Virus record (IMG/VR): IMGVR_UViG_3300009604_004140
Coordinates: 1-64,000 of that record
Reading direction: 5' to 3' (one strand)
Origin: a virus
DNA length: 64,000 nt
The notes under the pieces are model-generated. The model was not told the DNA's origin, did no database searches, and saw nothing but the letters and a program-made list of their open reading frames with translations. The position numbers and the translations under genes are program-made. Positions 1-64,000 of the stretch are shown piece by piece; positions within the stretch are counted from its first letter, which is position 1, and each line of letters starts with the position of its first letter.

Positions 1-2930
1 CAGGGCGATTGCGAATATGTCATCGATGCCGAACATCTCATAACAAGCAGCGGCACCTGCGGAGCTAGCGATGGGGTGTCAAAGAAATTCTTCAACGAAC
101 TTGTCTTCAATTCGGGCTTGACGGTAACCGATCAGGGCGATTGCGAATATGTCATCGATGCCGATCATTATATCATAGACGAACCCTATTGCGACTGGGA
201 GCCGCCGGAACATCTTGCCAGTAGCCAAAAGTTTTTCAATAGAATCAGTGTTGGAACCGGGCTTTGGGTAAACCAAGGAGACGCTGGGGATTGTGATTGG
301 AGAATAAATGCCGATCATCAAATAACAGACAGCGGGACATGCGGGGTCACCGCTACGGTGGACAACAAGTTCTTTAACCAGCTAATCTTTAACTCCGGTT
401 TGAATGTGATTGAGCAGAGTGGTTGTGTCTATAGCATCGACGCCGACCACCTCATAACAAGCAGCGGCACCTGCGGAGCTAGCGATGGGGTGTCAAAGGG
501 TTTTTTCAAGGAGCTTGTCTTTAATTCGGGCTTGAAGGTCAGCGATCAAGGGGATTGCGAATATGTTATCGATGCTGACCATTATATTAGCTCCACTGGA
601 ACTACGGCTGCATGCCACGCAAATGAGACAGACATAAACAAGGAATTCTTCAACCACTTGAGCTTTACCTCCGGTATGGGCGTTAAAGACATGGGGGATT
701 GCAAATACGAAATTTGGTCATGCCCAACACAAGTAAGGGATTCTGGATATTGTAACTGGACTCCTTCTGTTGCCACCGCATGCGCTGACATAGACTGTGT
801 CGTCTTTGGAACAGGAATGAAGGTAACATCGCTTGTCGATGGAGACGCCGTAGTAGAGGCAGACCATTACCTTAAGGACACCTCAACCTGCAATCACCCA
901 TCTGTCGTTCCGAACTATAAGTTCTTCAACAAACTAAATTTTCAAAGTGGCTTATACTTGGCTGACAATGGAAATTGCGAATACAGCTTACAGGCGGACC
1001 ATTACATTAGTTCTACCGGAACCACATGCACCGTAACCGAGACGGATATAAACAAGGAATTCTTTACCCACCTGAGCTTTACCTCCGGTATGGGAGTTAA
1101 AGACATAGGGGATTGCAAATACGAAATTTGGTCATGCGCACCAACACACCAAGTAAGGGATTCCGGGTATTGCGATTGGACTCCTATTGTTGGGGCGGAA
1201 TGCACTGGCGTTGACTGCACCGTTTTTGGGACGGGCTTGAAGATAATGTCCATTGAAGGTGGAAACGCCGTAGTAGAGGCAGACCATTATATACATGATA
1301 GTGGATATTGTAACCACGTTCCGTCAGACCCTCTAGAAGGCGAAGGCAGATTCTTCAATAAGCTCATAGCAGGAACAGGCCTAAAGGTCATTGAAAGTGG
1401 TAGTTGTGCTTATAGAATTGATGCCGACCATTACATAACGGACAGCGGTCGCTGTGGCCATACTGCCACCGTATCAAATAAGTTTTTTAATCGACTAGTC
1501 TTTAATTCCGGTTTGAATGTAATTGATCAAGGCGAGTGTGAGTTTATCATCGATGCCGATCACCGTATAACAGACTTAGCCTATTGCGATGAGGTGCCTA
1601 CTGTAACTAATCAATTCTTTAGTCATCTTCAGTTTGGGGCGGGGCTGTGGGTTAAGGATAACGGCAATTGTGATTACACTATCCATGCCGACCACTATAT
1701 ATATGATAGCGGATACTGCGATTACATACCGTCTGATCCTACGCAAGGCGAAGGCAGATTTTTTGATGCCCTCATATTTGGATCAGGGCTAAAGGTTATT
1801 GAGAGCGGTAATGGATTGTGCAATTATAGGATTGATGCAGACCATTATATTAGCTCTACTGGAACGACATGTGCTGAAACCGAAAGCATAAACAATAAGT
1901 TCTTTACCCACCTTAGTTTTACCTCCGGCATTGGCGTTAAGGCCGTTGAGGACACGGTAGGGGATTGTAAGTATGAGGTTTGGGCATGTCCGGTACAGGT
2001 GCAGGACTCTGGGTATTGCGACTGGTCGCCTACTGTCGCTACCGCATGTTCCGACGTAGAATGCATTGTCTTTGGGACAGGATTGAAGGCAACGTCCCTT
2101 GTTGGCGGGGATATTGTCGTAGGAGCAGACCATTACATCAGCGCTACTGGATCTACGGCACTTGGCGGCACTTCTGGAATTAACCCAACCGATGCAGGTA
2201 TAGACCATAAGTTCTTTACCCATCTCAGCTTTACTGATCGCATGGGTGTTAAGGCCGTTGAGGACGCGGCAGGGGATTGTAAATACGAGGTCTGGTCACA
2301 GGGCGTAGAGGCCATGGATTTAAGCTGCTACGGTTCATCGGCCTACTGCAACAACAATAACCTGATGGTGCTTACCCGTCCTTACCAGTCCCCATCCATG
2401 ACGGGGCTAGTGGGAGGTCGGGGGCTTGGTTTGTATTATATCACTGGGGCCACCGCCGAGCAAGGTATGCATTATATAGAATCAACTCTCAGCGTAAGTT
2501 CTGGAAGCGTTCACACCGGCTGTGGGCAGGAGGCTAGCACCACTTATGTAACCTCGCTAGAATTCATTGACCTCGGGCGTGGCCTTGAGGGAATTCCCGG
2601 CCATAGCTGTGGTGCTGAATCTGACTGTGATATGACTATTAGGGTGAATCGTTATATAACAGACAGTGGACGCTGCAACCCGATACCGGCTGCCACGGTG
2701 TCAAATAAGTTCTTCAATGAACTGATCTTTAACTCCGGATTGAGGGTCGCGCAGGAAGGTTCGGGTTGTAATTATGTCATCGATGCGGACCACTATATTA
2801 GCTCCACTGCATCTAATGCGATAGGCACCGAGACAGATATAGATAGAGAGTTCTTTACCCATATCAGCTTTAGTGACACGATGGGGGTCAAGGATTTAGG
2901 GGATTGCAAATATGAGGTTTGGTCTCAGTG
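1..2930 (+). repeat. Degenerate in-frame tandem repeats, about 135-165 bases per unit
   Basis: These are the DNA repeats that encode the units of the 1-3417 protein. Most copies have diverged, but some stretches are nearly identical: the 48 bases at 37-84 match 451-498 exactly, and the segment near 1-30 recurs at 131-160. The identical blocks point to recent duplication or gene conversion between units. Copy order is mixed (several unit classes interleave), so expansion was not by simple end-to-end copying. Confidence 0.8.
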
Positions 2931-3417
2931 CTTGCAGGGTGTCGATATAAGCTGTACGACCGCACAGTCCGATTACTGCGGAAACCTTAACCTTGGGGGT
3001 GACTTAGGCGAAGTATTATGCATGACGGGCCTAGTGGCAGGTCCCGGACTTGATTTATATAAAATCACCGGAGACGTGGACTATCAAGGGATGCATTATA
3101 TAGAAACAAACCTTAGGATAAGTTCTGGATGCAGCACCACGGGCTACATACGGGGCCTAGAAACTATTACTCTTGGATGTGGCCTTAGCGGAACACCGGA
3201 GGATACATGCACTGACAGTATGACAGGTGAGAAGATTGGTTCTTGTGAGATGACCCTTAACCTTAACCCTCTTGCGTGTCCCGGAACGGTTACATCCGTT
3301 AGGTATGTAGATGATATTTGTTGTACCGGAGGAGGAATAGAGATAATTTATAAACATTTAAGGTTTAGTTCATGTGGATTATTTACGGGTGTTACAGGAA
3401 CAGACTCCTGTAGTTAG
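1..3417 (+). CDS. Cysteine-rich tandem-repeat protein, likely virion fibre or surface protein (5' end missing)
   Basis: The reading frame is open from base 1, so the start lies left of the window; at least 1138 residues are visible. I count about 22 units of 40-55 residues. The commonest form is FFN-x-L-x-FNSGL-x-V, then a Cys-Tyr pair, then IDADHYI and DSG-x-C. Variants alternate: FGTGLK units, SFTSGMGVKD units ending in YEIW, and long TGLVGGRGL/GMHYIE units near the C-terminus. Most units carry two or more cysteines at fixed places, which suggests disulfides or metal binding. No enzyme motif, signal peptide or membrane segment is visible. It lies directly upstream of another Cys-rich gene. 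A tail fibre, adhesin or capsid decoration role is inference from the repeat design; I do not recognise the family. Confidence 0.75.
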   Translation, partial: QGDCEYVIDAEHLITSSGTCGASDGVSKKFFNELVFNSGLTVTDQGDCEYVIDADHYIIDEPYCDWEPPEHLASSQKFFNRISVGTGLWVNQGDAGDCDWRINADHQITDSGTCGVTATVDNKFFNQLIFNSGLNVIEQSGCVYSIDADHLITSSGTCGASDGVSKGFFKELVFNSGLKVSDQGDCEYVIDADHYISSTGTTAACHANETDINKEFFNHLSFTSGMGVKDMGDCKYEIWSCPTQVRDSGYCNWTPSVATACADIDCVVFGTGMKVTSLVDGDAVVEADHYLKDTSTCNHPSVVPNYKFFNKLNFQSGLYLADNGNCEYSLQADHYISSTGTTCTVTETDINKEFFTHLSFTSGMGVKDIGDCKYEIWSCAPTHQVRDSGYCDWTPIVGAECTGVDCTVFGTGLKIMSIEGGNAVVEADHYIHDSGYCNHVPSDPLEGEGRFFNKLIAGTGLKVIESGSCAYRIDADHYITDSGRCGHTATVSNKFFNRLVFNSGLNVIDQGECEFIIDADHRITDLAYCDEVPTVTNQFFSHLQFGAGLWVKDNGNCDYTIHADHYIYDSGYCDYIPSDPTQGEGRFFDALIFGSGLKVIESGNGLCNYRIDADHYISSTGTTCAETESINNKFFTHLSFTSGIGVKAVEDTVGDCKYEVWACPVQVQDSGYCDWSPTVATACSDVECIVFGTGLKATSLVGGDIVVGADHYISATGSTALGGTSGINPTDAGIDHKFFTHLSFTDRMGVKAVEDAAGDCKYEVWSQGVEAMDLSCYGSSAYCNNNNLMVLTRPYQSPSMTGLVGGRGLGLYYITGATAEQGMHYIESTLSVSSGSVHTGCGQEASTTYVTSLEFIDLGRGLEGIPGHSCGAESDCDMTIRVNRYITDSGRCNPIPAATVSNKFFNELIFNSGLRVAQEGSGCNYVIDADHYISSTASNAIGTETDIDREFFTHISFSDTMGVKDLGDCKYEVWSQCLQGVDISCTTAQSDYCGNLNLGGDLGEVLCMTGLVAGPGLDLYKITGDVDYQGMHYIETNLRISSGCSTTGYIRGLETITLGCGLSGTPEDTCTDSMTGEKIGSCEMTLNLNPLACPGTVTSVRYVDDICCTGGGIEIIYKHLRFSSCGLFTGVTGTDSCS

Positions 3418-3428
3418 TAGGGATAATA

Positions 3429-4298
3429 ATGACAACAAAAGATATTCCCATGGGGGTGGTAACAAATAATGAATGTTGCATATGTTGCGATAAGTGCTGG
3501 GACAACAAGCCTCTAGACGCAAATAGCGGTTGCCCAAGAAGCTGCTGTACGTGCCCTCCCCTTAACGATCTTTGCATGACTCTTCATTGTGATCAGTGCC
3601 CTACCGTTGATGGAATGGAGCTTACCCTCTCAAAGAGCGTGGGGGTTGCTCTTTGTAGCGGAGAAAACCCAACAACGCGGGATGGTCAAATTAAATGCTA
3701 TGAATATAATCCGATATCCACCTTACAAAGCGGAATACAAGGGTACTATAATGAATATGAAAAATGGGGCTATACGGGAATTATTTGTAATGGATTGACT
3801 GTGGCGGGGTGCGGCACAGCAACGGCGGGGGAAAAACTAAAGGTCTCTTTATGCTGTTGCAATGAGCCTGACGAACACATCAACGCCACTATTCTCACTC
3901 CAGCCGACTGCCATACGTGTAGCTATCGTTTAACTTTTGAGTGGGAGCGCCATGTAGACAATTCATCATCAGATACGGACGATTTCTGTTCGTGCCCTGA
4001 GCCGGATGCTTATGGTGCAACAGAACAGATAATTCCTACTTGTGAGACGGCGGGGCCTCCTATTGACTGTGCCATAACATATTTGGACCTTACGTTCGAA
4101 AGCGGGACATGCCCCACCGGCAATCCAAGTCCCGGCTCTCCCTTTTTTCTTCATTATGAGCTGAGAACAAATGGTTCAGACAGAAGGGGTTGGTGGAATT
4201 GCGACTGTTGCCAAAATGGGGTCGGAGCTTCCGATAATGACGTATTGCTTGAGGTTAGTATTGTTGAAGGTGGCGGAACTGACGGGGCTTGCTCTTAA
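3429..4298 (+). CDS. Cysteine-rich protein, about 30 Cys in 289 residues, unknown function
   Basis: ATG follows AGGGAT, 11 bases after the repeat protein ends. Roughly one residue in ten is Cys. The first 55 residues hold a dense cluster of CC, CxxC and CPRSCC pieces; single and triple cysteines (LCCCN, DCC) are scattered through the rest. The middle and C-terminal parts contain beta-rich looking segments (LTFEWERHV, YLDLTFESG, FFLHYELRT). No signal peptide is evident. Its position and composition match the upstream repeat protein, so the two may form one surface structure. That link is inference; the fold is not recognised. Confidence 0.7.
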   Translation: MTTKDIPMGVVTNNECCICCDKCWDNKPLDANSGCPRSCCTCPPLNDLCMTLHCDQCPTVDGMELTLSKSVGVALCSGENPTTRDGQIKCYEYNPISTLQSGIQGYYNEYEKWGYTGIICNGLTVAGCGTATAGEKLKVSLCCCNEPDEHINATILTPADCHTCSYRLTFEWERHVDNSSSDTDDFCSCPEPDAYGATEQIIPTCETAGPPIDCAITYLDLTFESGTCPTGNPSPGSPFFLHYELRTNGSDRRGWWNCDCCQNGVGASDNDVLLEVSIVEGGGTDGACS

Positions 4299-5680
4299 TG
4301 CGCGACTTTATAAAGACAGATGAGTTAATTCGTTTGTGTTGCGACGACTTGATTCCTCAAATTTCTGGCCATAACATTAGCGGAGTGATCGGAATCCCAC
4401 GTTCGGGCATTATGTTAGCTTCCGTGATATCTAATCTTCTCCATATTCCTCTTTATTCTGTTGCAGAAAGTGGCCTTATTCTTCTTTCAGGAATGTCCAA
4501 GTGGGGAGGGGGGAGAATGGTTGATTTTAAAGAAAGAGAAGGAAAGTTTCTCGTCATAGATGATACTGTGTGGCATGGCGCTGAAATGAAACGCATAAAG
4601 GGAATATTAAAGAAGAAGCATCCCGAAAAAAGTTTTATTTTTTCTGCAATTTATGTGCCCGAAGATGAAATGAGGCATGTTGATTTTTATTCCAAGGCTT
4701 TTGAGAGATCCGAAGTTCCCTATCTCGAATGGAACTTTATGAGCAATGTCAATATACAAGAAACAATTTTGGATCTTGACGGGCTTATATGTAACGACGC
4801 CCCCCTTCCCATTTTAAAAAATCACCATGAATACACTGAATTTATTAATAAAGACGTTCCCACTAGCTACGTTCCGCGCAGGCTTCCATGTCATTGTATC
4901 CTTACAGGAAGATCTGAAAAATATCGAGAGGTTACCGAAAGGTGGCTCTTAAAGAACAGGGTACTCTATAAAGAGCTACACATGCATCCTAGGACGACAG
5001 GAGAAATATTGAGTTTATCTGAGTTATGTGAATATAAATCTAACTTTTTTTCTTCTTCCGACGCTAAATTACTTGTAGAAAGCCACTGCGGAATAGCCGA
5101 GTGCGTTAATGGAAAAACAGGAAAGCCCACTCTGTGTTTGCCCGAAGGAAAAATATTTGATATAAAGTATAGTAAAAAAAAATGCCATGAAGAAGAGCCC
5201 GTAGCTATGAATAGAGAAGAACACCCCAACCGAGAACATTTTTTAGAAAATGGGTTGCCAGAATGTCAATGTGAATCTGCTGGCTATTGCCCTATTTTCA
5301 AAAAAACTTTTGGCCCAACCCTTCATTCTATGTGTCAAAACAATCAGGCCTTTCGCAACAGCTATTTGGGAATGGTTAAAGACAGAGAAGCGGACCCTAT
5401 TCGCCAAGAAAGACTAAAAGAAATAGAAGAACGAAACTCTCAGGCCGTGGCATTTGATAGAGCTATTGAGGAATTAAAAGATGAAGGAATTTCTCTAAAG
5501 GAAGTTAGGGAATCCTCATCTGAGGGGCTTGGGGATACGATAGAAAAGGTTTTATCTAGGTTCGGGATAACAAAAAAACTGATGGAGAATGTCGCCGGAA
5601 TAGGAGGGTGTAGGTGCGACGAAAGAAAGAAATGGCTTAATAGAATATTCCCCTATGGCAAAAAGAAAAAGGGGAAGTAG
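4298..5680 (+). CDS. Phosphoribosyltransferase-like / HAD-like fusion with Cys-rich tail
   Basis: A TTG nine bases upstream is in frame, but the ATG overlapping the previous stop (TAATG) is the natural start, giving 460 residues. The N-terminal ~110 residues resemble a type I phosphoribosyltransferase: IGIPRSG, then a PRPP-loop-like FLVIDDTVWHGAEM. Residues ~155-225 resemble a HAD phosphatase (ILDLDGLICND, later ILTGRSEKYREV). Residues ~315-350 hold C-x-C, YC and a further Cys, a pattern I associate with other phage proteins. The last ~50 residues repeat as the next gene. Substrate is unknown; salvage or modification of a nucleotide or sugar is possible. The canonical PRPP motif is altered, so activity is uncertain. 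Confidence 0.6.
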   Translation: MRDFIKTDELIRLCCDDLIPQISGHNISGVIGIPRSGIMLASVISNLLHIPLYSVAESGLILLSGMSKWGGGRMVDFKEREGKFLVIDDTVWHGAEMKRIKGILKKKHPEKSFIFSAIYVPEDEMRHVDFYSKAFERSEVPYLEWNFMSNVNIQETILDLDGLICNDAPLPILKNHHEYTEFINKDVPTSYVPRRLPCHCILTGRSEKYREVTERWLLKNRVLYKELHMHPRTTGEILSLSELCEYKSNFFSSSDAKLLVESHCGIAECVNGKTGKPTLCLPEGKIFDIKYSKKKCHEEEPVAMNREEHPNREHFLENGLPECQCESAGYCPIFKKTFGPTLHSMCQNNQAFRNSYLGMVKDREADPIRQERLKEIEERNSQAVAFDRAIEELKDEGISLKEVRESSSEGLGDTIEKVLSRFGITKKLMENVAGIGGCRCDERKKWLNRIFPYGKKKKGK

Positions 5681-5682
5681 AC

Positions 5683-5847
5683 ATGGGCAGCAAAGGATTT
5701 GGTGATACAATAAAAAAAATCCTCAGCAAGATAGGCCTTACCGAGGAAAGATTTAAACAACTTTTTGGTAAAGAGGATTGTGGCTGCGACGAAAGAAAGG
5801 GCTTTTTAAACAGAATCTTTCCATATAAGAGGAAGAAAAAGAAGTAA
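5683..5847 (+). CDS. 54-residue protein duplicating the tail of the upstream gene
   Basis: ATG at 5683 is preceded by AAAGGGGAAG and ends with TAA. The protein contains GDTIKKILSKIGLT, then CGCDERK, LNRIFPY and a lysine-rich end. The same order occurs in the last ~50 residues of the preceding gene (GDTIEKVLSRFGIT, CRCDERK, LNRIFPY, poly-Lys). The two are therefore paralogous copies, one fused and one free-standing. The C-x-C-x2-R-x4-LN pattern with a basic tail could bind metal or nucleic acid, or act as a docking tag; none of this is shown. It ends 1 base before the convergent minus-strand gene. Confidence 0.75.
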   Translation: MGSKGFGDTIKKILSKIGLTEERFKQLFGKEDCGCDERKGFLNRIFPYKRKKKK

Positions 5848-5848
5848 T

Positions 5849-6295
5849 CTATCCAACAAAGCTATCCCAATAGCTCTGTTCTTCCTCTGTGTAGTGATTG
5901 CCATACTTGTCTCTTCCCTTTAAGTCTGCCACTTCCTTCCACACGCCTTCCCAGCCCTCTTCGTTGTTTCCTCTCACTCTGGCAGCCTTGTCATCAATAT
6001 AGAGAATTCCCGCTGGCTTTCCCATGTATGCGTGAGTGTACTTTACTCCATACTTTTCAAGCCACTCCAGCCACTCCTTATATCCTCGTTCGTATTGCAA
6101 GTGAATGTTCCCATTGGCACGGTCACCATAGCGAGCGGTATACAAAACTATATCATAGCCCATCTCATAAAGCTTATTAACCTGATCTATGCCGTATTGC
6201 AAGGGCGTTGCCTTGGAGTATTCTCCGTTCACCCCGGTTTTGTCTGCTATAACTCCGTCGCAATCCACTATTAATGTTTTGGATGAGTCTCCCAT
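5849..6295 (-). CDS. HAD-superfamily phosphatase
   Basis: Start chosen at the ATG at 6295 because GGAG lies 6 bases upstream; an in-frame ATG at 6307 has no ribosome site. The protein shows the HAD nucleophile motif DCDGVIAD, the second motif in LYTARYGDR, a KPAGILY segment and the acidic motif IDDKAAR. At 148 residues it is a minimal HAD without a large cap, like phage capsule-type or polynucleotide phosphatases. Substrate cannot be told from sequence. It is the last gene of a long minus-strand run and converges with the plus-strand module. Confidence 0.75.
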   Translation of the reverse strand: MGDSSKTLIVDCDGVIADKTGVNGEYSKATPLQYGIDQVNKLYEMGYDIVLYTARYGDRANGNIHLQYERGYKEWLEWLEKYGVKYTHAYMGKPAGILYIDDKAARVRGNNEEGWEGVWKEVADLKGRDKYGNHYTEEEQSYWDSFVG

Positions 6296-6309
6296 AGTTT
6301 TCTCCATAA

Positions 6310-6705
6310 TTAAGAGTCTTTTGAAACAGCGCTAGGCTTGTAAATAAACCATCCGCCCGATGGCAAGTATCCTCTATTTTTGTCAGCGTGGGTTTTTTCG
6401 TTTATTCTCTGTTCTTTCTGCTTCTCAGAAAGCTGATCCCATCTGATTTTTGGATAGATTTGACCACCCTTTTTTGTTCTCCCAAAAACAACCTTGGCTC
6501 GACACTCTTGACACACTACCTCAATCCAGTCATTCTCTGAGCTATCAAATCTACAAACAAACTTTACGTTTGGCGAACCACATTGTCCACAAGATTCATG
6601 CTGAAATACTTCCTGTATCCTTGCGGTTTGCTTAAAAAGATCTTCTTCTGTTTCTGCGTCTACCTCAAACCATAAATCGTTTGATGCTTTAATTCTAGCT
6701 TTCAT
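6310..6705 (-). CDS. Zinc-ribbon protein of unknown function
   Basis: The longest frame begins at 6747, but the ATG at 6705 has GGAGGCGAAA directly before it and overlaps the upstream gene by only 11 bases, so I chose it (131 residues). Two CxxC pairs (SCGQCG and VCQEC, about 25 residues apart) form a likely zinc ribbon in the first half. The C-terminal half is polar, with IRWDQLSEKQKE and a GYLPSGGWFIYK end. Proteins of this build are common among phages; no specific function is assigned. Confidence 0.65.
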   Translation of the reverse strand: MKARIKASNDLWFEVDAETEEDLFKQTARIQEVFQHESCGQCGSPNVKFVCRFDSSENDWIEVVCQECRAKVVFGRTKKGGQIYPKIRWDQLSEKQKEQRINEKTHADKNRGYLPSGGWFIYKPSAVSKDS

Positions 6706-7468
6706 TTTCGCCTCCAGAGTCAAAGGATTTGCGCCAGTTGGAATCATAGCCGATCAGTTCGTCTTTAATGGATTCTGGCTTGCGCTGATATTCAGATAGT
6801 GACGAAAGAAGCATTCTTCCCTGTAGATTGCTTACGGATTTTATAGAGTTCACCCCAGAACAAACCTCTTTCACAAAACTAACCAAGTCAACATTCAGCC
6901 TTTTGCACATTTGATTAATGGCAAGTATCTGCTGATCCGTAATGTCTTCCTCGGACGCCATAACGTCATCTTCTGCCGAATTGTTCATCTCTTCGGCAGT
7001 TATAACTCTCAGCTTTAACGCCCTGCGTAACGCCTTGCCTTCGGCTCGGGTATCGGCAGTTGCCACCAAGTGATCATTAAACGGAAACGGCACCTTGTCA
7101 TATCTAACATCGACACATCCGTCTACAGTGACTATAGCGTCAGTTTCATACTTCCGTATCTTTATAGTATGCTTCATTGTACATCTGCGTCCAGCGGCAG
7201 AGGGTAGCTCCAAAACGTCGCTGCGTGACTCAAGAATCTCACCGTAAATTTTTTCGGTTACACGCCTAAGGCCATCTACAGTAGGATTACCTTCCCTAAG
7301 CTCTGTGTCGTGAAGGTTGTCTAGAACGTATTCGCTCCATTCTGGATCGGCGTCAGTGTATACTTTACGCTCTTCGTTGCTATCGTCTTCTTTAAATCCC
7401 TCATCCTCGTTAATAACAGAAACCATATCTTCAAACTCATTAAGGGCTTTGTCTGCTTTAGTATTCAT
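6695..7468 (-). CDS. Unknown phage protein, possibly linked to DNA annealing
   Basis: 257 residues, with an acidic N-terminus and a middle segment TADTRAEGKALRRALKL. That segment resembles the A-E-T-R-A-x-G-R-A-L motif found in several phage single-strand annealing or ssDNA-binding families. The remainder (a KVPFPFNDHL segment and a helical C-terminus) gives no clear match. Start overlaps the upstream stop as ATGA. The motif is suggestive only, and the gene sits away from the replication block, beside an endonuclease gene. Treat the recombination link as weak inference. Confidence 0.5.
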   Translation of the reverse strand: MNTKADKALNEFEDMVSVINEDEGFKEDDSNEERKVYTDADPEWSEYVLDNLHDTELREGNPTVDGLRRVTEKIYGEILESRSDVLELPSAAGRRCTMKHTIKIRKYETDAIVTVDGCVDVRYDKVPFPFNDHLVATADTRAEGKALRRALKLRVITAEEMNNSAEDDVMASEEDITDQQILAINQMCKRLNVDLVSFVKEVCSGVNSIKSVSNLQGRMLLSSLSEYQRKPESIKDELIGYDSNWRKSFDSGGENES

Positions 7469-8271
7469 AGTTCTATGTACCTTTTATTTTCCTTTGGAAA
7501 TTCCTTACCAATCTGATCCAAAATATTAAGTAAATCCTCTAAAATTTTTCTTAAATACCTCTGGGAAATCCTTTTTGTTTGTCGTATTCTAATCAAAACG
7601 AGACCCTGTCCCAAGATAAGACCCGTCTTCTCTAAATCGGTTTGTTGGTTCTTCGTTAGATTTTTTTCTCCCCACACCGGAGAAAAGTGAGATGGGCCAT
7701 CAACCTCTATGGCGGTTCGTAAGTCCTCTACGAAAAGATCTGTTTCTAACCTCTGATTTTTTAGCCAATGTTCCTTATGGAATTGTACCCTATAGTTTCT
7801 TGCTGTTAGTTCTTCAAGCAGAAATCTTTCCAGCTTTGATCCGGTTCTAGCGGCTTCCCTGATGGCGTCACTTCCTTTTCTAATTACTTCTTGCTTTTCT
7901 TTTTCTGTCTTTTTATTCCAAGATTCCTTCCCTGCCTCAGATCTTTTGGCTCTCTCTTCTTCACTAAGACTGTCCCATATTAATCCCTGACTTTCGCTAA
8001 TTTTTAGTTTAGTGTTCTCATTAAGCTTCTTTCCCTTTGTGGGATGAAGGGACCTTCCTTTTTTGAGGGCCTCTTTTTGCGCCCCGCTTTTACTTCTGGA
8101 TAGGATACCAAGCTTTTTTGCTTCCCTCCTAACCTTATTGGGATATGTATTTAGCATTTCAGCTATTTGAATCCAACTTAGCTTTTTATTACAATAAGCC
8201 TCTTTCAAAAGAGATCGTTTTTCATTTTCTTGAAGGCTCCAATAGTCTGAGAATTTATTTTTAATGTTCAT
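7465..8271 (-). CDS. HTH/NUMOD-like plus VSR-like endonuclease (possible homing nuclease)
   Basis: 268 residues; ATG preceded by GGGAG. Residues ~1-55 look like a helix-turn-helix (SWIQIAEMLNTYPNKVRREAKKLG). Residues ~75-100 match a NUMOD3-type DNA-binding strand (KGKKLNENTKLKIS). Residues ~145-240 carry a PD-(D/E)XK or VSR-like nuclease core: ETDLFVEDLRTAIEVDG, then SHFSPVWGE and a Q/D/K-rich helix. NUMOD repeats are typical of homing endonucleases, so this may be a free-standing mobile nuclease, although a general phage DNA-processing role is also possible. It separates the zinc genes from the glycosyltransferase cluster. Confidence 0.65.
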   Translation of the reverse strand: MNIKNKFSDYWSLQENEKRSLLKEAYCNKKLSWIQIAEMLNTYPNKVRREAKKLGILSRSKSGAQKEALKKGRSLHPTKGKKLNENTKLKISESQGLIWDSLSEEERAKRSEAGKESWNKKTEKEKQEVIRKGSDAIREAARTGSKLERFLLEELTARNYRVQFHKEHWLKNQRLETDLFVEDLRTAIEVDGPSHFSPVWGEKNLTKNQQTDLEKTGLILGQGLVLIRIRQTKRISQRYLRKILEDLLNILDQIGKEFPKENKRYIEL

Positions 8272-8689
8272 TTAAAAGCTCCCTAAAATCCCAGTCTTCA
8301 ATAATTCTGGTCGGCTTTTTGAATAAATTAGAAATGATTTCGTAGTCTTTAGAATTGGAAACAAGCAAATCCATGTCGTCGTTTAAGTATATCCTTTTAA
8401 GGCTATCATACATTAAGTCAGATGCCTGTGTCCATTCCATAGAAGTTATGTAAAAAAACTTTCTTTTGGGTGCCGCCAGAACACGGGAAAATTCCGCAGT
8501 TCTAATGTCAGTGGCTATTAGGGTTCCTCCAAAACTGTAGGCTCGCAACGGTTGCAGTTGGGGGATTTGTTTAGTATCTTCCGGGAGTACCCGAGAACTA
8601 AAAACGCAATAGTCGATATTGGCATCGCCCAAGGCAGATATTTTTTCTATTTGTTCTTTTGAAGGATTGGAAAGTAATATACCTAGCAT
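8261..8689 (-). CDS. Hypothetical protein in glycosyltransferase cluster
   Basis: 142 residues, start and stop both overlapping neighbours (TAATG at 8689). It begins MLGILLSNPSKEQ and has alternating short hydrophobic strands (IDYCVFSS, LIATDIRT, KFFYITSMEW, DLLVSNS), suggesting an alpha/beta Rossmann-like fold. I recognise no family. Tight coupling to the next gene implies a joint role in glycan synthesis. Confidence 0.55.
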   Translation of the reverse strand: MLGILLSNPSKEQIEKISALGDANIDYCVFSSRVLPEDTKQIPQLQPLRAYSFGGTLIATDIRTAEFSRVLAAPKRKFFYITSMEWTQASDLMYDSLKRIYLNDDMDLLVSNSKDYEIISNLFKKPTRIIEDWDFRELLNEH

Positions 8690-9513
8690 TAAATCTCTCT
8701 TTTCTTTTCTGTAAGTTGATTCCTCTGTTCCACCAGACCAAAGAATGACAATATTTCATTTGTTAGCTCAAAATATGTTCTGTTTTTCATCAACAACTTT
8801 ATTTCATCAGAATGGTTTTCTCCCGATTCTAAAGCTTCGTCTACAGCTACCTGAAGTTCTTTAATGTTATTAAAATTTCTGAAACAGGATTTTGATATGC
8901 TAACACACTGTTTGCCTAGCCATGCCGCATCATACCAAGAATCTCCATCTAAATCAATATATACTATGGTTGATGCTAGCGCTTGAGACTGTGTGGTTCC
9001 GTCTATTTGTCCGAGGTAATGAGGGAAATTTACTTTTTGCTTTCCGAAGATTTTTATGTTATAGTTGTCACAAAGAAAACCTAAAATTGAATTGGCTCTA
9101 TCTTGATCGCTAATATAGTCTGTTATACAAAGAAGGTCTGTTTGTAGATGGTCCTGTCTCACGGGAAGCCCAACACTTCCAATCATGGCCCCTCCTTCAA
9201 ACTGTATGGACGGCACGTCGGGGACTCCCCGCATAGAAATACTTAGGTGCGGCTTTGTTTTAAATTCAACTTCTGAGTCTCCAAGGGAAATCACTTTTGT
9301 ATGGGGGTATCTAGAGGTTGCTATTTCCATTTCTGGTGTTGCAAGCTTTGCAGATTCTGCTATTACAATATCTGGCTTTGTTTCATCAAACATATCCATC
9401 GTTGGCTTTGTATCGGAAAGCCACATAACCACTTCCATGTCTGAAATCCAAAAAAGAGAAGAGGCTATTCCTTCTCCGTCTCTATTGCAGGCAACATCAA
9501 TTAATACTTTCAT
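8689..9513 (-). CDS. Probable GT-B-like glycosyltransferase
   Basis: 274 residues with GGGAG before the ATG. The two-lobed alpha/beta pattern resembles GT-B enzymes: VLIDVACNRDGEGIASSLFW at the N-terminus, DIVIAESAKLA, then a C-terminal lobe with CDNYNIKIFGK, ALASTIVYIDLDGDSWYDAAWLGKQCVSI and helices to the end. The C-terminal order resembles the CgeB or YkvP-type region of short glycosyltransferases. No catalytic residue can be named. It lies next to a nucleotidyltransferase gene, which fits sugar transfer. Confidence 0.5.
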   Translation of the reverse strand: MKVLIDVACNRDGEGIASSLFWISDMEVVMWLSDTKPTMDMFDETKPDIVIAESAKLATPEMEIATSRYPHTKVISLGDSEVEFKTKPHLSISMRGVPDVPSIQFEGGAMIGSVGLPVRQDHLQTDLLCITDYISDQDRANSILGFLCDNYNIKIFGKQKVNFPHYLGQIDGTTQSQALASTIVYIDLDGDSWYDAAWLGKQCVSISKSCFRNFNNIKELQVAVDEALESGENHSDEIKLLMKNRTYFELTNEILSFFGLVEQRNQLTEKKREI

Positions 9514-10229
9514 ATTATCTCCCTAGCCTTCTGTATGTCCTTAGACGTATCAACGTCAACAATTTTAATATCTTCGATATAATCGCACCTAAACTGTCCT
9601 CCTTTTTCAATTACCTGATTGATAATTTCAAAACCAAATAGCTTATTATTGTTTCTATTCCAGACAACTTCCTTTAGATAAGAAAGTTCTTTTCCTTGGA
9701 AGTAAGATATTTGCGCCCATTTATGGGGTAGATCATACATCATATGCTCAAGATTTCCTTTATCGTTAATGACACACCCCACTTCCTCCTCTCCGATGAA
9801 TTTCCCTAGGGCAAAAATGGCGGAGGTATTGTAGTCTAAGACTTCTAACGCTCGCTGGTCGAAAACAAGGTCTCCATAGATTATTAGTACTCTTTCGACG
9901 GCGCTGATGACCCTCAGTGCAATACCAATACTTCTAGCTACATTGGTATCCTCATAAAATTCGTTTTCCACTTTGACAAGGCTTGAAGGGGCAGCGTTCA
10001 TTAGTTTATCGGCCTCGAAGCCGCATACCAGAACAACCTTATGGTTAACAAAAGAGTCTTGTATGTTTTTAATTTGATTTTGTAATATGGTTATATTTCC
10101 TGTGATTTTTATAAGTGGCTTTGGTCCGCGAGACTTCATACGCTTTCCAAGGCCTGCTGCCGGAATAATAATTCCTATCTCCTCTTCTTTGCCGAAGAAG
10201 TTTGTTGCTTTAATGTTACGAACCGTCAT
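9510..10229 (-). CDS. Sugar-phosphate/choline-phosphate nucleotidyltransferase
   Basis: 239 residues. The N-terminal signature GIIIPAAGLGKRMKSRGPKPL is the nucleotide-binding loop of the NTP_transferase family (GxG-x-R-M with the conserved KP). A VLIIYGDLVF segment supplies the acidic metal-site region. The enzyme should join a sugar-1-phosphate or a small alcohol phosphate to a nucleotide, providing the donor for the neighbouring transferases. The short length is closer to LicC/GlmU-N type enzymes than to RmlA. The exact substrate is not readable from sequence. Confidence 0.7.
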   Translation of the reverse strand: MTVRNIKATNFFGKEEEIGIIIPAAGLGKRMKSRGPKPLIKITGNITILQNQIKNIQDSFVNHKVVLVCGFEADKLMNAAPSSLVKVENEFYEDTNVARSIGIALRVISAVERVLIIYGDLVFDQRALEVLDYNTSAIFALGKFIGEEEVGCVINDKGNLEHMMYDLPHKWAQISYFQGKELSYLKEVVWNRNNNKLFGFEIINQVIEKGGQFRCDYIEDIKIVDVDTSKDIQKAREII

Positions 10230-10626
10230 AAATAAATATTTCTTCCGAGGCTTGCCTAGCCTCTAAACCGTGTTCTTTTATAAGCGACAACATGTCTGAT
10301 AAATTCTGTATGGGCTTTATTATATTTAATATTCTTTTGTTAATAAAATAGGGACATTCTTGTTTAAGAGAAGAAGGAAACATTATAAGGGCTATAGCTT
10401 CAGGACTTTCATTAAATGCGTTTACAATTCTCTCTATCGTTTTTTCATCTTTAAAGTCAAATCCCTTTGGTAAAACGCCGAACAAATCAAACCTATCATC
10501 ATTTAATACTTCCGTTACCTTATTAGAATCATTATATAGATTAAAAAAAGTAATTAAATGCTCATAGTCTTGCTGTGGAATTTTAAGAGAATTAATTACA
10601 ATTCCTACATTTTTAAGCTCGGACAT
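10216..10626 (-). CDS. Hypothetical protein in glycan cluster
   Basis: 136 residues, start preceded by AGAAGAG, overlapping both neighbours. It begins with a strand VGIVINSLKIP and has segments LFGVLPKGFDF and AIALIMFPSSL, giving the look of a partial GT-A or Rossmann fold without a DxD motif. No family is recognised. Gene coupling suggests a part in the same surface-sugar pathway. Confidence 0.5.
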   Translation of the reverse strand: MSELKNVGIVINSLKIPQQDYEHLITFFNLYNDSNKVTEVLNDDRFDLFGVLPKGFDFKDEKTIERIVNAFNESPEAIALIMFPSSLKQECPYFINKRILNIIKPIQNLSDMLSLIKEHGLEARQASEEIFIYDGS

Positions 10627-11432
10627 ATCTCTTCTATGTTCTTAAAATATTGTTCTGCCCCCGGCTCAAATTCTTTTAGCTTATCTTCTATATGGATACC
10701 AAAACAATTTCCAGCATGCTTTTTATGAAACATGGAATTGACCAACAATCCATTACCATCTTTGCGGGGATAGGCAAATATGGCATGTTTCATTTCGTCA
10801 ACGAAATAGCTTTGCACTTCGTCGCTAAATACAGATGGCACCCGCAACGGAGACTCAAATACAATATAAAACATTGGGTAGGCGATATACTTAGAAGAAT
10901 CAATGACAATATCAATCGCTCCCCTGTCCGTTAAGTCATTATCAAAAAAGGTCTGAAGCCTCCAAAGAGATTTCGGGTCTGGCTCACCTTCAATTTCTTT
11001 TATAAGTTCTGTGGGGACAAGTTTGGATCGATTTATTATCGTCAAAAGACATGGTGGTGTTCTTTGACTATTTAGACTTCCTATTGTCCCTAAAAGGCCT
11101 TCGATGGTATCGTTTTCTCTGAACATGACCATGGCATGATACTTTATCTTTAGTTGTTCTTCAACCATAGGTTTCCATTGATTTTTTGTATAGTCCTTGG
11201 CCCACTCTTTAGTCCTTTTATGCAAACAGACATGGTTGTTGATAACGAAAAATTCATTACCGAATTTATCATATGCCTCAATTACGTCACTGTCACCTTT
11301 GCTTTTATAAGATTCAATTTTATTGAAACTGCATCCGATTTGGGTTTGCGTTCTCTTGTCTTTTTCGGAAAAAATGCAATCTCCACAGGATGTGTGAAGA
11401 GGATGTATCGTTCGAGTCTCTTTATCTTTCAT
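10605..11432 (-). CDS. GT2-like glycosyltransferase with N-terminal Cys motif
   Basis: 275 residues; its start overlaps the upstream stop as ATGA. The first ~70 residues hold SCGDCIF, GCSF and a VCLH, a probable metal site. From about residue 95, HAMVMFRENDTIEGLLGTIGSLN resembles the start of a family 2 glycosyltransferase, where a strand is followed by a helix of repeated contacts, and IDIVIDSSKYIAYPMF may take the place of the DxD region. A clear DxD is lacking, so activity is uncertain. Phage glycosyltransferases with fused Cys clusters are common in this window. Confidence 0.5.
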   Translation of the reverse strand: MKDKETRTIHPLHTSCGDCIFSEKDKRTQTQIGCSFNKIESYKSKGDSDVIEAYDKFGNEFFVINNHVCLHKRTKEWAKDYTKNQWKPMVEEQLKIKYHAMVMFRENDTIEGLLGTIGSLNSQRTPPCLLTIINRSKLVPTELIKEIEGEPDPKSLWRLQTFFDNDLTDRGAIDIVIDSSKYIAYPMFYIVFESPLRVPSVFSDEVQSYFVDEMKHAIFAYPRKDGNGLLVNSMFHKKHAGNCFGIHIEDKLKEFEPGAEQYFKNIEEICPSLKM

Positions 11433-11845
11433 TGTCTTCGGGCCTCCACCAAATACCTAAAGCCTCCAATAGCAATCGTAGTTACACTCATCTCCATAGA
11501 AGCTAATTTATGTTTTAAATCATGGGCCGACGTAAGCCTCAGTCTGCCCCCCAATAAGTGCTCAGAAGCCCCAGAGAGATCCACCCTTCCTCCATCTGTC
11601 TCCCTTATGACTTGTATGGCGTCCGTTCCTGCTATTCTAATAAGGCCTCCGTGCCTAAGTTTTTGTAGAGCAACCGAGAGAATGTTGGGGTTCTCGTCAA
11701 ACTCTAAAACGTCTACAAGTTCTATTTCTTCATAAACAGCAGACGCTAACGATTCTAGGTCACTGCTTTTTATACATTCTATACCATGCGCTCCGTCTGA
11801 AAACGGAGAAGAAGATTTGCCTTCAACGTAGATAAGTGCTCGCAT
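11429..11845 (-). CDS. Methyltransferase-like domain protein
   Basis: 138 residues with AAGGAATTAAA before the ATG. The order of segments (VDVLEFDENP, VALQKLRHGGLIRIAGTD, a late TIAIGGFRYLVEARR) matches the C-terminal half of a class I SAM methyltransferase, where an LRPGG-like turn follows strand 5. The SAM-binding GxG motif is not visible, so it may be a degenerate or partial domain that works with a neighbour. It ends in ATGA coupling with the next gene. Confidence 0.4.
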   Translation of the reverse strand: MRALIYVEGKSSSPFSDGAHGIECIKSSDLESLASAVYEEIELVDVLEFDENPNILSVALQKLRHGGLIRIAGTDAIQVIRETDGGRVDLSGASEHLLGGRLRLTSAHDLKHKLASMEMSVTTIAIGGFRYLVEARRQ

Positions 11846-11846
11846 T

Positions 11847-12812
11847 TTAATTCCTTAAGAAAAATGTTTCTGATATGTATCCTAAAATTTGATTCCACCT
11901 TTTGACAAAAGACTTTTCATCGATGGAATTTTCTTTTAGCGTCTCACTTGCTTCGTCCAGTATCTTATCGTAAACTCCTGCCTCGCACTTACTTAATATT
12001 TCAGGTAGCTCGCTAACGTCTGAAAATAAAAGTCCGTTCTTCTTGTCTTCTATAATTGTCTCGACTTCGGGGGTACGTGGAGAAACCGTAATGCATCCTA
12101 GGGCCATTGCTTCTAGCGTTTTAATATCTATGTTATTCCATGTGTTGACATATACTTTAGCCTTCTTTGTATTCTCGAAGGACGCTTCTGGGAAACGTGG
12201 GGTGAAATTAAATTCAGATAAATGTGCCGCTATGATATTCATTATCTCTGAGGGAATGTTGTTATCAATTACAATGCCCTCTTTGGGCTGTTTTTTGTCA
12301 AAGCTTGGAGTATCAAGGCAAGGAGGTATTACAATTGAAATGCCTTGCGAGTTTGTGTTCCACGATTTTTTTATGCTTTCACTTAAGCACACGTTGATAT
12401 TACCAACTCTTTGTTCGAGCGGTTCACTTACGGTAATCTTGGAAGCTGCCGGAAGCTTTTGTATGGCTGCGCTGCCAACGTGATCAACCGTTATGATGGG
12501 AATATGGAGGGACTGCGATAGAGAAAACGACATATCGAACTCTTGTACCCGGTCATTGACAATAATACAATCAAAGAACGGTCGGGCAGTGAAGAGGGAA
12601 TTTTCGTCCTTGAAAATAAAAATATCTTCTGGAACTTCTGCCACTCTAGGCTTCCAGTCCGAGTGACCGGGCTTGGGGATTACATAAAGCTCACAATTGC
12701 ACCTCGATAGCAGTCTCAAATATCTCTCGTTTTCTCGACAAAAGGTCAGACATCTTAGCGTGTCTCCCTTTTTCCTAGTAGCAGATCGTATAACATTATT
12801 TATTAGAGACAT
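11847..12812 (-). CDS. Glycosyltransferase (GT-B, GT4-like)
   Basis: 321 residues, AAGGAG before the ATG. The C-terminal half carries GT4-type features: VYVNTWNNIDIKTLEAMALG, ITVSPRTPEVETII and an EDKKNGLLFSD segment, the usual nucleotide-sugar lobe with an E-x7-E-like pattern. The N-terminal lobe has short Rossmann strands (LRCLTFCREN, FDCIIVNDRV). It should transfer a sugar from a nucleotide donor. It is translationally coupled to the two larger glycosyltransferases upstream. Confidence 0.7.
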   Translation of the reverse strand: MSLINNVIRSATRKKGDTLRCLTFCRENERYLRLLSRCNCELYVIPKPGHSDWKPRVAEVPEDIFIFKDENSLFTARPFFDCIIVNDRVQEFDMSFSLSQSLHIPIITVDHVGSAAIQKLPAASKITVSEPLEQRVGNINVCLSESIKKSWNTNSQGISIVIPPCLDTPSFDKKQPKEGIVIDNNIPSEIMNIIAAHLSEFNFTPRFPEASFENTKKAKVYVNTWNNIDIKTLEAMALGCITVSPRTPEVETIIEDKKNGLLFSDVSELPEILSKCEAGVYDKILDEASETLKENSIDEKSFVKRWNQILGYISETFFLRN

Positions 12813-13906
12813 AATATCTCCTTAATCACGCCAGACTGCCTTTCTATAGAAAGCGACGCAGAAGATGTTTTCCCGCTGGCTGATTTTTTTGTGTATAATG
12901 AATGGTTGTCAAAGGCGATTCTCATACATTCTCTTAAAGAAAGTTTGTCTGGGACTAAGCACGATTCTCTAGCTGTAAAAGCGTTAGGGAGAGGTCTATC
13001 GGGGCAAACCAAAAGACTTTCGCTAGACTTGACAATCCAGCCGTTCGAATCGTCTATGTATTCATCCATTCCGGAGTTCTCTAGTATGATTGGAGTTTTT
13101 CCATACAGCAAACCTTTTGCTATTTCTTCCTTGAATCCTCTCGTGACCCCCATGTCCACTAGGCACTGACAGCCCCTATGGAGGGAATCGTCTGGGTTTT
13201 CTGCCACAATGTGTATGTGTGGATAATATTGTTTGCTATAGATTCCCAAGCTTTCTACCGTTGCGCTAATTAATTCTTGGGCTGCCTGTACGTTGGCTGT
13301 ATGGATAATCAGGGACACATTTTCATTTATGTGAAATTCTGATAAATAGGATTGCAAAAGGGACAATATGCCCGATTTAGTTTCTATGTGGCCCCCAAAT
13401 ACATAAAAAGAAAACCTGTCGGGCAATTCTTGCGTGGGAAGGGTGTCATTTGCAACCACCCCTCCTATGGTACGAATTCTACTTTGTAAGCTCAGAGATG
13501 CGCATTTTTTTTCTGCCTCTGTTGGAACTAATATTTTATCAAGTAAGCGTAAGTGGTTATCCCACTGCACATTCCCTTTGGTCTCAAAGCTTGTGACCCC
13601 AATGTTTAAACTAAAATTTTCGCTTCCTACCATAAAATTTGGGAGAGAATGCTGAATTAGAACATCGTAATTGTCTTGTTTGTTAGATTCGCATTTAAAG
13701 ATGCTTGGGTCGACTCGCAGCTCTACCTCCGGAGACCTTGCCAGAAAGATTGGTCGTGCCGTGAGGCTTATTTCTTCTATTGATAGCAATGAAGACATTA
13801 TAGACCTACTAAAAGACCCCCATCCATCTGGTTGTCTATAGGGCCCTATAAATAATACCCTGAGCTTCTTCTTATCTCCCAAGGAGACTTTATCTTCTAT
13901 GTTCAT
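12803..13906 (-). CDS. Glycosyltransferase (GT-B)
   Basis: 367 residues; GGGAGG upstream, overlapping the previous gene's end. It begins RVLFIGPYRQPDGWGSFSRSI, the glycine-rich acceptor-side loop of GT4 enzymes, and later has FYVFGGHIETKSGILSLLQSY and a C-terminal VDMGVTRGFKEEIAKGLLYGKTPIIL, which resembles the donor-site helix region. The three consecutive GT-B genes (11847-15540) likely act in sequence on one glycan. Confidence 0.7.
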   Translation of the reverse strand: MNIEDKVSLGDKKKLRVLFIGPYRQPDGWGSFSRSIMSSLLSIEEISLTARPIFLARSPEVELRVDPSIFKCESNKQDNYDVLIQHSLPNFMVGSENFSLNIGVTSFETKGNVQWDNHLRLLDKILVPTEAEKKCASLSLQSRIRTIGGVVANDTLPTQELPDRFSFYVFGGHIETKSGILSLLQSYLSEFHINENVSLIIHTANVQAAQELISATVESLGIYSKQYYPHIHIVAENPDDSLHRGCQCLVDMGVTRGFKEEIAKGLLYGKTPIILENSGMDEYIDDSNGWIVKSSESLLVCPDRPLPNAFTARESCLVPDKLSLRECMRIAFDNHSLYTKKSASGKTSSASLSIERQSGVIKEILCL

Positions 13907-15540
13907 TACTTAAGCCTCCCATAAGCGTCTTCTATAAACTTCTCAGGGGGCAATTGTTGCTGTCCGCACCTTATCGCCTCCACTGTGGCCTTGTGCTTAA
14001 ATTTTGACACCATAATTTCCCAGAACATTTCTGGAGAAAAGTTTCCGTTTCCATTGACATTAGCCCCAAAATTAAGAGATTGTATAAATTCATTAGCCTC
14101 ATATGAGTATGCCCTCTCGGGCTCTTGAAGCATTTCTGCATATGACCACCTAACAAAATCTTCATGATTGTCAAACTCTGGCCGCGCAGAAGGGAGGTTT
14201 AGTTGGGCAGGAGGAGAGTCCCACTTTCCTTGCAAATTAACTGGCTTGTGGGATTCTATGCACCTATCCCAAACCTGTGCTGTTTGATCCCAGCCATATC
14301 TTGTCATAGCTCCCTTGCGAGACTCAAAGCATTTTCTATTCCTCTCTTTCTGGGGAAGGGAAAAGTGTTTTGAGATTATGCGTGCCAAGTGGTCATTGTC
14401 TGGATGGGCCCTGTCTGCTCCGGTTTCAAGCTCCCGGTAAAAACACTTGACTTCAATGGGATATCCTTTTGTAAATTTAATTACATCTGACATAGCACTA
14501 TAATCAACGGCTGCGACAGGAACCCCGCAACTTGCAGCTTCAACTTGGGGCATTCCAAAGCCTTCGCAGATAGCATACTGAACATATAGGTCAAAGAGAT
14601 TGTATACCTGTATAAGATCTGGAATAGATAGTCCGCTGCCTACGCTTGGCATAACGGCACTTCTATTTTTACAATATTTACATGCCGTTATTGCGTCTTG
14701 GAAAATTGAAACAAAAAATTTATTGCAATGGCGACAAATATAAGTAGTAAGCACTTTTGAAGTAAGGCCATGTTCCAAAATGCCTTCTGCAATGTTCCAT
14801 CCCTGTGGTTCCGGGTAGCTTGTATGCAAATAAAGGAATGTTTTTTTTGCAATAGCAGGTGGTGATTCGTCTAGGAAGATCCTAAAGGACTTCATGAGTT
14901 CTATAAATAGCTTACGCTTTTGGTTTCGCATCACGGTTCCAACTATATTTATATCTGGGTCCAGACCAAAAGACGATTTATGCTGTGCTTTGCTGGCAAC
15001 AGGCTTGTATACATTAGGGTCTATGGCGGGAGACGCACAACCCAGAATATTTAAGGTGTCATTTGATTGTTCTCGAAGAGTTTCCTCTCCAAATTCTGAG
15101 TATGCCAAAAGAGCATCGCACTCAGAAAATGTTTGAAGCCATTTTCTTTGTTGCGGAGCAGAATCTACTGTTGGCATCCATATCCAATGAAAATAAGGCC
15201 TTAAGGGGGAGTTGGAAATCCAATCATCCATCCAAGGGTCTCGGTAGGTTAAAACAACATCGGGCTTAAAGCTTAATACCACCTTATCAAATCTCCAGAA
15301 CCCAAAATGGTTGGCTGGATTTTGAGAAAATTGCGCTTGCTCTTCTTCATTGGTAGGGGAATTAGAGAAATATAACCAGCTTACGTCATCCAGTTTGTCT
15401 GGATTTCCATAGCTCGCAAACTCTGCCAACTCATATTTGTTGGTTTTTGCTAGTCGCGGTAGTACCTGTTTGGCGTATGTTCCGAAGCCCGAAGCGAGGT
15501 TGTGGCATTCTGTTACGAACAGAACTCTTTTCTTAGGCAT
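13906..15540 (-). CDS. Large GT4 glycosyltransferase with inserted zinc finger
   Basis: 544 residues; AAAGGAATATT before the ATG. N-terminal RVLFVTECHNLASGFGTYAK is the GT4 acceptor-lobe loop. The donor lobe shows IPDLIQVYNLFDLYVQYAICEGFGMPQVEAASCGVPVAA, the classic E-x7-E pattern. Between the lobes is an insert with two Cys pairs (CRHC and CKYC, 20 residues apart), a probable zinc finger not found in ordinary GT4 enzymes. About 140 residues follow the GT domain. The form is common in large phages, probably for glycan addition to virion proteins or DNA bases, but the acceptor is unknown. Confidence 0.8.
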   Translation of the reverse strand: MPKKRVLFVTECHNLASGFGTYAKQVLPRLAKTNKYELAEFASYGNPDKLDDVSWLYFSNSPTNEEEQAQFSQNPANHFGFWRFDKVVLSFKPDVVLTYRDPWMDDWISNSPLRPYFHWIWMPTVDSAPQQRKWLQTFSECDALLAYSEFGEETLREQSNDTLNILGCASPAIDPNVYKPVASKAQHKSSFGLDPDINIVGTVMRNQKRKLFIELMKSFRIFLDESPPAIAKKTFLYLHTSYPEPQGWNIAEGILEHGLTSKVLTTYICRHCNKFFVSIFQDAITACKYCKNRSAVMPSVGSGLSIPDLIQVYNLFDLYVQYAICEGFGMPQVEAASCGVPVAAVDYSAMSDVIKFTKGYPIEVKCFYRELETGADRAHPDNDHLARIISKHFSLPQKERNRKCFESRKGAMTRYGWDQTAQVWDRCIESHKPVNLQGKWDSPPAQLNLPSARPEFDNHEDFVRWSYAEMLQEPERAYSYEANEFIQSLNFGANVNGNGNFSPEMFWEIMVSKFKHKATVEAIRCGQQQLPPEKFIEDAYGRLK

Positions 15541-15982
15541 AATATTCCTTTAGTTTTTTAATGGCTTTATAAAATACGCGCTTAACATAAGAGCTTTTTC
15601 TTCCAGATATTTCCGCCATTTCCGCAAGCTTATAACCCATCCGACGAAGGTCTAGGAGAAGCACCTCTTCTTCTGAAAAAGAGGGGGGTATTATTTCCCA
15701 GAACTCCTCTGAGTTAAGATAAGAGGGCACTTGTGCGTGAGGGAGAGGCTTATACCGATTCTTTTTTAGGGACTTGATTTCTTTTATAATTTCCCACCGT
15801 ATTGGATTCCATGCGTATGTTGACAATACAGCTCCCTTTGTGCTGTCGTATTTTTTAAGGGCTTTCCATAGACCTATGCGTCCTGCCTGAACGTAGTCTT
15901 CTCTTTCTGTTGGATTCTGTGGCTTAAAGGAGTTGACTACAGCAACCACAAGGCCCATGTTTTCCTCTATTAATTCATTCAT
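15533..15982 (-). CDS. Phage RNA polymerase sigma factor (sigma-70 family)
   Basis: The longest frame starts at a GTG (15988), but the ATG at 15982 has AAGGTG in place and is chosen (149 residues). Region 2 is visible as LVVAVVNSF, then DYVQAGRIGLWKALKKYD and FSTYAW-like LSTYAWNPIRWEI, the -10 binding helix. Region 4 is LRRMGYKLAEMAEISGRKSSYVKRVFYKAIKKL, a helix-turn-helix. The short length and lack of region 1 place it near group 3/phage sigma factors. It probably directs host RNA polymerase to phage promoters. A TATAAT lies just upstream. Confidence 0.8.
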   Translation of the reverse strand: MNELIEENMGLVVAVVNSFKPQNPTEREDYVQAGRIGLWKALKKYDSTKGAVLSTYAWNPIRWEIIKEIKSLKKNRYKPLPHAQVPSYLNSEEFWEIIPPSFSEEEVLLLDLRRMGYKLAEMAEISGRKSSYVKRVFYKAIKKLKEYYA

Positions 15983-15992
15983 TCTCACCTTT

Positions 15993-15998
15993 ATTATA
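15993..15998 (-). promoter_or_regulatory. Candidate -10 element TATAAT upstream of the sigma gene
   Basis: CTATAATAAAG stands 11 bases before the sigma factor ATG, right after the polymerase gene ends. No good -35 hexamer lies 16-18 bases upstream. The same CTATAATAAAG string precedes the plus-strand gene at 45142, which raises the chance that it is a real phage promoter element. Confidence 0.4.
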
Positions 15999-16012
15999 GC
16001 GTCCTTTCCAAG

Positions 16013-17653
16013 CTAACTTGTTAGCTGTTCAACTTTTTTTATCAAAAAACTTCCTCGTTTTTTATCTCTGATGCCCCTAAGAAGCACAGTGTTTCCTTCG
16101 TAAAGCATTTTTTTAAATTTATCCCACTCTTCCGAGAACGCAGTTACATTGTCCAAAGAGCAGGAGATGTCACTTACAGTAATAAATCCCATTTGCATTC
16201 CCGCAGACCTACCCTTTTTTATAGTCCACTCTCGAACAGAGTCTATCTGGACTCCCATAGCAATGCCATTCTGAGAATTAAAGCCATCTATAAATTCCTT
16301 ACAGGTGCAGGTTGCTTTGCTGGTATCGTATTCGTCCACCTTGTTGCATGTAAGCGAAATGCCGAGAAGCTCCTCTTCCTTTTTTGCAACCCATGAGGGG
16401 GAATCGTACAGTTCGTATCCCGGATTATTATAGGCTGCCAAAAGGCCCTCCACGTTTGGTATACGGGATTGCCTGAATATGGGGCGATCTCTAGAAGTAG
16501 CTTTTGATGCCTCGACCATCTGCTTAATGGCATCCTTGACACTCACTGCTGGATGGGCTACCTTGTAATCTCTCAGCCATTCTGTCTCTCTTTTGGTAAA
16601 CTCTTTAATAGTGCTAAAATGGTGTTGCATCCTAGATCGTGAAATTTTAAAGCAATCAAAAGAACCGGATAATATTAGTGACTCAAAGGCTTTTTTGTTA
16701 ACGAAAGGAGACACCCTCAACAGAAAGCAGTCCCAATCGCACTTATGTAAATCAATATTGTTTTCATTTATGTCCCTTAACATTTTTTTAAAAACAGAAG
16801 AGCCGACATGTTTAATGTTAGTAATCCCATAGGTTGGGTGCTTCCCTATTAGCTGGAACTCTTCATTCATATGTAATATGTTGGGCGGCATAATTTCTAT
16901 TCCCATAATCTTTGCGTTATTAACAAGCTCATGAACTTCCCAATATGTGTCGGGCTTTCCGATGGCATGCTTAAGGTACGAAGTGAAAAATTCGTGAGGG
17001 AAGTGTGCTTTCGTGTAGGCGGTTAGATATGCGTTGTAGGCATAGCTAATAGCATGCGACTTGTTGAAGGAATATCTTTGAGATTTTTCGATCCAACTAA
17101 ATATCTCTTCGGCTTGCTCTCTAGTAACGATTCCTTTACTAGCTGATTTCTCTAGGAAAGATTTTTTTACTTGGGCCATTACCCCGGCCTTCTTCTTTCC
17201 AATAGCCTTGCGTAGAATGTCAGCTTCCTGTAGATCAAATCCCGCTATTTCTGTGGCAATCAAAATGGCCTGTTCTTGATAAACCAAGATCCCGTAGGTG
17301 CTTTTGAGAATGGGTTCTAGTGAATCGTGAAAATATTCAACATTCTCCTCCCCTGATTTCCTGTCAATATAATGCTGCGTAAGACTTTTCCCTCTTACCA
17401 TTGCTTCAAGGCAGCCGGGCCTCATGATTGCGACAAGATCAGAAAGTTCTTCAATATTTTTAGGTTTCGCTTGGCTAGCTAAAGATCGTCCGAGCTGTGA
17501 TTCTAGTTGAAAGACCCCCTTGGTATTTCCTTCACATATAAGATCCCATGTTGCGTAACAATCAAGGGGAAGTTTAGTAATGTCTGGATTATATATGGTG
17601 TGCCCATCAGGAGACATATCAAATGAGCATCCGCACTTAAAATCTCTGGTCAT
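16013..17653 (-). CDS. dnaE: DNA polymerase III alpha, C-terminal half (separate protein)
   Basis: 546 residues that continue DnaE exactly where the 18697-20556 protein stops. After ~45 novel residues comes GVFQLES, then AIMRPGCLEAMV, GILVYQEQAILIA (fingers), RKAIGKKK and FNKSHAISYAYNAYLTAY, all standard Pol III alpha blocks. A helix-hairpin region follows, and an OB-fold-like end at ~440-546. It lacks the three catalytic aspartates, which are on the other half, so both proteins must assemble. No intein sequence is present. The start overlaps the exonuclease stop. QueF-like and exonuclease genes lie between the halves. Confidence 0.9.
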   Translation of the reverse strand: MTRDFKCGCSFDMSPDGHTIYNPDITKLPLDCYATWDLICEGNTKGVFQLESQLGRSLASQAKPKNIEELSDLVAIMRPGCLEAMVRGKSLTQHYIDRKSGEENVEYFHDSLEPILKSTYGILVYQEQAILIATEIAGFDLQEADILRKAIGKKKAGVMAQVKKSFLEKSASKGIVTREQAEEIFSWIEKSQRYSFNKSHAISYAYNAYLTAYTKAHFPHEFFTSYLKHAIGKPDTYWEVHELVNNAKIMGIEIMPPNILHMNEEFQLIGKHPTYGITNIKHVGSSVFKKMLRDINENNIDLHKCDWDCFLLRVSPFVNKKAFESLILSGSFDCFKISRSRMQHHFSTIKEFTKRETEWLRDYKVAHPAVSVKDAIKQMVEASKATSRDRPIFRQSRIPNVEGLLAAYNNPGYELYDSPSWVAKKEEELLGISLTCNKVDEYDTSKATCTCKEFIDGFNSQNGIAMGVQIDSVREWTIKKGRSAGMQMGFITVSDISCSLDNVTAFSEEWDKFKKMLYEGNTVLLRGIRDKKRGSFLIKKVEQLTS

Positions 17654-18321
17654 TTAGAGAATGCCCCTTTGAACTTATCCACGCTAGACTGACGACGATG
17701 GAATTTCATAAATTTTACCATAAGCTCTGCTTCGTCGATTGTATCAGAAAGGGCTTCATGGGCTTGTGCTGATCGCATTCCAAAAAACTTTCTGAAAGCA
17801 TCAAGCTTCATGCTGCTTGGCTCCGATAAATTTTCAAACCACATAAAAAGAATATCCATCATGTCAATTTTACTTACTTCAGAGAAAGGAAGTTTTGTGT
17901 CATACTTTTTTGCAAGCCTCCTTGCAATCGGTAAGTCAAAATTAACGATATTGTAGCCAGACGGTATTGGTTCAACAAACCACTGTCCGGCTTTCTTGTC
18001 AACTTCATATTTAGAACAATAGCTACAAAAGTTCTTCCAAACAATCTTTTCGCTTTGGCCTTCTTTCCATGCTGCCACTATTTCTTTTGTATCAACCCCA
18101 CGCTGCTTGGCGTGCCATGCTATTGTATCTTGTCGTTCCTTTGTAAAATATTCTTCATCATCTATGCCGTCAGGCTTAATGGTTGCCTGAAACGCCTGCT
18201 CTGTTTTGATTTCAAGAGTGCGAGGGTCTACAGGAACAGCCGCGAGTTCAACGGGATTACATTCGTTTGGATTGGGACTATCTGTTTCCCAGTCAAATAC
18301 CATTATCCATCTGTTATTCAT
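17650..18321 (-). CDS. dnaQ: DnaQ-like 3'-5' exonuclease (proofreading)
   Basis: 223 residues. Exo I is FDWETDSP (the D-x-E pair), Exo II is GYNIVNFDLPIARR, and Exo III is HEALSDTIDEAELM, giving a DEDDh active site. It sits between the two halves of Pol III alpha and overlaps both the upstream and downstream gene by 4 bases. It therefore probably serves as the epsilon-like proofreading subunit of the phage polymerase. There is no extended C-terminal tail with a beta-clamp motif that I can identify. Confidence 0.85.
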   Translation of the reverse strand: MNNRWIMVFDWETDSPNPNECNPVELAAVPVDPRTLEIKTEQAFQATIKPDGIDDEEYFTKERQDTIAWHAKQRGVDTKEIVAAWKEGQSEKIVWKNFCSYCSKYEVDKKAGQWFVEPIPSGYNIVNFDLPIARRLAKKYDTKLPFSEVSKIDMMDILFMWFENLSEPSSMKLDAFRKFFGMRSAQAHEALSDTIDEAELMVKFMKFHRRQSSVDKFKGAFSK

Positions 18322-18692
18322 AACGATTCCCTTGTCTGTCTGTGTAGCGAACTAACCCTAAGTCTAGAAGAGATGCCTCCGCGAGGTCTAAATTCTACTT
18401 CTATGGAAAGCTCTAATGGTTTATAAATTTCCATAACATGGTCGTATATTATATTTATGAATCTTTCATACGATAAAAAGGAGTTTCGAAAGCTGTAAAC
18501 ATATTTCTTAAACGACTTGAGTTCAATTACCGTATCAGAAGGAACCATAAATAGATCTACACACCCGAAGTCAGGTTGCTCTTCTTCTCCCAGAAAGGTA
18601 AGCTCTGGACAGGTAATGCTAATTTCATATCTTTTATCTGACGGATTTCTAATAGACTTTAGCGTTTGCTTATCGCCCCACTTCTTATTCAT
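18318..18692 (-). CDS. QueF-like T-fold protein lacking the catalytic cysteine
   Basis: 124 residues. The tunnel-fold QueF (preQ0 reductase) pattern is clear: ITCPELTFLG, EQPDFG (residues 39-43), ELKSFKKYVYSFRN (57-70), a SYERF with the conserved Glu, and RPRGGISS near the end. In QueF enzymes the substrate thioimide is made by a Cys in an SLCP-type motif about ten residues before PDF. Here that place reads FLGEEEQPDF, with no Cys; Cys28 and Cys44 are elsewhere. The Asp of QPDF is kept. So it probably binds 7-deazaguanine-like ligands but may not reduce preQ0. Location inside the split polymerase operon suggests a link to DNA modification. Confidence 0.75.
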   Translation of the reverse strand: MNKKWGDKQTLKSIRNPSDKRYEISITCPELTFLGEEEQPDFGCVDLFMVPSDTVIELKSFKKYVYSFRNSFLSYERFINIIYDHVMEIYKPLELSIEVEFRPRGGISSRLRVSSLHRQTRESL

Positions 18693-18696
18693 GGTA

Positions 18697-20556
18697 TTAT
18701 ACCCCCGCTAGTATAGAAGGGACTTCCATAATCTTGTCAAGCATTTTAATACCAAGCACATCGAGCTTTAAAAGCCCTACGTCCTCACAGCTTGGGCCTT
18801 CAAAGCCAGCTAAAAGATCCTTTTCTTCTCGGTCAAGCACCATTGGGCAAACGTTGCGAATGGGCTGCGGTGAGATAACTATGCCAGCGGCATGCTTAGA
18901 CTGAATTATTTTTGTGCCCTCTAGTCTCATTGCTTGCTCAAACACACGAGCAAAGGGCCCCTCCAGCTTTCCGTCAGTTCCTATTTCACACCATTCCTTT
19001 AGCTTGTCGGCCTTGTTTTCCAACGCCCACCATACAATAGAAGAAGTCCCAAGCTCGTCTTTCATGTCCTGTAGTTCGTCAGTAATTTTTGATTCATCTA
19101 AAATGTGAGATGTGATGGCATTTTGTTCATCGAAACCGATATTGCCTCTGGCTGACATCACTCTTTTGAGAGAGGCCCTGCCTTTTAGCGTCTGGAAAGT
19201 GACAATCTGGGCAACGTTATCGTTCCCGTAGCGATCCCTGATGTATTCCATAATGTTCGCCCGAGCGTGCTTTGGGACATCAATGTCTATATCAGGCATT
19301 GAAACGTGCCCTCCTGCATTACGACCCGCATTGTAAAACCTTTCAAAGATTAAACTGTGTGGAATAGGATCAATTTGCGTTATATCCATTAGATATGAAA
19401 CCATACAGCCAGCGGCACTCCCACGCCCCGGACCAGTTAGATAGCCTGATTCTTTTGAATACCGCAAGATATCTTGTACGATAAGAAAGTAGCTAGAAAG
19501 TCCTGCTTCTGTAATGGTGGAAATTTCTTTATCGACCCTTTCCCCATATTCAGAAAATCTCTCGTGCCCCTTTCCTATGTGGCCCATTTTGCGTGTCCAG
19601 CCTTCCCGACATATATGTCTCAGGTGGTCGTTGGGAGGGATGTCTTTTGGACAGCCAAAGACGGGGGGATTGGGAGGGCCCAGTATGTCATAAGAATTGC
19701 ATGCTTCCGATATCAATACAGTATTGTGAAGCTCTTCTTCCGTATGAAACTCCTTCATCTCTTCATAGGTTGGAATGTGATAATTGTTTGATTCGAAAAA
19801 CGACTTTAGCGAAACACATTTTCCTTCTTTTATTTCTCCTTGAACCTGTGACACGCTTTTCCGAAGTGCTGTGCAAAGAAGCACCCTTTGATCGTGAGCA
19901 TCTTCTTTCCTACAATAATGTGCGTCGGGGGTAGCAACACAGGGAATTCCTGTAATTTTAGAAATCTCTCGTAGTTTTTCTGCCACTTCTTTTGCCAATG
20001 TATTTTGCAGAGAATCAATTAACTGTATTTCAATAAAGAAATTTCCGTTGCCAAATATTTCCTGCATGTATTCGGCCTCTTTGGTAGCGTCTTTTTGCCA
20101 GTCTGGATTATCCACAACCGCAGAGGCAAGGCGTGATCCCAAATGCCCACTAAAAGATATAAGATCAGACGTTTCGTGAGACGAAATCTGCTCTACATCA
20201 AGCCGGGGCTTATGGTAAAAATTGTTTGGATGGTTGGCTTGAGAAACCAGAGATAGTAGATTCTTCCATCCCTTTAAATTTTTTGCTAAAACGACCTGAT
20301 GCCTGAGCTTCCTATTTGAGGGGTCTTTGATAGAAGCAGAATCGTCGCACAGATAAAGCTCGCACCCTATTATAGACTTAAAGGAAGCGCCAACCGTTTT
20401 TTGAAAATCAACAGCCCCAGACACTGTTCCATGATCAGTTAATGCACAGGCAGGGCTTTCAATTTCTTCAAGACGACCCGCTATATGCTTTGTCTGAGAA
20501 AGGCCGTCTAATAAAGAGTATTCACTGTGTACGTGAAGAGGAACATAGAAGCCCAT
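18697..20556 (-). CDS. dnaE: DNA polymerase III alpha, N-terminal half with PHP domain
   Basis: 619 residues; AGGAGAAGG before the ATG. The PHP domain is intact (HVHSEYSLLDG at 8-18, TDHGTVSG, GCELY, PDAHY near 210). The palm follows: GPGRGSAAG near 374, the catalytic pair in PDIDID near 420, and the third Asp in LKLDVLG near 597. The protein then ends about 20 residues later, just before the fingers, which are encoded at 16013-17653. Together the halves make about 1165 residues, a normal DnaE length. The break is clean, with no frameshift and no intein. It is the first gene of the group that includes QueF-like and DnaQ. Confidence 0.92.
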   Translation of the reverse strand: MGFYVPLHVHSEYSLLDGLSQTKHIAGRLEEIESPACALTDHGTVSGAVDFQKTVGASFKSIIGCELYLCDDSASIKDPSNRKLRHQVVLAKNLKGWKNLLSLVSQANHPNNFYHKPRLDVEQISSHETSDLISFSGHLGSRLASAVVDNPDWQKDATKEAEYMQEIFGNGNFFIEIQLIDSLQNTLAKEVAEKLREISKITGIPCVATPDAHYCRKEDAHDQRVLLCTALRKSVSQVQGEIKEGKCVSLKSFFESNNYHIPTYEEMKEFHTEEELHNTVLISEACNSYDILGPPNPPVFGCPKDIPPNDHLRHICREGWTRKMGHIGKGHERFSEYGERVDKEISTITEAGLSSYFLIVQDILRYSKESGYLTGPGRGSAAGCMVSYLMDITQIDPIPHSLIFERFYNAGRNAGGHVSMPDIDIDVPKHARANIMEYIRDRYGNDNVAQIVTFQTLKGRASLKRVMSARGNIGFDEQNAITSHILDESKITDELQDMKDELGTSSIVWWALENKADKLKEWCEIGTDGKLEGPFARVFEQAMRLEGTKIIQSKHAAGIVISPQPIRNVCPMVLDREEKDLLAGFEGPSCEDVGLLKLDVLGIKMLDKIMEVPSILAGV

Positions 20557-21047
20557 TACCTTCTCCTAAATTTTCGCAACTCCGAAATAGCAACATTGTG
20601 GCAGTCAGCGCGCACAATAAAGCCATTAGAGGGATCGATCTGTCCTTTGGTAAGTTTTTTTGATTTCTGAAAATATTCTTCATGCGTTAGCCATCCTAAG
20701 AGCCAAGCCCTTCCCCACCTTCCGTTTTTAAATTCTACCCTAACAAATGCGTACCTGTCGCACTTTTGTTTGGTATTAAAGTTGGCAACAGAGCACTCAT
20801 AGTTGGGCTTCGGGGCAGATGTACACCTTTTAGTTTTCACATCATACTTAATTCCGCTTTTGGAAGTTATGTCATAGTCATAGGTGTTATTTACTGTCCC
20901 GTCTATCAGGGAGTTTGCAATCTCTTCTCCTATAAAGCCTGCTATATTGCCCCCACCCTTCATAATAGAATTGTGTATGACGCCCATCTCGCGTGCCTTC
21001 CTCCACGCCCGATTTTTCATTTCTTTAGTTATTTCAATTTCTATCAT
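20556..21047 (-). CDS. PD-(D/E)XK-type nuclease-like protein
   Basis: 163 residues, CGGAG before the ATG. A GFIGEEIANSL helix is followed by YDYDITSKSGIKYDVKTKR, the E...D...(D/E)xK arrangement of a restriction-like nuclease, and an AFVRVEF strand. Small proteins of this kind are common in large phages, with presumed roles in DNA processing. It lies between the polymerase and a RecB/Cas4-like nuclease and overlaps both by a few bases. Confidence 0.65.
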   Translation of the reverse strand: MIEIEITKEMKNRAWRKAREMGVIHNSIMKGGGNIAGFIGEEIANSLIDGTVNNTYDYDITSKSGIKYDVKTKRCTSAPKPNYECSVANFNTKQKCDRYAFVRVEFKNGRWGRAWLLGWLTHEEYFQKSKKLTKGQIDPSNGFIVRADCHNVAISELRKFRRR

Positions 21048-22105
21048 GGCAGTTCTCCGGGGGCCTTGTATTCCCCTATAATGTGATCAGGCTCCATTAA
21101 ATTTTCTGTTGCCCATTCAATTCCGTGCTTTTCAATGAGGTATTTAGTTTGCTCGCATTTGGTCATATATTCTCCATACTTAGTGACCGCACCAAACCTT
21201 CTTTCAATAAGGGGCTTTACATAAGTGTCCTCAAACGTGCTCATTCCGGCAGGACAAAACTTTCTGCATTTCCAGCTTTTATTAAGCTGAGGAATTTCCG
21301 TAGCTTTAATTAATTCGTATTTCTTGCGTAGCATTTCTATTGTTTTGGGGATGTCGCTGTCTTGGAAGTGTACCGTGAAGGGCCCTCCATCATTTATGAA
21401 GTGGATGGTTACTAAGAAGGTTTTTACATCAGGAAACATGTGTTTCGCAGCCAAATGATACATTCTAAGCTGTGCATCTTTTTGCAGTTTTGCTTGTGTC
21501 TTTTCTTCTCCTGTGGCCCAGTCCAGCCTACGTCCGCTCTTCCAGTCAATAATCTCATAGACACCGTCTCCTATGTCGGTTATAAGATCAATGGTCCCCT
21601 TGAGGGAGAGGTTTCCTTTCAGTTCTGTTCCATCTGCAAGCTTATAGTCGTAGGCTGCCCATTCTTCCTCTATTTCAAAATCAAAGTGTGGCTCCGCAGC
21701 CACTACGTTTCTGTTTTTGGGATCAAACATGCCGTCATCATCATCAAAAACTTTCCACACCCACTTATGGATGTCTTTTTTGTCTCGCGGGAACCACTTA
21801 TGGTGAGGTGTCCCTTCTGTATAATATTTGTATACGCGGTCAATGATTTCATCTAAATATTCTGGATCGTAATTGCCTGTTTCTACAGATCCAATATCTT
21901 TATCTTCTATGACATCAAGGCCCCCTTGCAATGCTTTCTTAGCCAAAGCAGAAATCTCCAGCACCTTGTGGCACATGGTTCCTTTGTCGGCTTTCTTTCC
22001 AGACTTTCCCCGCCATCCCAACGTATACTCTGCATAGTATTTCATCGGGCACATTCTATGGCAATTGAATGAGCTACTGCGGAAGTAAACAATGGGAATC
22101 CCCAT
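21044..22105 (-). CDS. RecB/Cas4-like PD-(D/E)XK exonuclease with possible Fe-S cluster
   Basis: 353 residues; AAAGGAATAAT before the ATG. The N-terminus has SSFNCHRMCPMKYYAEYTLGW, typical of RecB-family nucleases. A GTMCHKVLE segment supplies the first acidic/His motif. The core EIIDWKSGRR is the D-x-K motif, followed by QLRMYHLAAK (motif with Gln and Tyr). Near the C-terminus WKCRKFCPAG provides further cysteines. Together with the N-terminal Cys pair, these match a Cas4/AddB-like 4Fe-4S site. It likely degrades or resects DNA during recombination-dependent replication. Confidence 0.75.
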   Translation of the reverse strand: MGIPIVYFRSSSFNCHRMCPMKYYAEYTLGWRGKSGKKADKGTMCHKVLEISALAKKALQGGLDVIEDKDIGSVETGNYDPEYLDEIIDRVYKYYTEGTPHHKWFPRDKKDIHKWVWKVFDDDDGMFDPKNRNVVAAEPHFDFEIEEEWAAYDYKLADGTELKGNLSLKGTIDLITDIGDGVYEIIDWKSGRRLDWATGEEKTQAKLQKDAQLRMYHLAAKHMFPDVKTFLVTIHFINDGGPFTVHFQDSDIPKTIEMLRKKYELIKATEIPQLNKSWKCRKFCPAGMSTFEDTYVKPLIERRFGAVTKYGEYMTKCEQTKYLIEKHGIEWATENLMEPDHIIGEYKAPGELP

Positions 22106-22106
22106 A

Positions 22107-22961
22107 TTATTCCTTTGCTGTAATTATATCTTCTTGATATGCAAGGCGAGGCATTACATCGTCAAGATGCTCCAAAGCGTAATAAATTTTTTCATTTTGC
22201 TCTGGAATAGTTAAAGAAGAGTTATCAACTATAATGTCACATGCCTCAAGGCACTTCTCTATCTCAGATTCGCTAGAGTGCCTGTCTGTTTGCTCATATG
22301 GGTCTCTTGTAAGGCCTACGACAAAGCCTTTATTCTTTTGGATAGCCTCAATCTCATTTTCAAATCTAACATCTGAAATAAGAGCAAGCTCTGGTGAACT
22401 CGATTCAATCTTATTCAAGAGACTGTTTAACCATACATCCGAATTCATACTTCTAAATACGTCTGTTCCGACGTATTGTAAGACCTCGCGGGCTGTCATA
22501 GCGCCCCTTGCGTGAACAATCATTCCAAGCTTTTCCGCATCTTTTCTTGAAACCCCTCTCTTTTTAAGTTCTGAGGGGGATATAACTGCGGGCATATTTT
22601 CCCATTTTAGTTTGGTCTTGCTATTTTTGTCGCTATCCGTTCCAAAAACCTGTTGATAATCAAGGCCCAAAATAGAGACAGACATTTCCTTGAGAGAGTC
22701 TGCTAGACCATACATTTTTACGAAAGCACTAAGCTCGTTATTGAAAAGAGCTTCGGTGTCAATATAAGGGTCTCTAAATGGAATCCATTCCATTTTGGGG
22801 TGAGTCTCTCCCAAAATGTCAGAAACTTCAATCTCTCCACTCTTAGATAGGCGAGCAGCCTTGCAAGTAGCAAGCTCTGCCAGCTTCATTGCTAAAATAA
22901 AGTTGCAAGCGGTGTTTTTTCCGCTTTGTTTCTTTCCTGCAAAAGCAATTATTTGAGTCAT
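22107..22961 (-). CDS. Deoxynucleoside monophosphate kinase-like P-loop kinase
   Basis: 284 residues; AAGGGTAGTC before the ATG. It opens IIAFAGKKQSGKNTACNFIL, a P-loop (G-x4-GK-N/S-T). Phage dNMP kinases share this start, and the later SDVRFENEIEAIQ and GLTRDPY segments also fit that family. The role would be to phosphorylate dNMPs from host DNA breakdown to feed the replisome. Neighbours are all DNA metabolism genes, in agreement. Confidence 0.75.
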   Translation of the reverse strand: MTQIIAFAGKKQSGKNTACNFILAMKLAELATCKAARLSKSGEIEVSDILGETHPKMEWIPFRDPYIDTEALFNNELSAFVKMYGLADSLKEMSVSILGLDYQQVFGTDSDKNSKTKLKWENMPAVISPSELKKRGVSRKDAEKLGMIVHARGAMTAREVLQYVGTDVFRSMNSDVWLNSLLNKIESSSPELALISDVRFENEIEAIQKNKGFVVGLTRDPYEQTDRHSSESEIEKCLEACDIIVDNSSLTIPEQNEKIYYALEHLDDVMPRLAYQEDIITAKE

Positions 22962-22974
22962 GACTACCCTTAAG

Positions 22975-23199
22975 TTAATCGTCGTGATGTAAAGCGGCGC
23001 AATCTCTGGCAGCGATGGCGTTTGGATTGCTGTGATATAGATTGTATAGCATTTGAAGGCTTTCTTTCAGTGAGCTGTTGATGGTTTCTGCACCAACCTC
23101 AGACACAAGTCGCTTTGTTAATTCTCTGGCCGCACGGAGACCGAGGTAATCGTTAACAATATTATATATTTTTCTAGCTTCCTCTTGGTTCGTCGGCAT
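22975..23199 (-). CDS. Small hypothetical helical protein
   Basis: 74 residues, with GGGGAAAAGG upstream of the ATG and 26 bases of overlap with the gene before it. The sequence is mostly helical (EARKIYNIVNDYLGLRAARELTKRLV). A similar short helical repeat (SLKESLQMLYNLYHS) follows. No motif gives a function. It lies in the replication operon. Confidence 0.55.
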   Translation of the reverse strand: MPTNQEEARKIYNIVNDYLGLRAARELTKRLVSEVGAETINSSLKESLQMLYNLYHSNPNAIAARDCAALHHDD

Positions 23200-23446
23200 C
23201 CTTTTCCCCTTCTTTAGATTTTGAATTGAAGGGATCGAAGTGTCTGGTTATGCATTCAAGTCGATCCTCTGCATCTACTAACAAGTCCAGCGACTCATCT
23301 AAGTTGTTATGAAAATCTCCAGTTGAGTGGTCTCCAATTCCTGCGGCATTGTTCATTAGCAGTTCCAAGGACAGCTTCGCTTTCTCTTGATCGGAAACGG
23401 CCTTATGGAACAGATAACTTACCGCATACTCTTTTACATTACTCAT
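23174..23446 (-). CDS. Small hypothetical acidic helical protein
   Basis: I place the start at the ATG at 23446, one base after the primase TGA (TGAGATG), rather than the longer frame from 23482 that runs into the primase gene; 90 residues result. It is acidic, with helices around SDQEKAKLSLELLMNNAAG and LDESLDLLVDAEDRLECI. Nothing identifies a family. Tight coupling suggests co-translation with the primase. Confidence 0.6.
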   Translation of the reverse strand: MSNVKEYAVSYLFHKAVSDQEKAKLSLELLMNNAAGIGDHSTGDFHNNLDESLDLLVDAEDRLECITRHFDPFNSKSKEGEKDADEPRGS

Positions 23447-23447
23447 C

Positions 23448-24638
23448 TCAAAGCCCTTTATATAATTGTTTGGCCTTGTCAATCCAAGGTTTAATGTCTT
23501 CTGTTATTTTATCCACATTTAGTTCAGCAATATCATTAGTATTAAAGTTTGGAAAATATAGTCTGTAGAGCATTGCACACTGCTGTTCGATTTTTTGAGC
23601 CGCCTTCTTTCCTGCTTCATCATTATCCATCAGGCAAATCAGGGAGAGAGCCCCCGACTCGTCAAGTAAATGCTTTTGATCATTGTTAAATGCCGTTCCA
23701 AAAATTGCCACAACATTATGAATGCCAGCCTCGGCCAGACGCCAAACATTTCCGGGGGATTCTACAAGGATGGCAGTCCCACTGTCCAATATCTGGTCCT
23801 TGGCTCGCCAATAATTATACAACCACTTTTCCTTTTGGAAACCCTTGCTGTGCAACCATTTGGGAAAATGTCTACATTTACTATCGGGACTATGGTAATT
23901 ATTGCACTGCGAACATTTTTCAAATATACTTCTTCCTGTGCATCCTACAATATATTTATGATCATTGTCGTAGATGGGCACAACAGCCCTGCGATACATG
24001 GGTTTTCTAGGATTGTCGCAATATCCAACGTCATATTCCTCAAGAACTTCTTTGGAAAACCCTCTTTCTATATAATATTGAGAGGGAACTTGAACCTTTT
24101 GCCTGTAGGTTTCCTGTGTAACACCAATCCCGCGCCCTTCCTTAACGGAAAGACTATTAATGAGACCACCAAACTTCATCTTCTCGATGTTTATGTTTTC
24201 GCTGCTAAGAGAATTGAAGTCTTGATCTAAAAGTTTTAACAGAAATTCTACTGCCTCACCAAAGGTGGCCTCTTTGTCTCCTTCGTGTTCCCAATTATAC
24301 CTAAAGCGAGAGAGGGCCCCTTTAATAAAGTGTATAAAGCTATTCCCAAATGTTTCTTCGCATTGGTGAGTTCTGCACTTATAGTGAACCTTATAGTCCC
24401 CATTATAGTACATGTTGAGGGCCGTTGGATTGTCTCCCCCATGGATGGGACACACTGACTTTATTAAGATTTCATTCTTATAAGACTTTCGTATCCCAAA
24501 ATATTCATATATTTGATCTATGTATTGCACCGCCATCTGGGAAAGTGCTTTCAGCTTGCCATAGTCGCCGTATTTATACGAAGGGGATGTCGTCATCATC
24601 TGAGTAGGATTCATCGTTGTCGTTTGTGTTAATTCCAT
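23448..24638 (-). CDS. dnaG: DnaG-like DNA primase
   Basis: Up to 396 residues. The N-terminal zinc-binding part has VCPIHGGDNPTAL, then CRTHQCEETFGNSFIHFI, a CHC2-like finger. The catalytic core has the TOPRIM signature: AILVESPGNVWRLAEAG and later LICLMDNDEAGKKAAQKI (D-x-D). An extra Cys cluster (CSQCNNYHSPDSKC) stands in the middle. The end overlaps nothing downstream, but the start overlaps the helicase by 65 bases; ATGs at 24599 or 24596 (MMTTSP) would reduce this and lose no domain. It should make primers with the adjacent helicase. Confidence 0.85.
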   Translation of the reverse strand: MELTQTTTMNPTQMMTTSPSYKYGDYGKLKALSQMAVQYIDQIYEYFGIRKSYKNEILIKSVCPIHGGDNPTALNMYYNGDYKVHYKCRTHQCEETFGNSFIHFIKGALSRFRYNWEHEGDKEATFGEAVEFLLKLLDQDFNSLSSENINIEKMKFGGLINSLSVKEGRGIGVTQETYRQKVQVPSQYYIERGFSKEVLEEYDVGYCDNPRKPMYRRAVVPIYDNDHKYIVGCTGRSIFEKCSQCNNYHSPDSKCRHFPKWLHSKGFQKEKWLYNYWRAKDQILDSGTAILVESPGNVWRLAEAGIHNVVAIFGTAFNNDQKHLLDESGALSLICLMDNDEAGKKAAQKIEQQCAMLYRLYFPNFNTNDIAELNVDKITEDIKPWIDKAKQLYKGL

Positions 24639-26031
24639 CTTCTAATTCAAAAGCTGTATGTCCTTCTATTATTTTACCGCAAGCTCCATTCATACTAATG
24701 TTAATGTAGTCCCTGTCTTCAAGCCCCTCTCCATGCCTAGCGATAACAGGAACGAGCTTTCTGTTTCCGTGTTCTGGGCCGTCCTTGGCTATTTCCTCAT
24801 CGGATTTTGTCTTATAGATACTAAAGTTGGAACATAACCAAATAATTCGATCTGATCCAGATGCTGTATCTGTTGTCTCTTTATTTATTCCGTCTCGATT
24901 AAGCTGAACAAAAGAAAGAATAGGAACTTCATATCTTAATGCAAAGTTGTGGAGGGCGGTCATCATAAACCCAAGAACCTGAAATTCCTTCATGTCTCCT
25001 TTTATTTGAGAAGAGTCCATGAGTTTTAGATAATCATAAATGATAACACAGTCTTTTGCTTTGCCCTTATCGTTTAGCCCAACGATTTTTGCGAGCCATC
25101 TGCGCATGATTGAGACTTGGTCTTCAAAAGGAGTGCCTCCAATTGATTTGAAATAATAGGGAAGGCCTTTGATTTCTTCTGCTGCATCAAATACTTTTTT
25201 CTTTGAGGCTGCATTTTCTGCAAACTTTCCCGTTTCAATATCATTAATTTCCACCCCGGTAAGCATTGCCATAAGGCGATTTTGGTGGTCTTCCTTTCTC
25301 ATTTCGGTATCTAGGTTCAATACGGGAATGCCTGATCTGGCCATATGAACCCCCATATTGTCTGCAAGCAGTGTTTTTCCTACCTTCGGGCGAGCCCCAA
25401 TTACGTTAACGGTTCCTCTCCTCAAGCCCCCTCCTATTGCAAAATCATAACGGGGATATCCTGTGGAAATTCCTATTTGATCAACAGGATCTTCTGAAAG
25501 CTCGGTTAAGTATTCTTCTATATCATTAAATATTTTTATGGGAGCGTCGTCGCTGTCCGACAAAAGAGATGTGAACTCGAAGATGGACTCTTCTGCAATT
25601 CCTAGAATGGTTGAAATTGGCTCATCCCCTTTGATGTCTATATACCTTTCCTTCGTCAGTTCTAGCTGATCGTACATCATTCTTGCTATTTGTAGCTTTC
25701 TAATTTTGCCCGCAAATTGTCGGACATTTTTCAGCAGAACTGGAAATTTCATTATGGAGGCTAAATGGGAGACTTCTTGATTATTGAAAAAGCCCGTTAG
25801 CCCTATCTCTTTGGCGGCAGAAAGAATAGAAGGCACATCTATTTCGGCCGAATCATTTTTTTCTATAATATGATTCAGGCATGAGTAAATAGCGATATTA
25901 GATTCTATGGTAAAGCTATTGTCATCAATAATATCAGCAACATCGAAGAGCGCGCTCGATCCGTAGCGACATATTCCAGACAATATAGCTCGTTCGGCAG
26001 GAAGGTCTTGTAAAATCATATCTTTAATCAC
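24574..26031 (-). CDS. dnaB: DnaB-like replicative helicase with SSB-like C-terminal tip
   Basis: 485 residues from a GTG at 26031; an ATG at 26019, just after the upstream stop, is equally possible. The N-terminal domain reads ERAILSGICRYGSSALFDVADII, typical of DnaB. Walker A is GARPKVGKTLLADNMG, Walker B CVIIYDYLKLMD, and later SFVQLNRDG matches the DnaB H3 region. The last residues are SYSDDDDIPFV. This closely copies the acidic DDDIPF tip of bacterial SSB, which recruits partner proteins. That is unusual for a helicase; the overlap with the primase start may also shape it. Confidence 0.88.
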   Translation of the reverse strand: MIKDMILQDLPAERAILSGICRYGSSALFDVADIIDDNSFTIESNIAIYSCLNHIIEKNDSAEIDVPSILSAAKEIGLTGFFNNQEVSHLASIMKFPVLLKNVRQFAGKIRKLQIARMMYDQLELTKERYIDIKGDEPISTILGIAEESIFEFTSLLSDSDDAPIKIFNDIEEYLTELSEDPVDQIGISTGYPRYDFAIGGGLRRGTVNVIGARPKVGKTLLADNMGVHMARSGIPVLNLDTEMRKEDHQNRLMAMLTGVEINDIETGKFAENAASKKKVFDAAEEIKGLPYYFKSIGGTPFEDQVSIMRRWLAKIVGLNDKGKAKDCVIIYDYLKLMDSSQIKGDMKEFQVLGFMMTALHNFALRYEVPILSFVQLNRDGINKETTDTASGSDRIIWLCSNFSIYKTKSDEEIAKDGPEHGNRKLVPVIARHGEGLEDRDYINISMNGACGKIIEGHTAFELEDGINTNDNDESYSDDDDIPFV

Positions 26032-26527
26032 ACGCTTGGGAGGAACAGTTGTTGCATTTCCATCTATTTATATCATGTATGACTGACGCAGAAATCATTT
26101 CTTGGGTGCCGCATGATCGACATTCCACTTCTACAAGGTTGGAACTTCGTGTTCTGGGAGTGAGTGGCACGTCTTTATTCTCGTTGTCAGACCTTGAAGC
26201 CTCTTCTAGCTCACTTTTTTCGGTTGCGGTGAGCATCGTATCCTTCATGAAGTCATCAAACCTGTTGGGTCTTTGTGCCGCAGTATCAATGCTGCCAGTC
26301 CTGCAAGGGTTTCCCTTGTTTTTGCCGTATACCTTGGTAGATCGCCCTCCCGAATTCTGTTGGGTCTGTTTCCCCTTTCTTCGGGTTCCCTTTCCGCGCC
26401 GTCTTTTTTTCTTATTGCTATCAATCTTATGAAAGGAGGGGGCTTCTTCGGAATCTCCCATGATTTCCATAAGCTCATCTTTGGTGAACTCTTTCAGTAG
26501 CTTTTTCAATTCTTCTTTTTTATTCAT
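26024..26527 (-). CDS. Basic zinc-ribbon protein
   Basis: 167 residues, with GTAGGCGAC before the ATG. After a helical N-terminus (ELKKLLKEFTKDELMEIMG) there is a very basic low-complexity stretch (KKKRRRGKGTRRKGKQ), then an acidic stretch. Two CxxC pairs follow near the end (CRSCG and CNNCSS). The build suggests a nucleic-acid or protein adaptor. It lies just upstream of the helicase gene, so a helicase-loading or late-gene accessory role is possible, but nothing proves it. Confidence 0.55.
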   Translation of the reverse strand: MNKKEELKKLLKEFTKDELMEIMGDSEEAPSFHKIDSNKKKRRRGKGTRRKGKQTQQNSGGRSTKVYGKNKGNPCRTGSIDTAAQRPNRFDDFMKDTMLTATEKSELEEASRSDNENKDVPLTPRTRSSNLVEVECRSCGTQEMISASVIHDINRWKCNNCSSQACD

Positions 26528-27011
26528 GTCGCCTACCGGCCTTGGCCTTTTGTAGATTTATAAAAAGGTCTGCCAGATTTTTAATCGAGCTTGCTATATA
26601 GGTAAGCCTATCGGCTCTTTGCTGGGCATACTTTTTGATGGATAAAAGCTTTCGGGTGTAATCGTTGTCTTTAATGGCTTGATAGTATTGGCTATCCCAC
26701 GAACCGGAGTATTGATTCTCTCTTCCGGAGGTTGTAGATTTTATTGAAGTTTCTGCCCACCGAACGCGAGCAAGTTCGCGGTTGTGAGATCGTTGAATAT
26801 GAAAAGAGAGACTGCCCAAGAGAAGGGATGCCTCGGCGCACTCTTCAAGAGTTAGCTTTTCTATGGACGTTCGATCCATTTGCATGTATTTATGAACAGA
26901 CGGATCATGAAAGTCGGCAGAATAAAGGGGAAGCCCAACGCTGGATTCGTATTCGTCTAAGATGGAGTCCAGTTTGACTAATTGTTCCGTTGCAGCACTC
27001 GGCTTTTCCAC
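26520..27011 (-). CDS. Helical protein, possible recombination accessory
   Basis: 163 residues from a GTG with AAGGTAGAAGA upstream; overlaps its neighbour by 34 bases. Helices dominate: EECAEASLLLGSLSFHIQRS, RELARVRWAETSI, and a long C-terminal stretch QRADRLTYIASSIKNLADLF. It sits close to the UvsX-like recombinase, where T4-like phages keep the mediator UvsY, and the helical plan is loosely similar. Sequence similarity to UvsY is not evident to me, so this remains a positional guess. Confidence 0.5.
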   Translation of the reverse strand: MEKPSAATEQLVKLDSILDEYESSVGLPLYSADFHDPSVHKYMQMDRTSIEKLTLEECAEASLLLGSLSFHIQRSHNRELARVRWAETSIKSTTSGRENQYSGSWDSQYYQAIKDNDYTRKLLSIKKYAQQRADRLTYIASSIKNLADLFINLQKAKAGRRHE

Positions 27012-27394
27012 TCTTCTACCTTTTCATCAAAAGGAAGCTCCACACATGTAATATTATTATACTCGCACCATTCCCTTTTGCGAGCATCTCTTTTTTTTTG
27101 ATGAGCAAAGTCCTGTGCGGATGTGTGAAATAAGGGATTAAATTTATAGTGTTGCTCTCCGTGAACTTCTACTACTAATTTGAGGGTGTTAATATAAAAA
27201 TCAAAAAAGAGTTTCTCGTTTCTTGTAATTGGTACGGTCACCTCTTCTAAAATCTGAACTGTGGGAAAAAGCCCAATGAGTAGGTCTTTTGCTGCCAGAT
27301 GTAGCTTGGAGCGGGGCCTTCTATCGTTTGCTTTTGTCACATACCCCTGTAGCTTCCAGTTATGGATTTCATTGTTCAAGTCTCTGATCTTCAC
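26978..27394 (-). CDS. VSR/DUF559-like endonuclease
   Basis: 138 residues from a GTG overlapping the recombinase stop (GTGA). The core is FFDFYINTLKLVVEVHGEQHY, where D and E-x-H/Q residues match the compact PD-(D/E)XK nucleases of the VSR and DUF559 type. KKRDARKREWCEYNNITCVELP follows in the standard order. The RSKLHLAAKDLL start is also usual. The neighbouring recombinase suggests a role in processing recombination intermediates; a different enzyme of this type is encoded at 7465-8271. Confidence 0.65.
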   Translation of the reverse strand: MKIRDLNNEIHNWKLQGYVTKANDRRPRSKLHLAAKDLLIGLFPTVQILEEVTVPITRNEKLFFDFYINTLKLVVEVHGEQHYKFNPLFHTSAQDFAHQKKRDARKREWCEYNNITCVELPFDEKVEEWKSRVLQRNN

Positions 27395-28368
27395 TTTTCA
27401 ATTCCAACCATTGTAAATATTTCTTGCTCAAAGTTTTTGTATTCTTCTGGGTTCTCTTCTAGATAAATGGCAAGGTTTGCTTTACCTTGAATTTTTTCAT
27501 CGTTAGGAAGCTTAAGCCATGATCCTGATTTGACAACAAGGCCGAAGTCAACCATCAGGTCAGCTAATTCCATTTCTTTCCAAATTCCTCGCCCATATTT
27601 AATATGGCTTGCAACCTTCTGCCCCGGAGGGCCGATGGCCGAGGTTATCACCTGCCAGTTTACTGTTTGTCCTATCTGCGTCTCTCCTTGCATAATAGGC
27701 TGTGCGTGTGTCGCATGCAATTTAACGTCCACTTGGTACTTTAAGGCACTTCCTGACTTTTCAATTTTAGACTTGCCCCTCCCAAACTTTTGAATATTTG
27801 CCATTAGATGAGTAACCCCTACTACTGTTACCCTATTGATGGGTAGCGCATTGGATATACGCCTACAGAACTTTGCGAGTATTTTTTGTACACTCATAAC
27901 CTGAACGTCTTCGAGGTTCCCGGTTAATTCTGATTCGCTTGACAGGGCAGAAAAGGAATCAACAACGGCTATGGAACCCGGCTTTGTATGCACTATATTA
28001 TCTATAATGCTCAGATATTTTTCTGCCGAAAGGATATTTCCTTCTGTTGAGGAAATAATTTGCATTTTTTCTGCGTCAAGGTCAAGTCCGGAAATTCCTT
28101 CCAGATCACGCTTTCGCAACCTTCCTTCTATATTGGCATAATAGACAACTCTTTCATGCTTCTGAGCATTAGCACAAAATGCCAACGCAGTTACCGTCTT
28201 TCCCACCTTTTCCGGGCCCGTCATGATAAACAAAGAGCCCTCAGGAACACCCCCACCCAGCGCAATGTCGATCTTTGGGCTTACTGAAATAACTTTGAGG
28301 GGTCGGTCTGTTATTATTGAAGGATCATGAAGAACATTTCCATACTCTTTAATAATGTCCTTATTCAT
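27391..28368 (-). CDS. uvsX: RecA/UvsX-like recombinase
   Basis: 325 residues; GAGAGCTAG before the ATG. Walker A is MTGPEKVGKTVTALAF, followed by RVVYYANIEGRL, which matches the E-containing strand of RecA. Walker B is SIAVVDSFSAL. A conserved-type loop VVGVTHLMANI and a downstream FGRGKSKIEKSGSALKYQVD region resemble L1/L2 DNA-binding loops. The family forms filaments on ssDNA and drives strand exchange. Nearby nucleases and SSB complete a phage recombination kit. Confidence 0.82.
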   Translation of the reverse strand: MNKDIIKEYGNVLHDPSIITDRPLKVISVSPKIDIALGGGVPEGSLFIMTGPEKVGKTVTALAFCANAQKHERVVYYANIEGRLRKRDLEGISGLDLDAEKMQIISSTEGNILSAEKYLSIIDNIVHTKPGSIAVVDSFSALSSESELTGNLEDVQVMSVQKILAKFCRRISNALPINRVTVVGVTHLMANIQKFGRGKSKIEKSGSALKYQVDVKLHATHAQPIMQGETQIGQTVNWQVITSAIGPPGQKVASHIKYGRGIWKEMELADLMVDFGLVVKSGSWLKLPNDEKIQGKANLAIYLEENPEEYKNFEQEIFTMVGIEK

Positions 28369-28795
28369 CTAGCTCTCTTAGCCTTGACAGGATAGACTTC
28401 TGGTTATTGGCGCTTCTGTGCTTGATATCCTCTTTGTCAGGCACATCATAGCTTGTCTCGGACTCTCGACTTACTATCTCACCGCTCTTCTCTTTAATTA
28501 TACCATGCAACATGGGAGCGCGAAGGGAATATGTTTTCCAGCATCTCTTGTCTTTTAGTGCAGCTATGATGGAATCCGCTGAAAATTCCTTAAGGAGTTT
28601 GTTGGCAAGCGTAATTTGATATCTATAATAATTACGCCATTCTTTAATCTCCCAAAACTTTATCGGAAGTTCCTTTTGTTCCTTCTGAGCCTTCTTTTCA
28701 CAAATGAGTTCTGTGATGTATTGGGGCGCAGACACCCATCCCCCCGGCGAGTAACGAGAGGGGTACTGACTTTTGTCTGTTCTTTTCTTAGTCAT
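28361..28795 (-). CDS. Hypothetical replication-operon protein
   Basis: The ATG at 28795 overlaps the previous stop (ATGACTAA) and gives 144 residues; a longer frame starts at 28819. The central part (KFWEIKEWRNYYRYQITLAN, then AALKDKRCWKTYSLRAP) is aromatic, basic and helical, suggestive of DNA contact. The C-terminus is polar. I do not recognise a family. It overlaps the recombinase start by 8 bases, so expression is likely coupled. Confidence 0.55.
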   Translation of the reverse strand: MTKKRTDKSQYPSRYSPGGWVSAPQYITELICEKKAQKEQKELPIKFWEIKEWRNYYRYQITLANKLLKEFSADSIIAALKDKRCWKTYSLRAPMLHGIIKEKSGEIVSRESETSYDVPDKEDIKHRSANNQKSILSRLRELDE

Positions 28796-29093
28796 GGATA
28801 GAGTGAATGGTATTGGCATTGTTGCGTGGGGGTGGCGGAGTTTCTCTTGCTTCGTCCACCCTTTGAGATCCTGCCGGTGTCATAATCGCCACCCCCCTTT
28901 TGCCCCCTTCGGTCTCGTTTATAATTAAGGAGGCGTCTTCGCGGTCCAATTTTTCCGTATGTTTTTCCACTTCCGCAAGGTCTCTTCCGAGCGTCTTGGA
29001 AATCTCTTCAGCACTCATGTTGTTCCAATGCATCCCTTGGATGCAATACTTTTCTGCGTCAGTCATCGCTTTTGCCTTAGATAGTTTACCCAT
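28788..29093 (-). CDS. Small helix-turn-helix-like protein
   Basis: 101 residues; AAAGGAC upstream of the ATG. AEKYCIQGMHWNNMSAEEISKTLGRDLAEVEKHTEKL has the spacing of a helix-turn-helix. After it comes a GVAIMTPAGSQRVDEAR segment and a proline-rich run. It may be a small regulator, but no target is known. Located amid replication genes. Confidence 0.5.
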   Translation of the reverse strand: MGKLSKAKAMTDAEKYCIQGMHWNNMSAEEISKTLGRDLAEVEKHTEKLDREDASLIINETEGGKRGVAIMTPAGSQRVDEARETPPPPRNNANTIHSIHD

Positions 29094-29097
29094 CGTA

Positions 29098-29490
29098 CTA
29101 TGTCCTTTCTGCGTTACTTAACCAAGCACTGTTTTTGGTTTTTAGGAATTGAATATAAAAATTAAAAGTTTTTTCTGTTGCTTCCCTGAACTCCCACTCT
29201 GGTTTCCCGGCATGCCTTAGCTGTTTATTCGCGGTTCCTTCGCTATATAGGCCTATGGGGTTGTAAATCCTACCATGCCTCCCTCGCTTTACAAAAAATT
29301 TGGTTTTCTCATTACCGGTTATCGACTTAGCATACGTGTCTGTACCTTCGGCATCCAGTCGAGGAAAACCCCCCTCATCTAACCAGTCGTGCTTTCCAAA
29401 GACTGTGTAGAAAAAGGTCTGCTGCCCTTGCAGCTCTTCTTCCGCTGGCTTCTGAACGTCTCTTTCTTTATGTATTCTAAACATGTTCAT
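29098..29490 (-). CDS. Hypothetical protein
   Basis: 130 residues. Aromatic, charged sequence with FFYTVFGKHDWLDEGGFPRL, FVKRGRHGRIYNPIGLY and a C-terminal FNFYIQFLKTKNSAWLSNAER. No transmembrane segment, no known motif. Its start lies inside the end of the zinc-ribbon gene (ATGA-like coupling). Function unknown. Confidence 0.55.
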   Translation of the reverse strand: MNMFRIHKERDVQKPAEEELQGQQTFFYTVFGKHDWLDEGGFPRLDAEGTDTYAKSITGNEKTKFFVKRGRHGRIYNPIGLYSEGTANKQLRHAGKPEWEFREATEKTFNFYIQFLKTKNSAWLSNAERT

Positions 29491-29867
29491 CGATTCTTTT
29501 TTCTCCTTTTTTTCTTTGCCGGTGTTCCGGGCCAGAGGGGGGCATCAGTAGGCTTTTCCATTCTGCTCATGCCATCGGGAAGCTCCCGGTTACTCTCTAT
29601 TTTCTTTGTCTTAAAATCACGAACCATGTCCTCGCATTTCCATTTCCCGTATTTTTTTGTTTGTTTGTCTGCATAGTGACCCAATGTCTTAATTTCTGAG
29701 AGAGAAAGGGTCACAGACGTATGCACTTGATCTTCTGTAAAGTCTCTGAAAACTGTTTTTCTTTTTCGACAAGAAGGACAGCTTTGTTTCTCTGTATATT
29801 TGCTCCTGCTGCATACAATTGACCATTTGTGTGCGCAGCCTTCGCACCTATAGGAATATTCCGGCAT
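29487..29867 (-). CDS. FmdB-like zinc-ribbon protein
   Basis: 126 residues beginning MPEYSYRCEGCAHKW, the classic FmdB/CxxC putative regulatory zinc ribbon, with the second pair in SCPSCRKRK. The rest is basic, ending in a KKKRRKKNR tail. Such short zinc ribbons probably bind nucleic acid or partner proteins. GGATAACAACA precedes the ATG. The role in this phage is unknown. Confidence 0.65.
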   Translation of the reverse strand: MPEYSYRCEGCAHKWSIVCSRSKYTEKQSCPSCRKRKTVFRDFTEDQVHTSVTLSLSEIKTLGHYADKQTKKYGKWKCEDMVRDFKTKKIESNRELPDGMSRMEKPTDAPLWPGTPAKKKRRKKNR

Positions 29868-29893
29868 TGTTGTTATCCATAAAGCGTAGCCTG

Positions 29894-30589
29894 TTACATT
29901 ATTTTACCATCGGAATCGATATCTTCGTTCAATTTTTCCAAAATTCTTGCAACAACATCGCTTCTTACGATGTCACAATATGTTAGTTCGCACACAGATA
30001 CCCCTTCTGTTTCCCTCAGTTTATTCATGCAAGTCAATAGCCCCCCCTTATCGTGACCCAGATCTGACTGTCTAAGATCTCCATTGATAACCGCTTTTGA
30101 TCCTCTTCCCAATCGAGTGATGAACATTTTTATTTGTTCAAAGGTTGCGTTTTGCGCCTCATCCAAAATAATGAAACACCCATGAAAATTTCTTCCCCTC
30201 ATATATTCAAGGGGGCAAATTTCGATTATTCCCTCCTTCCTGTAATGCTCTACGTTCGGGGCGCTTAAATAGATGTTCATTTCTTCTATTATTGGGATCA
30301 GATAAGGATTGATCTTTTCAACTAATGTTCCGGGCAGGTATCCAAGCCCCCTGCCCGATTCAACAACGGGCCTTGTTATAATAATCTTTTTAATTTTTTC
30401 TTGCAAAAGATATTCGCAAGCTAACCCAACAGAAACACTTGTTTTTCCCGACCCTGCTGGTCCTGAGCAAAAGGTTACATCGGAGGCATCGATGGCAGAG
30501 ATATAGCTAGCCTGATTTTCTGTCTTTGCCTTAAGCTTTTTCCTTCTCGGAACCGATTGGTATCCGCTAGTTCTTTTTTTTTGTGCCAT
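29894..30589 (-). CDS. phoH: PhoH-like ATPase
   Basis: 231 residues. Walker A is CSGPAGSGKTSVSVGLA, Walker B is CFIILDEAQNAT. IITRPVVESGRGLGYLPGTL and RGSKAVINGDLRQSD are textbook PhoH blocks. PhoH-like ATPases/helicases are frequent in marine phages; the exact role is unsettled, with RNA metabolism or phosphate-stress functions proposed. The N-terminus is basic. It follows the GAPDH gene after 5 bases. Confidence 0.9.
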   Translation of the reverse strand: MAQKKRTSGYQSVPRRKKLKAKTENQASYISAIDASDVTFCSGPAGSGKTSVSVGLACEYLLQEKIKKIIITRPVVESGRGLGYLPGTLVEKINPYLIPIIEEMNIYLSAPNVEHYRKEGIIEICPLEYMRGRNFHGCFIILDEAQNATFEQIKMFITRLGRGSKAVINGDLRQSDLGHDKGGLLTCMNKLRETEGVSVCELTYCDIVRSDVVARILEKLNEDIDSDGKIM

Positions 30590-30594
30590 TTATT

Positions 30595-31551
30595 TTAATT
30601 AATGCCCATGCTTTGGTTAGTTTTATTTATACTTTCGTGAGCTGGCCCTAGGCCGGATACGGCCCTTATCGCATCAATATTTTCTGGAACAACATCACTT
30701 TCCTGATGAATGGCTTGTATATACATCAGTTTGTTGCCCCATACTCCAATGGTGTCGCTCCAAACGCACACTTCTGGCATGTCACCCCTGCTCCGGCCAA
30801 GGTCTTTGGCGTATTCCATAATCTCGGCTGTCGATCTTATGCCGTCAACATTATGTACAACGCGAACTCTTGTTGTGTTCTTGAATAGACTTACAATCTC
30901 GTCAATAGTAGGTGTGGTTTGGAGATCAACAGTAATGCTGTGCATATGCATTAATGTGGTGGGAACAGATATAGAGGTAGTAAATATCTCCAAGCTGGGC
31001 ATTACCGTTCTTACGTCTGGACCATGATGAGACGGAACCACCAAGTGCGGCACAAGGGCATTAATGGGTCCATGATATATGTCCCAAGGGTCAGCGGCCC
31101 TTCTGATCATTGTGGCGTGTACTTTGTCTATTAAATAATTATCATCTAAAGCTTTCAGTGTTCTGCATAGTCCCGTTGTATTACAGCTAACCACACGGAG
31201 GAATTTAGAACAGGCAACGTCAGCATAGTTGCATTGGGCAACAAAACTAGGGGCCACCTCTGGCTTTTCTCCTCCTTGAAAGACGGCCTTTATATCCATG
31301 TCTTCATATGTTCTTTTGTTACTCGCCCCGATTCCTTTGGGAGTGCAATCCACGACTACATCAATTTTATCGAGAAGGTGATGCAGCTTTTTTATCGGAA
31401 ATATAGGAATGTCTTTTCTTTCAGCGGCTTCTATCTTATAATTATAGGTATTTGCAGTAACACCTATTAGCTCCATATCGTCTTGTAGCAATACAGCGTC
31501 GGCTACACGCTTTCCTATTGTTCCATACCCAACCACTCCGACTTTAATCAT
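30595..31551 (-). CDS. Archaeal-type (type II) glyceraldehyde-3-phosphate dehydrogenase-like enzyme
   Basis: The longer frame (31608) runs into the previous gene; MIKVGVVGYG at 31551 is the natural start, 318 residues. GYGTIGKRVADAV is the NAD(P)-binding loop. VDCTPKGIGASN, FQGGEKPEVAPSF and VVSCNTTGLCR (catalytic Cys near residue 121) follow, then MIRRAADP, GPINAL and VPSHHGPDV and TTLMHMHS. This order is characteristic of type II GAPDH of archaea, not of the common bacterial GapA. It interconverts glyceraldehyde 3-phosphate and 1,3-bisphosphoglycerate using NAD(P). In phages such an enzyme is very unusual. Neighbours give no pathway; a host-derived or transferred gene is likely. Confidence 0.85.
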   Translation of the reverse strand: MIKVGVVGYGTIGKRVADAVLLQDDMELIGVTANTYNYKIEAAERKDIPIFPIKKLHHLLDKIDVVVDCTPKGIGASNKRTYEDMDIKAVFQGGEKPEVAPSFVAQCNYADVACSKFLRVVSCNTTGLCRTLKALDDNYLIDKVHATMIRRAADPWDIYHGPINALVPHLVVPSHHGPDVRTVMPSLEIFTTSISVPTTLMHMHSITVDLQTTPTIDEIVSLFKNTTRVRVVHNVDGIRSTAEIMEYAKDLGRSRGDMPEVCVWSDTIGVWGNKLMYIQAIHQESDVVPENIDAIRAVSGLGPAHESINKTNQSMGIN

Positions 31552-31558
31552 ACATGTC

Positions 31559-31762
31559 TCACGATTTAAGAGGCCAAAAAACATGACCGCACAGAACACC
31601 AATTGCAAAAGATATTATAGGGTGTTCACAGGATATTGCATATATTGCATAACTAATTGTGGCATTTAAATCTTTAGCAAAAAACATAACCGCAACATCC
31701 CATATGAAGATGGTGCAAAAGACAAGGATAACTAAAAATTTAGTAACATTTAAAAAGTCCAT
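31559..31762 (-). CDS. Small two-segment membrane protein
   Basis: The start overlaps the previous stop (TAATG), giving 67 residues. Two hydrophobic segments are visible (FLVILVFCTIFIWDVAVMFF and IISFAIGVLCGHVFW) around a short polar loop. No known holin motif. It could be an inner-membrane protein of unknown function; pairing with the next gene is likely. Confidence 0.6.
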   Translation of the reverse strand: MDFLNVTKFLVILVFCTIFIWDVAVMFFAKDLNATISYAIYAISCEHPIISFAIGVLCGHVFWPLKS

Positions 31763-32106
31763 TAGTCTACCCCCATAGTGAAGGTGATATTGTCCTTTTC
31801 TTCTTCGAGAATCCTTTGCTTTTCTTTCTGGCATTCCGGGCAAGCATCGTAAAACTTATCAACATGCGGTGCCACGAAATGATGAACTCTTAAAATACCC
31901 ACATTTAAATCGTTTTGATTTATGGCGAGCCGGGACTGCCCAGACATCAACATTGACATCGCGCTGTACATGTTTTTCTTAAACTTTTCGTTTTCTGCTA
32001 CTGCTGCGGTATCCTTCTTGGGGATATTTGTATACACAGTGTATCCCACAACCAAAGTAGTAACTAAATTTAACAATAAAAGAAAAATAATTATTCTGCT
32101 TTTCAT
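31762..32106 (-). CDS. Membrane-anchored protein with CPEC motif
   Basis: 114 residues. An N-terminal hydrophobic segment (IIIFLLLLNLVTTLVVGYTVY) is a signal-anchor. The rest is polar and helical, containing HHFVAPHVDK and CPECQKEKQ, a possible metal or redox pair. GGGAGG lies upstream of the ATG at 12-13 bases. No family identified. Confidence 0.6.
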   Translation of the reverse strand: MKSRIIIFLLLLNLVTTLVVGYTVYTNIPKKDTAAVAENEKFKKNMYSAMSMLMSGQSRLAINQNDLNVGILRVHHFVAPHVDKFYDACPECQKEKQRILEEEKDNITFTMGVD

Positions 32107-32133
32107 TTGATGTGTGCCTCCCTAAGAAATGTT

Positions 32134-32412
32134 TTACACAGAGACTTCTAATTCTTTATCGAACGAACATTGGGCATCATGCGCCACCTTGCAAGCCTCA
32201 TAGGATTCAGCGTTAAGGGCCCTGTATTCGCCCGTGTGCCACTTCTTATTGTTGCTTCCATCGAATGTCATACAATTACATGCGAATTTAACTTGAACAT
32301 AGTCTTTTTCTTTTTGCACAACCTGCGCAATAGAGAAATCGTGTCAGTCAAAGGGCTGTTTTCCTTCAAGGGGCTTCTCAGTTCTTCGTAACCAGTCTCC
32401 AATATTAGCCAT
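32134..32412 (-). CDS. Small Cys-containing protein interrupted by an in-frame TGA
   Basis: A perfect ribosome site (AAAGGAG, 6 bases) precedes ATG at 32412. This frame reads 22 codons (MANIGDWLRRTEKP...KQPFD), then TGA at 32344-32346, then continues open in the same frame for 69 more codons to TAA. The downstream part has FACNCMTFDG, EACK and QCS. A GTG at 32319 could restart translation but has a poor site. Options: readthrough or selenocysteine at TGA, a nonsense mutation, or two separate short genes. The standard code is used elsewhere, since several genes end in TGA. Function unknown. Confidence 0.55.
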
Positions 32413-32462
32413 TTCTTTCTCCTTTTAGTTATATAATGTAGGTATTTGTCAATAAGTACCTA

Positions 32463-32786
32463 CTAAACCTGAAAACTACTTCCGCACCCACAGCTTTTTG
32501 TCGCGCTAGGATTATCAAAAGTAAAGCCCCGTCTGGAAATATCATTATAATAGTCCAGTACAGTTCCCTCTAAGTAGAGAGCACTCTTTTTATCTACAAT
32601 AACGTCTACTCCGTGCTGATGAGATAGCGTGTCTTTTTGTTCATCGTATTCACTACCTACCGTTAGGTCATACTGAAAACCAGAACAACCGCCTCCTTGA
32701 ACAGCAATTCTTAAATATTTTTCTTCGGTGTCCTCAAGATACTTTTTAGCCTCGGCTGCTGCGGTTTCTGTTAGTTTAATTGTCAT
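32463..32786 (-). CDS. A-type iron-sulfur carrier (IscA/ErpA/HesB family)
   Basis: The 5' extended frame is dropped in favour of the ATG at 32786 with AGAGG upstream; 107 residues, the normal family size. All three cluster-binding cysteines are present: GGGCSGFQY and CGCGSSF. The YLRIAVQGGGC and VLDYYNDISRRGFTF segments are standard. The protein should hold or deliver Fe-S clusters. Possible phage clients are the Cas4-like nuclease or another enzyme. It is coupled to a 53-residue gene upstream (11-base overlap). Confidence 0.88.
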   Translation of the reverse strand: MTIKLTETAAAEAKKYLEDTEEKYLRIAVQGGGCSGFQYDLTVGSEYDEQKDTLSHQHGVDVIVDKKSALYLEGTVLDYYNDISRRGFTFDNPSATKSCGCGSSFQV

Positions 32787-32937
32787 CAGAGCCTCTTGCT
32801 GGCACAAGAATTCGTCCATTCTTTCTATACAAACCTTTTCTTTTATAATAATAAATCTCCCCAGTCTTGGGGTCTTCATACGCATAGTAACGCTTAGATT
32901 TTACATATTCAAAAATAGCTTTTATATATTTATTCAT
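32776..32937 (-). CDS. 53-residue basic hypothetical protein
   Basis: ATG overlaps the DUF1501 stop (TAATG), and the gene ends 11 bases into the Fe-S carrier gene. The sequence is basic and tyrosine-rich (FEYVKSKRYYAYEDPKTGEIYYYKRKGLY). Its beta-hairpin look (DPKTGEIYYYK) resembles small WW-like or RNA-binding modules but no family fits. Real because of the tight coupling on both sides. Confidence 0.6.
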   Translation of the reverse strand: MNKYIKAIFEYVKSKRYYAYEDPKTGEIYYYKRKGLYRKNGRILVPARGSDDN

Positions 32938-34187
32938 TATAAAATTACCTTCGCTTCACCTTCTAGTAAGTATCGTGGACGACCACCATTGTCTACTCTT
33001 TGAATATTCTTAGAAATTCCAAAGTGATCAAACATGGTGGCAGCTACGTCGATAGGCCCAAAGGGACTTTCAGATGGGGTATAGGACTTGTCGGCCTTCC
33101 CTACAACCCTGCCGCTGTCATATCTTCCACCCGACATAAGCATTGTGGAAATCGAGGGCCAATGATCGCGGCCCGCATTGGCGTTAAGTTTGGTACGGCC
33201 AAATTCACCAGTGACAATCAAGAGAATCTTTTCATTAAGACCTCTTTGCTGCACGTCTTCTACAAAAGCCGCAAGAGCTTTGTCTATAGGGGGAACTCTT
33301 CCCTTAAGTGCGTTTGCGATGTTGCTATGCATGTCCCAACCACCATAATTGATAGTAACAAACCTTGTGCCAAACTGACATAAGCGGCGAGCCAATAGCA
33401 ACTGCTTTCCAATCGCCGTATCTCCATAGGCTTCTTTTGTTTTGGGGTCTTCTTTATCCAAATTGAATGCGTCTTTGGCTGTTCCAAGGATTACGTCAAA
33501 TGCCTGCTGATTGAATTTTGTAACAGAGTCTGCTGATGGACTAGGAATATTAACACCTTCAAGTGATTTTAATAGTTCATTCCTATTTGCGAATCTCTCA
33601 ATGTCTACTCTGGGCGTTAGGTTATCTTTGTTTGAAGGGTCGAAGGGTTTGTATGCTCCGCCCAACCACGCTGGATCTTCACCTTCTATCCTGCCCTGTT
33701 TAACATATGTAGGAACTCCGTTTTTGGGGTTGTTGGCACCATAGACAGCAGACACGATAGACCCATGAGATGGGAACATAGAGTTAGATGTTTGACTTCG
33801 TTCTTTGTTGTGATGGGAAGTCATGACCCAGTGCGTAGCCTGTCTGTGAGAAGAGTCTCCGTGAGTAAAGGAGTCTACAACGTTGAGGCTGGGAGCTTGC
33901 TTGATTAGATTTTGCCAATGAGAACCAAAAGCCATTCCGGTTGGCTTGTCCACCAAAGCGCCACCCACAGACCTGTATTCAGAAGGAACGCTATCCTCTT
34001 TTGGGGCGTGGAATGTTTCAAATTGTGTCGGACCTCCCCCCAGCCATACCCACACGACAGAGCTATCTTTAAGTTCTTGCGCCTCTTCCTGACCCATAGC
34101 AATATCAGAAAGCCCTAGAGAGGACATCCCTGCCCCAATACTGCCTATCCTTAGAAAGTCACGTCTGTTTGAATAAAAGTCAAGCAT
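32937..34187 (-). CDS. DUF1501 protein with Tat signal (planctomycete hallmark)
   Basis: A GTG at 34193 is in frame, but the ATG at 34187 has GGAGAGTGAAA spacing and is chosen (416 residues). NRRDFLRIG followed by a hydrophobic stretch is a twin-arginine export signal. DUF1501 features are VWLGGGPTQFETF, GGWDMHSN, and VTGEFGRTKLNANAGRDHWP with metal-binding Asp/His. DUF1501 proteins belong to the alkaline-phosphatase/sulfatase superfamily and occur in very many copies in Planctomycetota genomes, usually beside DUF1549/DUF1553 partners; none is here. The phage copy would be exported during infection. Substrate unknown. Host-derived is likely. Confidence 0.88.
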   Translation of the reverse strand: MLDFYSNRRDFLRIGSIGAGMSSLGLSDIAMGQEEAQELKDSSVVWVWLGGGPTQFETFHAPKEDSVPSEYRSVGGALVDKPTGMAFGSHWQNLIKQAPSLNVVDSFTHGDSSHRQATHWVMTSHHNKERSQTSNSMFPSHGSIVSAVYGANNPKNGVPTYVKQGRIEGEDPAWLGGAYKPFDPSNKDNLTPRVDIERFANRNELLKSLEGVNIPSPSADSVTKFNQQAFDVILGTAKDAFNLDKEDPKTKEAYGDTAIGKQLLLARRLCQFGTRFVTINYGGWDMHSNIANALKGRVPPIDKALAAFVEDVQQRGLNEKILLIVTGEFGRTKLNANAGRDHWPSISTMLMSGGRYDSGRVVGKADKSYTPSESPFGPIDVAATMFDHFGISKNIQRVDNGGRPRYLLEGEAKVIL

Positions 34188-34213
34188 TTTCACTCTCCTC
34201 GGTAAATGTTATT

Positions 34214-36409
34214 CTAAATGAGTTCGCAAACCCCTCCGCTGCAAGCCCACTCTTGTTCTGGTTCTACATTGTCTTTTTCTTCGATTATCTGCGTATAATC
34301 TACTTTATTATATTCTCTTTTTAAATCAACCCATTCTTTCCAGTTGTAAACATCTTTCATACAATAGGTTAAATTCTTAACATCTGAATCCATATATTTT
34401 CTAGCAAATTTCTTGCATCTTGCTATCCAGTCTCTCTTTGATGCCCCTTTTATTCTTGACCCAACGCCAAGAAGGGCATCGCATGCAGCCCATAGGTTGT
34501 CTTCCCATAAGTCAAGGGCCACTTCGATGAGACCGCTAACAAACATGGCACCATCTCCGTAGTATGCTACCTGTTCGCTGGGCAAGTAAATTGTTGTGAA
34601 GGGGGCTTGAGGGTAATCTTTATCCCCACTTACTGGCAAAAGAGAGATCCCACAAAAATATTTTTTATTTTTATATATAAATTTCTCTATCTCGTCCCAT
34701 TCATCCGGTTTAACATTAATAGTATTGGAAACATTATGGTTCAACCAAGGCTTTGTGCATAGGGCATCTGTTTTTCCAACCATAACCCAATTCTGTTGCG
34801 TCCCTTTTACATACCCCAAAAGGGTTAGTGCATCAATCTGATTTTTGGTTTTAGAACCCGGAGGAACCTCTATGCAGAAAGAAATTACGTCGTCGCTGTC
34901 ATTGGCAGACCATACCGATTCTTCGCAAGCCCTCGGATTTATTTTTTTGAAGTATCCATAAATTTCTTCCATCTTATTAGCCTGTACGCGTCGTATATAG
35001 CGCTTGGCATGATGAGGATGAATACCAGAGCTAGTACCAAGGATACAACTAGAAGTTCCTTCAGGCTTGACACAAGTAGTCCTAGCTGCCTGATTAATTC
35101 CGACCTTCTTCGCCAGCTCTTTATTGGTTTGTTTGACAATCCGGGCCCCCTTTTTCTGTACAGCTCCGTTAAGACATATCTCATGTTGTTCCATAACGCC
35201 TGTCATGGAAACCCCCAAGAGTGCCTCTCGCTGCAAAATTCTTTCGCTTACCTCTCCTAGATATGGAAGGTCTGTAAAGCCAGCTTGAAGGGTTCCTATT
35301 ATAGCTGCTGCTCGGCACGCCTCATAAAAGTCTTCCTCTGTTTTTACTTTAGCGCAATTAATAGTGCTTAAATTGCAGGCTTGCCACCCAGTTTTTCCAG
35401 TTTTTTCATCTACCGGGTACATTCCAATTTCTACACAGGGGTTAACTATGAGTTCGGTAGAGTCTGACCACACAAAACCCGGCTCTCCAAACTCTCTCAC
35501 GGACTCCATCAAGGAATGGAACTGCTCTGGGGTTGTCTTATCTCTTACTAAAAGGGCTGAGTTATTTGATCTTCCTCTTTGAGGGTTTTCGTGAAACCAG
35601 TTTCCGGTTTTTGCCGTTGCCATCTCTTCGTCGTCGGGACTGAACAAACAAATCGTTGCACTGCGTCGAACTCCCCCTGATATTACCGCGTCCGCAGAAT
35701 GCATTATAATATCATAGGCTTCAATGGGGGTTAGTCTGCGAAGGGATTTAGCAGCGAATGTAGAATTCTCAATCGCACGATCAAGAATTTTTTTAATGTT
35801 ACGCAATGCCTTCTTTAGGGGTGCTGCTCCGGGAGCTTTTCCGGAACTGGAACTCAATTCGGTCCCCGCTGCTCTGATTTGAGAGAAGTCAAACGCCACA
35901 TTCCTTCCCGAATATTCAGGAAAGATTTCATTTTGATCAAAATAACTACTTATCAGAACCCCGACCGCATCTGACCAGCCTTCGATGCTGTCTTCAATAA
36001 TGAACTTTTTATTAGCCCTTTTGGAAATGGGCGCAAAGTAAGGAAGCTGGTCTATGTGATGCTTTTGCACAGAGAATCCGGTGCCACAGCCACACAATAG
36101 TAGATACATGCATTCTTGAAAGAATCTTAATCTATCGCAGTAAGAAGAAATGCAGTTATAGATTCTAGCATTATGCTTAAAGGTGGGCCCTCCTCCGAAT
36201 TGCAAAGCTCTTTGAGACCCAAGGATACGCTTTTTAAACATCATGTCATAGGCCCAAGCAATGTCTCCATTGACTTCTGGGTATTTTTCATACATCATAC
36301 CCATGACCCTATCGACGGACTCCCTCCATGTCTCCCTTCTCTTCTTTTCGGGAATCCAACGGGCGTACCTGCCAACAAAAGTATAGTTTTGGAGTTCCGA
36401 AACCGACAT
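34214..36409 (-). CDS. nrdJ: Adenosylcobalamin-dependent (class II) ribonucleotide reductase
   Basis: 731 residues, close to the 739 of the monomeric Lactobacillus enzyme. NARIYNCISSYC, CGCGTGFSVQKHH, TELSSSSGKAPG and ISGGVRRSATICLFSP are typical; NPCVEIG (near 323) and ACNLSTINC lie around the active-site cysteines. The C-terminus has the redox pair in CSGGVCE. It makes deoxyribonucleotides and needs vitamin B12. The start overlaps the upstream stop as TAATG. GGAGG before it can pair with CCTCC in a small hairpin. It supplies dNTPs for the phage replisome. Confidence 0.9.
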   Translation of the reverse strand: MSVSELQNYTFVGRYARWIPEKKRRETWRESVDRVMGMMYEKYPEVNGDIAWAYDMMFKKRILGSQRALQFGGGPTFKHNARIYNCISSYCDRLRFFQECMYLLLCGCGTGFSVQKHHIDQLPYFAPISKRANKKFIIEDSIEGWSDAVGVLISSYFDQNEIFPEYSGRNVAFDFSQIRAAGTELSSSSGKAPGAAPLKKALRNIKKILDRAIENSTFAAKSLRRLTPIEAYDIIMHSADAVISGGVRRSATICLFSPDDEEMATAKTGNWFHENPQRGRSNNSALLVRDKTTPEQFHSLMESVREFGEPGFVWSDSTELIVNPCVEIGMYPVDEKTGKTGWQACNLSTINCAKVKTEEDFYEACRAAAIIGTLQAGFTDLPYLGEVSERILQREALLGVSMTGVMEQHEICLNGAVQKKGARIVKQTNKELAKKVGINQAARTTCVKPEGTSSCILGTSSGIHPHHAKRYIRRVQANKMEEIYGYFKKINPRACEESVWSANDSDDVISFCIEVPPGSKTKNQIDALTLLGYVKGTQQNWVMVGKTDALCTKPWLNHNVSNTINVKPDEWDEIEKFIYKNKKYFCGISLLPVSGDKDYPQAPFTTIYLPSEQVAYYGDGAMFVSGLIEVALDLWEDNLWAACDALLGVGSRIKGASKRDWIARCKKFARKYMDSDVKNLTYCMKDVYNWKEWVDLKREYNKVDYTQIIEEKDNVEPEQEWACSGGVCELI

Positions 36410-36636
36410 TAGGAGGGCTTTCCTCCCGAAGATGGCTTCCTGCCTTTCTTTCCTTTCCTCCCTTTTCCTTTCTTTGTCTGTGTGTGCTTGTTAAAGAAGT
36501 TTGACATATCCTCTGCCGAATTGGAAGCAAATGTTTTTCGTTTTGAGGTCGCCTTTCCGGATTTGTCTCTTACTATGAAATTTACTTCAAATTTAGTGGA
36601 CTTCTTTTTGTTCCCCCCTATTCCTTCGTTAAGCAT
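36409..36636 (-). CDS. Small basic protein upstream of RNR
   Basis: 75 residues; AAAGG 7 bases before the ATG. A FEVNFIVRDKSGKATSKRKTF beta-like segment is followed by a helix SAEDMSNFFNKH and a strongly basic tail (KKGKGRKGKKGRK). A nucleic-acid-binding role is plausible. Stop and RNR start overlap, so translation is coupled. Confidence 0.5.
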   Translation of the reverse strand: MLNEGIGGNKKKSTKFEVNFIVRDKSGKATSKRKTFASNSAEDMSNFFNKHTQTKKGKGRKGKKGRKPSSGGKPS

Positions 36637-36718
36637 CAGAAAACCTTTTGAAATATCTTTGTTAGAGGGCGGCAGCGAGATAGAGCGTGACTGCCTTGAC
36701 TTTCTTTCCTTGTATACT

Positions 36719-36724
36719 ATTATA
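36719..36724 (-). promoter_or_regulatory. Candidate -10 TATAAT
   Basis: TGTATAATAG lies in the 115-base gap between the zinc-finger gene and the 75-residue gene. There is no convincing -35. It could start a unit covering the basic protein, RNR and DUF1501. Part of the set of TATAATA boxes at unit heads. Confidence 0.3.
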
Positions 36725-36751
36725 CACCCTCAAGAGACCAAGGGCCTACTG

Positions 36752-36940
36752 CTATCCGTATTTTTTGATGTTTTTCTCTGCGCAGGAACAATAAGAATGG
36801 TTCTCTTCTCCAGCCGGGGTGATATACTTGTGATATCCTCTTCCTTGGCATTTCTTACAGGAGCCTTTTGCATACATGCGAGCCACATCAAAATAGATGG
36901 TTCGCGTGCAGTTAATTTTAAGTGGCTTTTTATTTTTCAT
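36752..36940 (-). CDS. DnaJ-type zinc-finger small protein
   Basis: 62 residues; AAAGGAATTCA before the ATG. CKKCQGRGYH resembles the CxxCxGxG motif of DnaJ zinc fingers and CSC near the end completes a single zinc site. No J domain is present. It could bind unfolded peptide or RNA; phages carry such tiny CxxCxGxG proteins often. Function unknown. Confidence 0.55.
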   Translation of the reverse strand: MKNKKPLKINCTRTIYFDVARMYAKGSCKKCQGRGYHKYITPAGEENHSYCSCAEKNIKKYG

Positions 36941-36955
36941 TGAATTCCTTTGAGA

Positions 36956-37261
36956 TTAAAATCTGAATTGAAAGAAGAAAAATCTTTGTTGATTAAGCTG
37001 CCGCTGATAGAGTATTCTTCTTTGGTTGCAAATGTAGCAATTGCAATATGCAAAGTGTCCGTAGCCATATGTTGGCTGATAATACGGATAGTAAAATATC
37101 TGAGGCCGCATCTGGGGAGCCGCCTGTCTTTGTGGGCCGTTCCACCAACTGGCCTTGCCAGTTCCATACCTAAAGTTTTGCAGGCGCGGGTTTGGTTCAT
37201 CTCCCCTCAGAGGGATTGCAAAAAATATTAAAGCAAAAAGAATAAAAACTAGATTTTTCAT
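36956..37261 (-). CDS. Small secreted Tyr/Cys/Gln-rich protein
   Basis: 101 residues; AAGGAGACATCTAAAT precedes the ATG. The N-terminus MKNLVFILFALIFFAIPLRG is a good Sec signal peptide. The mature part is rich in Tyr, Gln, Asn and Pro (FYYPYYQPTYGYGHF), with CNCYIC. This resembles small secreted or cell-surface proteins, and no enzyme motif is seen. It heads a transcription unit after a terminator. A competing frame (36937-37200) is judged a shadow because it lacks a ribosome site. Confidence 0.6.
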   Translation of the reverse strand: MKNLVFILFALIFFAIPLRGDEPNPRLQNFRYGTGKASWWNGPQRQAAPQMRPQIFYYPYYQPTYGYGHFAYCNCYICNQRRILYQRQLNQQRFFFFQFRF

Positions 37262-37281
37262 ATTTAGATGTCTCCTTAACT

Positions 37282-37287
37282 ATTATA
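37282..37287 (-). promoter_or_regulatory. Candidate promoter just after a terminator
   Basis: TATATAATAG stands 20 bases before the start codon of the secreted protein. A TTGTCC lies 18 bases upstream, inside the 3' arm of the terminator hairpin at 37298-37328, with the T-run as the spacer. The hairpin could therefore end one unit and carry the -35 of the next. Confidence 0.4.
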
Positions 37288-37297
37288 TACTGCAAAT

Positions 37298-37328
37298 AAA
37301 AAAAGGGACAACCGGAGTTGCCCCTTTT
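37298..37328 (-). terminator. Intrinsic terminator
   Basis: Minus-strand hairpin GGGGCAAC-TCCG-GTTGTCCC with one mismatch, followed by TTTTTTT. It ends the membrane-protein unit (37354-38075). Plus strand also shows a T4 run, so weak bidirectional action is possible. Confidence 0.65.
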
Positions 37329-37353
37329 CAAATCCGTTTAATTTGAACTTAAG

Positions 37354-37512
37354 TTATTCCTTGAGGTTGCTGAAAACATCGGCCAAGAGGTTTGGCCACC
37401 AGCCCATAAACACCCCGAGAAAATATATGCCCCCACCCAAAAGTAAAATACGCACCGGTTTCTTTCTGAGGGGACTAGTAATACCATGAAGAAGAGTCTT
37501 CAATAAGTTCAT
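37354..37512 (-). CDS. 52-residue membrane protein
   Basis: AAAGGGAGAATT precedes the ATG at 37512. One hydrophobic helix (RILLLGGGIYFLGVFMGWW) lies between a basic N-terminus with RKK and a short tail. It is the last gene before a terminator and follows two other membrane proteins, so a lysis or membrane-assembly role is plausible, not shown. Confidence 0.6.
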   Translation of the reverse strand: MNLLKTLLHGITSPLRKKPVRILLLGGGIYFLGVFMGWWPNLLADVFSNLKE

Positions 37513-37533
37513 AATTCTCCCTTTCTTTAAAAA

Positions 37534-37716
37534 CTACTCGGTAACTCTCAAGCTGTCACCAACAATCCACGCGGCTGCCAATAAGACAACATACTGAACT
37601 GTTTCGGGGGTTACTGTGCCTTCTCCAAAAAGGGTATTTGCAGCCACAACGACTACACCAGACACGGCGACCCAGAAGCGACGAGACTTAAACATCGTCT
37701 TCACTTTCTCGAACAT
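37534..37716 (-). CDS. Holin-like small membrane protein
   Basis: 60 residues; AAAGGAGAATTAAGT before the ATG. Two hydrophobic segments (FWVAVSGVVVVAANTLF and YVVLLAAAWIVGDSL) around a short loop; N-terminal KSRRFW and the AAWIVGDSLR end resemble phage holin families. Holins pierce the inner membrane at lysis. No endolysin gene is recognisable beside it, so the assignment is tentative. Confidence 0.55.
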   Translation of the reverse strand: MFEKVKTMFKSRRFWVAVSGVVVVAANTLFGEGTVTPETVQYVVLLAAAWIVGDSLRVTE

Positions 37717-37718
37717 AC

Positions 37719-38075
37719 TTAATTCTCCTTTAATTGGTTAATTTTATCACTCAGAATCTCAATAGACTGTGCCAAGGACGCCACCTGTAATTTAAGATCA
37801 ACAATAGCGTCTGTATTAGCTTTGAGGACTGTCCTGAGTTGCTCTTCTAACTTATCTGCTCTGTCGTCAATGCGGTCGAGCCTACTTTTTACATCGTTAA
37901 TTTCCTTTTCAACTTTCTGCGATCCTTCGGTTACTAAAATCCGGGCTTCTGCTCTCGTTACGAGATCCTTCCCATAGGAAAGCCAAAAGCCACCCATGCT
38001 AATTATTATAGCGACACAAATGGTTGCTGAGTATTTAAGAAATGGAATAATTTGTGCTGATTGTTGCGATGCCAT
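37719..38075 (-). CDS. Membrane-anchored coiled-coil protein
   Basis: 118 residues; GGAGACAATGC precedes the ATG. One transmembrane segment (ATICVAIIISMGGFWLSYG) is followed by ~75 residues of heptad coiled coil (EINDVKSRLDRIDDRADKLEEQLRTVL). This resembles XhlA-like or spanin-type lysis accessories. It is the head of a three-gene membrane unit ending in a terminator at 37298. Confidence 0.6.
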   Translation of the reverse strand: MASQQSAQIIPFLKYSATICVAIIISMGGFWLSYGKDLVTRAEARILVTEGSQKVEKEINDVKSRLDRIDDRADKLEEQLRTVLKANTDAIVDLKLQVASLAQSIEILSDKINQLKEN

Positions 38076-38086
38076 GCATTGTCTCC

Positions 38087-38128
38087 AAAAAATAGGGCTC
38101 CGGCCCCCCGAAGGGGACCTTTGCCCTT
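38087..38128 (-). terminator. Strong intrinsic terminator with TTCG loop
   Basis: On the minus strand, GGTCCCC-TTCG-GGGGGCC forms a hairpin with a UUCG tetraloop, flanked by an outer GGGC/GCCC pairing and then TATTTTTT. It ends the 38136-38759 gene. The next gene's ribosome site starts right after the T-run. Confidence 0.75.
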
Positions 38129-38135
38129 AATTTGA

Positions 38136-38759
38136 TTACCACACGCTTCGTGAGGAATATAGGCCAGTTTTTGGCAACCCAAGATTACCTCCCATGTAAG
38201 CAAGGTGTCCCGGCTCCAGTTGACTAGGATTAGCAGCCTTGTCTGTCTGATTGCCAACCAAGTTGGACGACTGATCAACACCACCAATAATATTCCATCC
38301 GCCAGCATCTGTAACTGTTAGTGCTGGGCTGAATGCTCCACTAAAGACATTCCAGTTGCCAGCAACCACGGAGGTCTTGTAGTCAAGGCTTCTAATTATT
38401 GCCTCTTGGTTAATAGAGACAATTCCAGAGCTTCCAGCCGACCGAATGGCCTGCGTAAGATTGGTAACGCCAGCGATGTCGGTAGTGTACTTGACAATCA
38501 CTTGGCCCGGCTGATTGTTAAACGTGCTTGATGTAGAGGGAGCTATAATTCCTGTGTTATTAACGCCCGAAGAAATCAGAACAAGACGCTCTTCTTCTCC
38601 GAGGGAATTTTGACTCCATAGATTCTCATCCATTCCAGCCAGAGTCCCGGAAGGGCCTTGGCCGCGAATATTGCCTTGGTCGTTGTCGACGCCACTGGGA
38701 TAGCCATTGACGTACTGGTTGTACCTAAGCGTGCCTGCAAGATTAGTAACAAAACCCAT
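38136..38759 (-). CDS. Probable virion protein
   Basis: AGAGGTAAATATT precedes the ATG at 38759 (207 residues); the longer frame to 38810 lacks a site. The protein is rich in Gly, Ser, Asn and Thr, with beta-strand-like segments (GVTNLTQAIRS, NWNVFSGAFSPALTVTDAGGWNII). There are no cysteines and no motif. Flanked by its own terminator, it is probably highly expressed. A structural or tail-associated role is inferred from composition. Confidence 0.5.
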   Translation of the reverse strand: MGFVTNLAGTLRYNQYVNGYPSGVDNDQGNIRGQGPSGTLAGMDENLWSQNSLGEEERLVLISSGVNNTGIIAPSTSSTFNNQPGQVIVKYTTDIAGVTNLTQAIRSAGSSGIVSINQEAIIRSLDYKTSVVAGNWNVFSGAFSPALTVTDAGGWNIIGGVDQSSNLVGNQTDKAANPSQLEPGHLAYMGGNLGLPKTGLYSSRSVW

Positions 38760-38856
38760 AATATTTACCTCTTTTTCTATATAGAGGTCATTTGTATCCC
38801 GTTGTTCCAAACAATATTAATCCTGTCCTGTCTATGATTACACCTAACGGACATCA

Positions 38857-39339
38857 TTAAGGTGCATTTTCCCCAATTTCTTCTGATGAATCAAAGTCAT
38901 TTTGGCTCTCTTGAATGTAATCAACCATATTCTTTCTCACTTGCGACATTACTGTCCTGTCTTTGAATAGTTTGGCTATTCCTATGCGAAATCGATAAGG
39001 GGTGAAGACATCAATAGACTCTACGCCCTCAACATTAGACATTATGCGATGAAATTTTGGGGTTATTTTGAAGTTGGTATGGCCCACCCAAAATTTAAAA
39101 TAGGAACTCGCAAGAGATTGCTCTGTGAGAGGAAGCACTCCAAACGGAGTAAAGATAGTTTGAATATTTTTAAATTTTTTAAATTCTACTCCAAGCTCTT
39201 CCTCAAAGGATATGCCCTGATCTTCTTCGAGGGACTCTTCGTCTAGTAGAACGACTTCCGTTTCTTCTGGAGTATAGGCATCTATCCACTTTTCCCAATA
39301 AACATCATAGCCGCTAGGAACTGGTATTTGTTCATGCAT
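38857..39339 (-). CDS. Conserved phage-type hypothetical protein
   Basis: 160 residues, GGATAGATA before the ATG. The central region (FTPFGVLPLTEQSLASSYFKFWVGHTNF, GVESIDVFTPYRFRIGIAKLF) has the look of a protein family seen in cyanophage-like genomes whose role is not known to me. The N- and C-termini are acidic. It is coupled with the next two genes by overlaps. Confidence 0.5.
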   Translation of the reverse strand: MHEQIPVPSGYDVYWEKWIDAYTPEETEVVLLDEESLEEDQGISFEEELGVEFKKFKNIQTIFTPFGVLPLTEQSLASSYFKFWVGHTNFKITPKFHRIMSNVEGVESIDVFTPYRFRIGIAKLFKDRTVMSQVRKNMVDYIQESQNDFDSSEEIGENAP

Positions 39340-39520
39340 TATCTATCCTTCCATGTCGAGTAATGTAAGCTACTTCATCAATATCAGGATCAATATCTAC
39401 CATATAAAGACACCGTTTGCACACATAAAGATTGTAGTTTTCCTTTTTAATTGCAAATTCAACATCTCTATTGCAAACATTCCCCTTTCCGTCGTCATAA
39501 TCACAAAATTCAATTACCAT
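39332..39520 (-). CDS. Small CxxC protein
   Basis: Start at 39520 (62 residues) keeps a short overlap with the previous stop; the longer frame to 39559 has no better site. Cysteines FCDYDD, VCNRD and VCKRC could form one zinc site. Acidic C-terminus (IDPDIDEVAY). Function unknown. Confidence 0.5.
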   Translation of the reverse strand: MVIEFCDYDDGKGNVCNRDVEFAIKKENYNLYVCKRCLYMVDIDPDIDEVAYITRHGRIDNA

Positions 39521-39923
39521 TCTCGCTGCCTTTAAATCTAAACACATCGGACGGGGCAATCAAGGGGGCGTCTTCCTCTCTCCTACGCTCTTCCTCCTGT
39601 AATTCGCGCATGACATTCCACATCTTGAGGGTGTTTGTATAAAACTTCATTTTCTCTGGGGAGTCACACCAATATCTTAGACTGTCCGTGAGGAATTGAG
39701 TCATCTGCCCGTCGCTAATGTAGCACATAAGCATTCCCAGAACTTCAGCAGATGTGTTTGTCTCTTCATCTACGTCTAAAATTACATTAAAATCTCCTGT
39801 TTCTGAATCCCAGAAAAAATTGATGCATCCAGAAATATGATCAAGGTCTGAAGAAACTGACGCAGGAGGGGGTTCCTTCTTTGGTTTTATGAAGCTTTTA
39901 AAATATCTTAATAGATCTTTCAT
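39510..39923 (-). CDS. Hypothetical helical protein
   Basis: 137 residues, starting just after a candidate promoter. Middle region NVILDVDEETNTSAEVLGMLMCYISDGQM and SLRYWCDSPEKMKFY is helical; the C-terminal third is very acidic and Arg-rich (ELQEEERRREED). It heads a small unit of three overlapping genes. No family recognised. Confidence 0.5.
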   Translation of the reverse strand: MKDLLRYFKSFIKPKKEPPPASVSSDLDHISGCINFFWDSETGDFNVILDVDEETNTSAEVLGMLMCYISDGQMTQFLTDSLRYWCDSPEKMKFYTNTLKMWNVMRELQEEERRREEDAPLIAPSDVFRFKGSENGN

Positions 39924-39928
39924 GCTAT

Positions 39929-39934
39929 ATTATA
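39929..39934 (-). promoter_or_regulatory. Candidate -10 element
   Basis: GGGGGTATAATATAGC ends only 4 bases before the ATG at 39923. It lies between that ATG and the terminator at 39949-39972. If used, the transcript would be nearly leaderless; the GGGGG could alternatively serve as ribosome site for a transcript begun further upstream. Confidence 0.3.
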
Positions 39935-39948
39935 CCCCCTTTTTGCAC

Positions 39949-39972
39949 AAAAAAAGCCGCCCAAGGGCAGCC
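39949..39972 (-). terminator. Intrinsic terminator
   Basis: Minus strand GGCTGCCC-TT-GGGCGGC hairpin followed by TTTTTTT; one G-U pair makes it work only on this strand. It ends the unit running from dUTPase through 40001-40549. Confidence 0.75.
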
Positions 39973-40000
39973 ATAAGTTGTCTTTTCTTGTGCTGTTTAT

Positions 40001-40549
40001 TTAAACGGCCTGTAGTTTGGACTGGTCAAAAAAGAACCACCTCTTGTAATGCTCTGTCTTATCGGCTGAATTTACATGCTCTAAATAGTCGATAAGATCC
40101 TCTAAAGAACCGAATATATGCTCGTGAGGAAGCATGAAGAATAGCCAGTTGGGGGCGCTCTCTTTTCCTTGCTGGCACCATATTAATACAGGCTTTTTTT
40201 GGCTATTGGCAGTGGAGATTTCTTCATATGTGCCACAGGCATGAACGTCAATGTCTATGCTTGCGACAATAAAATCAGAAATATCTATACAGCGAAGGTC
40301 TAAGGTTCTTATGACGCCGTATTCTTTTCTTATTCTATCAAATTGACCAGTGTTTTTATAGTGGTCAATTAAATCTCTGCTTCCTTTGCCTTCAATGCCT
40401 ATTTCTATAGGCTTATTGCAGGGGTCTAAGACAGTAACCCCTAAGTCTTGAAGGATAGGGGTCATCTTGTTTCTCCATCCTGATCCTCCGTCAGGAACCC
40501 TGTCCATAGCTCCAGCTAAATAGGCTCTCATCCCGTTAAGACGGTTCAT
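40001..40549 (-). CDS. Nucleoside 2-deoxyribosyltransferase-like protein
   Basis: 182 residues; GGGAGC upstream. AYLAGAMDRVPDGG near the start and LDPCNKP match the first motifs of the nucleoside 2-deoxyribosyltransferase-like phage proteins; IVASIDIDVHACGTYEEISTANSQKKPVLIW contains the acidic catalytic-type region and the dinucleotide-fold end. The family exchanges bases on deoxyribosides or binds nucleotides. It is directly coupled with dUTPase, supporting nucleotide metabolism. Confidence 0.6.
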   Translation of the reverse strand: MNRLNGMRAYLAGAMDRVPDGGSGWRNKMTPILQDLGVTVLDPCNKPIEIGIEGKGSRDLIDHYKNTGQFDRIRKEYGVIRTLDLRCIDISDFIVASIDIDVHACGTYEEISTANSQKKPVLIWCQQGKESAPNWLFFMLPHEHIFGSLEDLIDYLEHVNSADKTEHYKRWFFFDQSKLQAV

Positions 40550-40968
40550 TTGCCAGTGCTCCCAAAGCCCCCAGAATCTCTTGGGCTTTCGCTCAACTCT
40601 TTTGCTTCTTCAAGACAAAGAGGGGACACTTCTTGAAAAATAATCTGAGCAATCCTATCATGTCTGTTTATAATAAAATCCTCATCGCCAGAATTGTACA
40701 AACAAACTTTAATGGGGCCTCTGTATCCTGCATCTATAACACCAGCAAACACATCAATCCCTCCTTTTACGGCGGACCCTGAGCGAGGCCATATTAGTCC
40801 CACATGCCCTTCTGGTATCTCCACTTTAATTCCCGTGTCTACTAGGCGTCGTGTGCCTGCTGAAATGGAACAGTCCTCATTGGCGTAGAGATCCCATCCT
40901 GCATCGGACGGATGTCCTCTTGAGGGAAGCGGAATATCTGGGCAAACCTTTTGTACCTTAATCGTCAT
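40546..40968 (-). CDS. dut: dUTPase
   Basis: 140 residues with all five motifs: SDAGWDLYA (1), PRSGSA (2), GVIDAGYRGPI (3), RIAQIIFQEV (4) and the C-terminal GGFGSTGK (5). The trimeric enzyme hydrolyses dUTP to dUMP, keeping uracil out of DNA and providing dUMP. It overlaps the glycosyltransferase upstream by 11 bases. Typical for lytic phage. Confidence 0.93.
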   Translation of the reverse strand: MTIKVQKVCPDIPLPSRGHPSDAGWDLYANEDCSISAGTRRLVDTGIKVEIPEGHVGLIWPRSGSAVKGGIDVFAGVIDAGYRGPIKVCLYNSGDEDFIINRHDRIAQIIFQEVSPLCLEEAKELSESPRDSGGFGSTGK

Positions 40969-42031
40969 ATAATATATCCTCTATTTTTTTAGCCGTAGCT
41001 TCCCAAGAAAATTCTTTGGCAGTTTTGACACCCTCTTCGTTGACAATTCTTTGCTTGCCATTATTCTTCCATTCTTGATAAATATTTTTCATGTGGGCAA
41101 CAAATTTGTCTTCTACTCCTTGGAGAGATGCCCATTCAGCAAAGCCGTTGAAAAATATCCCGTCTGTTGCAGGTTCATTTTGAAGAGGCGTTACCAGCAT
41201 ACTATTTTTATCATTGCAAAATTCTGTATGGGCAGAATAGTTCGTAGTAATAACGTGCTTGCCCGCGCCCATTAGCTCTAAAATTTCTAAGTTCCAGCCT
41301 TCTGCTCGGCTTGGAAATATTCCACAGTCTACGGCATTCATTATGGAGGCGACCTCCGGCTGAGATTGTACTCTGTCGATAAACCTTACTCTTGGGTCTT
41401 GCCTGTAAAGGTTTCTCCATTGGGCATCCTGTTCTGGGGAGAGGAAGGTATTGTGGCACATCATCCACAGCTCAACATCTGCTTCATTCTTGAACGCTTC
41501 TTTAAAAAGGAATATAAGGAGGTCATGTCCTTTTCTTTTTTCCCATTTGCCGCAGTTGAAAAAAATAAATTTGTCGGAAGGGGGAGGGGTTGCAACAGAG
41601 AATATGGAGGTGTCTACCCCAAGTGGAACCGTGTGGACTACAGAAGAAGGAACCTCCCTTTCTACAATCTCCTTAGCCCACTCTGAGGCAACAATAATTT
41701 CATCGCAGGAAGAAAGGTGGGTCTTTCGCGGGGCATCAAATTTATTTACTTCAAAAAATGGAAATCCAATAAACTTGCCTTTCCCAATCCTCTCTCCCAT
41801 CAAATGCTCATGCCATATCTTTAGGCAAGGGGCTGTGCAGTCAAAGCTACCTTGTGCCTGAATTAACGGAGATATTGAGTCTGCTTCCTGCTGGGAAGAA
41901 AAGGAGGGTTGTCCTATTGGGAAAAGAGATATGTTGGCCCCTCGCCTTGAGAGAGAGCTGCATATATTAATAGAGGCTACCCCGTAACCTAAGTTATTAA
42001 TAGGAGCCAGTATATTAATATTCCTCGTCAT
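40958..42031 (-). CDS. Glycosyltransferase, GT4 family
   Basis: 357 residues; GAAGAGGACT before the ATG. NNLGYGVASINICSSL at the start is the glycine-rich acceptor loop; FIFFNCGKWEKRKGHDLLI is the standard linker strand to the donor lobe, and CGIFPSRAEGWNLEILELMGAGKHVITT is the E-x7-E-like site. It transfers sugar from a nucleotide donor to an unknown acceptor. It lies apart from the other sugar genes, beside dUTPase. Confidence 0.8.
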   Translation of the reverse strand: MTRNINILAPINNLGYGVASINICSSLSRRGANISLFPIGQPSFSSQQEADSISPLIQAQGSFDCTAPCLKIWHEHLMGERIGKGKFIGFPFFEVNKFDAPRKTHLSSCDEIIVASEWAKEIVEREVPSSVVHTVPLGVDTSIFSVATPPPSDKFIFFNCGKWEKRKGHDLLIFLFKEAFKNEADVELWMMCHNTFLSPEQDAQWRNLYRQDPRVRFIDRVQSQPEVASIMNAVDCGIFPSRAEGWNLEILELMGAGKHVITTNYSAHTEFCNDKNSMLVTPLQNEPATDGIFFNGFAEWASLQGVEDKFVAHMKNIYQEWKNNGKQRIVNEEGVKTAKEFSWEATAKKIEDILYDD

Positions 42032-42113
42032 AGTCCTCTTCTTCTAATTCTAATTCTAATTCTGTTTCTATGGCAGACCACCAGAACAAAGATTCTAGAA
42101 GGATGTCCAACAT
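42015..42113 (-). CDS. Possible 32-residue acidic peptide
   Basis: ATG at 42113 opens a frame MLDILLESLFWWSAIETE, then LELELEEEDYDEEY and stop. The GAATTA repeats at 42035-42057 encode the EL runs. It overlaps the start of the glycosyltransferase by 17 bases. No ribosome site is seen, so it may be only the leader of that gene. Low confidence. Confidence 0.3.
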   Translation of the reverse strand: MLDILLESLFWWSAIETELELELEEEDYDEEY

Positions 42114-42121
42114 GTCAATAC

Positions 42122-42335
42122 TTAAAAAAAAAATGGAAGGGCAGGGATTACATTTAGATTACCTGCAACGTTTCACGGACTGATATGTTAATCCCTTGCG
42201 GGATGCCGTTACTTTGTACCACTCACTAAGCCCTCAGTCAGTTGACCCTTGATCCTAGTGCCGTGTGCCTTGTCCGCTCAGTCTTGCTCGGACTCGTTTT
42301 CAGCCACCTTCCTAAACGGGGAGCTACCCCGTTAA
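42122..42335 (-). ncRNA. Candidate structured RNA downstream of ssb
   Basis: This stretch holds no credible gene. On the minus strand it starts with an AACGGGG-TAGCT-CCCCGTT hairpin, then GTCCG...CGGAC, CACTA...TAGTG, and ATCCC-GCAA-GGGAT with a GNRA tetraloop. Further on, TAATCCC can pair instead with GGGATTA of that last hairpin, and GCAGG...CCTGC precedes a run of ten T. The density of stems, one GNRA loop, mutually exclusive pairings and a T-run suggest a regulatory or non-coding RNA. I cannot match it to a known class; it is not RNase P or a tRNA. Confidence 0.4.
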
Positions 42336-42344
42336 TAATTTTCT

Positions 42345-42764
42345 TTAAAACGGAGTGTCGTCTTCCGTTTCCGTAGAAGCCCCTACCGCCACGGGAGCTG
42401 CTGCGGTAGCTTGCTCTGCATTCCTCTGTGGGTTGGGATTAGAAGGAGTAAGATTAACACTTTCTGCAACCACGGTAAGCTTACTACGCTTAAGACCCTC
42501 TTCAGTTTCCCAACTGTTCAACTTGAGTCGCCCCTCAATCATAACATGGCGGCCCTTTGTAAGCATGGGACTGAGCGTGGCAGCTTGCTTTCCCCAAATA
42601 GTAACATCGACAAAAGTAGCGTCTTCCTGACGGTCTCCATCCTTTGTCCAAATGCGGTTGGAAACCACACTAATGTCTGTAACGGGGGTTCCCGTGGGGG
42701 TCTCGCGTAGCTCGCTATTTCTAGTAACCCTACCGGTGATAATAACTTTGTTTACGTCGCTCAT
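42345..42764 (-). CDS. ssb: Single-stranded DNA-binding protein
   Basis: 139 residues, bacterial SSB type. The OB fold runs from VNKVIITGRVTRNSELRETPTG through WTKDGDRQEDATFVDVTIWGKQA and KGRHVMIEGRLKLNSW. A flexible proline/alanine-rich linker follows, and the acidic tip ends EDDTPF, the partner-binding SSB tail. It coats ssDNA at the phage replication fork. A structured RNA candidate lies downstream. Confidence 0.92.
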   Translation of the reverse strand: MSDVNKVIITGRVTRNSELRETPTGTPVTDISVVSNRIWTKDGDRQEDATFVDVTIWGKQAATLSPMLTKGRHVMIEGRLKLNSWETEEGLKRSKLTVVAESVNLTPSNPNPQRNAEQATAAAPVAVGASTETEDDTPF

Positions 42765-42786
42765 TTAATAAGCTCCTTTAAAATTT

Positions 42787-43014
42787 TTAGACAGACAGCC
42801 CACGGTAACGGAGGGCCTTCCGAGTGAGACGCCGTGCATAAGTAGCGCCATGGTTTCTAACAAGCTGCCTAAACTCACCAGCACCCTCAGAGAATGCAAG
42901 TGCTTTGGTGGTTGCGCTAACAGAGGCCTTACCAACAGCAAAGTTGTAAAGTGTCCTCTGAGACTTTCTCGTCGCCAGCAACGTTGTCCAATTAGTAGTT
43001 TCCGCAGTTTTCAT
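42787..43014 (-). CDS. Small basic hypothetical protein
   Basis: AAAGGAAGACTG precedes the ATG at 43014 (75 residues); the longer frame runs through the terminator. KSQRTLYNFAVGKASVSATTKALAF and ARRLTRKALRYRG are basic and helical. A DNA-binding or head-associated role is possible. It sits between ssb and a terminator/promoter block. Confidence 0.55.
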   Translation of the reverse strand: MKTAETTNWTTLLATRKSQRTLYNFAVGKASVSATTKALAFSEGAGEFRQLVRNHGATYARRLTRKALRYRGLSV

Positions 43015-43046
43015 CAGTCTTCCTTTATAAAAATCCACAAGTAAAT

Positions 43047-43088
43047 AAAAAAGCCGCTTGACTAAAGGTATTATACCTCGCAAGCGGC
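43047..43088 (-). terminator. Terminator enclosing a palindromic TATAAT
   Basis: Minus strand GCCGCTTG ... CAAGCGGC is a perfect 8-base stem followed by TTTTTT. The 20-base loop contains AGGTATAATACCT, itself a perfect inverted repeat with a TATAAT core (43070-43075). It ends the matrixin unit and may also start the ssb unit. Confidence 0.65.
43070..43075 (-). promoter_or_regulatory. Candidate -10 inside a terminator loop
   Basis: TATAAT in the loop of the 43047-43088 terminator, 56 bases before the next gene. A start here would place the terminator stem's 3' arm at the 5' end of the transcript. Confidence 0.35.
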
Positions 43089-43116
43089 GAAAGAGAAAAG
43101 AAAAAAATGGAAATTA

Positions 43117-43743
43117 CTATTTTTTACCATAAAGGAGTTGGATTTTTTCAATGTCGTCTGCCCGTGGCTTTAAGGCATCATTGATATAGGGGTGCATAAG
43201 AGCTGTTTCATCTTCGGAATGGTACAACCCTAGCAAATGCCCTATTTCGTGGGCAGCAACTGTTCTTAGGATTATTCCACGCTTTTCCTCCGGGAGTATC
43301 CAGTTCTCCGCTAAATCAAAGACGGTGAGTAGCTGTCCGTCAAAGTTAAGGTACGGCGGCATTTGGGCCCATGCCAAAATATCTCCGCTTTTGCCAAATC
43401 CTAATTTGCGGCGGCGACTAACGCCAATTATAAAGTCTGCTTCCCTTTGGGAATCAACTTGCGAAAAGGCGAGGGGGCATACCTCCGACCAAGACTCGAA
43501 CGCTAGCTTAAATTGGGAGTCCCAAATTTCTGAATCCATGTCGTGAGTGTCACGACCCAACATAAAATATGTTAAATGGTTTTTGCCCCACTTATAGGGT
43601 TGGATTAGTTTTTTGTTATGGCCCCCCACACCACACCAACAGCGGGGGATTCTTGTGGCTCCGTTAGTGGTCTCTGTGGAAAAACCAAGGGCGCTTGCTG
43701 CCGCCCCATACAATAAAACATTTCGTCGAGATATAAGATTCAT
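43117..43743 (-). CDS. Tat-exported matrixin-like metalloprotease
   Basis: 208 residues. SRRNVLLYGAAASALGFS is a twin-arginine signal. The mature part has the M10 matrixin fold: LTYFMLGRD, WDSQFKLAFESWSEVCPLAF (the SQV-like strand to the substrate cleft), and the zinc site HEIGHLLGLYHS near residue 163, followed by the Met-turn ALMHPYI and the C-terminal DDIEKIQLLYGKK. Secreted zinc endopeptidase. It could degrade host surface or extracellular proteins. No haemopexin domain. A terminator bounds each side. Confidence 0.85.
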   Translation of the reverse strand: MNLISRRNVLLYGAAASALGFSTETTNGATRIPRCWCGVGGHNKKLIQPYKWGKNHLTYFMLGRDTHDMDSEIWDSQFKLAFESWSEVCPLAFSQVDSQREADFIIGVSRRRKLGFGKSGDILAWAQMPPYLNFDGQLLTVFDLAENWILPEEKRGIILRTVAAHEIGHLLGLYHSEDETALMHPYINDALKPRADDIEKIQLLYGKK

Positions 43744-43846
43744 GGTGACACCTTGCCTTTCTTAGCTCAAGATATCAGTAGTCCTTTTATTTAAAATCCC
43801 TAGCGCACCACCCTTATATACACAGAAAAAAATGGACTATTGGCAA

Positions 43847-43874
43847 AATAAAAACCCCCCACTGTGTGGAGGGC
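43847..43874 (-). terminator. Intrinsic terminator
   Basis: Minus strand CCCTCCAC-ACA-GTGGGGGG with one G-U pair, then TTTTTATTTT. It follows the 43903-44031 gene. The 100 bases from here to the matrixin ATG hold no gene; a TATATAAG lies within and could be its promoter. Confidence 0.75.
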
Positions 43875-43902
43875 TCTATCTTGACTCACAGATTTCTTTA
43901 TG

Positions 43903-44031
43903 TTATTCTTTATTTTCTTCCTTAAATCTGAAATAGTCTTCTAGCATATCTTCAACTTGATCGGCTGCGGTATCAAACGATTCGTAGCTAATCTCATCAA
44001 CAATACGTTCTGCTAAATCGCGGTATTCCAT
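43903..44031 (-). CDS. 42-residue acidic protein
   Basis: The ATG overlaps the upstream stop (TAATG). Sequence MEYRDLAERIVDEISYESFD is helical and acidic throughout. Ends just before the terminator at 43847-43874. Unknown function; credible because of coupling and position at the end of the unit. Confidence 0.55.
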   Translation of the reverse strand: MEYRDLAERIVDEISYESFDTAADQVEDMLEDYFRFKEENKE

Positions 44032-44651
44032 TATTCACCGACCTCTATACCAAACTTCTTTGCTGCGCTCTTGATTTTTTGCAACGCCGACTTCTTAGCG
44101 GAAGCAGGAATGTCGGTTTGTGAAAGTCTTGCGAGGGCATTTCTTACGTGAGCTGCGTCATGAATGGGAAGGTGTCGAAGGCTGCGGGGAGTTGTCTTGC
44201 CCGAAGAATCTTTTTCGCCTCCCGGTGAAATGTAAGCAAAATCAGAGTCGGGTAAGTCGTTGATCTTTTTTCTGGTCATTTCTTTTGCTTCAATGTCTGT
44301 ATCGACAGGCACGCACTTCCCGCCCTTTTCTTCGTAGCCGGGGTTGCAATTGGGGGGATATCCGGCTTCTTTGTCGGCTCTTGAAAGGGTATCTCTTATG
44401 GTAGCTATGACCGCCACTATAGAGGACAGGGGATGTCCGTCGTCATACATAGCATACGAGATGAGGGGGATATCATTTTCAGAAATCTCAACTTCTCCCG
44501 CAGACGCCATCCTCTGAAATTTCTCTGGGCCCTCAATGGAAATTCCTTGTTGGATAGCCCTTTTCTTGCCGTCTGGACCAGTATAACACTTACCACTTTT
44601 TCCCCACCGCCAACCAGACTTGCCAGAGTCGGTACAGTTTTGTAGGGGCAT
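44031..44651 (-). CDS. Phage protein with DUF6582-like C-terminus
   Basis: 206 residues. The first 25 residues (CTDSGKSGWRWGKSGKCYTG) are a short Cys/Trp-Gly motif common in phage head-related proteins. The C-terminal part HDAAHVRNALARLSQTDIPASAKKSALQKIKSAAKKFGIE is a helical domain like DUF6582, often attached to phage proteases or portal-linked proteins. Role is unclear; a small structural or assembly function is likely. Confidence 0.6.
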   Translation of the reverse strand: MPLQNCTDSGKSGWRWGKSGKCYTGPDGKKRAIQQGISIEGPEKFQRMASAGEVEISENDIPLISYAMYDDGHPLSSIVAVIATIRDTLSRADKEAGYPPNCNPGYEEKGGKCVPVDTDIEAKEMTRKKINDLPDSDFAYISPGGEKDSSGKTTPRSLRHLPIHDAAHVRNALARLSQTDIPASAKKSALQKIKSAAKKFGIEVGE

Positions 44652-44653
44652 CT

Positions 44654-44878
44654 CTAGTCTTCCTTTTTATTTCCAAAGAAGGATTTCTTTTCAGGAGACT
44701 TTTTTATTACCCTAGGAGTAAGTTCCCCGGTTTGTGTATCATAATCGTGGGTAGGGTGAGGGGTATATTTCCTTCCGGCCGCGACTCTCTTGGCTAAGTC
44801 TGCCAGAAGAAGATTCGCGTCTGGAATATGGTCGGGGGGGCCATCGTATTCAGGTGTGCTTTTATGCTTATCAACCAT
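44654..44878 (-). CDS. Small hypothetical protein
   Basis: 74 residues. Polar, with VDKHKSTPEYDGPPDHIPDANLLLADLAKRVAAGRKY and a basic tail. No motif. Its start overlaps the end of the 35-residue gene by 8 bases, and it is followed 2 bases later by the DUF6582-like gene. Confidence 0.45.
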   Translation of the reverse strand: MVDKHKSTPEYDGPPDHIPDANLLLADLAKRVAAGRKYTPHPTHDYDTQTGELTPRVIKKSPEKKSFFGNKKED

Positions 44879-44978
44879 TTTTATCTTCCTTTATATATTT
44901 AATTTTCTTTTCTGCCTTGGGTTTTGTAGGTTTTGGTGAGGGGGCAGCCTTACCCTTTCTGGAGGTTTGTCCGGGCAT
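44871..44978 (-). CDS. 35-residue Lys/Pro-rich peptide
   Basis: AAAGGAGAATTAAA precedes the ATG at 44978; the longer frame to 45059 lacks a site. Sequence is MPGQTSRKGKAAPSPKPT then a KKIKYIKEDKNG end. Probably a nucleic-acid-binding or scaffold peptide, unknown. First gene of the minus-strand unit. Confidence 0.45.
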   Translation of the reverse strand: MPGQTSRKGKAAPSPKPTKPKAEKKIKYIKEDKNG

Positions 44979-45119
44979 TTTAATTCTCCTTTTGAATTTA
45001 TGATTTAGGAAAAAGAAGGGGCAAAGAATATGTTTCGAGGCCCTCCATAATTTTAACATACACCGAAAAGTGACCTACATATGAATTAATTTCTAGAGCC
45101 TTTGACTATAAGGCAAGAC

Positions 45120-45125
45120 TATAAT
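45120..45125 (+). promoter_or_regulatory. Candidate -10 of the lone plus-strand gene
   Basis: CTATAATAAAGC lies 17 bases before the TTG start at 45142. TTGAC stands about 13 bases upstream, too close for a normal -35. The CTATAATAAAG string is shared with the sigma-gene promoter on the other strand. Confidence 0.4.
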
Positions 45126-45141
45126 AAAGCTGGAGGTTCTA

Positions 45142-45831
45142 TTGGATTATAGAGTTAAAATGAAGTCCTTAGATAAAATTTTTGAAAAAATTCTGCGTGC
45201 TCCTCTTCAAGATTTACATGATGACGTATATCTGCTCGATATTATGTGCGAAATTGGCATCCACAGCACTAAGAAATCGGAGGATTCTTTTATAGAATCG
45301 TATCATAGCATTTATGACCGAGGATGCGTAAGCCCAGAGGGGCTTATGATGCAAAAGAGAATGGAGGCTTTGGAGTTTATAAAATATATTAGAAATAAAA
45401 AAATTCAAAGCTACTGTGAGATTGGCGTAGGGAAGGGGGGTCTTTTTATTCTGATGGTAGCTCTTTTGATGAGATACAACAAAGACTTTCGGTTGTCCGT
45501 CGCGGTAGAGCCAAAAGATATAGATCTTGATTTTATAAGTAGTCATTGTGAACTAGATTATTTTTGTACGTCTGAGGGTGTGGGTGAGGATGAGGAATTT
45601 GATCTATGCTTTATAGACGGAGAGCATACCTACGATTGGGTAAAGAGGGATTGGAAGGGGGTGGGACTTAAGTCAAAGATTGTCGCTTTTCATGACATCA
45701 ATCATGAAGCTCTTCCGGGGGTTGTTGGGGGGTGGACAGAGATATCCAGAGAACTCCCCTCTCTTGAGATAGCCCATCCCCCCTTGGGTGTGATGGGGAT
45801 AGGTATAGTAATTAATAGAGGGTCTATTTAA
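45142..45831 (+). CDS. Class I SAM-dependent methyltransferase-like protein
   Basis: Start is a TTG (45142), supported by GGAGG five bases upstream; 229 residues. CEIGVGKGGLFILMVALLM is the SAM-binding motif I, AVEPKDIDLDFIS the second, and FDLCFIDGEHTYDWVKRDW with AFHDINHEA resembles the MTase_24/cephalosporin-hydroxylase branch that often acts on sugars. It is the only plus-strand gene in the right half, and its end overlaps the minus gene's stop. Perhaps an independently acquired gene. Confidence 0.7.
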   Translation: MDYRVKMKSLDKIFEKILRAPLQDLHDDVYLLDIMCEIGIHSTKKSEDSFIESYHSIYDRGCVSPEGLMMQKRMEALEFIKYIRNKKIQSYCEIGVGKGGLFILMVALLMRYNKDFRLSVAVEPKDIDLDFISSHCELDYFCTSEGVGEDEEFDLCFIDGEHTYDWVKRDWKGVGLKSKIVAFHDINHEALPGVVGGWTEISRELPSLEIAHPPLGVMGIGIVINRGSI

Positions 45832-46046
45832 TAATCGAAGGGGTCTTGAGTTCTTTTTCTTTTATTTTTTAATCTCTTCATCTGTGGATGGAGGGACTTT
45901 ACTGAAATAATCTTAATGTTTTTCTTGGGATTTTCCCACTCAAGACTATTTTCCATCATTGACTTCGCCTCTTCTGCGCTGGAAGCCAGCATTTCTTCTT
46001 CCTCAGTTTTATTTCCAACCCTGTATTTTACCAAAAACGGATGCAC
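45828..46046 (-). CDS. Small hypothetical protein
   Basis: 72 residues. FLVKYRVGNKTEEEEMLASSAEEAKSMMENSL and a strongly basic end (KRLKNKRKRTQ). Resembles small phage proteins with a beta-hairpin plus helix. The stop is shared with the convergent methyltransferase end. Function unknown. Confidence 0.5.
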   Translation of the reverse strand: MHPFLVKYRVGNKTEEEEMLASSAEEAKSMMENSLEWENPKKNIKIISVKSLHPQMKRLKNKRKRTQDPFDY

Positions 46047-46297
46047 TAATTTCTCCTTAATGAATATCTATTAGGGTCTGATAGGCCATTGTCTAAACGG
46101 CTTCTTTCGGTTATGTAATAGCCCTTGTCATCTTTACAAACTGCTTCAGAATGGTGGAGATGAGCAAGATATAGCTCATCACTTGGTTCCACTTCTTCGG
46201 GTTCTACAACCATGCTGGCATGACTACCAAACCAACTCTCAGTAGTTACTATGTTACCAGCCTCATGCCCTTTTGGCTTTGGTCTATATTTTACCAT
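46046..46297 (-). CDS. Small hypothetical protein
   Basis: 83 residues, beginning MVKYRPKPKGHEAG and with ELYLAHLHHSEAVCKDDKGYYI. It begins 23 bases after the tmRNA 3' end, so it probably needs a processed transcript. No motif known. Weakly supported. Confidence 0.45.
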   Translation of the reverse strand: MVKYRPKPKGHEAGNIVTTESWFGSHASMVVEPEEVEPSDELYLAHLHHSEAVCKDDKGYYITERSRLDNGLSDPNRYSLRRN

Positions 46298-46319
46298 TTG
46301 GATTTCCTTTTTTTATAAG

Positions 46320-46658
46320 TGGAGGCGGCGGGATTCGAACCCGCGTGCTGCCATGCTTCCATAACCGCTTCTACATGGTTAGTTTATTGTATTTGCACAA
46401 CAAACAAAGCTATCCGATTATCGGAGTCAGGGTTGCATACAACCATCAGAGATATAGATCGAGTATCTCCTTTCTCTATTCGAGTTATCGAAGTCAACAC
46501 AATTTGGTAAAAGGGCTTGTGTGGCCCCCGCAGCTTAAGCTGCCATTGCTAAACTAGGTTCGGCAAGTAAAAATTTAGTCAACTTTTATAGTGGCCCGTT
46601 GACCAACCACTCCATGCAACTATTATTTCCACATTCAGTCGATGCCAAATTCGCCCCC
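46320..46658 (-). ncRNA. ssrA: tmRNA (ssrA), one-piece
   Basis: Read on the minus strand. The 5' end is GGGGGCG-AATTTGGCATCGACT, the tmRNA start; the 3' end is GCGGGTTCGAATCCCGC (T arm) then CGCCTCC plus A. The 7-base acceptor stem pairs fully (one G-U). No CCA is encoded. Between the ends is an open reading frame for the tag, GCC-GAA-CCT-AGT-TTA-GCA-ATG-GCA-GCT-TAA, giving AEPSLAMAA. The remainder forms stems consistent with pseudoknots. About 339 bases, a usual size. It rescues stalled ribosomes and tags their products for degradation. Tagging by a phage copy may be selective. Confidence 0.88.
46535..46564 (-). other. tmRNA tag-peptide reading frame (AEPSLAMAA)
   Basis: Likely resume codon GCC at 46562-46564, stop TAA at 46535-46537. 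The tag ends in a hydrophobic Leu-Ala-Met-Ala-Ala like bacterial proteolysis tags (usually -LAA or -LAMAA type). The exact resume codon is inferred from frame and usual tag length. Confidence 0.75.
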
Positions 46659-46664
46659 CCCTTG

Positions 46665-46835
46665 TTAGGTACTGTTGCCTTTCATAAAGTCGCCAACCCA
46701 TATGTAGGCTAAATTTGCTATAGCATAGCACAGGAAAACCACAGCTAGAGCATAACTCTTTTTATTTATAGCAAGATCTAGGGCCACTATTAAATATAAT
46801 ATGAATGCCAATACTAGCGCCATAGCTCCCATCAT
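46665..46835 (-). CDS. 56-residue two-segment membrane protein
   Basis: AGGAGATGAA precedes the ATG at 46835. MALVLAFILYLIVALDLAI and YALAVVFLCYAIANLAYIW are two transmembrane helices with a short basic turn (NKKS). Ends 7 bases before the tmRNA start, so both may be on one transcript. Function unknown. Confidence 0.6.
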   Translation of the reverse strand: MMGAMALVLAFILYLIVALDLAINKKSYALAVVFLCYAIANLAYIWVGDFMKGNST

Positions 46836-46850
46836 TTCATCTCCTGTGGA

Positions 46851-47108
46851 CTATTCTTTATTTAGCGTGAGAGGGATGGTGGATACTTCGTCTGGACTAC
46901 AACATCCTTCTTCTGAATTTCCGCTCTCGCACGACGCTTGTTCTGGCTGCTTCGGAATATCTAAGATTGGCGAAGGGCTTGCAAGCTGAACCTCGGTTTC
47001 GCACTCTTCAAGGTGCTGCTTCAGCCTATTCAACTGTTCTTCGGCTTCTTGCACTCTATATCTTAGCTGTTCTGTGTACCCTAGGGCCATTTGTTCGAGA
47101 CTTACCAT
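46851..47108 (-). CDS. Small coiled-coil protein
   Basis: 85 residues. EQLRYRVQEAEEQLNRLKQHLEECETEV is a clear coiled coil; a polar C-terminus contains CESGNSEEGCCSP. No known family. It stands at the downstream end of the sugar cluster and stops 15 bases before the membrane gene. Confidence 0.5.
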   Translation of the reverse strand: MVSLEQMALGYTEQLRYRVQEAEEQLNRLKQHLEECETEVQLASPSPILDIPKQPEQASCESGNSEEGCCSPDEVSTIPLTLNKE

Positions 47109-47109
47109 A

Positions 47110-47559
47110 TTAAATACTCCTAATTTGAGATTTTCTTAATAGTTCACTGGAGGAATTAGTTTTGCTTCCTCCCACACCGTATACTGTTTTAATTTTTCTC
47201 CATTTGCAGTAGGCTTCTTCTGGGGAATCTTCTTCTGTTCTGTCTCCACCGTTTGCAAATGTCATGCCGTCAAAAAAATAGTCAGTGGCATAATCATTAT
47301 AGATTTCTTCCAGTGTTTTTGTTACTGATTCATCTTTGTCGATTGACAAATGCACATGGTCAACTGCTCGGAGGGCTGCTATTATACGCAATCTATCTGC
47401 TTCTCCCATGAATTGCACGGAGCCTTTGGCTTCAACTTGTTTATCGCTGTTAACAATAACAACAAGCTTATCTCCGAGCTTTGCTGCTCCTTCGATATAG
47501 TCGAGATGGCCGCAATGCAATGGATTGAAATATCCTGATATGACAACAACCCTACTCAT
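47110..47559 (-). CDS. Cytidylyltransferase-like nucleotidyltransferase
   Basis: 149 residues. GYFNPLHCGHLDYIEGAAKLG is the H-x-G-H signature of the nucleotidylyltransferase superfamily (TagD, RfaE C-domain), with DKLVVIVNSDKQVEAKG following. VQFMGEADRLRIIAALRAVDHV is typical of RfaE/HldE cytidylyl- or adenylyltransferase domains. With the heptose-type kinase and phosphatase next door it could activate a heptose or glycerol phosphate. ATGA coupling with the HAD gene. Confidence 0.75.
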   Translation of the reverse strand: MSRVVVISGYFNPLHCGHLDYIEGAAKLGDKLVVIVNSDKQVEAKGSVQFMGEADRLRIIAALRAVDHVHLSIDKDESVTKTLEEIYNDYATDYFFDGMTFANGGDRTEEDSPEEAYCKWRKIKTVYGVGGSKTNSSSELLRKSQIRSI

Positions 47560-47900
47560 ATTTCAATGTCTCCGAGTCCATCGTCCCTGCCAACATTTAT
47601 TGCAAAGGCTGTGTCGTCTCCGTTGGGGCGTCTATCATTAATAACAATGCGATTTCCTTTGCTAAGACCCATTACAAGCTGATCGTAGGGAATACCCAAT
47701 CTACCCAGTTGCAATTCAGTTGTCTTTCTCATGCTCTCTCGTCGTCCCGTCGTCAAGATTATTTTGTATTCTTTAGAACACCACTCGTTCAAACGATCCC
47801 TTGCATCGGGAAGAAGGGTTGCCTCCTTCATCGATATATCGCTAAAGGTTCCTTGATGCTTAAGGATAGTTCCGTCGATATCAATAAATAATGTTTTCAT
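47556..47900 (-). CDS. Small HAD phosphatase
   Basis: 114 residues. LFIDIDGTILKHQG is motif I, ILTTGRRESMRK motif II, and VINDRRPNGDD motif IV. It lacks a large cap, like the D-glycero-heptose bisphosphatase GmhB group or phosphoserine-type HADs. Between a GHMP kinase and a nucleotidyltransferase, it could remove a phosphate in the making of an activated heptose. This is inference from context. Confidence 0.7.
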   Translation of the reverse strand: MKTLFIDIDGTILKHQGTFSDISMKEATLLPDARDRLNEWCSKEYKIILTTGRRESMRKTTELQLGRLGIPYDQLVMGLSKGNRIVINDRRPNGDDTAFAINVGRDDGLGDIEI

Positions 47901-47902
47901 TT

Positions 47903-48874
47903 TTACTCCAGTATGCTTTCGGCTCCATTAAATTCTACCTTCAAGTCTAGAACGGGGCATCTTTTTTCTATAGATTCAACAAGGGATTTTTTAGATTTAC
48001 TATCACATAAGGCAGCAATAAATCCACTTCCACCGCTTCCGAGTAATTTAAGGCCATATATTTTGTTTTGCAATAAAAAATCTTCAAGGTCGTTTATTTC
48101 TGGGGTACAAATAGATCGAGATATTCTTTTCTTTTGGTTCCAGCTATCCATCATTAGCCTCCCAACCAACCGTAGGTCTTGTGAGCAAAAGGCCCTATAT
48201 GCTTCCTTGGAAATATCTTTTATGGCGAGCTTTATGTTCTCGGATTTTTCTGAGTCATGGCTTGCTGCTATCTTGCTTGTATCTCTTTGGATGTTTGTGT
48301 AAACAAGAAAAATTGAAGATTCAAATTCTTCCACAAACTCTTTACTTACCGGCAATGGCTTGACATTAAAAGATCCATCCTTTTTAATTTCTATGGAATT
48401 AAATCCCCCATAAGATGACCAAATTTGATCCTGAATTCCTCCCGCTTCCTTCAAAATATTTCTTTCAATATCAATTGCATCTAAGGCTATCTCCTTTTTG
48501 TCGGTAGGGAGCCCTAACAGCTTACGAATAGAATAGCATAGACCAACACAGCATGCCGAAGAACCGCCCAGCCCCGTTCTACTTGGGATGTCTGCGAAAA
48601 GATGCAAGTCCACAGCCCTCCTAACATTAAATTTTATTAGGGCTTCTCGAATAAGGGGGTTTTCTATGAGGGAATGGTCAGAAATTCTTTCTAGCTGTGA
48701 ATAGGCTATGACGCTTTCATGGTCTACTACCTTGGGGCGGAACCTCAGAGATGTGTATACATATTTGTCTATGGTAGCTCCAATGCAAAGAGACTCATGC
48801 TCACTAAAGAATGAGCTATAATCGGTAGACCCTCCAAAGAGAGAGACTCTAAAAGGAGCCCTGCTAATAATCAT
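47903..48874 (-). CDS. GHMP sugar kinase, heptose-7-phosphate-kinase-like
   Basis: 323 residues. N-terminal ISRAPFRVSLFGGSTDY, central RTGLGGSSACCVGLC (ATP-loop) and C-terminal LLGSGGSGFIAAL are the three GHMP motifs. GGIQDQIWSSYGGFNSIEI is typical of HddA-like and related sugar kinases in LPS and S-layer pathways. It phosphorylates the anomeric position of a sugar phosphate. Together with the next two genes it resembles a GDP-heptose type route. Confidence 0.78.
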   Translation of the reverse strand: MIISRAPFRVSLFGGSTDYSSFFSEHESLCIGATIDKYVYTSLRFRPKVVDHESVIAYSQLERISDHSLIENPLIREALIKFNVRRAVDLHLFADIPSRTGLGGSSACCVGLCYSIRKLLGLPTDKKEIALDAIDIERNILKEAGGIQDQIWSSYGGFNSIEIKKDGSFNVKPLPVSKEFVEEFESSIFLVYTNIQRDTSKIAASHDSEKSENIKLAIKDISKEAYRAFCSQDLRLVGRLMMDSWNQKKRISRSICTPEINDLEDFLLQNKIYGLKLLGSGGSGFIAALCDSKSKKSLVESIEKRCPVLDLKVEFNGAESILE

Positions 48875-49839
48875 AAATAATTAAACATGTGAGAGGTTTG
48901 TAACTGGCGTGCCGCCTTGTTCAGAGATATATACTCAAGAAAATCCACTATTTCATTGATCCCTTTTTCTACACTAAAGGCAGTATAATAACCTAAGTCA
49001 TAGAGCTTTTGGCTGCTTACTATATAATCTCGCTTGTCCGGGTCAGTTCGGCTAGCAACCTCTGAGAAGGAAGCTCCCGTTATTCTACAAACCAACTCTA
49101 CCAATTCCTTTTTGGTCATGTTGGCCTCGTCGTTTCCCAGATTATATACTTGACCCCTCATTTTATCAGAATTCCGTATAGCAAACTTAAATGCCCTGCA
49201 TATATCTTGCACATGAATATAGTTTCTTCTAAAGTGTCCGTCGAAAACATCAATATGCTTGTTAAACTTAGCCTCGTATGTTAGGTTGTTTACTAATAAG
49301 TCAAGACGTGGTCTGTAAGACCAACCAAAAACCGTAGCCAAACGAAAGCAAACAGTGTTGGGGTGGTTCTTTAACAAGAAATCTTCTGTGTCCTGCTTAG
49401 TTTCTCCGTAAAGAGAGAGGGGGTGGGACGGCGTTTCTTCGGTGCAGATTTCCTCTCCGGTAGACCCATATCCAGAATTTGTGTTGGGATAAATAATTAA
49501 TTTTTCTGCAATGTTTTCTTCCAAAAGCCTTTCGTACCACTCATAATTAATGCTTCTTGCGTATTTTGGTATTTTGTCACACGCAGGAGCACCCACTATT
49601 GCGGCAAGCGGGATTATAACATCGGCTTCTTGTATGCAACGTCTTAAGTCGTCGCTAAAATATCGAACATCTTCTTGGTAGAATTTAGATTTGTTTGTCA
49701 GCAAATGATAAAGCTGAGGCCCCTGACCATACATAAAATTATCAAAGGCAAAAACCTGAGAGTCTGTAATAATAGACTTGAGATACCAAGTAAGCATAGA
49801 TCCTATGTAGCCGCCTGCTCCAGTTATTAATATCTTCAT
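48871..49839 (-). CDS. NAD-dependent sugar epimerase/dehydratase
   Basis: 322 residues. ILITGAGGYIGSMLTWYL is the Rossmann GxxGxxG; SLYGETKQDTEDFL provides Tyr-x3-Lys; RRNYIHVQDICRAF follows. This is an extended SDR acting on nucleotide sugars. Substrate unknown. Coupled by ATGA with its neighbours. GxNxxGP-like substrate loops are not readable. Confidence 0.78.
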   Translation of the reverse strand: MKILITGAGGYIGSMLTWYLKSIITDSQVFAFDNFMYGQGPQLYHLLTNKSKFYQEDVRYFSDDLRRCIQEADVIIPLAAIVGAPACDKIPKYARSINYEWYERLLEENIAEKLIIYPNTNSGYGSTGEEICTEETPSHPLSLYGETKQDTEDFLLKNHPNTVCFRLATVFGWSYRPRLDLLVNNLTYEAKFNKHIDVFDGHFRRNYIHVQDICRAFKFAIRNSDKMRGQVYNLGNDEANMTKKELVELVCRITGASFSEVASRTDPDKRDYIVSSQKLYDLGYYTAFSVEKGINEIVDFLEYISLNKAARQLQTSHMFNYL

Positions 49840-51047
49840 CGTAAACTATTGCCTTCAAAGGGGATAATAAATTCCACACCACGATCAACCAAATCCCCAC
49901 ACTTGGAAATAATTTCATCAGCAAAGTTCCAACTAAGCAGCAACGCATAGCTATCGTCTTCGACTATGGAGTGGTCTTCTTTCACGATTGGTATATGGGT
50001 GTAGGGTGTGTAGAGGCCACATTTCATGGGGTTTACTTCAAACAAGCACTCTAACACATTGTTGTCAAGACCACAATAGGTTAAGAGGGTATTACCTTTT
50101 GCCGGAGCCCCAAATCCATAAATTTTCTTACCCTCCTCCCTTATGTCATTTATCTTTGCATTAAATTTTGACCTCCACTTAACAACCTTTTTGCCAAATC
50201 CCTTAAGGTTTTGGTAAGTTACGAACCTTGCTTCCTTTGCTGCAAGTTCTTTGTATCTCCTTCGACCGGATATTGCTGCCTCCTTGTGGGTGATCTTTGC
50301 AATAATACTTCCCCCATGAATGTCTGAGCGATAGGCGTCGAATATGGTAAGACCATGAGGCTTTAGTAGATTTGCTATAGATTGAAGGGAGTAGTAGCAA
50401 AGGTGCTCATGATAGATTCCGTCAAACGACATTTTTTCTATCATGTCACCCAGATACATGAACTGCACTACAAAAATTCCATCTCTAGTCAGTGCCTTTT
50501 TAATGCCCCTTATCACCGAATGCAATTCCTCTAGATGGAAGAAGACGCCGCTAGCATTGATAAGCTTTACCTTTCCGGCAAGGTCGTGCTTATCGACAGA
50601 AGCCTCGTTAAAAAATTCGGGGATCGTGCGAATGCCTGCTTCCTTGGATAGTTTGGCGATATTGAAAGCCGATTCTATATTTAGTACGTTGTCGCATCCA
50701 ATTCCCTTGTACTGTAAAAGTTGGGTGCCATCATTTCCGCCTATGTCAAGTATGAGATCCTTTTCGGTGAGACCGAATTGCTTCTTGTTTTCTGATGCTA
50801 CCTTGAAGAAGTGGAGACCTAGGGTTTCGGTGGTGCCACTTACATAGGAGTGATCAGCAAACATCACTTCTTTTTTTACAGTATAGTCCAGTTGTGCCAG
50901 CGAGCAGTTATGGCAATATACCATTCTGAGGGGATATAGAGGCTCTCTGCCCCTTTCTTTTAGTGTGATGAAGTGGTTGCACCATGCGTGCTTACCCAAG
51001 TCGAGGATTGTTTCAAGGCTACAGCCTCCGCAAGATCTACATTCCAT
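49836..51047 (-). CDS. Sugar C-methyltransferase (zinc-binding N-term plus SAM domain)
   Basis: 403 residues. Residues 1-60 hold CRSCGG and CHNC, the zinc-binding domain of NDP-hexose C-methyltransferases. Then a SAM motif ILDIGGNDGTQLLQ, and DGIYHEHLCYYSLQSI, the signature E/H-rich catalytic loop of the TylC3/EryBIII group. The C-terminal domain (KIYGFGAPAKGNTLL) is the usual second Rossmann-like domain. Methylates a 4-keto sugar carbon. A paralogue lies at 61465-62661. Confidence 0.8.
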   Translation of the reverse strand: MECRSCGGCSLETILDLGKHAWCNHFITLKERGREPLYPLRMVYCHNCSLAQLDYTVKKEVMFADHSYVSGTTETLGLHFFKVASENKKQFGLTEKDLILDIGGNDGTQLLQYKGIGCDNVLNIESAFNIAKLSKEAGIRTIPEFFNEASVDKHDLAGKVKLINASGVFFHLEELHSVIRGIKKALTRDGIFVVQFMYLGDMIEKMSFDGIYHEHLCYYSLQSIANLLKPHGLTIFDAYRSDIHGGSIIAKITHKEAAISGRRRYKELAAKEARFVTYQNLKGFGKKVVKWRSKFNAKINDIREEGKKIYGFGAPAKGNTLLTYCGLDNNVLECLFEVNPMKCGLYTPYTHIPIVKEDHSIVEDDSYALLLSWNFADEIISKCGDLVDRGVEFIIPFEGNSLR

Positions 51048-51942
51048 ACTTTATATTCCTATAATAGTCTATTGTTTCTTTAAGGCCATTTGCAAGAGAG
51101 GTATGGTTGCAAGCCCCGACCAGAGGACTTGCCTCCAGCTTCTTTGATTTTACTCCTTCAAATGCGGTGGCATCAAACTCAATATCCTCATAATTATACT
51201 CTATATAATCACAGATTAGTTTAGCATACTCTTTGATGCTAAGCTCACTACCGGTCCCCAGATTTATCACCTCGTTCTCAAGCTTGTCAAGGGAGTCTAG
51301 GACGACATTGATGGTGTCTTTAATATAAATAAGCTCTCGACACTGGTTGCCGCTGCCCCATAAAGTTACCGGTGTTTTGCCTTCATATTTTGCAGAGCAA
51401 ATCTTTTTAATAAGATCAAAAATAAAATGGGAGTCGTCAATATCGAAGCTGGGGCCAAAGAGGGTATTGGGAATAAAGTATAAAAATTTCATATCATACT
51501 GCTTAGAAAGAGCTTTCATTCCAGTGAGAAGCATTCTTTTTGTCATAGCATATGTAAATAAATCTTTATCTGGAGTGCCATTGAAATAATTATCTTCTGA
51601 CTTTATCTTGTCTGGAGGATAAGCGCAGCTTGTTCCAAAGGCAATTAGCTTTGCCTGTGGCTGATGCTCCTTCCAATAGCAAAGCATGTTGGTATTAATC
51701 TTTTGGTTATTTATCCACTGCTCTCCGGGGTGATGAAGACAAAAATCTCCCGCCTTTGTCCAAGCGGCTAAATGAAAAATATAATCGAGGGGACAGTTTA
51801 TTATCGATGGGTCAATGGGCTCCAACAAATTCATTCTGGACGTATCGGATACAAAAATTTTAGAATGAGGATACTCTTCCAAAACGCCAGACTTAAGGTG
51901 TCTTCCAACAAAGCCCCTGTGTCCAGTTATTAATATCTTCAT
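51037..51942 (-). CDS. GDP-L-fucose synthase-like epimerase/reductase
   Basis: 301 residues. ILITGHRGFVGRHLKSG is the dinucleotide loop, TSCAYPPD the catalytic Ser region, YAMTKRMLLTG the Tyr/Lys pair, and ELIYIKDTINVVL the C-terminal domain start. The SYPP-like CAYPPDK and NTLFGPSFD motifs match the Fcl group more than others. It would reduce and epimerise a 4-keto-6-deoxyhexose. Confidence 0.72.
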   Translation of the reverse strand: MKILITGHRGFVGRHLKSGVLEEYPHSKIFVSDTSRMNLLEPIDPSIINCPLDYIFHLAAWTKAGDFCLHHPGEQWINNQKINTNMLCYWKEHQPQAKLIAFGTSCAYPPDKIKSEDNYFNGTPDKDLFTYAMTKRMLLTGMKALSKQYDMKFLYFIPNTLFGPSFDIDDSHFIFDLIKKICSAKYEGKTPVTLWGSGNQCRELIYIKDTINVVLDSLDKLENEVINLGTGSELSIKEYAKLICDYIEYNYEDIEFDATAFEGVKSKKLEASPLVGACNHTSLANGLKETIDYYRNIKYGM

Positions 51943-52667
51943 GGCTTCCTTATTAAATATAGCATATCATTTCTTATGTCGTCAAAAAGAGGTGTGTTTA
52001 ATACGTGAAACTCCATTGCTTGTTGTATGACTGGATATTTGCCCTCACGCATCACCGCGCTTGAATAGCTGTCATCGCCACTTGCCTCCTTGACCGATAG
52101 GGTATCCCGAATAGTGTGCCAGCCATACTTCAAGGCTATCGCGTGTAGAGGAAACCAGTCGCATTTAAAGGAGAACTCTTCTATAAATTTACCAAACTCA
52201 AGAAGGGCTCCTCTCTCAAACGAAGTGCAATGCCCCGGAATGTAATACCATCCCATATCTTGCAGCCCCTTGCAGAAACCCTGCTTTGGGAGGTGGTGGT
52301 CTGAAGTTACCATAGGAGGACTATATTTTTCTATGATTTCTCGGTGTCGTTTGGCAAAATCGGGAAGCAAGTAATCATCGGCAGACCCAAAGTAAAGATA
52401 ATCACATTCAGACATATCAAAGCCAGTGTTTATTGTTGCTACAACCCCTTTGTTTTCGTAGTTAAGCTCTATTTTAACATTTAGCTCATCTTTATTCTCG
52501 TCATAGAATTTTTGTATAACCTCCTTGCTGTTATCGCGTTCAGAACCATCGTCAATAACGATTACCTCATCAAACTTTTCGGTTTGAGATTTTATAGAGG
52601 CTAGCTGCCTAGCAAGGGTGGGGGCGTGATCCTTGTTTGCAATTATTATACTTAGAACGTTACCCAT
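51939..52667 (-). CDS. GT2 family glycosyltransferase
   Basis: 242 residues. LSIIIANKDHAPTLARQLASI and VIVIDDGSERDNS are the standard GT-A motifs; YFGSADDYLLPDF holds the DxD. A short enzyme that transfers one sugar from a nucleotide donor. It lies between the fucose synthase and the TPP-enzyme genes with small overlaps. Confidence 0.85.
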   Translation of the reverse strand: MGNVLSIIIANKDHAPTLARQLASIKSQTEKFDEVIVIDDGSERDNSKEVIQKFYDENKDELNVKIELNYENKGVVATINTGFDMSECDYLYFGSADDYLLPDFAKRHREIIEKYSPPMVTSDHHLPKQGFCKGLQDMGWYYIPGHCTSFERGALLEFGKFIEEFSFKCDWFPLHAIALKYGWHTIRDTLSVKEASGDDSYSSAVMREGKYPVIQQAMEFHVLNTPLFDDIRNDMLYLIRKP

Positions 52668-53263
52668 TCTCCTGCTCCTACGTGTGGGTATTTGGTCTTA
52701 ACGTAGCTATATTTTATTTCGTGCTTACTTAATCTTGAGGGAGGCGTATCGTGAAAGAAATCCTGTGAGCCCCATGCTGTTTGCGTGGGAGCGCCTACAC
52801 TATAGCCATTGTCTTCGATTATAAACATTAAAGGAAGATCATAGTTTTCAGTAAACTTTAAAGACTCCTGATAGATTCCTGTTTCCCTACCCATGTCTCC
52901 GACGAAGCACCATACCTTCTGTGGAGAGCCCTTCTTCTTGAGGGCCAATGCTGCTCCCACAGCTATTGAGGGCGTTGATCCTACGATTGCGGAAGTAAAA
53001 AATTTAGGATCGGAGGAATTTATGGACATGCTCCTGCCCATAATTATTTGTTCTTTAAGCCATACGGGATCTAATCCATGAAGCAGTGCGTGATAATGGT
53101 TTCTCCAAGTAGAGAACACCCAATCGTTACCGTCAATGCTTTTAAAGATGTCTATTAATTGATCTTCATTCCCATCGGATAGATGGATGGGAGCCTTGAT
53201 TTTGGCCTGCAAGAATTCTTCTTTGATGTCGGTCTCAAAGCGAATTAAATCTTCTTTATTCAT
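52652..53263 (-). CDS. Compact TPP-enzyme E1-alpha-like subunit
   Basis: 203 residues, versus about 320 in ordinary E1-alpha. STWRNHYHALLHGLDP and the TPP-binding stretch VGDMGRETGIYQESL ... FIIEDNGYSV are retained (GD...DN motif with GDM in place of GDG). AIVGSTPSIAVGAALALK resembles the domain core. N- and C-terminal extensions are missing. It forms a pair with the next gene. It may make or cleave a two-carbon unit on a sugar, or supply a branched-chain sugar. Confidence 0.65.
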   Translation of the reverse strand: MNKEDLIRFETDIKEEFLQAKIKAPIHLSDGNEDQLIDIFKSIDGNDWVFSTWRNHYHALLHGLDPVWLKEQIIMGRSMSINSSDPKFFTSAIVGSTPSIAVGAALALKKKGSPQKVWCFVGDMGRETGIYQESLKFTENYDLPLMFIIEDNGYSVGAPTQTAWGSQDFFHDTPPSRLSKHEIKYSYVKTKYPHVGAGEWVTF

Positions 53264-53782
53264 TTAAGCAATCCAATTCTCTACAATGAGGAAGCTTCCT
53301 TCGTCGTTGTATGCGCTCTTGTATGTGCTGCATATTTCAGAGGGATGATTAATTTCTAAGACATTTATGTTGGGGCACATCAAACGAAAGGCCTCTGTAT
53401 GATTCTGTGTATGCTGTGGTCCTGCGTCCAGCGGCTTCTTCGCGCCCACCGCCGTCCGGATTATCACCTTGGGCTTATCGCTATCTCTGTACAAGTAGTT
53501 CAGTTTGTCTAGGTGATTTACTAATTGATTAGTGGCCAGTATTAAAAAATCAAATCGAGGATAAATGGATATTGGAACGTACCCTTCTAGAGAAAGGCCT
53601 ATTGAGATGCCCATCTGCATCTCTTCGGCAACCGGCATCTCTAATTTTTTGCCATCTGGAATGTCTAAGAGGTTTCGATACATTTGATTTTCTGGGTAAA
53701 CAATGTTTTGCCCCACAAATATTGTATCTGGCTGCTCAGCTAGCCACTCCATCGCCTTCTTGAGTTCTTCTTTTATGTCCAT
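53264..53782 (-). CDS. Compact TPP-enzyme E1-beta/Pyr-domain subunit
   Basis: 172 residues, versus about 325 for ordinary E1-beta. MPVAEEMQMGISIGLSLEGY holds the conserved Glu of the Pyr domain, and ISIYPRFDFLILATNQLVNHL and RTAVGAKKPLDAGPQHTQ follow; the transketolase C-terminal domain is absent. The start of the previous gene directly follows this stop. It must work with the 203-residue partner. Function inferred, substrate unknown. Confidence 0.65.
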   Translation of the reverse strand: MDIKEELKKAMEWLAEQPDTIFVGQNIVYPENQMYRNLLDIPDGKKLEMPVAEEMQMGISIGLSLEGYVPISIYPRFDFLILATNQLVNHLDKLNYLYRDSDKPKVIIRTAVGAKKPLDAGPQHTQNHTEAFRLMCPNINVLEINHPSEICSTYKSAYNDEGSFLIVENWIA

Positions 53783-53784
53783 CC

Positions 53785-54735
53785 CTACATCCTAATGATA
53801 GGCTTTCTCTCTTTACCCCAGTTTGATATAGCAACGTTAATATCTTCCAGAGTGTACTCGATTCCCGCTATAATTGAAAAATCTTCTAGGAACGTTGCAT
53901 ATATAGGGATGTCTCTTTCGGGAACGGTAGATCCTCCCGCACTTCCCTTGAGCGATTTACCCCTTATAAGATCAAAAGGATCAATCTCTACCGTAGATTT
54001 AGAAGGGGTGTTGCCCACCATGATAAGGGTTCCTTTTTTGAGAACGCCCCATCCGAATCTAAAGGCATTAATATTCCCCGTCACATCAATTATACAGTCA
54101 ATCTCATTATTATTATACTCTTCTAAGCCTAGGGTCTGGAGAATATTTTTTCTGTCGAGAGAGATATCATGCCCATAAGTCTTTTTGGCAATCTTGGATG
54201 CCCACACGCAGGCCGCAGCCCCTACTCCTCCCAGACCCAAAACGAGGATTCTACTTTCTGAGATGTCCTCAATTTCATTCTTTATAACTCCTGCTCCTGT
54301 GGGGATACAGCATCCTAGAAGCGGCCCATATTTGTGGAGATGGGGAGGCAATGAGATGGGGGTCAGTCTATTTTCGGAAACTACTGAATATTCTGAAAGG
54401 GTGCATGCCTTTCCCGAATTTATTCTGCCGTATGAAATAGGATCGCACTCTAGACCTTCCCCTTTTATCCAGCTTATTACTACGAGGTCTCCTTCTTGTA
54501 CCTTCGTGACCCCCTTTCCCGTATCAACTACCTTGCCGTACCCTTCGTGCCCCAGAGTGTGCGGAAGGAATTTGTCTTCTCCCTTTAGGCCGTTTATTTC
54601 ATTTAGTTGGCTGCCGCAAACAGAAGAATAAAATATTTTAACTAAAACCTGTGCTGCCTGTGGCTTAGGAACCTCTAGGTCCACTATTTCAAGAGGCTTT
54701 TTGATTCCAGTTAGAATTGCTGCTTTAAATTTCAT
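53785..54735 (-). CDS. Zinc-type alcohol/polyol dehydrogenase (MDR family)
   Basis: 316 residues. SVCGSQLNE and LGHEGYGKVV provide the catalytic zinc ligands; KVQEGDLVVIS and ILVLGLGGVGAAACVWA give the catalytic and Rossmann domains. The Cys-rich structural zinc loop is absent. MDR enzymes oxidise or reduce sugar or polyol hydroxyls. In this cluster it may reduce a keto-sugar. Confidence 0.75.
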   Translation of the reverse strand: MKFKAAILTGIKKPLEIVDLEVPKPQAAQVLVKIFYSSVCGSQLNEINGLKGEDKFLPHTLGHEGYGKVVDTGKGVTKVQEGDLVVISWIKGEGLECDPISYGRINSGKACTLSEYSVVSENRLTPISLPPHLHKYGPLLGCCIPTGAGVIKNEIEDISESRILVLGLGGVGAAACVWASKIAKKTYGHDISLDRKNILQTLGLEEYNNNEIDCIIDVTGNINAFRFGWGVLKKGTLIMVGNTPSKSTVEIDPFDLIRGKSLKGSAGGSTVPERDIPIYATFLEDFSIIAGIEYTLEDINVAISNWGKERKPIIRM

Positions 54736-54784
54736 TAGACCCGCGTTGGCATAAGACCTTATTTTTCACTATAACATCTTTGTT

Positions 54785-55438
54785 CTATGGAATAAACCAA
54801 TAAAAGTCTCCGCTATAGCCTACCTCTTCAAAAAGCGCCTTCCAATCCTTGACACTCATCATGGTCTGTGCTGTAAGATTCCAATCTCTCATGCTTTTCT
54901 CTTCTTCGTATGTATTCCATGCGTCTACAGTTAAAAAGCAGTCTCTTCCTATTCTTTCAAGCTCGCGTAGGGATTGTTTGCATTCTTCAAGTGGGAGATT
55001 GTGTATGGTATTAATTGATATTACCAAGTCAAACTCTTTGTCTTTGAAGCAACTCAAGTCCTTTGCGTTTCTTACTTCAAGGTAAGGCTTTACGAACCAG
55101 TGGGAGTTTTCAATGGCCCAGTTAGATATGTCTATTCCTTTAACTTTGATGCCGGGAACTGCTTGGGTGAGGTCAAAAAGCATATATCCTTTAGCACACC
55201 CAACATCAAGAACATTACTATCCTTCGTTAGACTATAATGATTCATAAGGGTCTTTACGACCCCTTCCCAGAACTCAGGTCTATAGGAATATCCGCCATA
55301 GCCAACAGACCTATCTCCATCAAAGAAATCTTTTTCGAACTGGCGTGCTACGCGACGATGCTCGTCTGTTTTTTTCTGAGCACGCTCCTTTGGGTTTCTT
55401 TTGGTCCTAGGATATTCTTTTAAAAGATTAATTTCCAT
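54785..55438 (-). CDS. Class I SAM methyltransferase
   Basis: Start at the ATG at 55438, which overlaps the FkbM stop; 217 residues. VLDVGCAKGYMLFDLT is motif I, VKGIDISNWAIEN motif II, FDLVISINTIHNLP motif IV. A small-molecule or sugar methyltransferase. The C-terminal helix-and-sheet cap is short. Substrate unknown. It lies between the dehydrogenase and FkbM. Confidence 0.75.
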   Translation of the reverse strand: MEINLLKEYPRTKRNPKERAQKKTDEHRRVARQFEKDFFDGDRSVGYGGYSYRPEFWEGVVKTLMNHYSLTKDSNVLDVGCAKGYMLFDLTQAVPGIKVKGIDISNWAIENSHWFVKPYLEVRNAKDLSCFKDKEFDLVISINTIHNLPLEECKQSLRELERIGRDCFLTVDAWNTYEEEKSMRDWNLTAQTMMSVKDWKALFEEVGYSGDFYWFIP

Positions 55439-56273
55439 AGAAGCTATCAAACCTTCCACTGATAAACAAAGAGCCTTCCTTATAGCTTACAGGTATGTCA
55501 TCGATTCCTACAACAGGAAGCCATCCTAGTTTTTGGGACAGCATATTTAATGTGTTAAATCTATTAAATATAATTTCGGCACTTCGGACGCTTCCTACTT
55601 CGAGAACCATGTCCATCGTGTCGAAGGCTTTTATATCAATGGCTTCTAAGATCGTGTCTTCGTGCCCCTCTGCATCAATCTTAACAAGATCAGCATTCTT
55701 AACTATGTCATTAATATCTACCGTGGCAACTTCCGTCACTTCGGTTGGCCCATATACCGCATCCTTTGATCCCTGTAGGTGGCTGCTAGTGGTGTTGTCG
55801 AGGATTCTTACAAAGCTGGCAGCCCCTTGGTGGTTTGATACAGCCGCCTTGTGCGGGCTTATGTTTTCACAGTTATTGATACGCACATTATTTAATAGCT
55901 CACCATAGTGCGTATCGTCAGGTTCATAGGAGCTTACATTGAATCCGCATTTATCCATAAAGATTGAGTGTAGCCCTAGGTTCGCCCCAATATCAACAGC
56001 CGAGCTATATCTATTCCTATTATGCCAGTAAAAGCTGAATAAGATTATCTCATCTAAGTCAAATAGGTTGATGGTGTTGCACTTACCCATTTTAAAATAT
56101 GGAATAACAAGCTCTAGGCCTCCAAAATTTATGTAGTTGTCATACCCCATATCCATTTCGTAGTGGTGGTAAATATAATTCTGAAGGTCTTCGTATATTG
56201 AATTGTATTCGGGGCACCCTCGCTGGTGATAGCTTGGTATAGTGGGGAGGTGTTCTATTAGTCTATCTAGCAC
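55428..56273 (-). CDS. FkbM-family methyltransferase
   Basis: 281 residues. VDIGANLGLHSIFMDKCGF and SYEPDDTHYGELLNNV are the FkbM SAM-binding motifs, TVDINDIVKNADLVKIDAEGHEDTILE is the family's characteristic strand with KID-x-E-G-x-E. FkbM enzymes O-methylate sugars or polyketides, here probably a surface sugar. The upstream part has a small extra helix region. Confidence 0.82.
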   Translation of the reverse strand: MLDRLIEHLPTIPSYHQRGCPEYNSIYEDLQNYIYHHYEMDMGYDNYINFGGLELVIPYFKMGKCNTINLFDLDEIILFSFYWHNRNRYSSAVDIGANLGLHSIFMDKCGFNVSSYEPDDTHYGELLNNVRINNCENISPHKAAVSNHQGAASFVRILDNTTSSHLQGSKDAVYGPTEVTEVATVDINDIVKNADLVKIDAEGHEDTILEAIDIKAFDTMDMVLEVGSVRSAEIIFNRFNTLNMLSQKLGWLPVVGIDDIPVSYKEGSLFISGRFDSFYGN

Positions 56274-56300
56274 AGAAATATCCTCTCTATTTTATAAGGT

Positions 56301-57284
56301 TTAAAAAACCCCTAGGCAGTACGGGTCGTATGCCGCTAAGGGTCCTACTAAATTGTCTACTTGATCATAGTCTTCTTCGCTTGGTTTTGTAGACAGAGCA
56401 CTGATGTTTTCACGTAGCTGCCTTATAGTTCTGACTCCTAATATGACAGCAGAAACGGGCGTCTGTGATAGTGCCCAGTTTAATGACATAGAAAGAATTG
56501 ACTGAGATCTAGAAACCGCGAACTGATGTATGAGTTTAATTTTTTTACGAATAAATGAATCCACATCGCCCCTAACGCTGTCGCTAAGTCGGGCTCGTGA
56601 CTGGGAAGGGAGTTCTTCTTGTAAATATTTATCCGTTAAAACACCGCGAGCTAGGGAACCATATGCCAACACTCCAATATTGTGATGTGTGCATAATGGA
56701 AATGTAGTTAGCAAATGTTTTCTTTTGAATAAATTTAATCCCATTTGTGCAGACACAAAAAAGTTTTTATTGATACCATTGTTTAATGCGGTCTTTAATT
56801 CATCTGTTGAAAAGTTGCATATTCCATAGTATCTAATTTTTCCCTGTTCTACTAAAAGATTTAAAGCCTCTAAGGTGTCTTCAATGGGTGTTTCTGGATC
56901 AAAACGATGTATTTGATAAAGATCAATAACGTCCGTTTGTAAGGCCTTTAGGCTGCGTTCTGCTTTTTCTGCAATCAACCGTGGTGTAGCACTAAGCTCA
57001 CAAGGCTGTCCCTTTCTCGTTCCCAGCTTGGTGGCTACTACCCAATTTGACCTGCTGGATTCATATTTAAGAAACCTACCTATTATATCTTCTGACATGC
57101 CGTTTCCGTAGACATCTGCCGTATCTATAAAGTTTATATCTAAAGATTCGGCGTGATGCAGTATTGTATAAGCCTCTTTAGCTTCGACGTATGAGCCAAA
57201 AAGATTGCCCCCAATGCCTATGGGTGAAATTAACAGCTCTGATTTTCCTAGAAAGGTTTTCACTTCAGGCTCCCCTTGGCCCAT
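56301..57284 (-). CDS. Aldo/keto reductase
   Basis: Start at the ATG at 57284 (327 residues); the longer frame to 57335 has no better site and overlaps the SDR further. FIDTADVYGNGMSE holds the catalytic Asp and Tyr, VVATKLGTR the Lys, YQIHRFDPETP the His: the AKR tetrad. NADPH-dependent reduction of keto-sugars is the likely role in this cluster; no substrate loop identified. Confidence 0.82.
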   Translation of the reverse strand: MGQGEPEVKTFLGKSELLISPIGIGGNLFGSYVEAKEAYTILHHAESLDINFIDTADVYGNGMSEDIIGRFLKYESSRSNWVVATKLGTRKGQPCELSATPRLIAEKAERSLKALQTDVIDLYQIHRFDPETPIEDTLEALNLLVEQGKIRYYGICNFSTDELKTALNNGINKNFFVSAQMGLNLFKRKHLLTTFPLCTHHNIGVLAYGSLARGVLTDKYLQEELPSQSRARLSDSVRGDVDSFIRKKIKLIHQFAVSRSQSILSMSLNWALSQTPVSAVILGVRTIRQLRENISALSTKPSEEDYDQVDNLVGPLAAYDPYCLGVF

Positions 57285-58080
57285 TGTAAAGCAGATGGAA
57301 TGGGTCCTGAATATAACCGCCACCATCAACCCCAATGACTTGACCTGTAATAAATGAGGAAAGGTCTGATGCTAAAAACAGAACAGCGTTTGCCACATCC
57401 AATGAAGAACCAATCCGATCCAATGAAACTGAGTGTATGGCAGTGTCTTTCCAAGTTTTATTTGACAGTTTGTTAAATCGCCCCTCATGTTCCTTCTGAA
57501 CAATAAAGCCGGGAGCTATGGCGTTGACTCTAATGCCGAACTTCCCTGCGCTTACAGCTAGAATTCTAGTTAGCTGCTCCAGAGCCGCTTTAGAGAGTTG
57601 GTAGGAAGGAGATTCAGAGGAGACAAAGGAACCGGAGACAGAAGACATGTTTATAATATTGCCTCTTGTACCGCTGGACTTCATTAGATCAATTGAAAGC
57701 CTTGACAAAAAGAAGGCCCCTTTGAGGTTGACATCAAATGTAAGATTCCAATTATCGCTCCCCTCGCTTTCAACCGAAGCGCGACTACCTCCGCGAGCAT
57801 TGTTTACTAGGGTATGTATGGTGCCATATTTTTCGCGCACATAATCAATCAGGTTTTGACAGCTCTCCTCGCTGGTGAGATCTAGGTACTGATGGTCTGC
57901 TTGAAGGGTTTTATTGCAGGACAGGCTATGCTCTTTTAGTTTAAGCAAAGACTCTTGATCCTTGTCTGCAATTATAACATTGGCATCCCTTGATCCAAAA
58001 AGATCTGCCACTTGTTGTCCAATGCCACGAACGCCCCCTGTGACCAATATGGTTTTATTTCCAAAGTATAGATCTTTCAT
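57265..58080 (-). CDS. Short-chain dehydrogenase/reductase
   Basis: 271 residues. TGGVRGIGQQVADLF, NNARG, NMSSVSG, YQLSKAAL are the SDR motifs in order; the Ser-Tyr-Lys triad is complete. Reduces or oxidises a sugar hydroxyl. Overlaps the aldo/keto reductase by 20 bases. Confidence 0.85.
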   Translation of the reverse strand: MKDLYFGNKTILVTGGVRGIGQQVADLFGSRDANVIIADKDQESLLKLKEHSLSCNKTLQADHQYLDLTSEESCQNLIDYVREKYGTIHTLVNNARGGSRASVESEGSDNWNLTFDVNLKGAFFLSRLSIDLMKSSGTRGNIINMSSVSGSFVSSESPSYQLSKAALEQLTRILAVSAGKFGIRVNAIAPGFIVQKEHEGRFNKLSNKTWKDTAIHSVSLDRIGSSLDVANAVLFLASDLSSFITGQVIGVDGGGYIQDPFHLLYNGPRGA

Positions 58081-58988
58081 TTATAGACTCTATCTAAAAA
58101 CAGAGAGAGAAGCTCTGGGGTCTCGTGTTTACGAACGATGTGTTGGTTTTGTTTCGCAAAATCGTAATGGTCTGCATCCCCTATTTCTTTTTGCATGACC
58201 TCCGCATGGTGAAGGGGGTGCTTGAAAATAATATAAGGAACTTGGCTCAGGATGGCGACGTTGGCCGGGCCGCTGACCATTCCCATAAAAGCTGAAGACT
58301 GTTGAATGCATGTAAGCTGGTCAACAATAGATAGTCCTTCATCGTGAAGAGATATAACATTTGGCAGAGACTTGATATCTTCGGGGACTGTGTCCGATCC
58401 TATTAGCAGAAATTGTATGTCGAGCGGGGCTTTTAGGCTAATAAATTCTTTCCACGTAGAAAAATTTGCATTGCTTTCAGTGTCTCCTTGGGAGGCATTC
58501 TTTAAGTGCACGCAAACGGTAAACTTATTTCCAAAAGATGGCTTATTCTGTTTTAAGTCTAGATGTGGAGCCTCTCCATATTCTTTATGCAGCAGGCTCG
58601 TTATTCGTGTTGTGTTGTAGGGGCTTCCTGTTATGTTGGCAGCTTTGCATATTTCTAGATTAGGAAATAAGATTTGCTGTTGATGTTTTGAAAAGAAGTC
58701 TTCTGAAGACTCATAGGTACATATGCAATCCAACTCTAGTGCGTCAAATAGTATTCCCAGCCAGTGCCCTTCTAGATCTTGTCTTAATAAGAGATCTTTT
58801 TTTAGTTCTTTGATTCCGGTCAAGTTTGATATTTCAGCATTGCTCCCAATCAAAGCTAGTTGGCCCACGCAAAGACCGCTGAGCTTCGCGTAACATTGTA
58901 GGTTGCTTATAAAAATACACAGGGAGCCAAGACGAACGGGTTCCTTTTCTATTTCCCAAAATGCAGAAATGGTCGCTTTAAATCCCAT
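58077..58988 (-). CDS. Glycosyltransferase-like (GT-B, GT9/heptosyltransferase-like)
   Basis: Start at 58988 overlaps the transketolase stop by 11 bases; the 59081 frame is discarded (303 residues). FTVCVHLKNASQGDTESNANF and LLIGSDTVPEDIKSL are in the position of the GT9 donor-binding lobe; FMGMVSGPANVAILSQVPYIIFKH follows like the D/E-G-P loop. A sugar transferase acting on a surface glycan; heptosyltransferase identity is only plausible. Confidence 0.6.
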   Translation of the reverse strand: MGFKATISAFWEIEKEPVRLGSLCIFISNLQCYAKLSGLCVGQLALIGSNAEISNLTGIKELKKDLLLRQDLEGHWLGILFDALELDCICTYESSEDFFSKHQQQILFPNLEICKAANITGSPYNTTRITSLLHKEYGEAPHLDLKQNKPSFGNKFTVCVHLKNASQGDTESNANFSTWKEFISLKAPLDIQFLLIGSDTVPEDIKSLPNVISLHDEGLSIVDQLTCIQQSSAFMGMVSGPANVAILSQVPYIIFKHPLHHAEVMQKEIGDADHYDFAKQNQHIVRKHETPELLSLFLDRVYK

Positions 58989-59904
58989 GTAACTCAACGA
59001 CCCTTTCTGTAAGATTTTCTGGGGTAAGACCGAGCCGATTGCAGTGATCAGTGTAGCTTCCATAGCTGTGGATAAAGGCATCTCCCAAGTTAATAGATGA
59101 ATATCTTACATTGCCCAAGTCATTGCAGCAACGAATAACATCATCATAAACACCTCCATACATACTATGTTCTTCTATAACAATACATCTTTTAGTTTTA
59201 GATACGCTCTTCCTTATAGTGTCAACGTCAAGAGGTTTTATTGTATGGTAGTATATTATTTCGGGGTCAATTCCCCTTTCCTCCAGCATATCTATAGAAT
59301 GCATGGCTGTTTTTAAATGTGGCCCCAGAGCTATTACGGTGATATCTTTTCCCTCTTTTGCAACGATACCTTTGCCAAATTTAATTTGATCATCAGAAAA
59401 ATCAAATTCATGCTTAGCTTCTGGAATTCTAAAGTAAGTTGGGTTGCCGTTGTCGTATGTCTCCTTAAATAAAAGATTGAACTCTTTGCAACTGGCGGGA
59501 TAAATTATCTCCATATTTTCTATTGTTTTGAGTATTGCGAAATCTCCGTAACAGTGGTGGGTGCATCCCAAGGCACCATAGTCAAACGCACTACCAACGG
59601 CGACTAGATTGACGCCAAGCTTCTGATAGCCAAAGTCCAGCTTTATTTGTTCTAGAGATCTCTCCACAAGGAATGGGGCAATTGTGTGCACAACAGGAAT
59701 TAACCCAACCTTTGAAAGTCCTGCTGCCATGTTTACAGTAGAGGGCTCGCATATGCCTATGTTGTAATATCTACTGGGGCATCCTTCTGCGAAGGGCTGT
59801 AGCGCAAAATGGCTAATGTCTCCAATCAAAACAACCAAGCGTTGATCCCTGCGTCCCACTTCGAGCATTGTGTCAGCAAATTCTTGTCTTAGTTTTTTAC
59901 TCAT
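58978..59904 (-). CDS. Transketolase, C-terminal subunit
   Basis: 308 residues. GDISHFALQPFAEGCPSRYYNIGICEPSTVNMAAGL has the Pyr-domain Glu, and VAVGSAFDYGALGCTHHCYGD and YFRIPEAKHEF the rest; the transketolase C-terminal domain (DITVIALGPHLKTAM) completes it. Forms with the next gene a split transketolase, or a DXS-like enzyme. It would make or use heptulose phosphates, fitting with the heptose-like kinase. Confidence 0.8.
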   Translation of the reverse strand: MSKKLRQEFADTMLEVGRRDQRLVVLIGDISHFALQPFAEGCPSRYYNIGICEPSTVNMAAGLSKVGLIPVVHTIAPFLVERSLEQIKLDFGYQKLGVNLVAVGSAFDYGALGCTHHCYGDFAILKTIENMEIIYPASCKEFNLLFKETYDNGNPTYFRIPEAKHEFDFSDDQIKFGKGIVAKEGKDITVIALGPHLKTAMHSIDMLEERGIDPEIIYYHTIKPLDVDTIRKSVSKTKRCIVIEEHSMYGGVYDDVIRCCNDLGNVRYSSINLGDAFIHSYGSYTDHCNRLGLTPENLTERVVELHGI

Positions 59905-60685
59905 CTTGCGAAAGTTCCCCTTCGATATCTTTCATCTCTTCGTCGGTAGGAACTCTGTGGTGCCAAGGGCCATGGCCTTCTGTAAAGCTGACCCCCTTTC
60001 CCTTGACGGTGTGTGCGATTATTACTTTTGGTTTGGAGTCAAGGTTAAACTCCATGCTTTCTATCGTGTCTAATATTTCTTTTTCATCATGGCCATCTAT
60101 TTCGTAGGCTTCCCATCCGAAAGACTCCCAGATAGACTTCATGTTTGGGAAGTTAAGTATTTGGTCAATTGACTTATTTTTATCAACTATCAGGCAAAGG
60201 TTTCCTAGTTTTAAATTTTGAGCAATCAAAGCAGTTTCCCAAACGGTTCCTTCGTTGCTTTCCCCGTCCCCGATCAAAGAGAAAACCTTATTACTCTTTC
60301 TTTTTATTTTGAGTCCCAAGGCAATTCCCATGGCGGTTACAAGACCGTGGCCCAAAGACCCGGTTGAAGCTTCTGCGCCGGGAACCTTGGTGCAGTCTGG
60401 GTGCCCTCCTAGAATACCACCTTCTTTACCTTTATTCTTTAGGTCTTCCTCAGAGATAAAACCATATTTTTCCAGAACTACATACAGGGCTGCTGCGCCA
60501 TGCCCTTTACTCAGGATAAAATAATCCCTGTCTTCCCAGTCTGGGTTTGACGAATCAAACCTTAAGACCTTATCATATAGCGTGGCGATTATATCAACAA
60601 TAGAATATGCGCTAGGGATATGGCCTTCGCCAGCATTTTTAATAATCTTGGCAATTTTTATTCTAAGCTTGTTGTTTTTTTTCAT
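59897..60685 (-). CDS. Transketolase, N-terminal subunit
   Basis: Start at 60685 overlaps the FabG-like stop (AATGA); 262 residues. AGEGHIPSAYSIVDIIATLY, FILSKGHGAAALYV, TGSLGHGLVTAMG, SLIGDGESNEGTVWET (TPP motif GDG...) and VDKNKSIDQ are all present. It carries the diphosphate-binding half, the partner carries Pyr and C domains. Split transketolases occur in many bacterial sugar clusters. Confidence 0.85.
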   Translation of the reverse strand: MKKNNKLRIKIAKIIKNAGEGHIPSAYSIVDIIATLYDKVLRFDSSNPDWEDRDYFILSKGHGAAALYVVLEKYGFISEEDLKNKGKEGGILGGHPDCTKVPGAEASTGSLGHGLVTAMGIALGLKIKRKSNKVFSLIGDGESNEGTVWETALIAQNLKLGNLCLIVDKNKSIDQILNFPNMKSIWESFGWEAYEIDGHDEKEILDTIESMEFNLDSKPKVIIAHTVKGKGVSFTEGHGPWHHRVPTDEEMKDIEGELSQDE

Positions 60686-61455
60686 TGTTGAAAACATTTC
60701 CCCTGCCCACCATCAACGAGGAAAGAGGACCCAGTGCAAAATGATATCTGGTTTGAGCACAAGAAAGTAGCCACCGTGCCAATTTCATCTAGGGTTCCGA
60801 ACCTTTTAATGGCCATTCTTTCGTCTAAATATTTTTTAACGTGTTCGGGGCTACTTTTCGATGTGTAATCCCAATAGCCGCCCTCTGTGAATACGGCTCC
60901 CGGCAAAAGAGAAGTCATCACGACCCCATCTGGAGCTAATACCCTTCCCATGCTTCTACTGTAAGCTGTTAAGGCTGCCTTCGCAGAGCAATAGGTGACT
61001 GGTCCTTGGTTCTCTAGAGATGAGATTGAGGAGATATTGACAATCCTTCCCCATTCCTGATCTCTCATGTGTGGTATTAATAAGTTGTTTAACTCTATGG
61101 CGACCTCAATATTAAACCTCCACACCCTCCTCCATTCTTCAAGTGAACAGAAGGGGTCTTTTATGTCCAAGGTGCCCCCTAGATTATTGATGACAATATC
61201 TGGATTGCCAAAGTGTTTTTGTAACTCTTTAGTAGCTTCTTCTGGCTTCCCGTCAATCGTTAGATCACACGCTAAAGCGAAATGGCCCTCGTTTTCTCCG
61301 CCCAACTCCTCAAGAAGTGCCGTTAAGTCCTCTTGGGTTCTGGAAACTATGCAAACCTTGACCCCTTCTTTTGCTAAGTTCAGGGCAATAGATTTTCCTA
61401 GGCCCCTTCCGCCTCCGGTGACTACGGCTCGCTTTCCTCGTATCCCTAAATCCAC
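60682..61455 (-). CDS. Short-chain dehydrogenase (FabG-like)
   Basis: 257 residues. TGGGRGLGKSIALNLA, NNLGG, NISSISSLENQGPVTYCSAKAAL and a C-terminal FLCSNQISFCTGSSFLVDGG are textbook SDR features; triad Ser, Tyr, Lys is complete. FabG-like, but in this cluster more likely a sugar or ketone reductase. TGA is the stop. Confidence 0.85.
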   Translation of the reverse strand: MDLGIRGKRAVVTGGGRGLGKSIALNLAKEGVKVCIVSRTQEDLTALLEELGGENEGHFALACDLTIDGKPEEATKELQKHFGNPDIVINNLGGTLDIKDPFCSLEEWRRVWRFNIEVAIELNNLLIPHMRDQEWGRIVNISSISSLENQGPVTYCSAKAALTAYSRSMGRVLAPDGVVMTSLLPGAVFTEGGYWDYTSKSSPEHVKKYLDERMAIKRFGTLDEIGTVATFLCSNQISFCTGSSFLVDGGQGKCFQQ

Positions 61456-61464
61456 TTAAATCTC

Positions 61465-62661
61465 CTACATACTATTCATTACGGTAATGATACGTTTTGG
61501 CCGAAGGGGAATAACTTTTGATAATATCTGACGGGTATTGTCAGTGGCTGTAATGAAAAGTGTGGTATCTGTCACGCTACCTAGGCGACTTGAATGCTTG
61601 ATGGGAACCGGTAAATTGATATAAAAAAGACCCTCTTTCTCTTGGTCGTCGTCGAGGATGTATAGGAGATCTGAAAAATCTTCATTGAGGTGGTAGGCCA
61701 ATACAGGCAACGTCAATGAAGCACCATATCCGATAATCTTTTCTTTTCCGAGCGAACGTAAAAATAAACCGAGACTTTCCATCCTTTGTTGGAATATGAA
61801 GTGCTTTCTCATTACTCGTTCTTGGTCTGGTTTTAAAATATCCAGCGCGCCAGCTTCGCTTCCCTTTTTGAAGGCAAAAAGGAGAGACCCCCAGTGTGGG
61901 TTGGTGTCAGAAGCTATTATGCAGCCGCCCAAATCTTCTATAAGACAATTAAAGGAGTGAGATGAAAAATAATTGAGGTGCTGATGAAAAATCTGATCAA
62001 ATCTGCAATTTTCTACTAGCCCATCAAGGCCCGGAAACTGAAAAAAGAAAAGGGTGCTTGGGGTTGCGTGTTGGAATAGTTTTGAGAGCATTTCTTTTGG
62101 CTTCTCTACATGCTCAAGCGTGTGGCTGCAAATTACCAAGCAGTCGTTTAAATCGATTTCATTTAAATCAACATTTTCAATGAGGTCGCTAATAACGGTA
62201 AGCTTTTCTTCTTGGAGCGCCTCTTCCTCTCCTTCCAGAATTGGATCGACCCCTATTATATGGTCTGCCCTTTCTTTCAGGGAGTTCAATAAATAAAGAT
62301 CCCCACATCCAATCTCAATTATTGTCTTAAAGTGTTTGTTTCCTGTCGTTGAAGTTATAAAGTCAAGGAAAGCATCGTTTACTTTACTTCCTGTTTCGCT
62401 CGTAGAAGTTCTGTAGTGATAAGATTTTCCGTACAGTGTGCTGGGGGGAACTACATTTGAAATTTGACCATGACCACACCCTCGACAAAAATGAAAAAAC
62501 TGATCTAGGAAACCAACTTTTTCTTGGGGCTTTTTGTCAGTATAAATTTCTGTTAAGGGAAAGTTTGGAAGGCTCAGAAGGGGGGCTTCCAGTGGTCTTG
62601 AGCAAACAACACAGCGGTCGCGTCGTTCAAAAGCAATATTATTAAAATTTTCAATCAACAT
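61465..62661 (-). CDS. Sugar C-methyltransferase, second paralogue
   Basis: 398 residues. Zinc-binding CVVCSR and CRGCGH at the N-terminus, SAM motif IIEIGCGDLYLLNSL, and the H-rich loop FDQIFHQHLNYFSSHSF corresponding to DGIYHEHL of the first paralogue. The C-terminal domain begins GYGASLTLPVL. The same overall design as 49836-51047, but diverged. Two C-methylations on one sugar, or two sugars, are implied. Confidence 0.78.
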   Translation of the reverse strand: MLIENFNNIAFERRDRCVVCSRPLEAPLLSLPNFPLTEIYTDKKPQEKVGFLDQFFHFCRGCGHGQISNVVPPSTLYGKSYHYRTSTSETGSKVNDAFLDFITSTTGNKHFKTIIEIGCGDLYLLNSLKERADHIIGVDPILEGEEEALQEEKLTVISDLIENVDLNEIDLNDCLVICSHTLEHVEKPKEMLSKLFQHATPSTLFFFQFPGLDGLVENCRFDQIFHQHLNYFSSHSFNCLIEDLGGCIIASDTNPHWGSLLFAFKKGSEAGALDILKPDQERVMRKHFIFQQRMESLGLFLRSLGKEKIIGYGASLTLPVLAYHLNEDFSDLLYILDDDQEKEGLFYINLPVPIKHSSRLGSVTDTTLFITATDNTRQILSKVIPLRPKRIITVMNSM

Positions 62662-63646
62662 TTTTTAACAATTCTTTCATGACTGCAATGTTCTTGTAAT
62701 ACTTTGTGTGAGGCAGCTTTCCGTGCCCAAACGCCTCGATCATCTCTTTAATCGCATCGCTACTATCAAATTTATAAGTAAAGCCTAATTCTTCTTCAAG
62801 CTTGTCGGAGCATGTTCTGTAAGATCGGTGGTCTGGATTGTCAATTGTTGTTATTTCTGTTTCTGGAAGGAATTTCTTAACTAAATAAGCAAACGATTTA
62901 ACAGTTCCATTTTCATAGCCACAATTATATACGTTTCCAAAGGAATTTCTGTTGGCTAATACATGTTGGTATATTCTTACCATATCTTTAATGTGAAGTG
63001 TCGGGCGGTATTGGTCTCCTCCGAAGATGGTTATTAGCCCGTTGTTAAATGCTTGATCTACAAACATGTTAAGGGTTAGGTCGAGCCTTTGTCTAGGAGA
63101 GTATCCACATATGGTAGAAGGTCGAAGGATTGTGGCTGCAAAGCCCATCTCCTTGCTAAGGTATGAAAGGTAGTGTTCTATCTCGATCTTGAGCTTGGAG
63201 TATTGCGTTAGTGGTTCCGGAATTAAGTCCTCAGTAACCTTTTCCTCTTCCTTTATTCCGTAGACACTGTTGCTGGAGGCATGAACAAAGTGTTTTACCT
63301 TTGTTGTTAATGCGCTGTTGATGACATTCATAACTCCATCGTAGCTGACCTCATGGGTAAAGTCGTAGTACAGGTCAGAGCACGGATCGTTAGAAATGCA
63401 GGCAAGGTTAATTACATAGTCTATATCCATCATAGCTTTGGATACTTCGGAGGAGTCTCTTATGTCTCCTTTAATTATCTCTAAATTTTCATTATCTCTA
63501 AGGCCAGTTTCTTCAAGAAAGGTATCTACGGATTCCCAAAACCAGAAGGTGTCAAAAACCTTAACTTTGTAACCGTCGCTAAGGAGAGTCGGGACTAGTA
63601 GGCTTCCCACGTAGCCCGCTCCTCCTGTAACTAATACTTTATTCAT
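62651..63646 (-). CDS. NAD-dependent sugar epimerase
   Basis: 331 residues. VLVTGGAGYVGSLLVPTL is the Rossmann loop, ASSNSVYG and YSKLKIEIEHYL the catalytic Ser/Tyr/Lys, and PTLHIKDMVRIYQHVL the C-terminal domain. Extended SDR of the GalE/RmlB type. Coupled to the methyltransferase by overlap. Confidence 0.8.
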   Translation of the reverse strand: MNKVLVTGGAGYVGSLLVPTLLSDGYKVKVFDTFWFWESVDTFLEETGLRDNENLEIIKGDIRDSSEVSKAMMDIDYVINLACISNDPCSDLYYDFTHEVSYDGVMNVINSALTTKVKHFVHASSNSVYGIKEEEKVTEDLIPEPLTQYSKLKIEIEHYLSYLSKEMGFAATILRPSTICGYSPRQRLDLTLNMFVDQAFNNGLITIFGGDQYRPTLHIKDMVRIYQHVLANRNSFGNVYNCGYENGTVKSFAYLVKKFLPETEITTIDNPDHRSYRTCSDKLEEELGFTYKFDSSDAIKEMIEAFGHGKLPHTKYYKNIAVMKELLKNVD

Positions 63647-63653
63647 ATTGATC

Positions 63654-64000
63654 CTATTTTAAAAGGGCCGCAACTGTTTGCTTAAAATCAAGCTTACTAT
63701 ACTCATGTTTGTGTCCTATTACACTTGCTTCCATATATCCGGCTATGTTACCCAACAAGGCCGCAATTTCTAACGGAGTATTTTGCATAACAAGAGCTGA
63801 AAAGATCCCAAAAAAGGCATCTCCGGCCCCTACGGTGTCCTTCACGTTCCCAGAAAGCGCAGGGATTTCTAAAACATTTTCTTTGTCTACTACGATGCAA
63901 CCATGCGAACCTCGGGTAACAACCAAAACTTCGGAACCAATCTTTTCTCTTAACTTTATTGACAAATCGGTAGAGCCCGTATGCTTGTCTCTCATTTCAA
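63654..64000 (-). CDS. PfkB carbohydrate kinase, C-terminal part (5' end beyond window)
   Basis: The visible ~115 residues start at the right edge; the frame is open to base 64000 so the gene continues out of the window. DTVGAGDAFFGIFSALVM is the PfkB anion-hole and catalytic-Asp motif; VLVVTRGSHGCIVVD lies before it. Could be the kinase half of an HldE-like heptose kinase or another sugar kinase. The role fits the heptose-like genes at 47110-48874. Confidence 0.75.
   Translation of the reverse strand, partial: EMRDKHTGSTDLSIKLREKIGSEVLVVTRGSHGCIVVDKENVLEIPALSGNVKDTVGAGDAFFGIFSALVMQNTPLEIAALLGNIAGYMEASVIGHKHEYSKLDFKQTVAALLK

What the first reader, a model, noticed from the sequence alone, without database searches (positions are those of the whole stretch)
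16013..20556. DNA polymerase III alpha made as two proteins with other genes in between
The PHP plus palm half (catalytic Asp residues included) is encoded at 18697-20556 and the fingers half at 16013-17653. A QueF-like gene and a proofreading exonuclease lie between. The break falls just after the third catalytic Asp, with no intein or frameshift.
Basis: seen in the sequence. Interest (0 to 1): 0.7.

Follow-up and report, generated by a model that had tools for sequence, protein, structure and literature searches.

The report
Phage DNA polymerase made as two proteins
A large group of uncultured phages makes its only detectable DNA-copying enzyme (a relative of the bacterial one, normally a single chain) as two separate proteins with a proofreading gene always between them; no sign of splicing was found, so the halves probably work by binding each other.

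Summary
The window's two genes match positions 6-568 and 583-1052 of a 1146-position Pol III alpha model. The cut lies in the palm-fingers linker, about 20 residues after the third catalytic Asp. Both pieces and the intervening DEDDh exonuclease are under strong purifying selection (dN/dS about 0.03-0.05). Across IMG/VR, all 243 loci holding both halves (about 170 distinct) are split in the same order and strand: N half, exonuclease, C half. None is fused, while 80 of 83 control loci are single ORFs. The split clade is monophyletic in trees of both halves. In 23 records of 65-230 kb this is the only DNA polymerase detected: no PolA, PolB or clamp. There is no intein or intron at the break; real inteins do occur elsewhere in this gene (L040, L366). 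The QueF-like gene is incidental. Best explanation: a two-chain, non-covalently assembled C-family replicase with dedicated proofreading. Split phage Pol III alpha at other positions is published (jumbo phages; Microbacterium cluster EF), so this is a new variant of a known kind. Assembly and activity remain untested.

The parts
18697..20556 (-). alpha-N: PHP + palm half of Pol III alpha (619 aa), all three catalytic Asp (D422, D424, D599)
   Evidence: AlphaFold model pTM 0.76, TM-score 0.74 to E. coli alpha 2hnh
18318..18692 (-). QueF-II-like (preQ1 synthase family) gene, 124 aa; incidental occupant of the gap, absent from the first 53 relatives
17650..18321 (-). DEDDh 3'-5' exonuclease (epsilon/DnaQ-like, 223 aa; D10, E12, D129, H188, D193 invariant), always between the halves
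16013..17653 (-). alpha-C: fingers + HHH + OB half (546 aa), with a short Cys-containing N-terminal leader (C7, C9, C32 invariant in alignment A1); start codon overlaps the exonuclease stop (ATGA)
15533..15988 (-). sigma-70 region 2 protein directly downstream; conserved neighbour in the window's nearer relatives
20556..21047 (-). unassigned 163-aa gene directly upstream of alpha-N, found upstream of alpha-N in the nearer relatives

Best explanation
This is the phage's own replicative DNA polymerase, a C-family (Pol III alpha/DnaE) enzyme permanently encoded as two polypeptides. Alpha-N (PHP + palm) holds the catalytic metals; alpha-C (fingers + HHH + OB) holds the nucleotide- and template-binding half. 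Shown: the two genes together contain the whole catalytic core, are co-inherited, are under purifying selection, and are the only detectable polymerase in 23 long records. Inferred: the two chains bind non-covalently across the palm-fingers boundary, where full-length enzymes have only a linker of about 26 residues, to rebuild the active site. Inferred: the exonuclease made from the gene between them is the proofreading subunit, docking on the PHP domain as epsilon does. Inferred: the fixed gene order and overlapping stop and start codons give coupled, near-equal synthesis and perhaps co-translational assembly (alpha-N, then exonuclease, then alpha-C). Processivity would come from the host clamp, since no clamp was found in the phage.
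For: Complementary coverage of one Pol III alpha model, 6-568 and 583-1052 of 1146. Invariant catalytic motifs in both halves and in the exonuclease. dN/dS 0.029-0.052 where it could be estimated. 243 of 243 loci with both halves are N-exonuclease-C on one strand with none fused, about 170 distinct. Split clade monophyletic in both the N and the C tree, SH-aLRT 100. Distances of N, C and exonuclease correlate 0.93-0.94 over 61 representatives. No PolA, PolB or beta clamp in 23 records of 65-230 kb; one palm and one fingers each, except one record with two split sets. N half folds alone as PHP+palm; in the C half modelled alone the fingers stretches 39-106 and 193-209 stay below pLDDT 50, as expected if they need the palm. 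Linker of 25-26 residues in 30 full-length enzymes. Shine-Dalgarno-like sequence before each start.
Against: No experiment and no complex model: the fold tool takes one chain. Low pLDDT in the fingers may only reflect the 18-sequence alignment. Co-inheritance is expected of any genes in one genome, so the distance correlation does not prove contact. Records may be fragments, so a second polymerase in a missing part cannot be excluded. No canonical clamp-binding motif was recognised by eye in alpha-C.
Confidence: 0.82

Rival explanations
1. The two products are joined into one chain by a split intein (protein trans-splicing), as in cyanobacterial DnaE.
For: Inteins do occur in this gene family: a cis intein in L040 at RPG|C and a split intein with a free-standing nuclease in L366 at FNK|SH.
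Against: No intein or Hint match in either window half. After the third-Asp motif N halves have only 11-39 residues (median 17), and C-half leaders are 6-52 (median 34); no intein N part fits. The break is in a variable linker, not at a conserved motif as the two real inteins are.
Confidence: 0.03
2. RNA splicing (intron) or ribosome bypassing joins the two reading frames at expression.
For: Introns in phage polymerase genes are well known (discussed in PMC10580990 for split PolA).
Against: No Rfam intron in the window region even at E<=1. The gap holds a conserved, selected exonuclease gene with its own start and varies from about 0.7 to 6.8 kb with unrelated extra genes. The C half has its own start codon and SD-like sequence.
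Confidence: 0.03
3. The pieces are not one polymerase: one or both serve other roles (for example as a competitor or partner of the host DnaE) and the phage uses the host replicase.
For: No phage beta clamp seen; halves could in principle pair with host domains.
Against: The catalytic motifs of both halves are kept down to about 42-47% identity and both genes are always present together. The phage carries its own helicase, primase-like protein and exonuclease beside them.
Confidence: 0.08
4. The split is a recent mutation or assembly artefact in this contig.
For: Single in-frame stops or broken genes do occur in some DnaE records (L212 MAG, L058 Serratia phage).
Against: About 170 distinct loci with the same split, monophyletic and with dN/dS about 0.04.
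Confidence: 0.01

Closest known systems
Full-length bacterial/phage Pol III alpha (DnaE; E. coli 2hnh, Thermus 2hpi, M. tuberculosis 7pu7)
   Same: Same domains in the same order (PHP, palm, fingers, HHH, OB), same catalytic motifs; 26-31% identity in the structural alignments of the N half
   Different: Two genes instead of one; no C-terminal tail (model positions after 1052 unmatched); exonuclease gene between the halves
Minimal split Pol III alpha of group 2.2 jumbo phages (Iyer et al. 2021, PMC7824862)
   Same: A phage Pol III alpha core split into two proteins that the authors propose reconstitute one enzyme
   Different: There it is a minimal version without the other Pol III domains, the genes are far apart, the split separates NTP-binding and Mg/template-binding subdomains, and a family B polymerase is also present; here PHP, HHH and OB are kept, the genes are clustered with the exonuclease, and no PolB was found
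Two-gene DnaE of actinophages: Microbacterium cluster EF (PMC7302621), Microbacterium phage Poultress gp55/56 (L055) and Gordonia phage Suzy gp64/65 (L056)
   Same: Phage DnaE in two ORFs
   Different: In Poultress and Suzy the cut is between PHP and palm with the two genes adjacent; here it is between palm and fingers with other genes between
Cyanobacterial split DnaE and 'fractured genes' (split inteins)
   Same: Polymerase encoded in two separated genes
   Different: Those carry split inteins that rejoin the chain; none here. L366 shows such an intein fracture as an extra, third cut in a member of this clade
Split family A polymerase of OM43 phages (PMC10580990); split family B polymerase with intein of jumbo phage MIJ3 (PMC6892783)
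   Same: Replicative phage polymerase in two ORFs with a gene between
   Different: Different polymerase families; intron or intein suspected there

Membership tests
C-family DNA polymerase, DnaE/Pol III alpha | PHP + palm with DxD and third Asp, fingers, HHH, OB | tested here: met
   (met by the two chains together)
C-family DNA polymerase, DnaE/Pol III alpha | single polypeptide | tested here: not met
C-family DNA polymerase, DnaE/Pol III alpha | polymerase activity | not testable with these tools
   needs the two purified proteins
PolC-type (Gram-positive) polymerase | exonuclease domain inserted in the PHP domain of one chain | tested here: not met
   exonuclease is a separate gene; PolC models match far worse than DnaE models
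DEDDh proofreading exonuclease (epsilon/DnaQ-like) | DEDD plus His motifs | tested here: met
   invariant in 15 sequences; a strict pattern found in 143 of 172 loci
DEDDh proofreading exonuclease (epsilon/DnaQ-like) | binds alpha and proofreads | not testable with these tools
   needs binding and exonuclease assays
Split-intein (trans-spliced) polymerase | intein N and C parts at the break | tested here: not met
   real inteins in L040 and L366 were detected with the same libraries
Minimal split Pol III alpha of group 2.2 jumbo phages | core only, no PHP or other Pol III domains, PolB also present, genes distant | tested here: not met
   PHP, HHH and OB present, genes clustered; no PolB in 23 records
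Two-gene actinophage DnaE (Poultress, Suzy) | cut between PHP and palm, genes adjacent | tested here: not met

The most novel reading that the evidence does not exclude
The phage replicase core is an obligatory three-chain machine, alpha-N + exonuclease + alpha-C, assembled in gene order: the exonuclease docks on the PHP of alpha-N before the fingers chain closes the active site. Separate fingers would let polymerisation be controlled or renewed by exchange of one chain, something not known for any bacterial Pol III. The two-chain state is an old, stable trait of a large phage lineage rather than a passing step.
Probability: 0.3. Interest if true: 0.75.

Novelty: new variant of a known kind. 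Interest (0 to 1): 0.6.

Why it matters
It is a natural, very widespread case of a C-family replicative polymerase that must work as two chains cut between palm and fingers, with the proofreading gene fixed between them. It makes testable whether the fingers of Pol III alpha can be a separate, exchangeable subunit and how epsilon joins the core. The natural breakpoint could serve as an intein-free design for a split polymerase. It also marks a large uncultured phage lineage, and warns that annotation expecting one dnaE gene can miss or mislabel the fingers gene.

Tried and rejected
Intein at the junction: rejected. Intron in the region: rejected. QueF as part of the system: rejected, none of the 53 first relatives matches it. 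A general role for the conserved Cys motif (CxC...C) of the alpha-C leader in joining the halves: considered and dropped, because only 116 of 171 loci matched a strict pattern and some clades begin almost directly at the fingers. Two narrow literature searches returned nothing; broader ones gave the precedents named. Host assignment from DUF1501/DUF1559 could not be supported by a paper search. The distance correlation between halves was computed but is not counted as proof of contact. The first N-half alignment failed on a wrong start in L048 and was corrected. A single-fragment gut record (MT838122) that looked like a lone C half proved to be fused to the palm.

Full report
Observation. On the minus strand the order is: unassigned gene 20556-21047, alpha-N 18697-20556 (619 aa), QueF-like 18318-18692, exonuclease 17650-18321, alpha-C 16013-17653 (546 aa), sigma-like 15533-15988. 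Pfam gives PHP and DNA_pol3_alpha for alpha-N, and DNA_pol3_finger and HHH_6 for alpha-C; solved Pol III alpha chains align to the two pieces over adjoining parts. In NCBIfam PRK05673 (1146 positions) alpha-N covers 6-568 and alpha-C 583-1052, so only the short palm-fingers linker and the C-terminal tail are missing. The catalytic Asp residues D422, D424 and D599 are all in alpha-N and invariant in 19 sequences; the chain ends 20 residues after D599. Alpha-C keeps the fingers motifs GNTKG-FQLES, RPGC, QEQ, LRKAIGKK and RYSFNKSH.

How the genes are arranged. The genes are packed as an operon. The exonuclease stop and alpha-C start overlap as ATGA, and each start has a purine-rich Shine-Dalgarno-like stretch upstream. 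The record holding the window is 65,157 bases long and has one palm and one fingers domain only.

Conservation. Relatives came from five viral scans: two with the window's single proteins and three with profiles of the C half, the N half and a divergent C-half set. An HMM survey of every locus found 243 with both halves (171-172 distinct by sequence). All 243 have N-exonuclease-C on one strand and none is fused; the 28 others hold one half, and those inspected stop at or near contig ends. As a control for the method, 80 of 83 bacterial or phage DnaE loci read as one ORF. The exceptions were a truncated stretch, a single in-frame TAA in a MAG and a broken Serratia phage gene. The distance between the halves varies from about 0.7 to 6.8 kb, because other genes (QueF, a zinc-ribbon ORF, a conserved ORF of about 60 aa, metabolic genes) come and go, mostly between alpha-N and the exonuclease. 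Two MAG contigs (labelled Lokiarchaeota and Flavobacteriales) carry the same split (L137, L138); these are probably phage contigs binned with cells (inference). A caveat: the scans use motifs of the family itself, so distant fused members could be under-sampled.

History and selection. In separate trees of the N and C parts (61 split, 28 full-length rows) the split loci are one side of a single branch with SH-aLRT 100 in both, so one origin is the simplest reading. The trees were made by the quick method and contain long branches, so the sister group is not settled. dN/dS of the window against near relatives is 0.038-0.043 (alpha-N), 0.029-0.052 (exonuclease) and 0.048 (alpha-C); farther pairs are saturated. 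Pairwise distances of N, C and exonuclease correlate at 0.93-0.94, showing shared inheritance but not contact.

Is it the phage's replicase? In 23 records (65-230 kb) there is no PolA, no PolB and no beta-clamp match, and one palm and one fingers each, except G003, which holds two split sets. The window also carries a DnaB-type helicase, a Toprim primase-like protein, a PD-(D/E)XK nuclease, a UvsX/RecA-like protein, ribonucleotide reductase and dNMP kinase. Records may be fragments, so absence is not absolute.

Why not splicing. After the third-Asp motif the N halves run only 11-39 residues, and C-half leaders are 6-52 residues; an intein N part needs more. No intein model matches either half and no Rfam intron matches the region. 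The method does detect inteins in this family. L040 has a cis intein with an HNH domain inside alpha-C at RPG|C. In L366 alpha-C is itself cut at FNK|SH by a split intein (TIGR01445 and TIGR01443 over their cut-offs) with a free-standing nuclease gene between. The palm-fingers break has neither feature. An origin from a former intein fracture that lost its intein cannot be excluded.

Structure. Alone, alpha-N is modelled fairly well (pTM 0.76) and matches Pol III alpha with TM-score up to 0.74. Alpha-C alone is modelled well in its HHH and OB parts, but its fingers stretches 39-106 and 193-209 stay below pLDDT 50 (pTM 0.48); its best structural matches (15 at E<=0.001) are all C-family polymerases, though with low TM-scores. 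This fits a chain that needs its partner, but a shallow alignment could give the same.

Mechanism. Most likely the two chains bind across the palm-fingers boundary to rebuild the active site, and the exonuclease encoded between them proofreads as epsilon does. Shown: content, order, conservation, selection, sole polymerase in the records held, absence of splicing signals. Inferred: binding, activity, the exonuclease as subunit, coupled synthesis, use of the host clamp.

Comparison with the literature. A split phage Pol III alpha is not new in kind. Iyer et al. (PMC7824862) describe a minimal version in group 2.2 jumbo phages, split into proteins encoded far apart, next to a PolB. Microbacterium cluster EF phages have two DnaE genes (PMC7302621); I located a PHP|palm cut in Microbacterium phage Poultress and a similar pair in Gordonia phage Suzy. 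A bacterial survey mentions only cyanobacterial intein splits and fragmented genes (PMC3919608). Split PolA and PolB are also reported (PMC10580990, PMC6892783). I found no description of the palm|fingers cut with the exonuclease fixed between the halves; the library held is open-access only, so earlier notice elsewhere is possible.

Verdict. A real, old and widespread two-chain C-family replicase; new variant of a known kind; biochemistry untested.

Noticed in passing
window 46317-46658 (-): Complete tmRNA gene (Rfam RF00023, 96.9 bits; ARAGORN missed it); one frame reads a likely tag ending AEPSLAMAA.
   Followed up: partly
L366 9162-12154 (record G003, IMG/VR 3300024358_000009): A second split polymerase set in the same 206-kb record whose alpha-C is cut again by a split intein at FNK|SH with a free-standing nuclease gene between; about 80% identical to the first set, so the record may join two related phages.
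   Followed up: partly
L040 10990-11730: In-frame cis intein with HNH domain inside the C half at RPG|C.
   Followed up: partly
L306, L313, L316, L323-L326, L330, L333, L334, L346, L359, L362, L364, L365: Loci whose N half lacks roughly 80-90 residues of the PHP domain (HMM 68 to about 215), suggesting PHP degeneration beside the exonuclease gene.
   Followed up: no
window 30595-31608 (-): Glyceraldehyde-3-phosphate dehydrogenase-like protein (Gp_dh_C E=6e-27) in a viral record.
   Followed up: no
window 32937-34193 (-); L102 5581-6564: DUF1501 protein in the window (E=6e-61) and a DUF1559-like prepilin-type ORF (judged by eye) between exonuclease and alpha-C in L102; from general knowledge both hint at planctomycete-like hosts, not tested.
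   Followed up: no
window 43117-43743 (-): Matrixin-type metallopeptidase (Peptidase_M10 E=3e-31) in a phage record.
   Followed up: no
window 18318-18692 (-): QueF-II-like preQ1 synthase (TIGR03139, 86.1 bits against cut-off 86.9) inside the polymerase operon; possibly 7-deazaguanine metabolism or DNA modification.
   Followed up: no
L034 7459-7641 and equivalents; L011 9874-9987: Small conserved ORFs between alpha-N and exonuclease: a protein of about 58-67 aa without Pfam match in the more distant relatives, and a zinc-ribbon protein in some nearer ones.
   Followed up: partly
window 26978-27394 and 7465-8271 (-): Homing/HNH endonuclease-like genes, one of them close to the replication genes.
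   Followed up: no
L212 4447-4449: Bacterial MAG dnaE with a single in-frame TAA in the same palm-fingers linker; probably a sequencing error (contig name gives about 1x coverage), but the site matches.
   Followed up: no
L092 1186-7338: A 6-kb metabolic cassette (by eye aldehyde dehydrogenase, aminotransferase and nucleotide-sugar dehydrogenase-like ORFs) inserted between alpha-N and exonuclease.
   Followed up: no

What the first reader, a model, noticed from the sequence alone, without database searches (positions are those of the whole stretch)
46320..46658. Phage-encoded tmRNA with its own tag peptide
Complete acceptor stem, T arm, tmRNA-type 5' start and a tag frame AEPSLAMAA are all visible. 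tmRNA carried by phages is uncommon. A phage copy could replace a degraded host rescue system or change how tagged proteins are destroyed.
Basis: partly seen in the sequence, partly recalled or inferred. Interest (0 to 1): 0.8.

Follow-up and report, generated by a model that had tools for sequence, protein, structure and literature searches.

The report
A phage's own ribosome-rescue RNA
This virus of bacteria carries a complete, well-preserved gene for tmRNA, the RNA that frees stuck ribosomes and tags the unfinished protein for destruction; phages with such a gene are already known, so this is a good new example rather than a new kind of thing.

Summary
A complete one-piece tmRNA gene lies on the minus strand at 46317-46658 (Rfam RF00023, 96.9 bits against a cut-off of 47, E 1.4e-36), although ARAGORN misses it. 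It has a 7-bp acceptor stem with the G3:U70 alanine signal, discriminator A73, T-arm, H2, pseudoknots PK1 and PK2, a probable PK3, and a tag frame AEPSLAMAA* ending in a hairpin. CCA is not encoded. In an alignment with 19 phage relatives (62-77% identical), 84% of cells pair, against 71% in shuffles and 40-46% when slid, with 53 pairs changed on both sides. So the RNA is under selection, not a relic. The locus is syntenic with a related phage contig (tag AEKEILALAA). No SmpB was found in this record or in 39 other tmRNA-bearing viral records, so it must use host SmpB, AlaRS, CCA-adding enzyme and proteases. Modestly new is a marine phage tmRNA clade with a shared hairpin, often in two copies, and a three-hairpin array where PK4 normally sits. 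The host is unknown, so 'replaces' or 'rewires' host rescue remains unsupported.

The parts
46317..46658 (-). complete one-piece tmRNA gene (ssrA); mature RNA expected 46658-46320 plus CCA added after transcription
   Evidence: Rfam RF00023 96.9 bits, E 1.4e-36; 84% of cells paired with covariation in 20 sequences
46636..46658 (-). 5' half of the tRNA-like domain: acceptor strand GGGGGCG and D-loop-like GG..UCGAC
   Evidence: cmscan alignment; G3:U70 and A73 in 20 of 20 sequences
46578..46611 (-). pseudoknot PK1: AGUGG/CCACU and GUCAAC/GUUGAC
   Evidence: helices 5 and 6: 100% and 93% of cells paired, two and five pairs changed on both sides
46535..46564 (-). tag reading frame AEPSLAMAA*, resume codon GCC, stop UAA inside the H5 loop
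   Evidence: sequence; homologous frame in the relatives translated, e.g. AEKEILALAA, AEKQFALAA, ADTSVLALAA
46530..46543 (-). hairpin H5, GCAGC UUAA GCUGC, holding the tag stop codon
   Evidence: perfect in the window; equivalent helix of 4-8 bp in the other sequences; only 61% of cells in the automatic alignment
46497..46529 (-). pseudoknot PK2: GGGGGC/GCCCUU and ACACAA/UUGUGU
   Evidence: helices 8 and 9: 88% and 93% of cells paired, three and six pairs changed on both sides
46478..46492 (-). hairpin A (UUCGA/UCGAA inside GACU...AUAG), first copy of the clade hairpin
   Evidence: helix 10: 94% of cells paired
46448..46476 (-). probable pseudoknot PK3: GAG/CUC and GGAGAUA/UAUCUCU
   Evidence: forms in the window; covariation inconclusive, 48% of cells paired, region poorly aligned
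46431..46444 (-). hairpin B, GGUUG UAUG CAACC
   Evidence: helix 13: 86% of cells paired, three pairs changed on both sides
46413..46425 (-). hairpin C, UCCGA UAA UCGGA, second copy of the clade hairpin (within 46410-46428)
   Evidence: exact 20-mer TGACTCCGATAATCGGATAG in 52 viral contigs, lying in tmRNA in all records read; helix 14 79% paired
46382..46405 (-). hairpin D, GUUUGUUGU/ACAAUAAAC, ends the array at the PK4 position
   Evidence: helix 15: 90% of cells paired, four pairs changed on both sides
46320..46378 (-). 3' strand of H2, T-arm GCGGG UUCGAAU CCCGC, acceptor 3' strand and discriminator A73
   Evidence: helices 2, 3, 4 and 16: 92-100% of cells paired
46665..46835 (-). 56-aa small hydrophobic ORF just upstream, possibly in the same transcription unit
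   Evidence: ORF list; neighbour only, no role shown
46046..46297 (-). 83-aa ORF starting 22 nt after A73, unknown function
   Evidence: ORF list; no Pfam match

Best explanation
It is a functional phage-encoded tmRNA. Inferred mechanism: during infection it is transcribed with its neighbours, its ends are trimmed by host enzymes, CCA is added, and host alanyl-tRNA synthetase charges it through G3:U70. With host SmpB it enters ribosomes stalled on broken mRNAs (expected to be abundant when host DNA and mRNA are destroyed), switches translation to the resume codon GCC and adds AEPSLAMAA. It then releases the ribosome at UAA and leaves the tagged fragment for host proteases. The benefit to the phage is continued ribosome recycling when host tmRNA is insufficient or no longer made. 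Shown here: gene integrity, structure, conservation, synteny, absence of SmpB. Inferred: expression, processing, charging, tagging, benefit.
For: Full-length RF00023 match. G3:U70 and A73 in 20 of 20 sequences. Covariation: 258 both-sided changes against 89 in shuffles, 84% of cells paired against 40-46% when slid. Tag frame ending in [LM]AA in the relatives translated. Conserved position between the nucleotidyltransferase, HAD phosphatase and sugar kinase genes upstream and the DUF6582, matrixin and SSB-like genes downstream in contig G010, with neighbouring proteins 36-89% identical. No SmpB in this record or 39 other tmRNA-bearing records, which implies host SmpB. [quoted passage not shown]
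Against: No expression or activity data. ARAGORN misses it. The conserved GGAC before the T-arm reads GCAC, though relative L279 has the same base. H5 is short. PK3 was not confirmed by covariation. No promoter-like site above chance next to the gene.
Confidence: 0.85

Rival explanations
1. It is a decoy: it competes for host SmpB and alanyl-tRNA synthetase to dampen host trans-translation, as proposed for the phage DS6A RNA that has only the tRNA-like domain.
For: DS6A-type RNA inhibits tmRNA (PMC4131195; PMC11915505). The phage supplies RNA but no SmpB.
Against: The mRNA-like part is complete, with a tag frame and covarying pseudoknots; a decoy would not need them conserved.
Confidence: 0.06
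2. The tag redirects proteins: this phage's tag differs from the host tag so that tagged proteins are degraded differently, for example host fragments recycled or phage proteins spared. (An addition to the best explanation rather than an alternative to it.)
For: Tags differ between related phages (AEPSLAMAA, AEKEILALAA, AEKQFALAA, ADTSVLALAA). Recycling of host proteins was speculated for Melnitz (PMC9004378).
Against: Tags drift between bacteria as well. The ...AA ending is the ordinary protease signal. The host and its tag are unknown.
Confidence: 0.15
3. It is a captured or decaying copy of a host ssrA, for example left by integration at an attachment site.
For: tmRNA genes are common integration sites (PMC9004378 and PMC11915505 mention this).
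Against: Whole gene, not a 3' fragment. No tyrosine-integrase match in the record. Syntenic in a diverged relative. Covariation excludes decay. No similarity beyond the 3' part in 547 sampled genomes of two phyla.
Confidence: 0.03

Closest known systems
Bacterial one-piece tmRNA (ssrA), Rfam RF00023
   Same: tRNA-like domain with G3:U70 and A73, H2, PK1, tag frame, H5, PK2, probable PK3
   Different: CCA not encoded; three hairpins where PK4 normally sits; short H5; missed by ARAGORN
Mycobacteriophage tmRNAs (Bxz1, Cali, Catera, Wildcat) and Bacillus phage G
   Same: phage-encoded tmRNA (PMC4131195); the Wildcat tmRNA is very highly expressed (PMC7474061)
   Different: Different phages and hosts; sequences not compared here
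Methylophage Melnitz tmRNA
   Same: aquatic phage tmRNA (PMC9004378)
   Different: Melnitz has the permuted two-piece form under a glutamine riboswitch; this one is one-piece and no riboswitch was found
Phage DS6A RNA (tRNA-like domain only)
   Same: phage-borne tmRNA-derived RNA
   Different: DS6A lacks the tag part; here it is complete

Membership tests
tmRNA (RF00023, one-piece) | score above the curated covariance-model cut-off, full length | tested here: met
   96.9 against 47 bits, model 1-374
tmRNA (RF00023, one-piece) | tRNA-like domain with alanine identity G3:U70 and a T-arm | tested here: met
   7-bp acceptor, G3:U70, A73 in 20 of 20; T stem 99% of cells paired
tmRNA (RF00023, one-piece) | tag frame with a resume codon and hydrophobic C-terminus, then a stop | tested here: met
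   AEPSLAMAA* and homologous frames in relatives
tmRNA (RF00023, one-piece) | PK1 and PK2 | tested here: met
   88-100% of cells paired with both-sided changes
tmRNA (RF00023, one-piece) | PK3 | tested here: inconclusive
   forms in the window; 48% of cells paired in a poorly aligned region
tmRNA (RF00023, one-piece) | PK4 | tested here: inconclusive
   three covarying hairpins occupy the position; no pseudoknot pairing found by eye. PK4 is replaced or absent in some accepted tmRNAs (own knowledge), so it is not treated as essential
tmRNA (RF00023, one-piece) | partner protein SmpB available | tested here: inconclusive
   absent from this 65-kb fragment and from 39 other records; the host gene cannot be checked because the host is unknown
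tmRNA (RF00023, one-piece) | alanylation and trans-translation activity | not testable with these tools
   needs experiment
Permuted two-piece tmRNA (RF04321, RF01849) | 3' part placed before the 5' part in the gene | tested here: not met
   standard order in the RF00023 alignment; no match to the permuted families

The most novel reading that the evidence does not exclude
A marine-dominated phage tmRNA lineage has evolved its own architecture (a repeated UGACUCCGAUAAUCGGAUAG hairpin and a hairpin array in place of PK4) and its own tags, tuned to infection: for example to work when host tmRNA is gone, or to sort host from phage fragments for degradation. ('Marine' rests on my reading of the related records, not on a test.)
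Probability: 0.15. Interest if true: 0.6.

Novelty: new member of a known kind. Interest (0 to 1): 0.3.

Why it matters
It adds a clean case that phages maintain the RNA half of ribosome rescue under purifying selection while leaving SmpB to the host, here in a record with no other tRNA gene. The clade gives covariation-grade data on phage tmRNA structure. It also shows that ARAGORN misses phage tmRNAs that covariance models find, so surveys based on ARAGORN undercount them.

Tried and rejected
Blastn of the locus against 50,697 phage records gave no match. ARAGORN down to an 80% threshold gave nothing, and 70% gave only spurious frames in the part of its output that was printed. Host prediction failed: tblastn of the polymerase and reductase hit phages of many hosts below 60% identity, and the tmRNA matched sampled bacteria only at the 3' part (44 of 299 genomes in the phylum of G105, 1 of 248 in the phylum of G100). 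An attachment-site relic was rejected. Decay was rejected by covariation. Promoter and terminator scans were no better than chance; hairpin C looks terminator-like but lies inside the RNA. Changing the GCAC base to see whether ARAGORN then finds the gene was left out: it would have meant altering a viral sequence, and the answer did not depend on it.

Full report
Observation. Rfam's tmRNA model matches 46658-46317 on the minus strand over its whole length with 96.9 bits, cut-off 47, E 1.4e-36. No tRNA or other RNA family reaches its cut-off in the window. ARAGORN does not report the gene, not even with its score threshold lowered to 80%. It also misses two relatives whose tmRNA the covariance model finds, G087 and G046, although for G046 it gives a spurious permuted call.

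Anatomy. The 342-nt stretch begins GGGGGCG and ends CGCCUCC-A-CUU. The acceptor stem pairs 7 of 7 with G3:U70, the alanyl-tRNA synthetase identity element (established knowledge), and discriminator A73; CCA is not encoded. PK1 is AGUGG/CCACU interleaved with GUCAAC/GUUGAC. The frame GCC GAA CCU AGU UUA GCA AUG GCA GCU UAA reads AEPSLAMAA*, with the stop in the loop of H5 (GCAGC UUAA GCUGC). PK2 is GGGGGC/GCCCUU interleaved with ACACAA/UUGUGU. Then follow hairpin A, a probable PK3 (GAG/CUC and GGAGAUA/UAUCUCU), hairpins B, C and D, the 3' strand of H2, the T-arm and the acceptor.

Selection. I aligned the window with 19 viral relatives, 62-77% identical to it. For the structure drawn from the window, 84.2% of cells form standard pairs, against 71.0% in shuffles and 40-46% when partners are slid by 1-3 columns. 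There are 53 pairs with changes on both sides (shuffles 37.3) and 258 such cells (shuffles 89.4); none of 500 shuffles reaches these values. Two cautions apply: the sequences are related, and the structure was drawn from one of them, which by itself favours it over the slid versions. The low figure for the acceptor helix (68%) is an alignment shift at the 5' end; read directly, all 20 sequences pair at least 7 bp with G3:U70. PK3 is not confirmed by covariation (48%), which I put down to poor alignment there, but that is inference.

Surroundings. The record is a 65,157-base IMG/VR contig. It has a DnaE-like polymerase, DnaB-like helicase, primase, UvsX-like recombinase, PhoH and ribonucleotide reductase, all typical of phages. 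No terminase was found in it beyond a weak match that falls on the PhoH gene, but two polymerase relatives carry one (G022, G041), so the window is probably a fragment. The closest syntenic relative, G010, keeps the order epimerase, sugar kinase, HAD phosphatase, nucleotidyltransferase, small ORF, tmRNA, small ORFs, DUF6582, matrixin, SSB-like protein, with proteins 36-89% identical. Its tag is AEKEILALAA. Of 44 polymerase relatives, mostly fragments, three have a tmRNA.

Family. The exact 20-mer of hairpin C occurs in 52 viral contigs, inside tmRNA in all records read, and 22 of 22 tested records pass the RF00023 cut-off. In several tmRNAs, the window included, the hairpin occurs in two versions, one after PK2 and one before hairpin D. 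Tags in this group include AEKQFALAA, AEKNFSLAA, VEENFALAA and ADTSVLALAA.

Mechanism. No SmpB (PF01668) was found in the window's record or in 39 further tmRNA-bearing viral records, while the control genomes rang. The phage therefore appears to supply only the RNA and to rely on host SmpB, alanyl-tRNA synthetase, EF-Tu, CCA-adding enzyme and proteases. These records may be fragments, so absence is not proof. The simplest account is boosted ribosome rescue during infection. High phage tmRNA expression is documented for mycobacteriophage Wildcat (PMC7474061). Expression, charging and tagging here are inferred.

Known or new. Phage tmRNAs are established: Bxz1, Cali, Wildcat, phage G and others (PMC4131195), and 402 of 18,146 phage genomes, given as 2.3%, in one survey (PMC9004378). 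This is a new member of a known kind. The hairpin array at the PK4 position and the shared hairpin are a modest structural variation; I could not show whether they come from a bacterial lineage, because 547 sampled genomes from two phyla matched only the 3' part. The host, and so any difference between host tag and phage tag, remains unknown.

Noticed in passing
window 16013-20556 (-): DnaE-like DNA polymerase is split into two ORFs (18697-20556 and 16013-17653, both phrog_405, different halves) with two ORFs between them.
   Followed up: no
window 46851-63995 (-): Long sugar-nucleotide and glycan cluster: nucleotidyltransferase, HAD phosphatase, GHMP kinase (heptose-pathway-like), epimerases, C-methyltransferases, glycosyltransferase.
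   Followed up: no
window 43117-43743 (-): Matrixin-type (M10) zinc protease in a phage, also in the syntenic contig G010.
   Followed up: no
window 46410-46428 and 46476-46495 (-): Two related hairpins inside the tmRNA; the exact 20-mer TGACTCCGATAATCGGATAG is found in 52 viral contigs, all read ones in tmRNA.
   Followed up: partly
L285:4184-4257, L286:4187-4259, L070:1195-1267, L071:1212-1291: A tRNA-Ile with anticodon TAT lies about 150-290 nt upstream of the tmRNA in four related phages.
   Followed up: no
L285:4445-5434, L286:4448-5437: ORF that reads like a class I fructose-bisphosphate aldolase beside the phage tmRNA (named from its sequence by eye, no family search).
   Followed up: no
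L004:2717-3050; also L090, L124, L144, L163: Phage tmRNAs with unusually long apparent tag frames (30 codons in L004).
   Followed up: no
L006: Phage contig with tmRNA (tag GNAEYAMAA), about 26 tRNAs and a GOLLD RNA in 15 kb.
   Followed up: no
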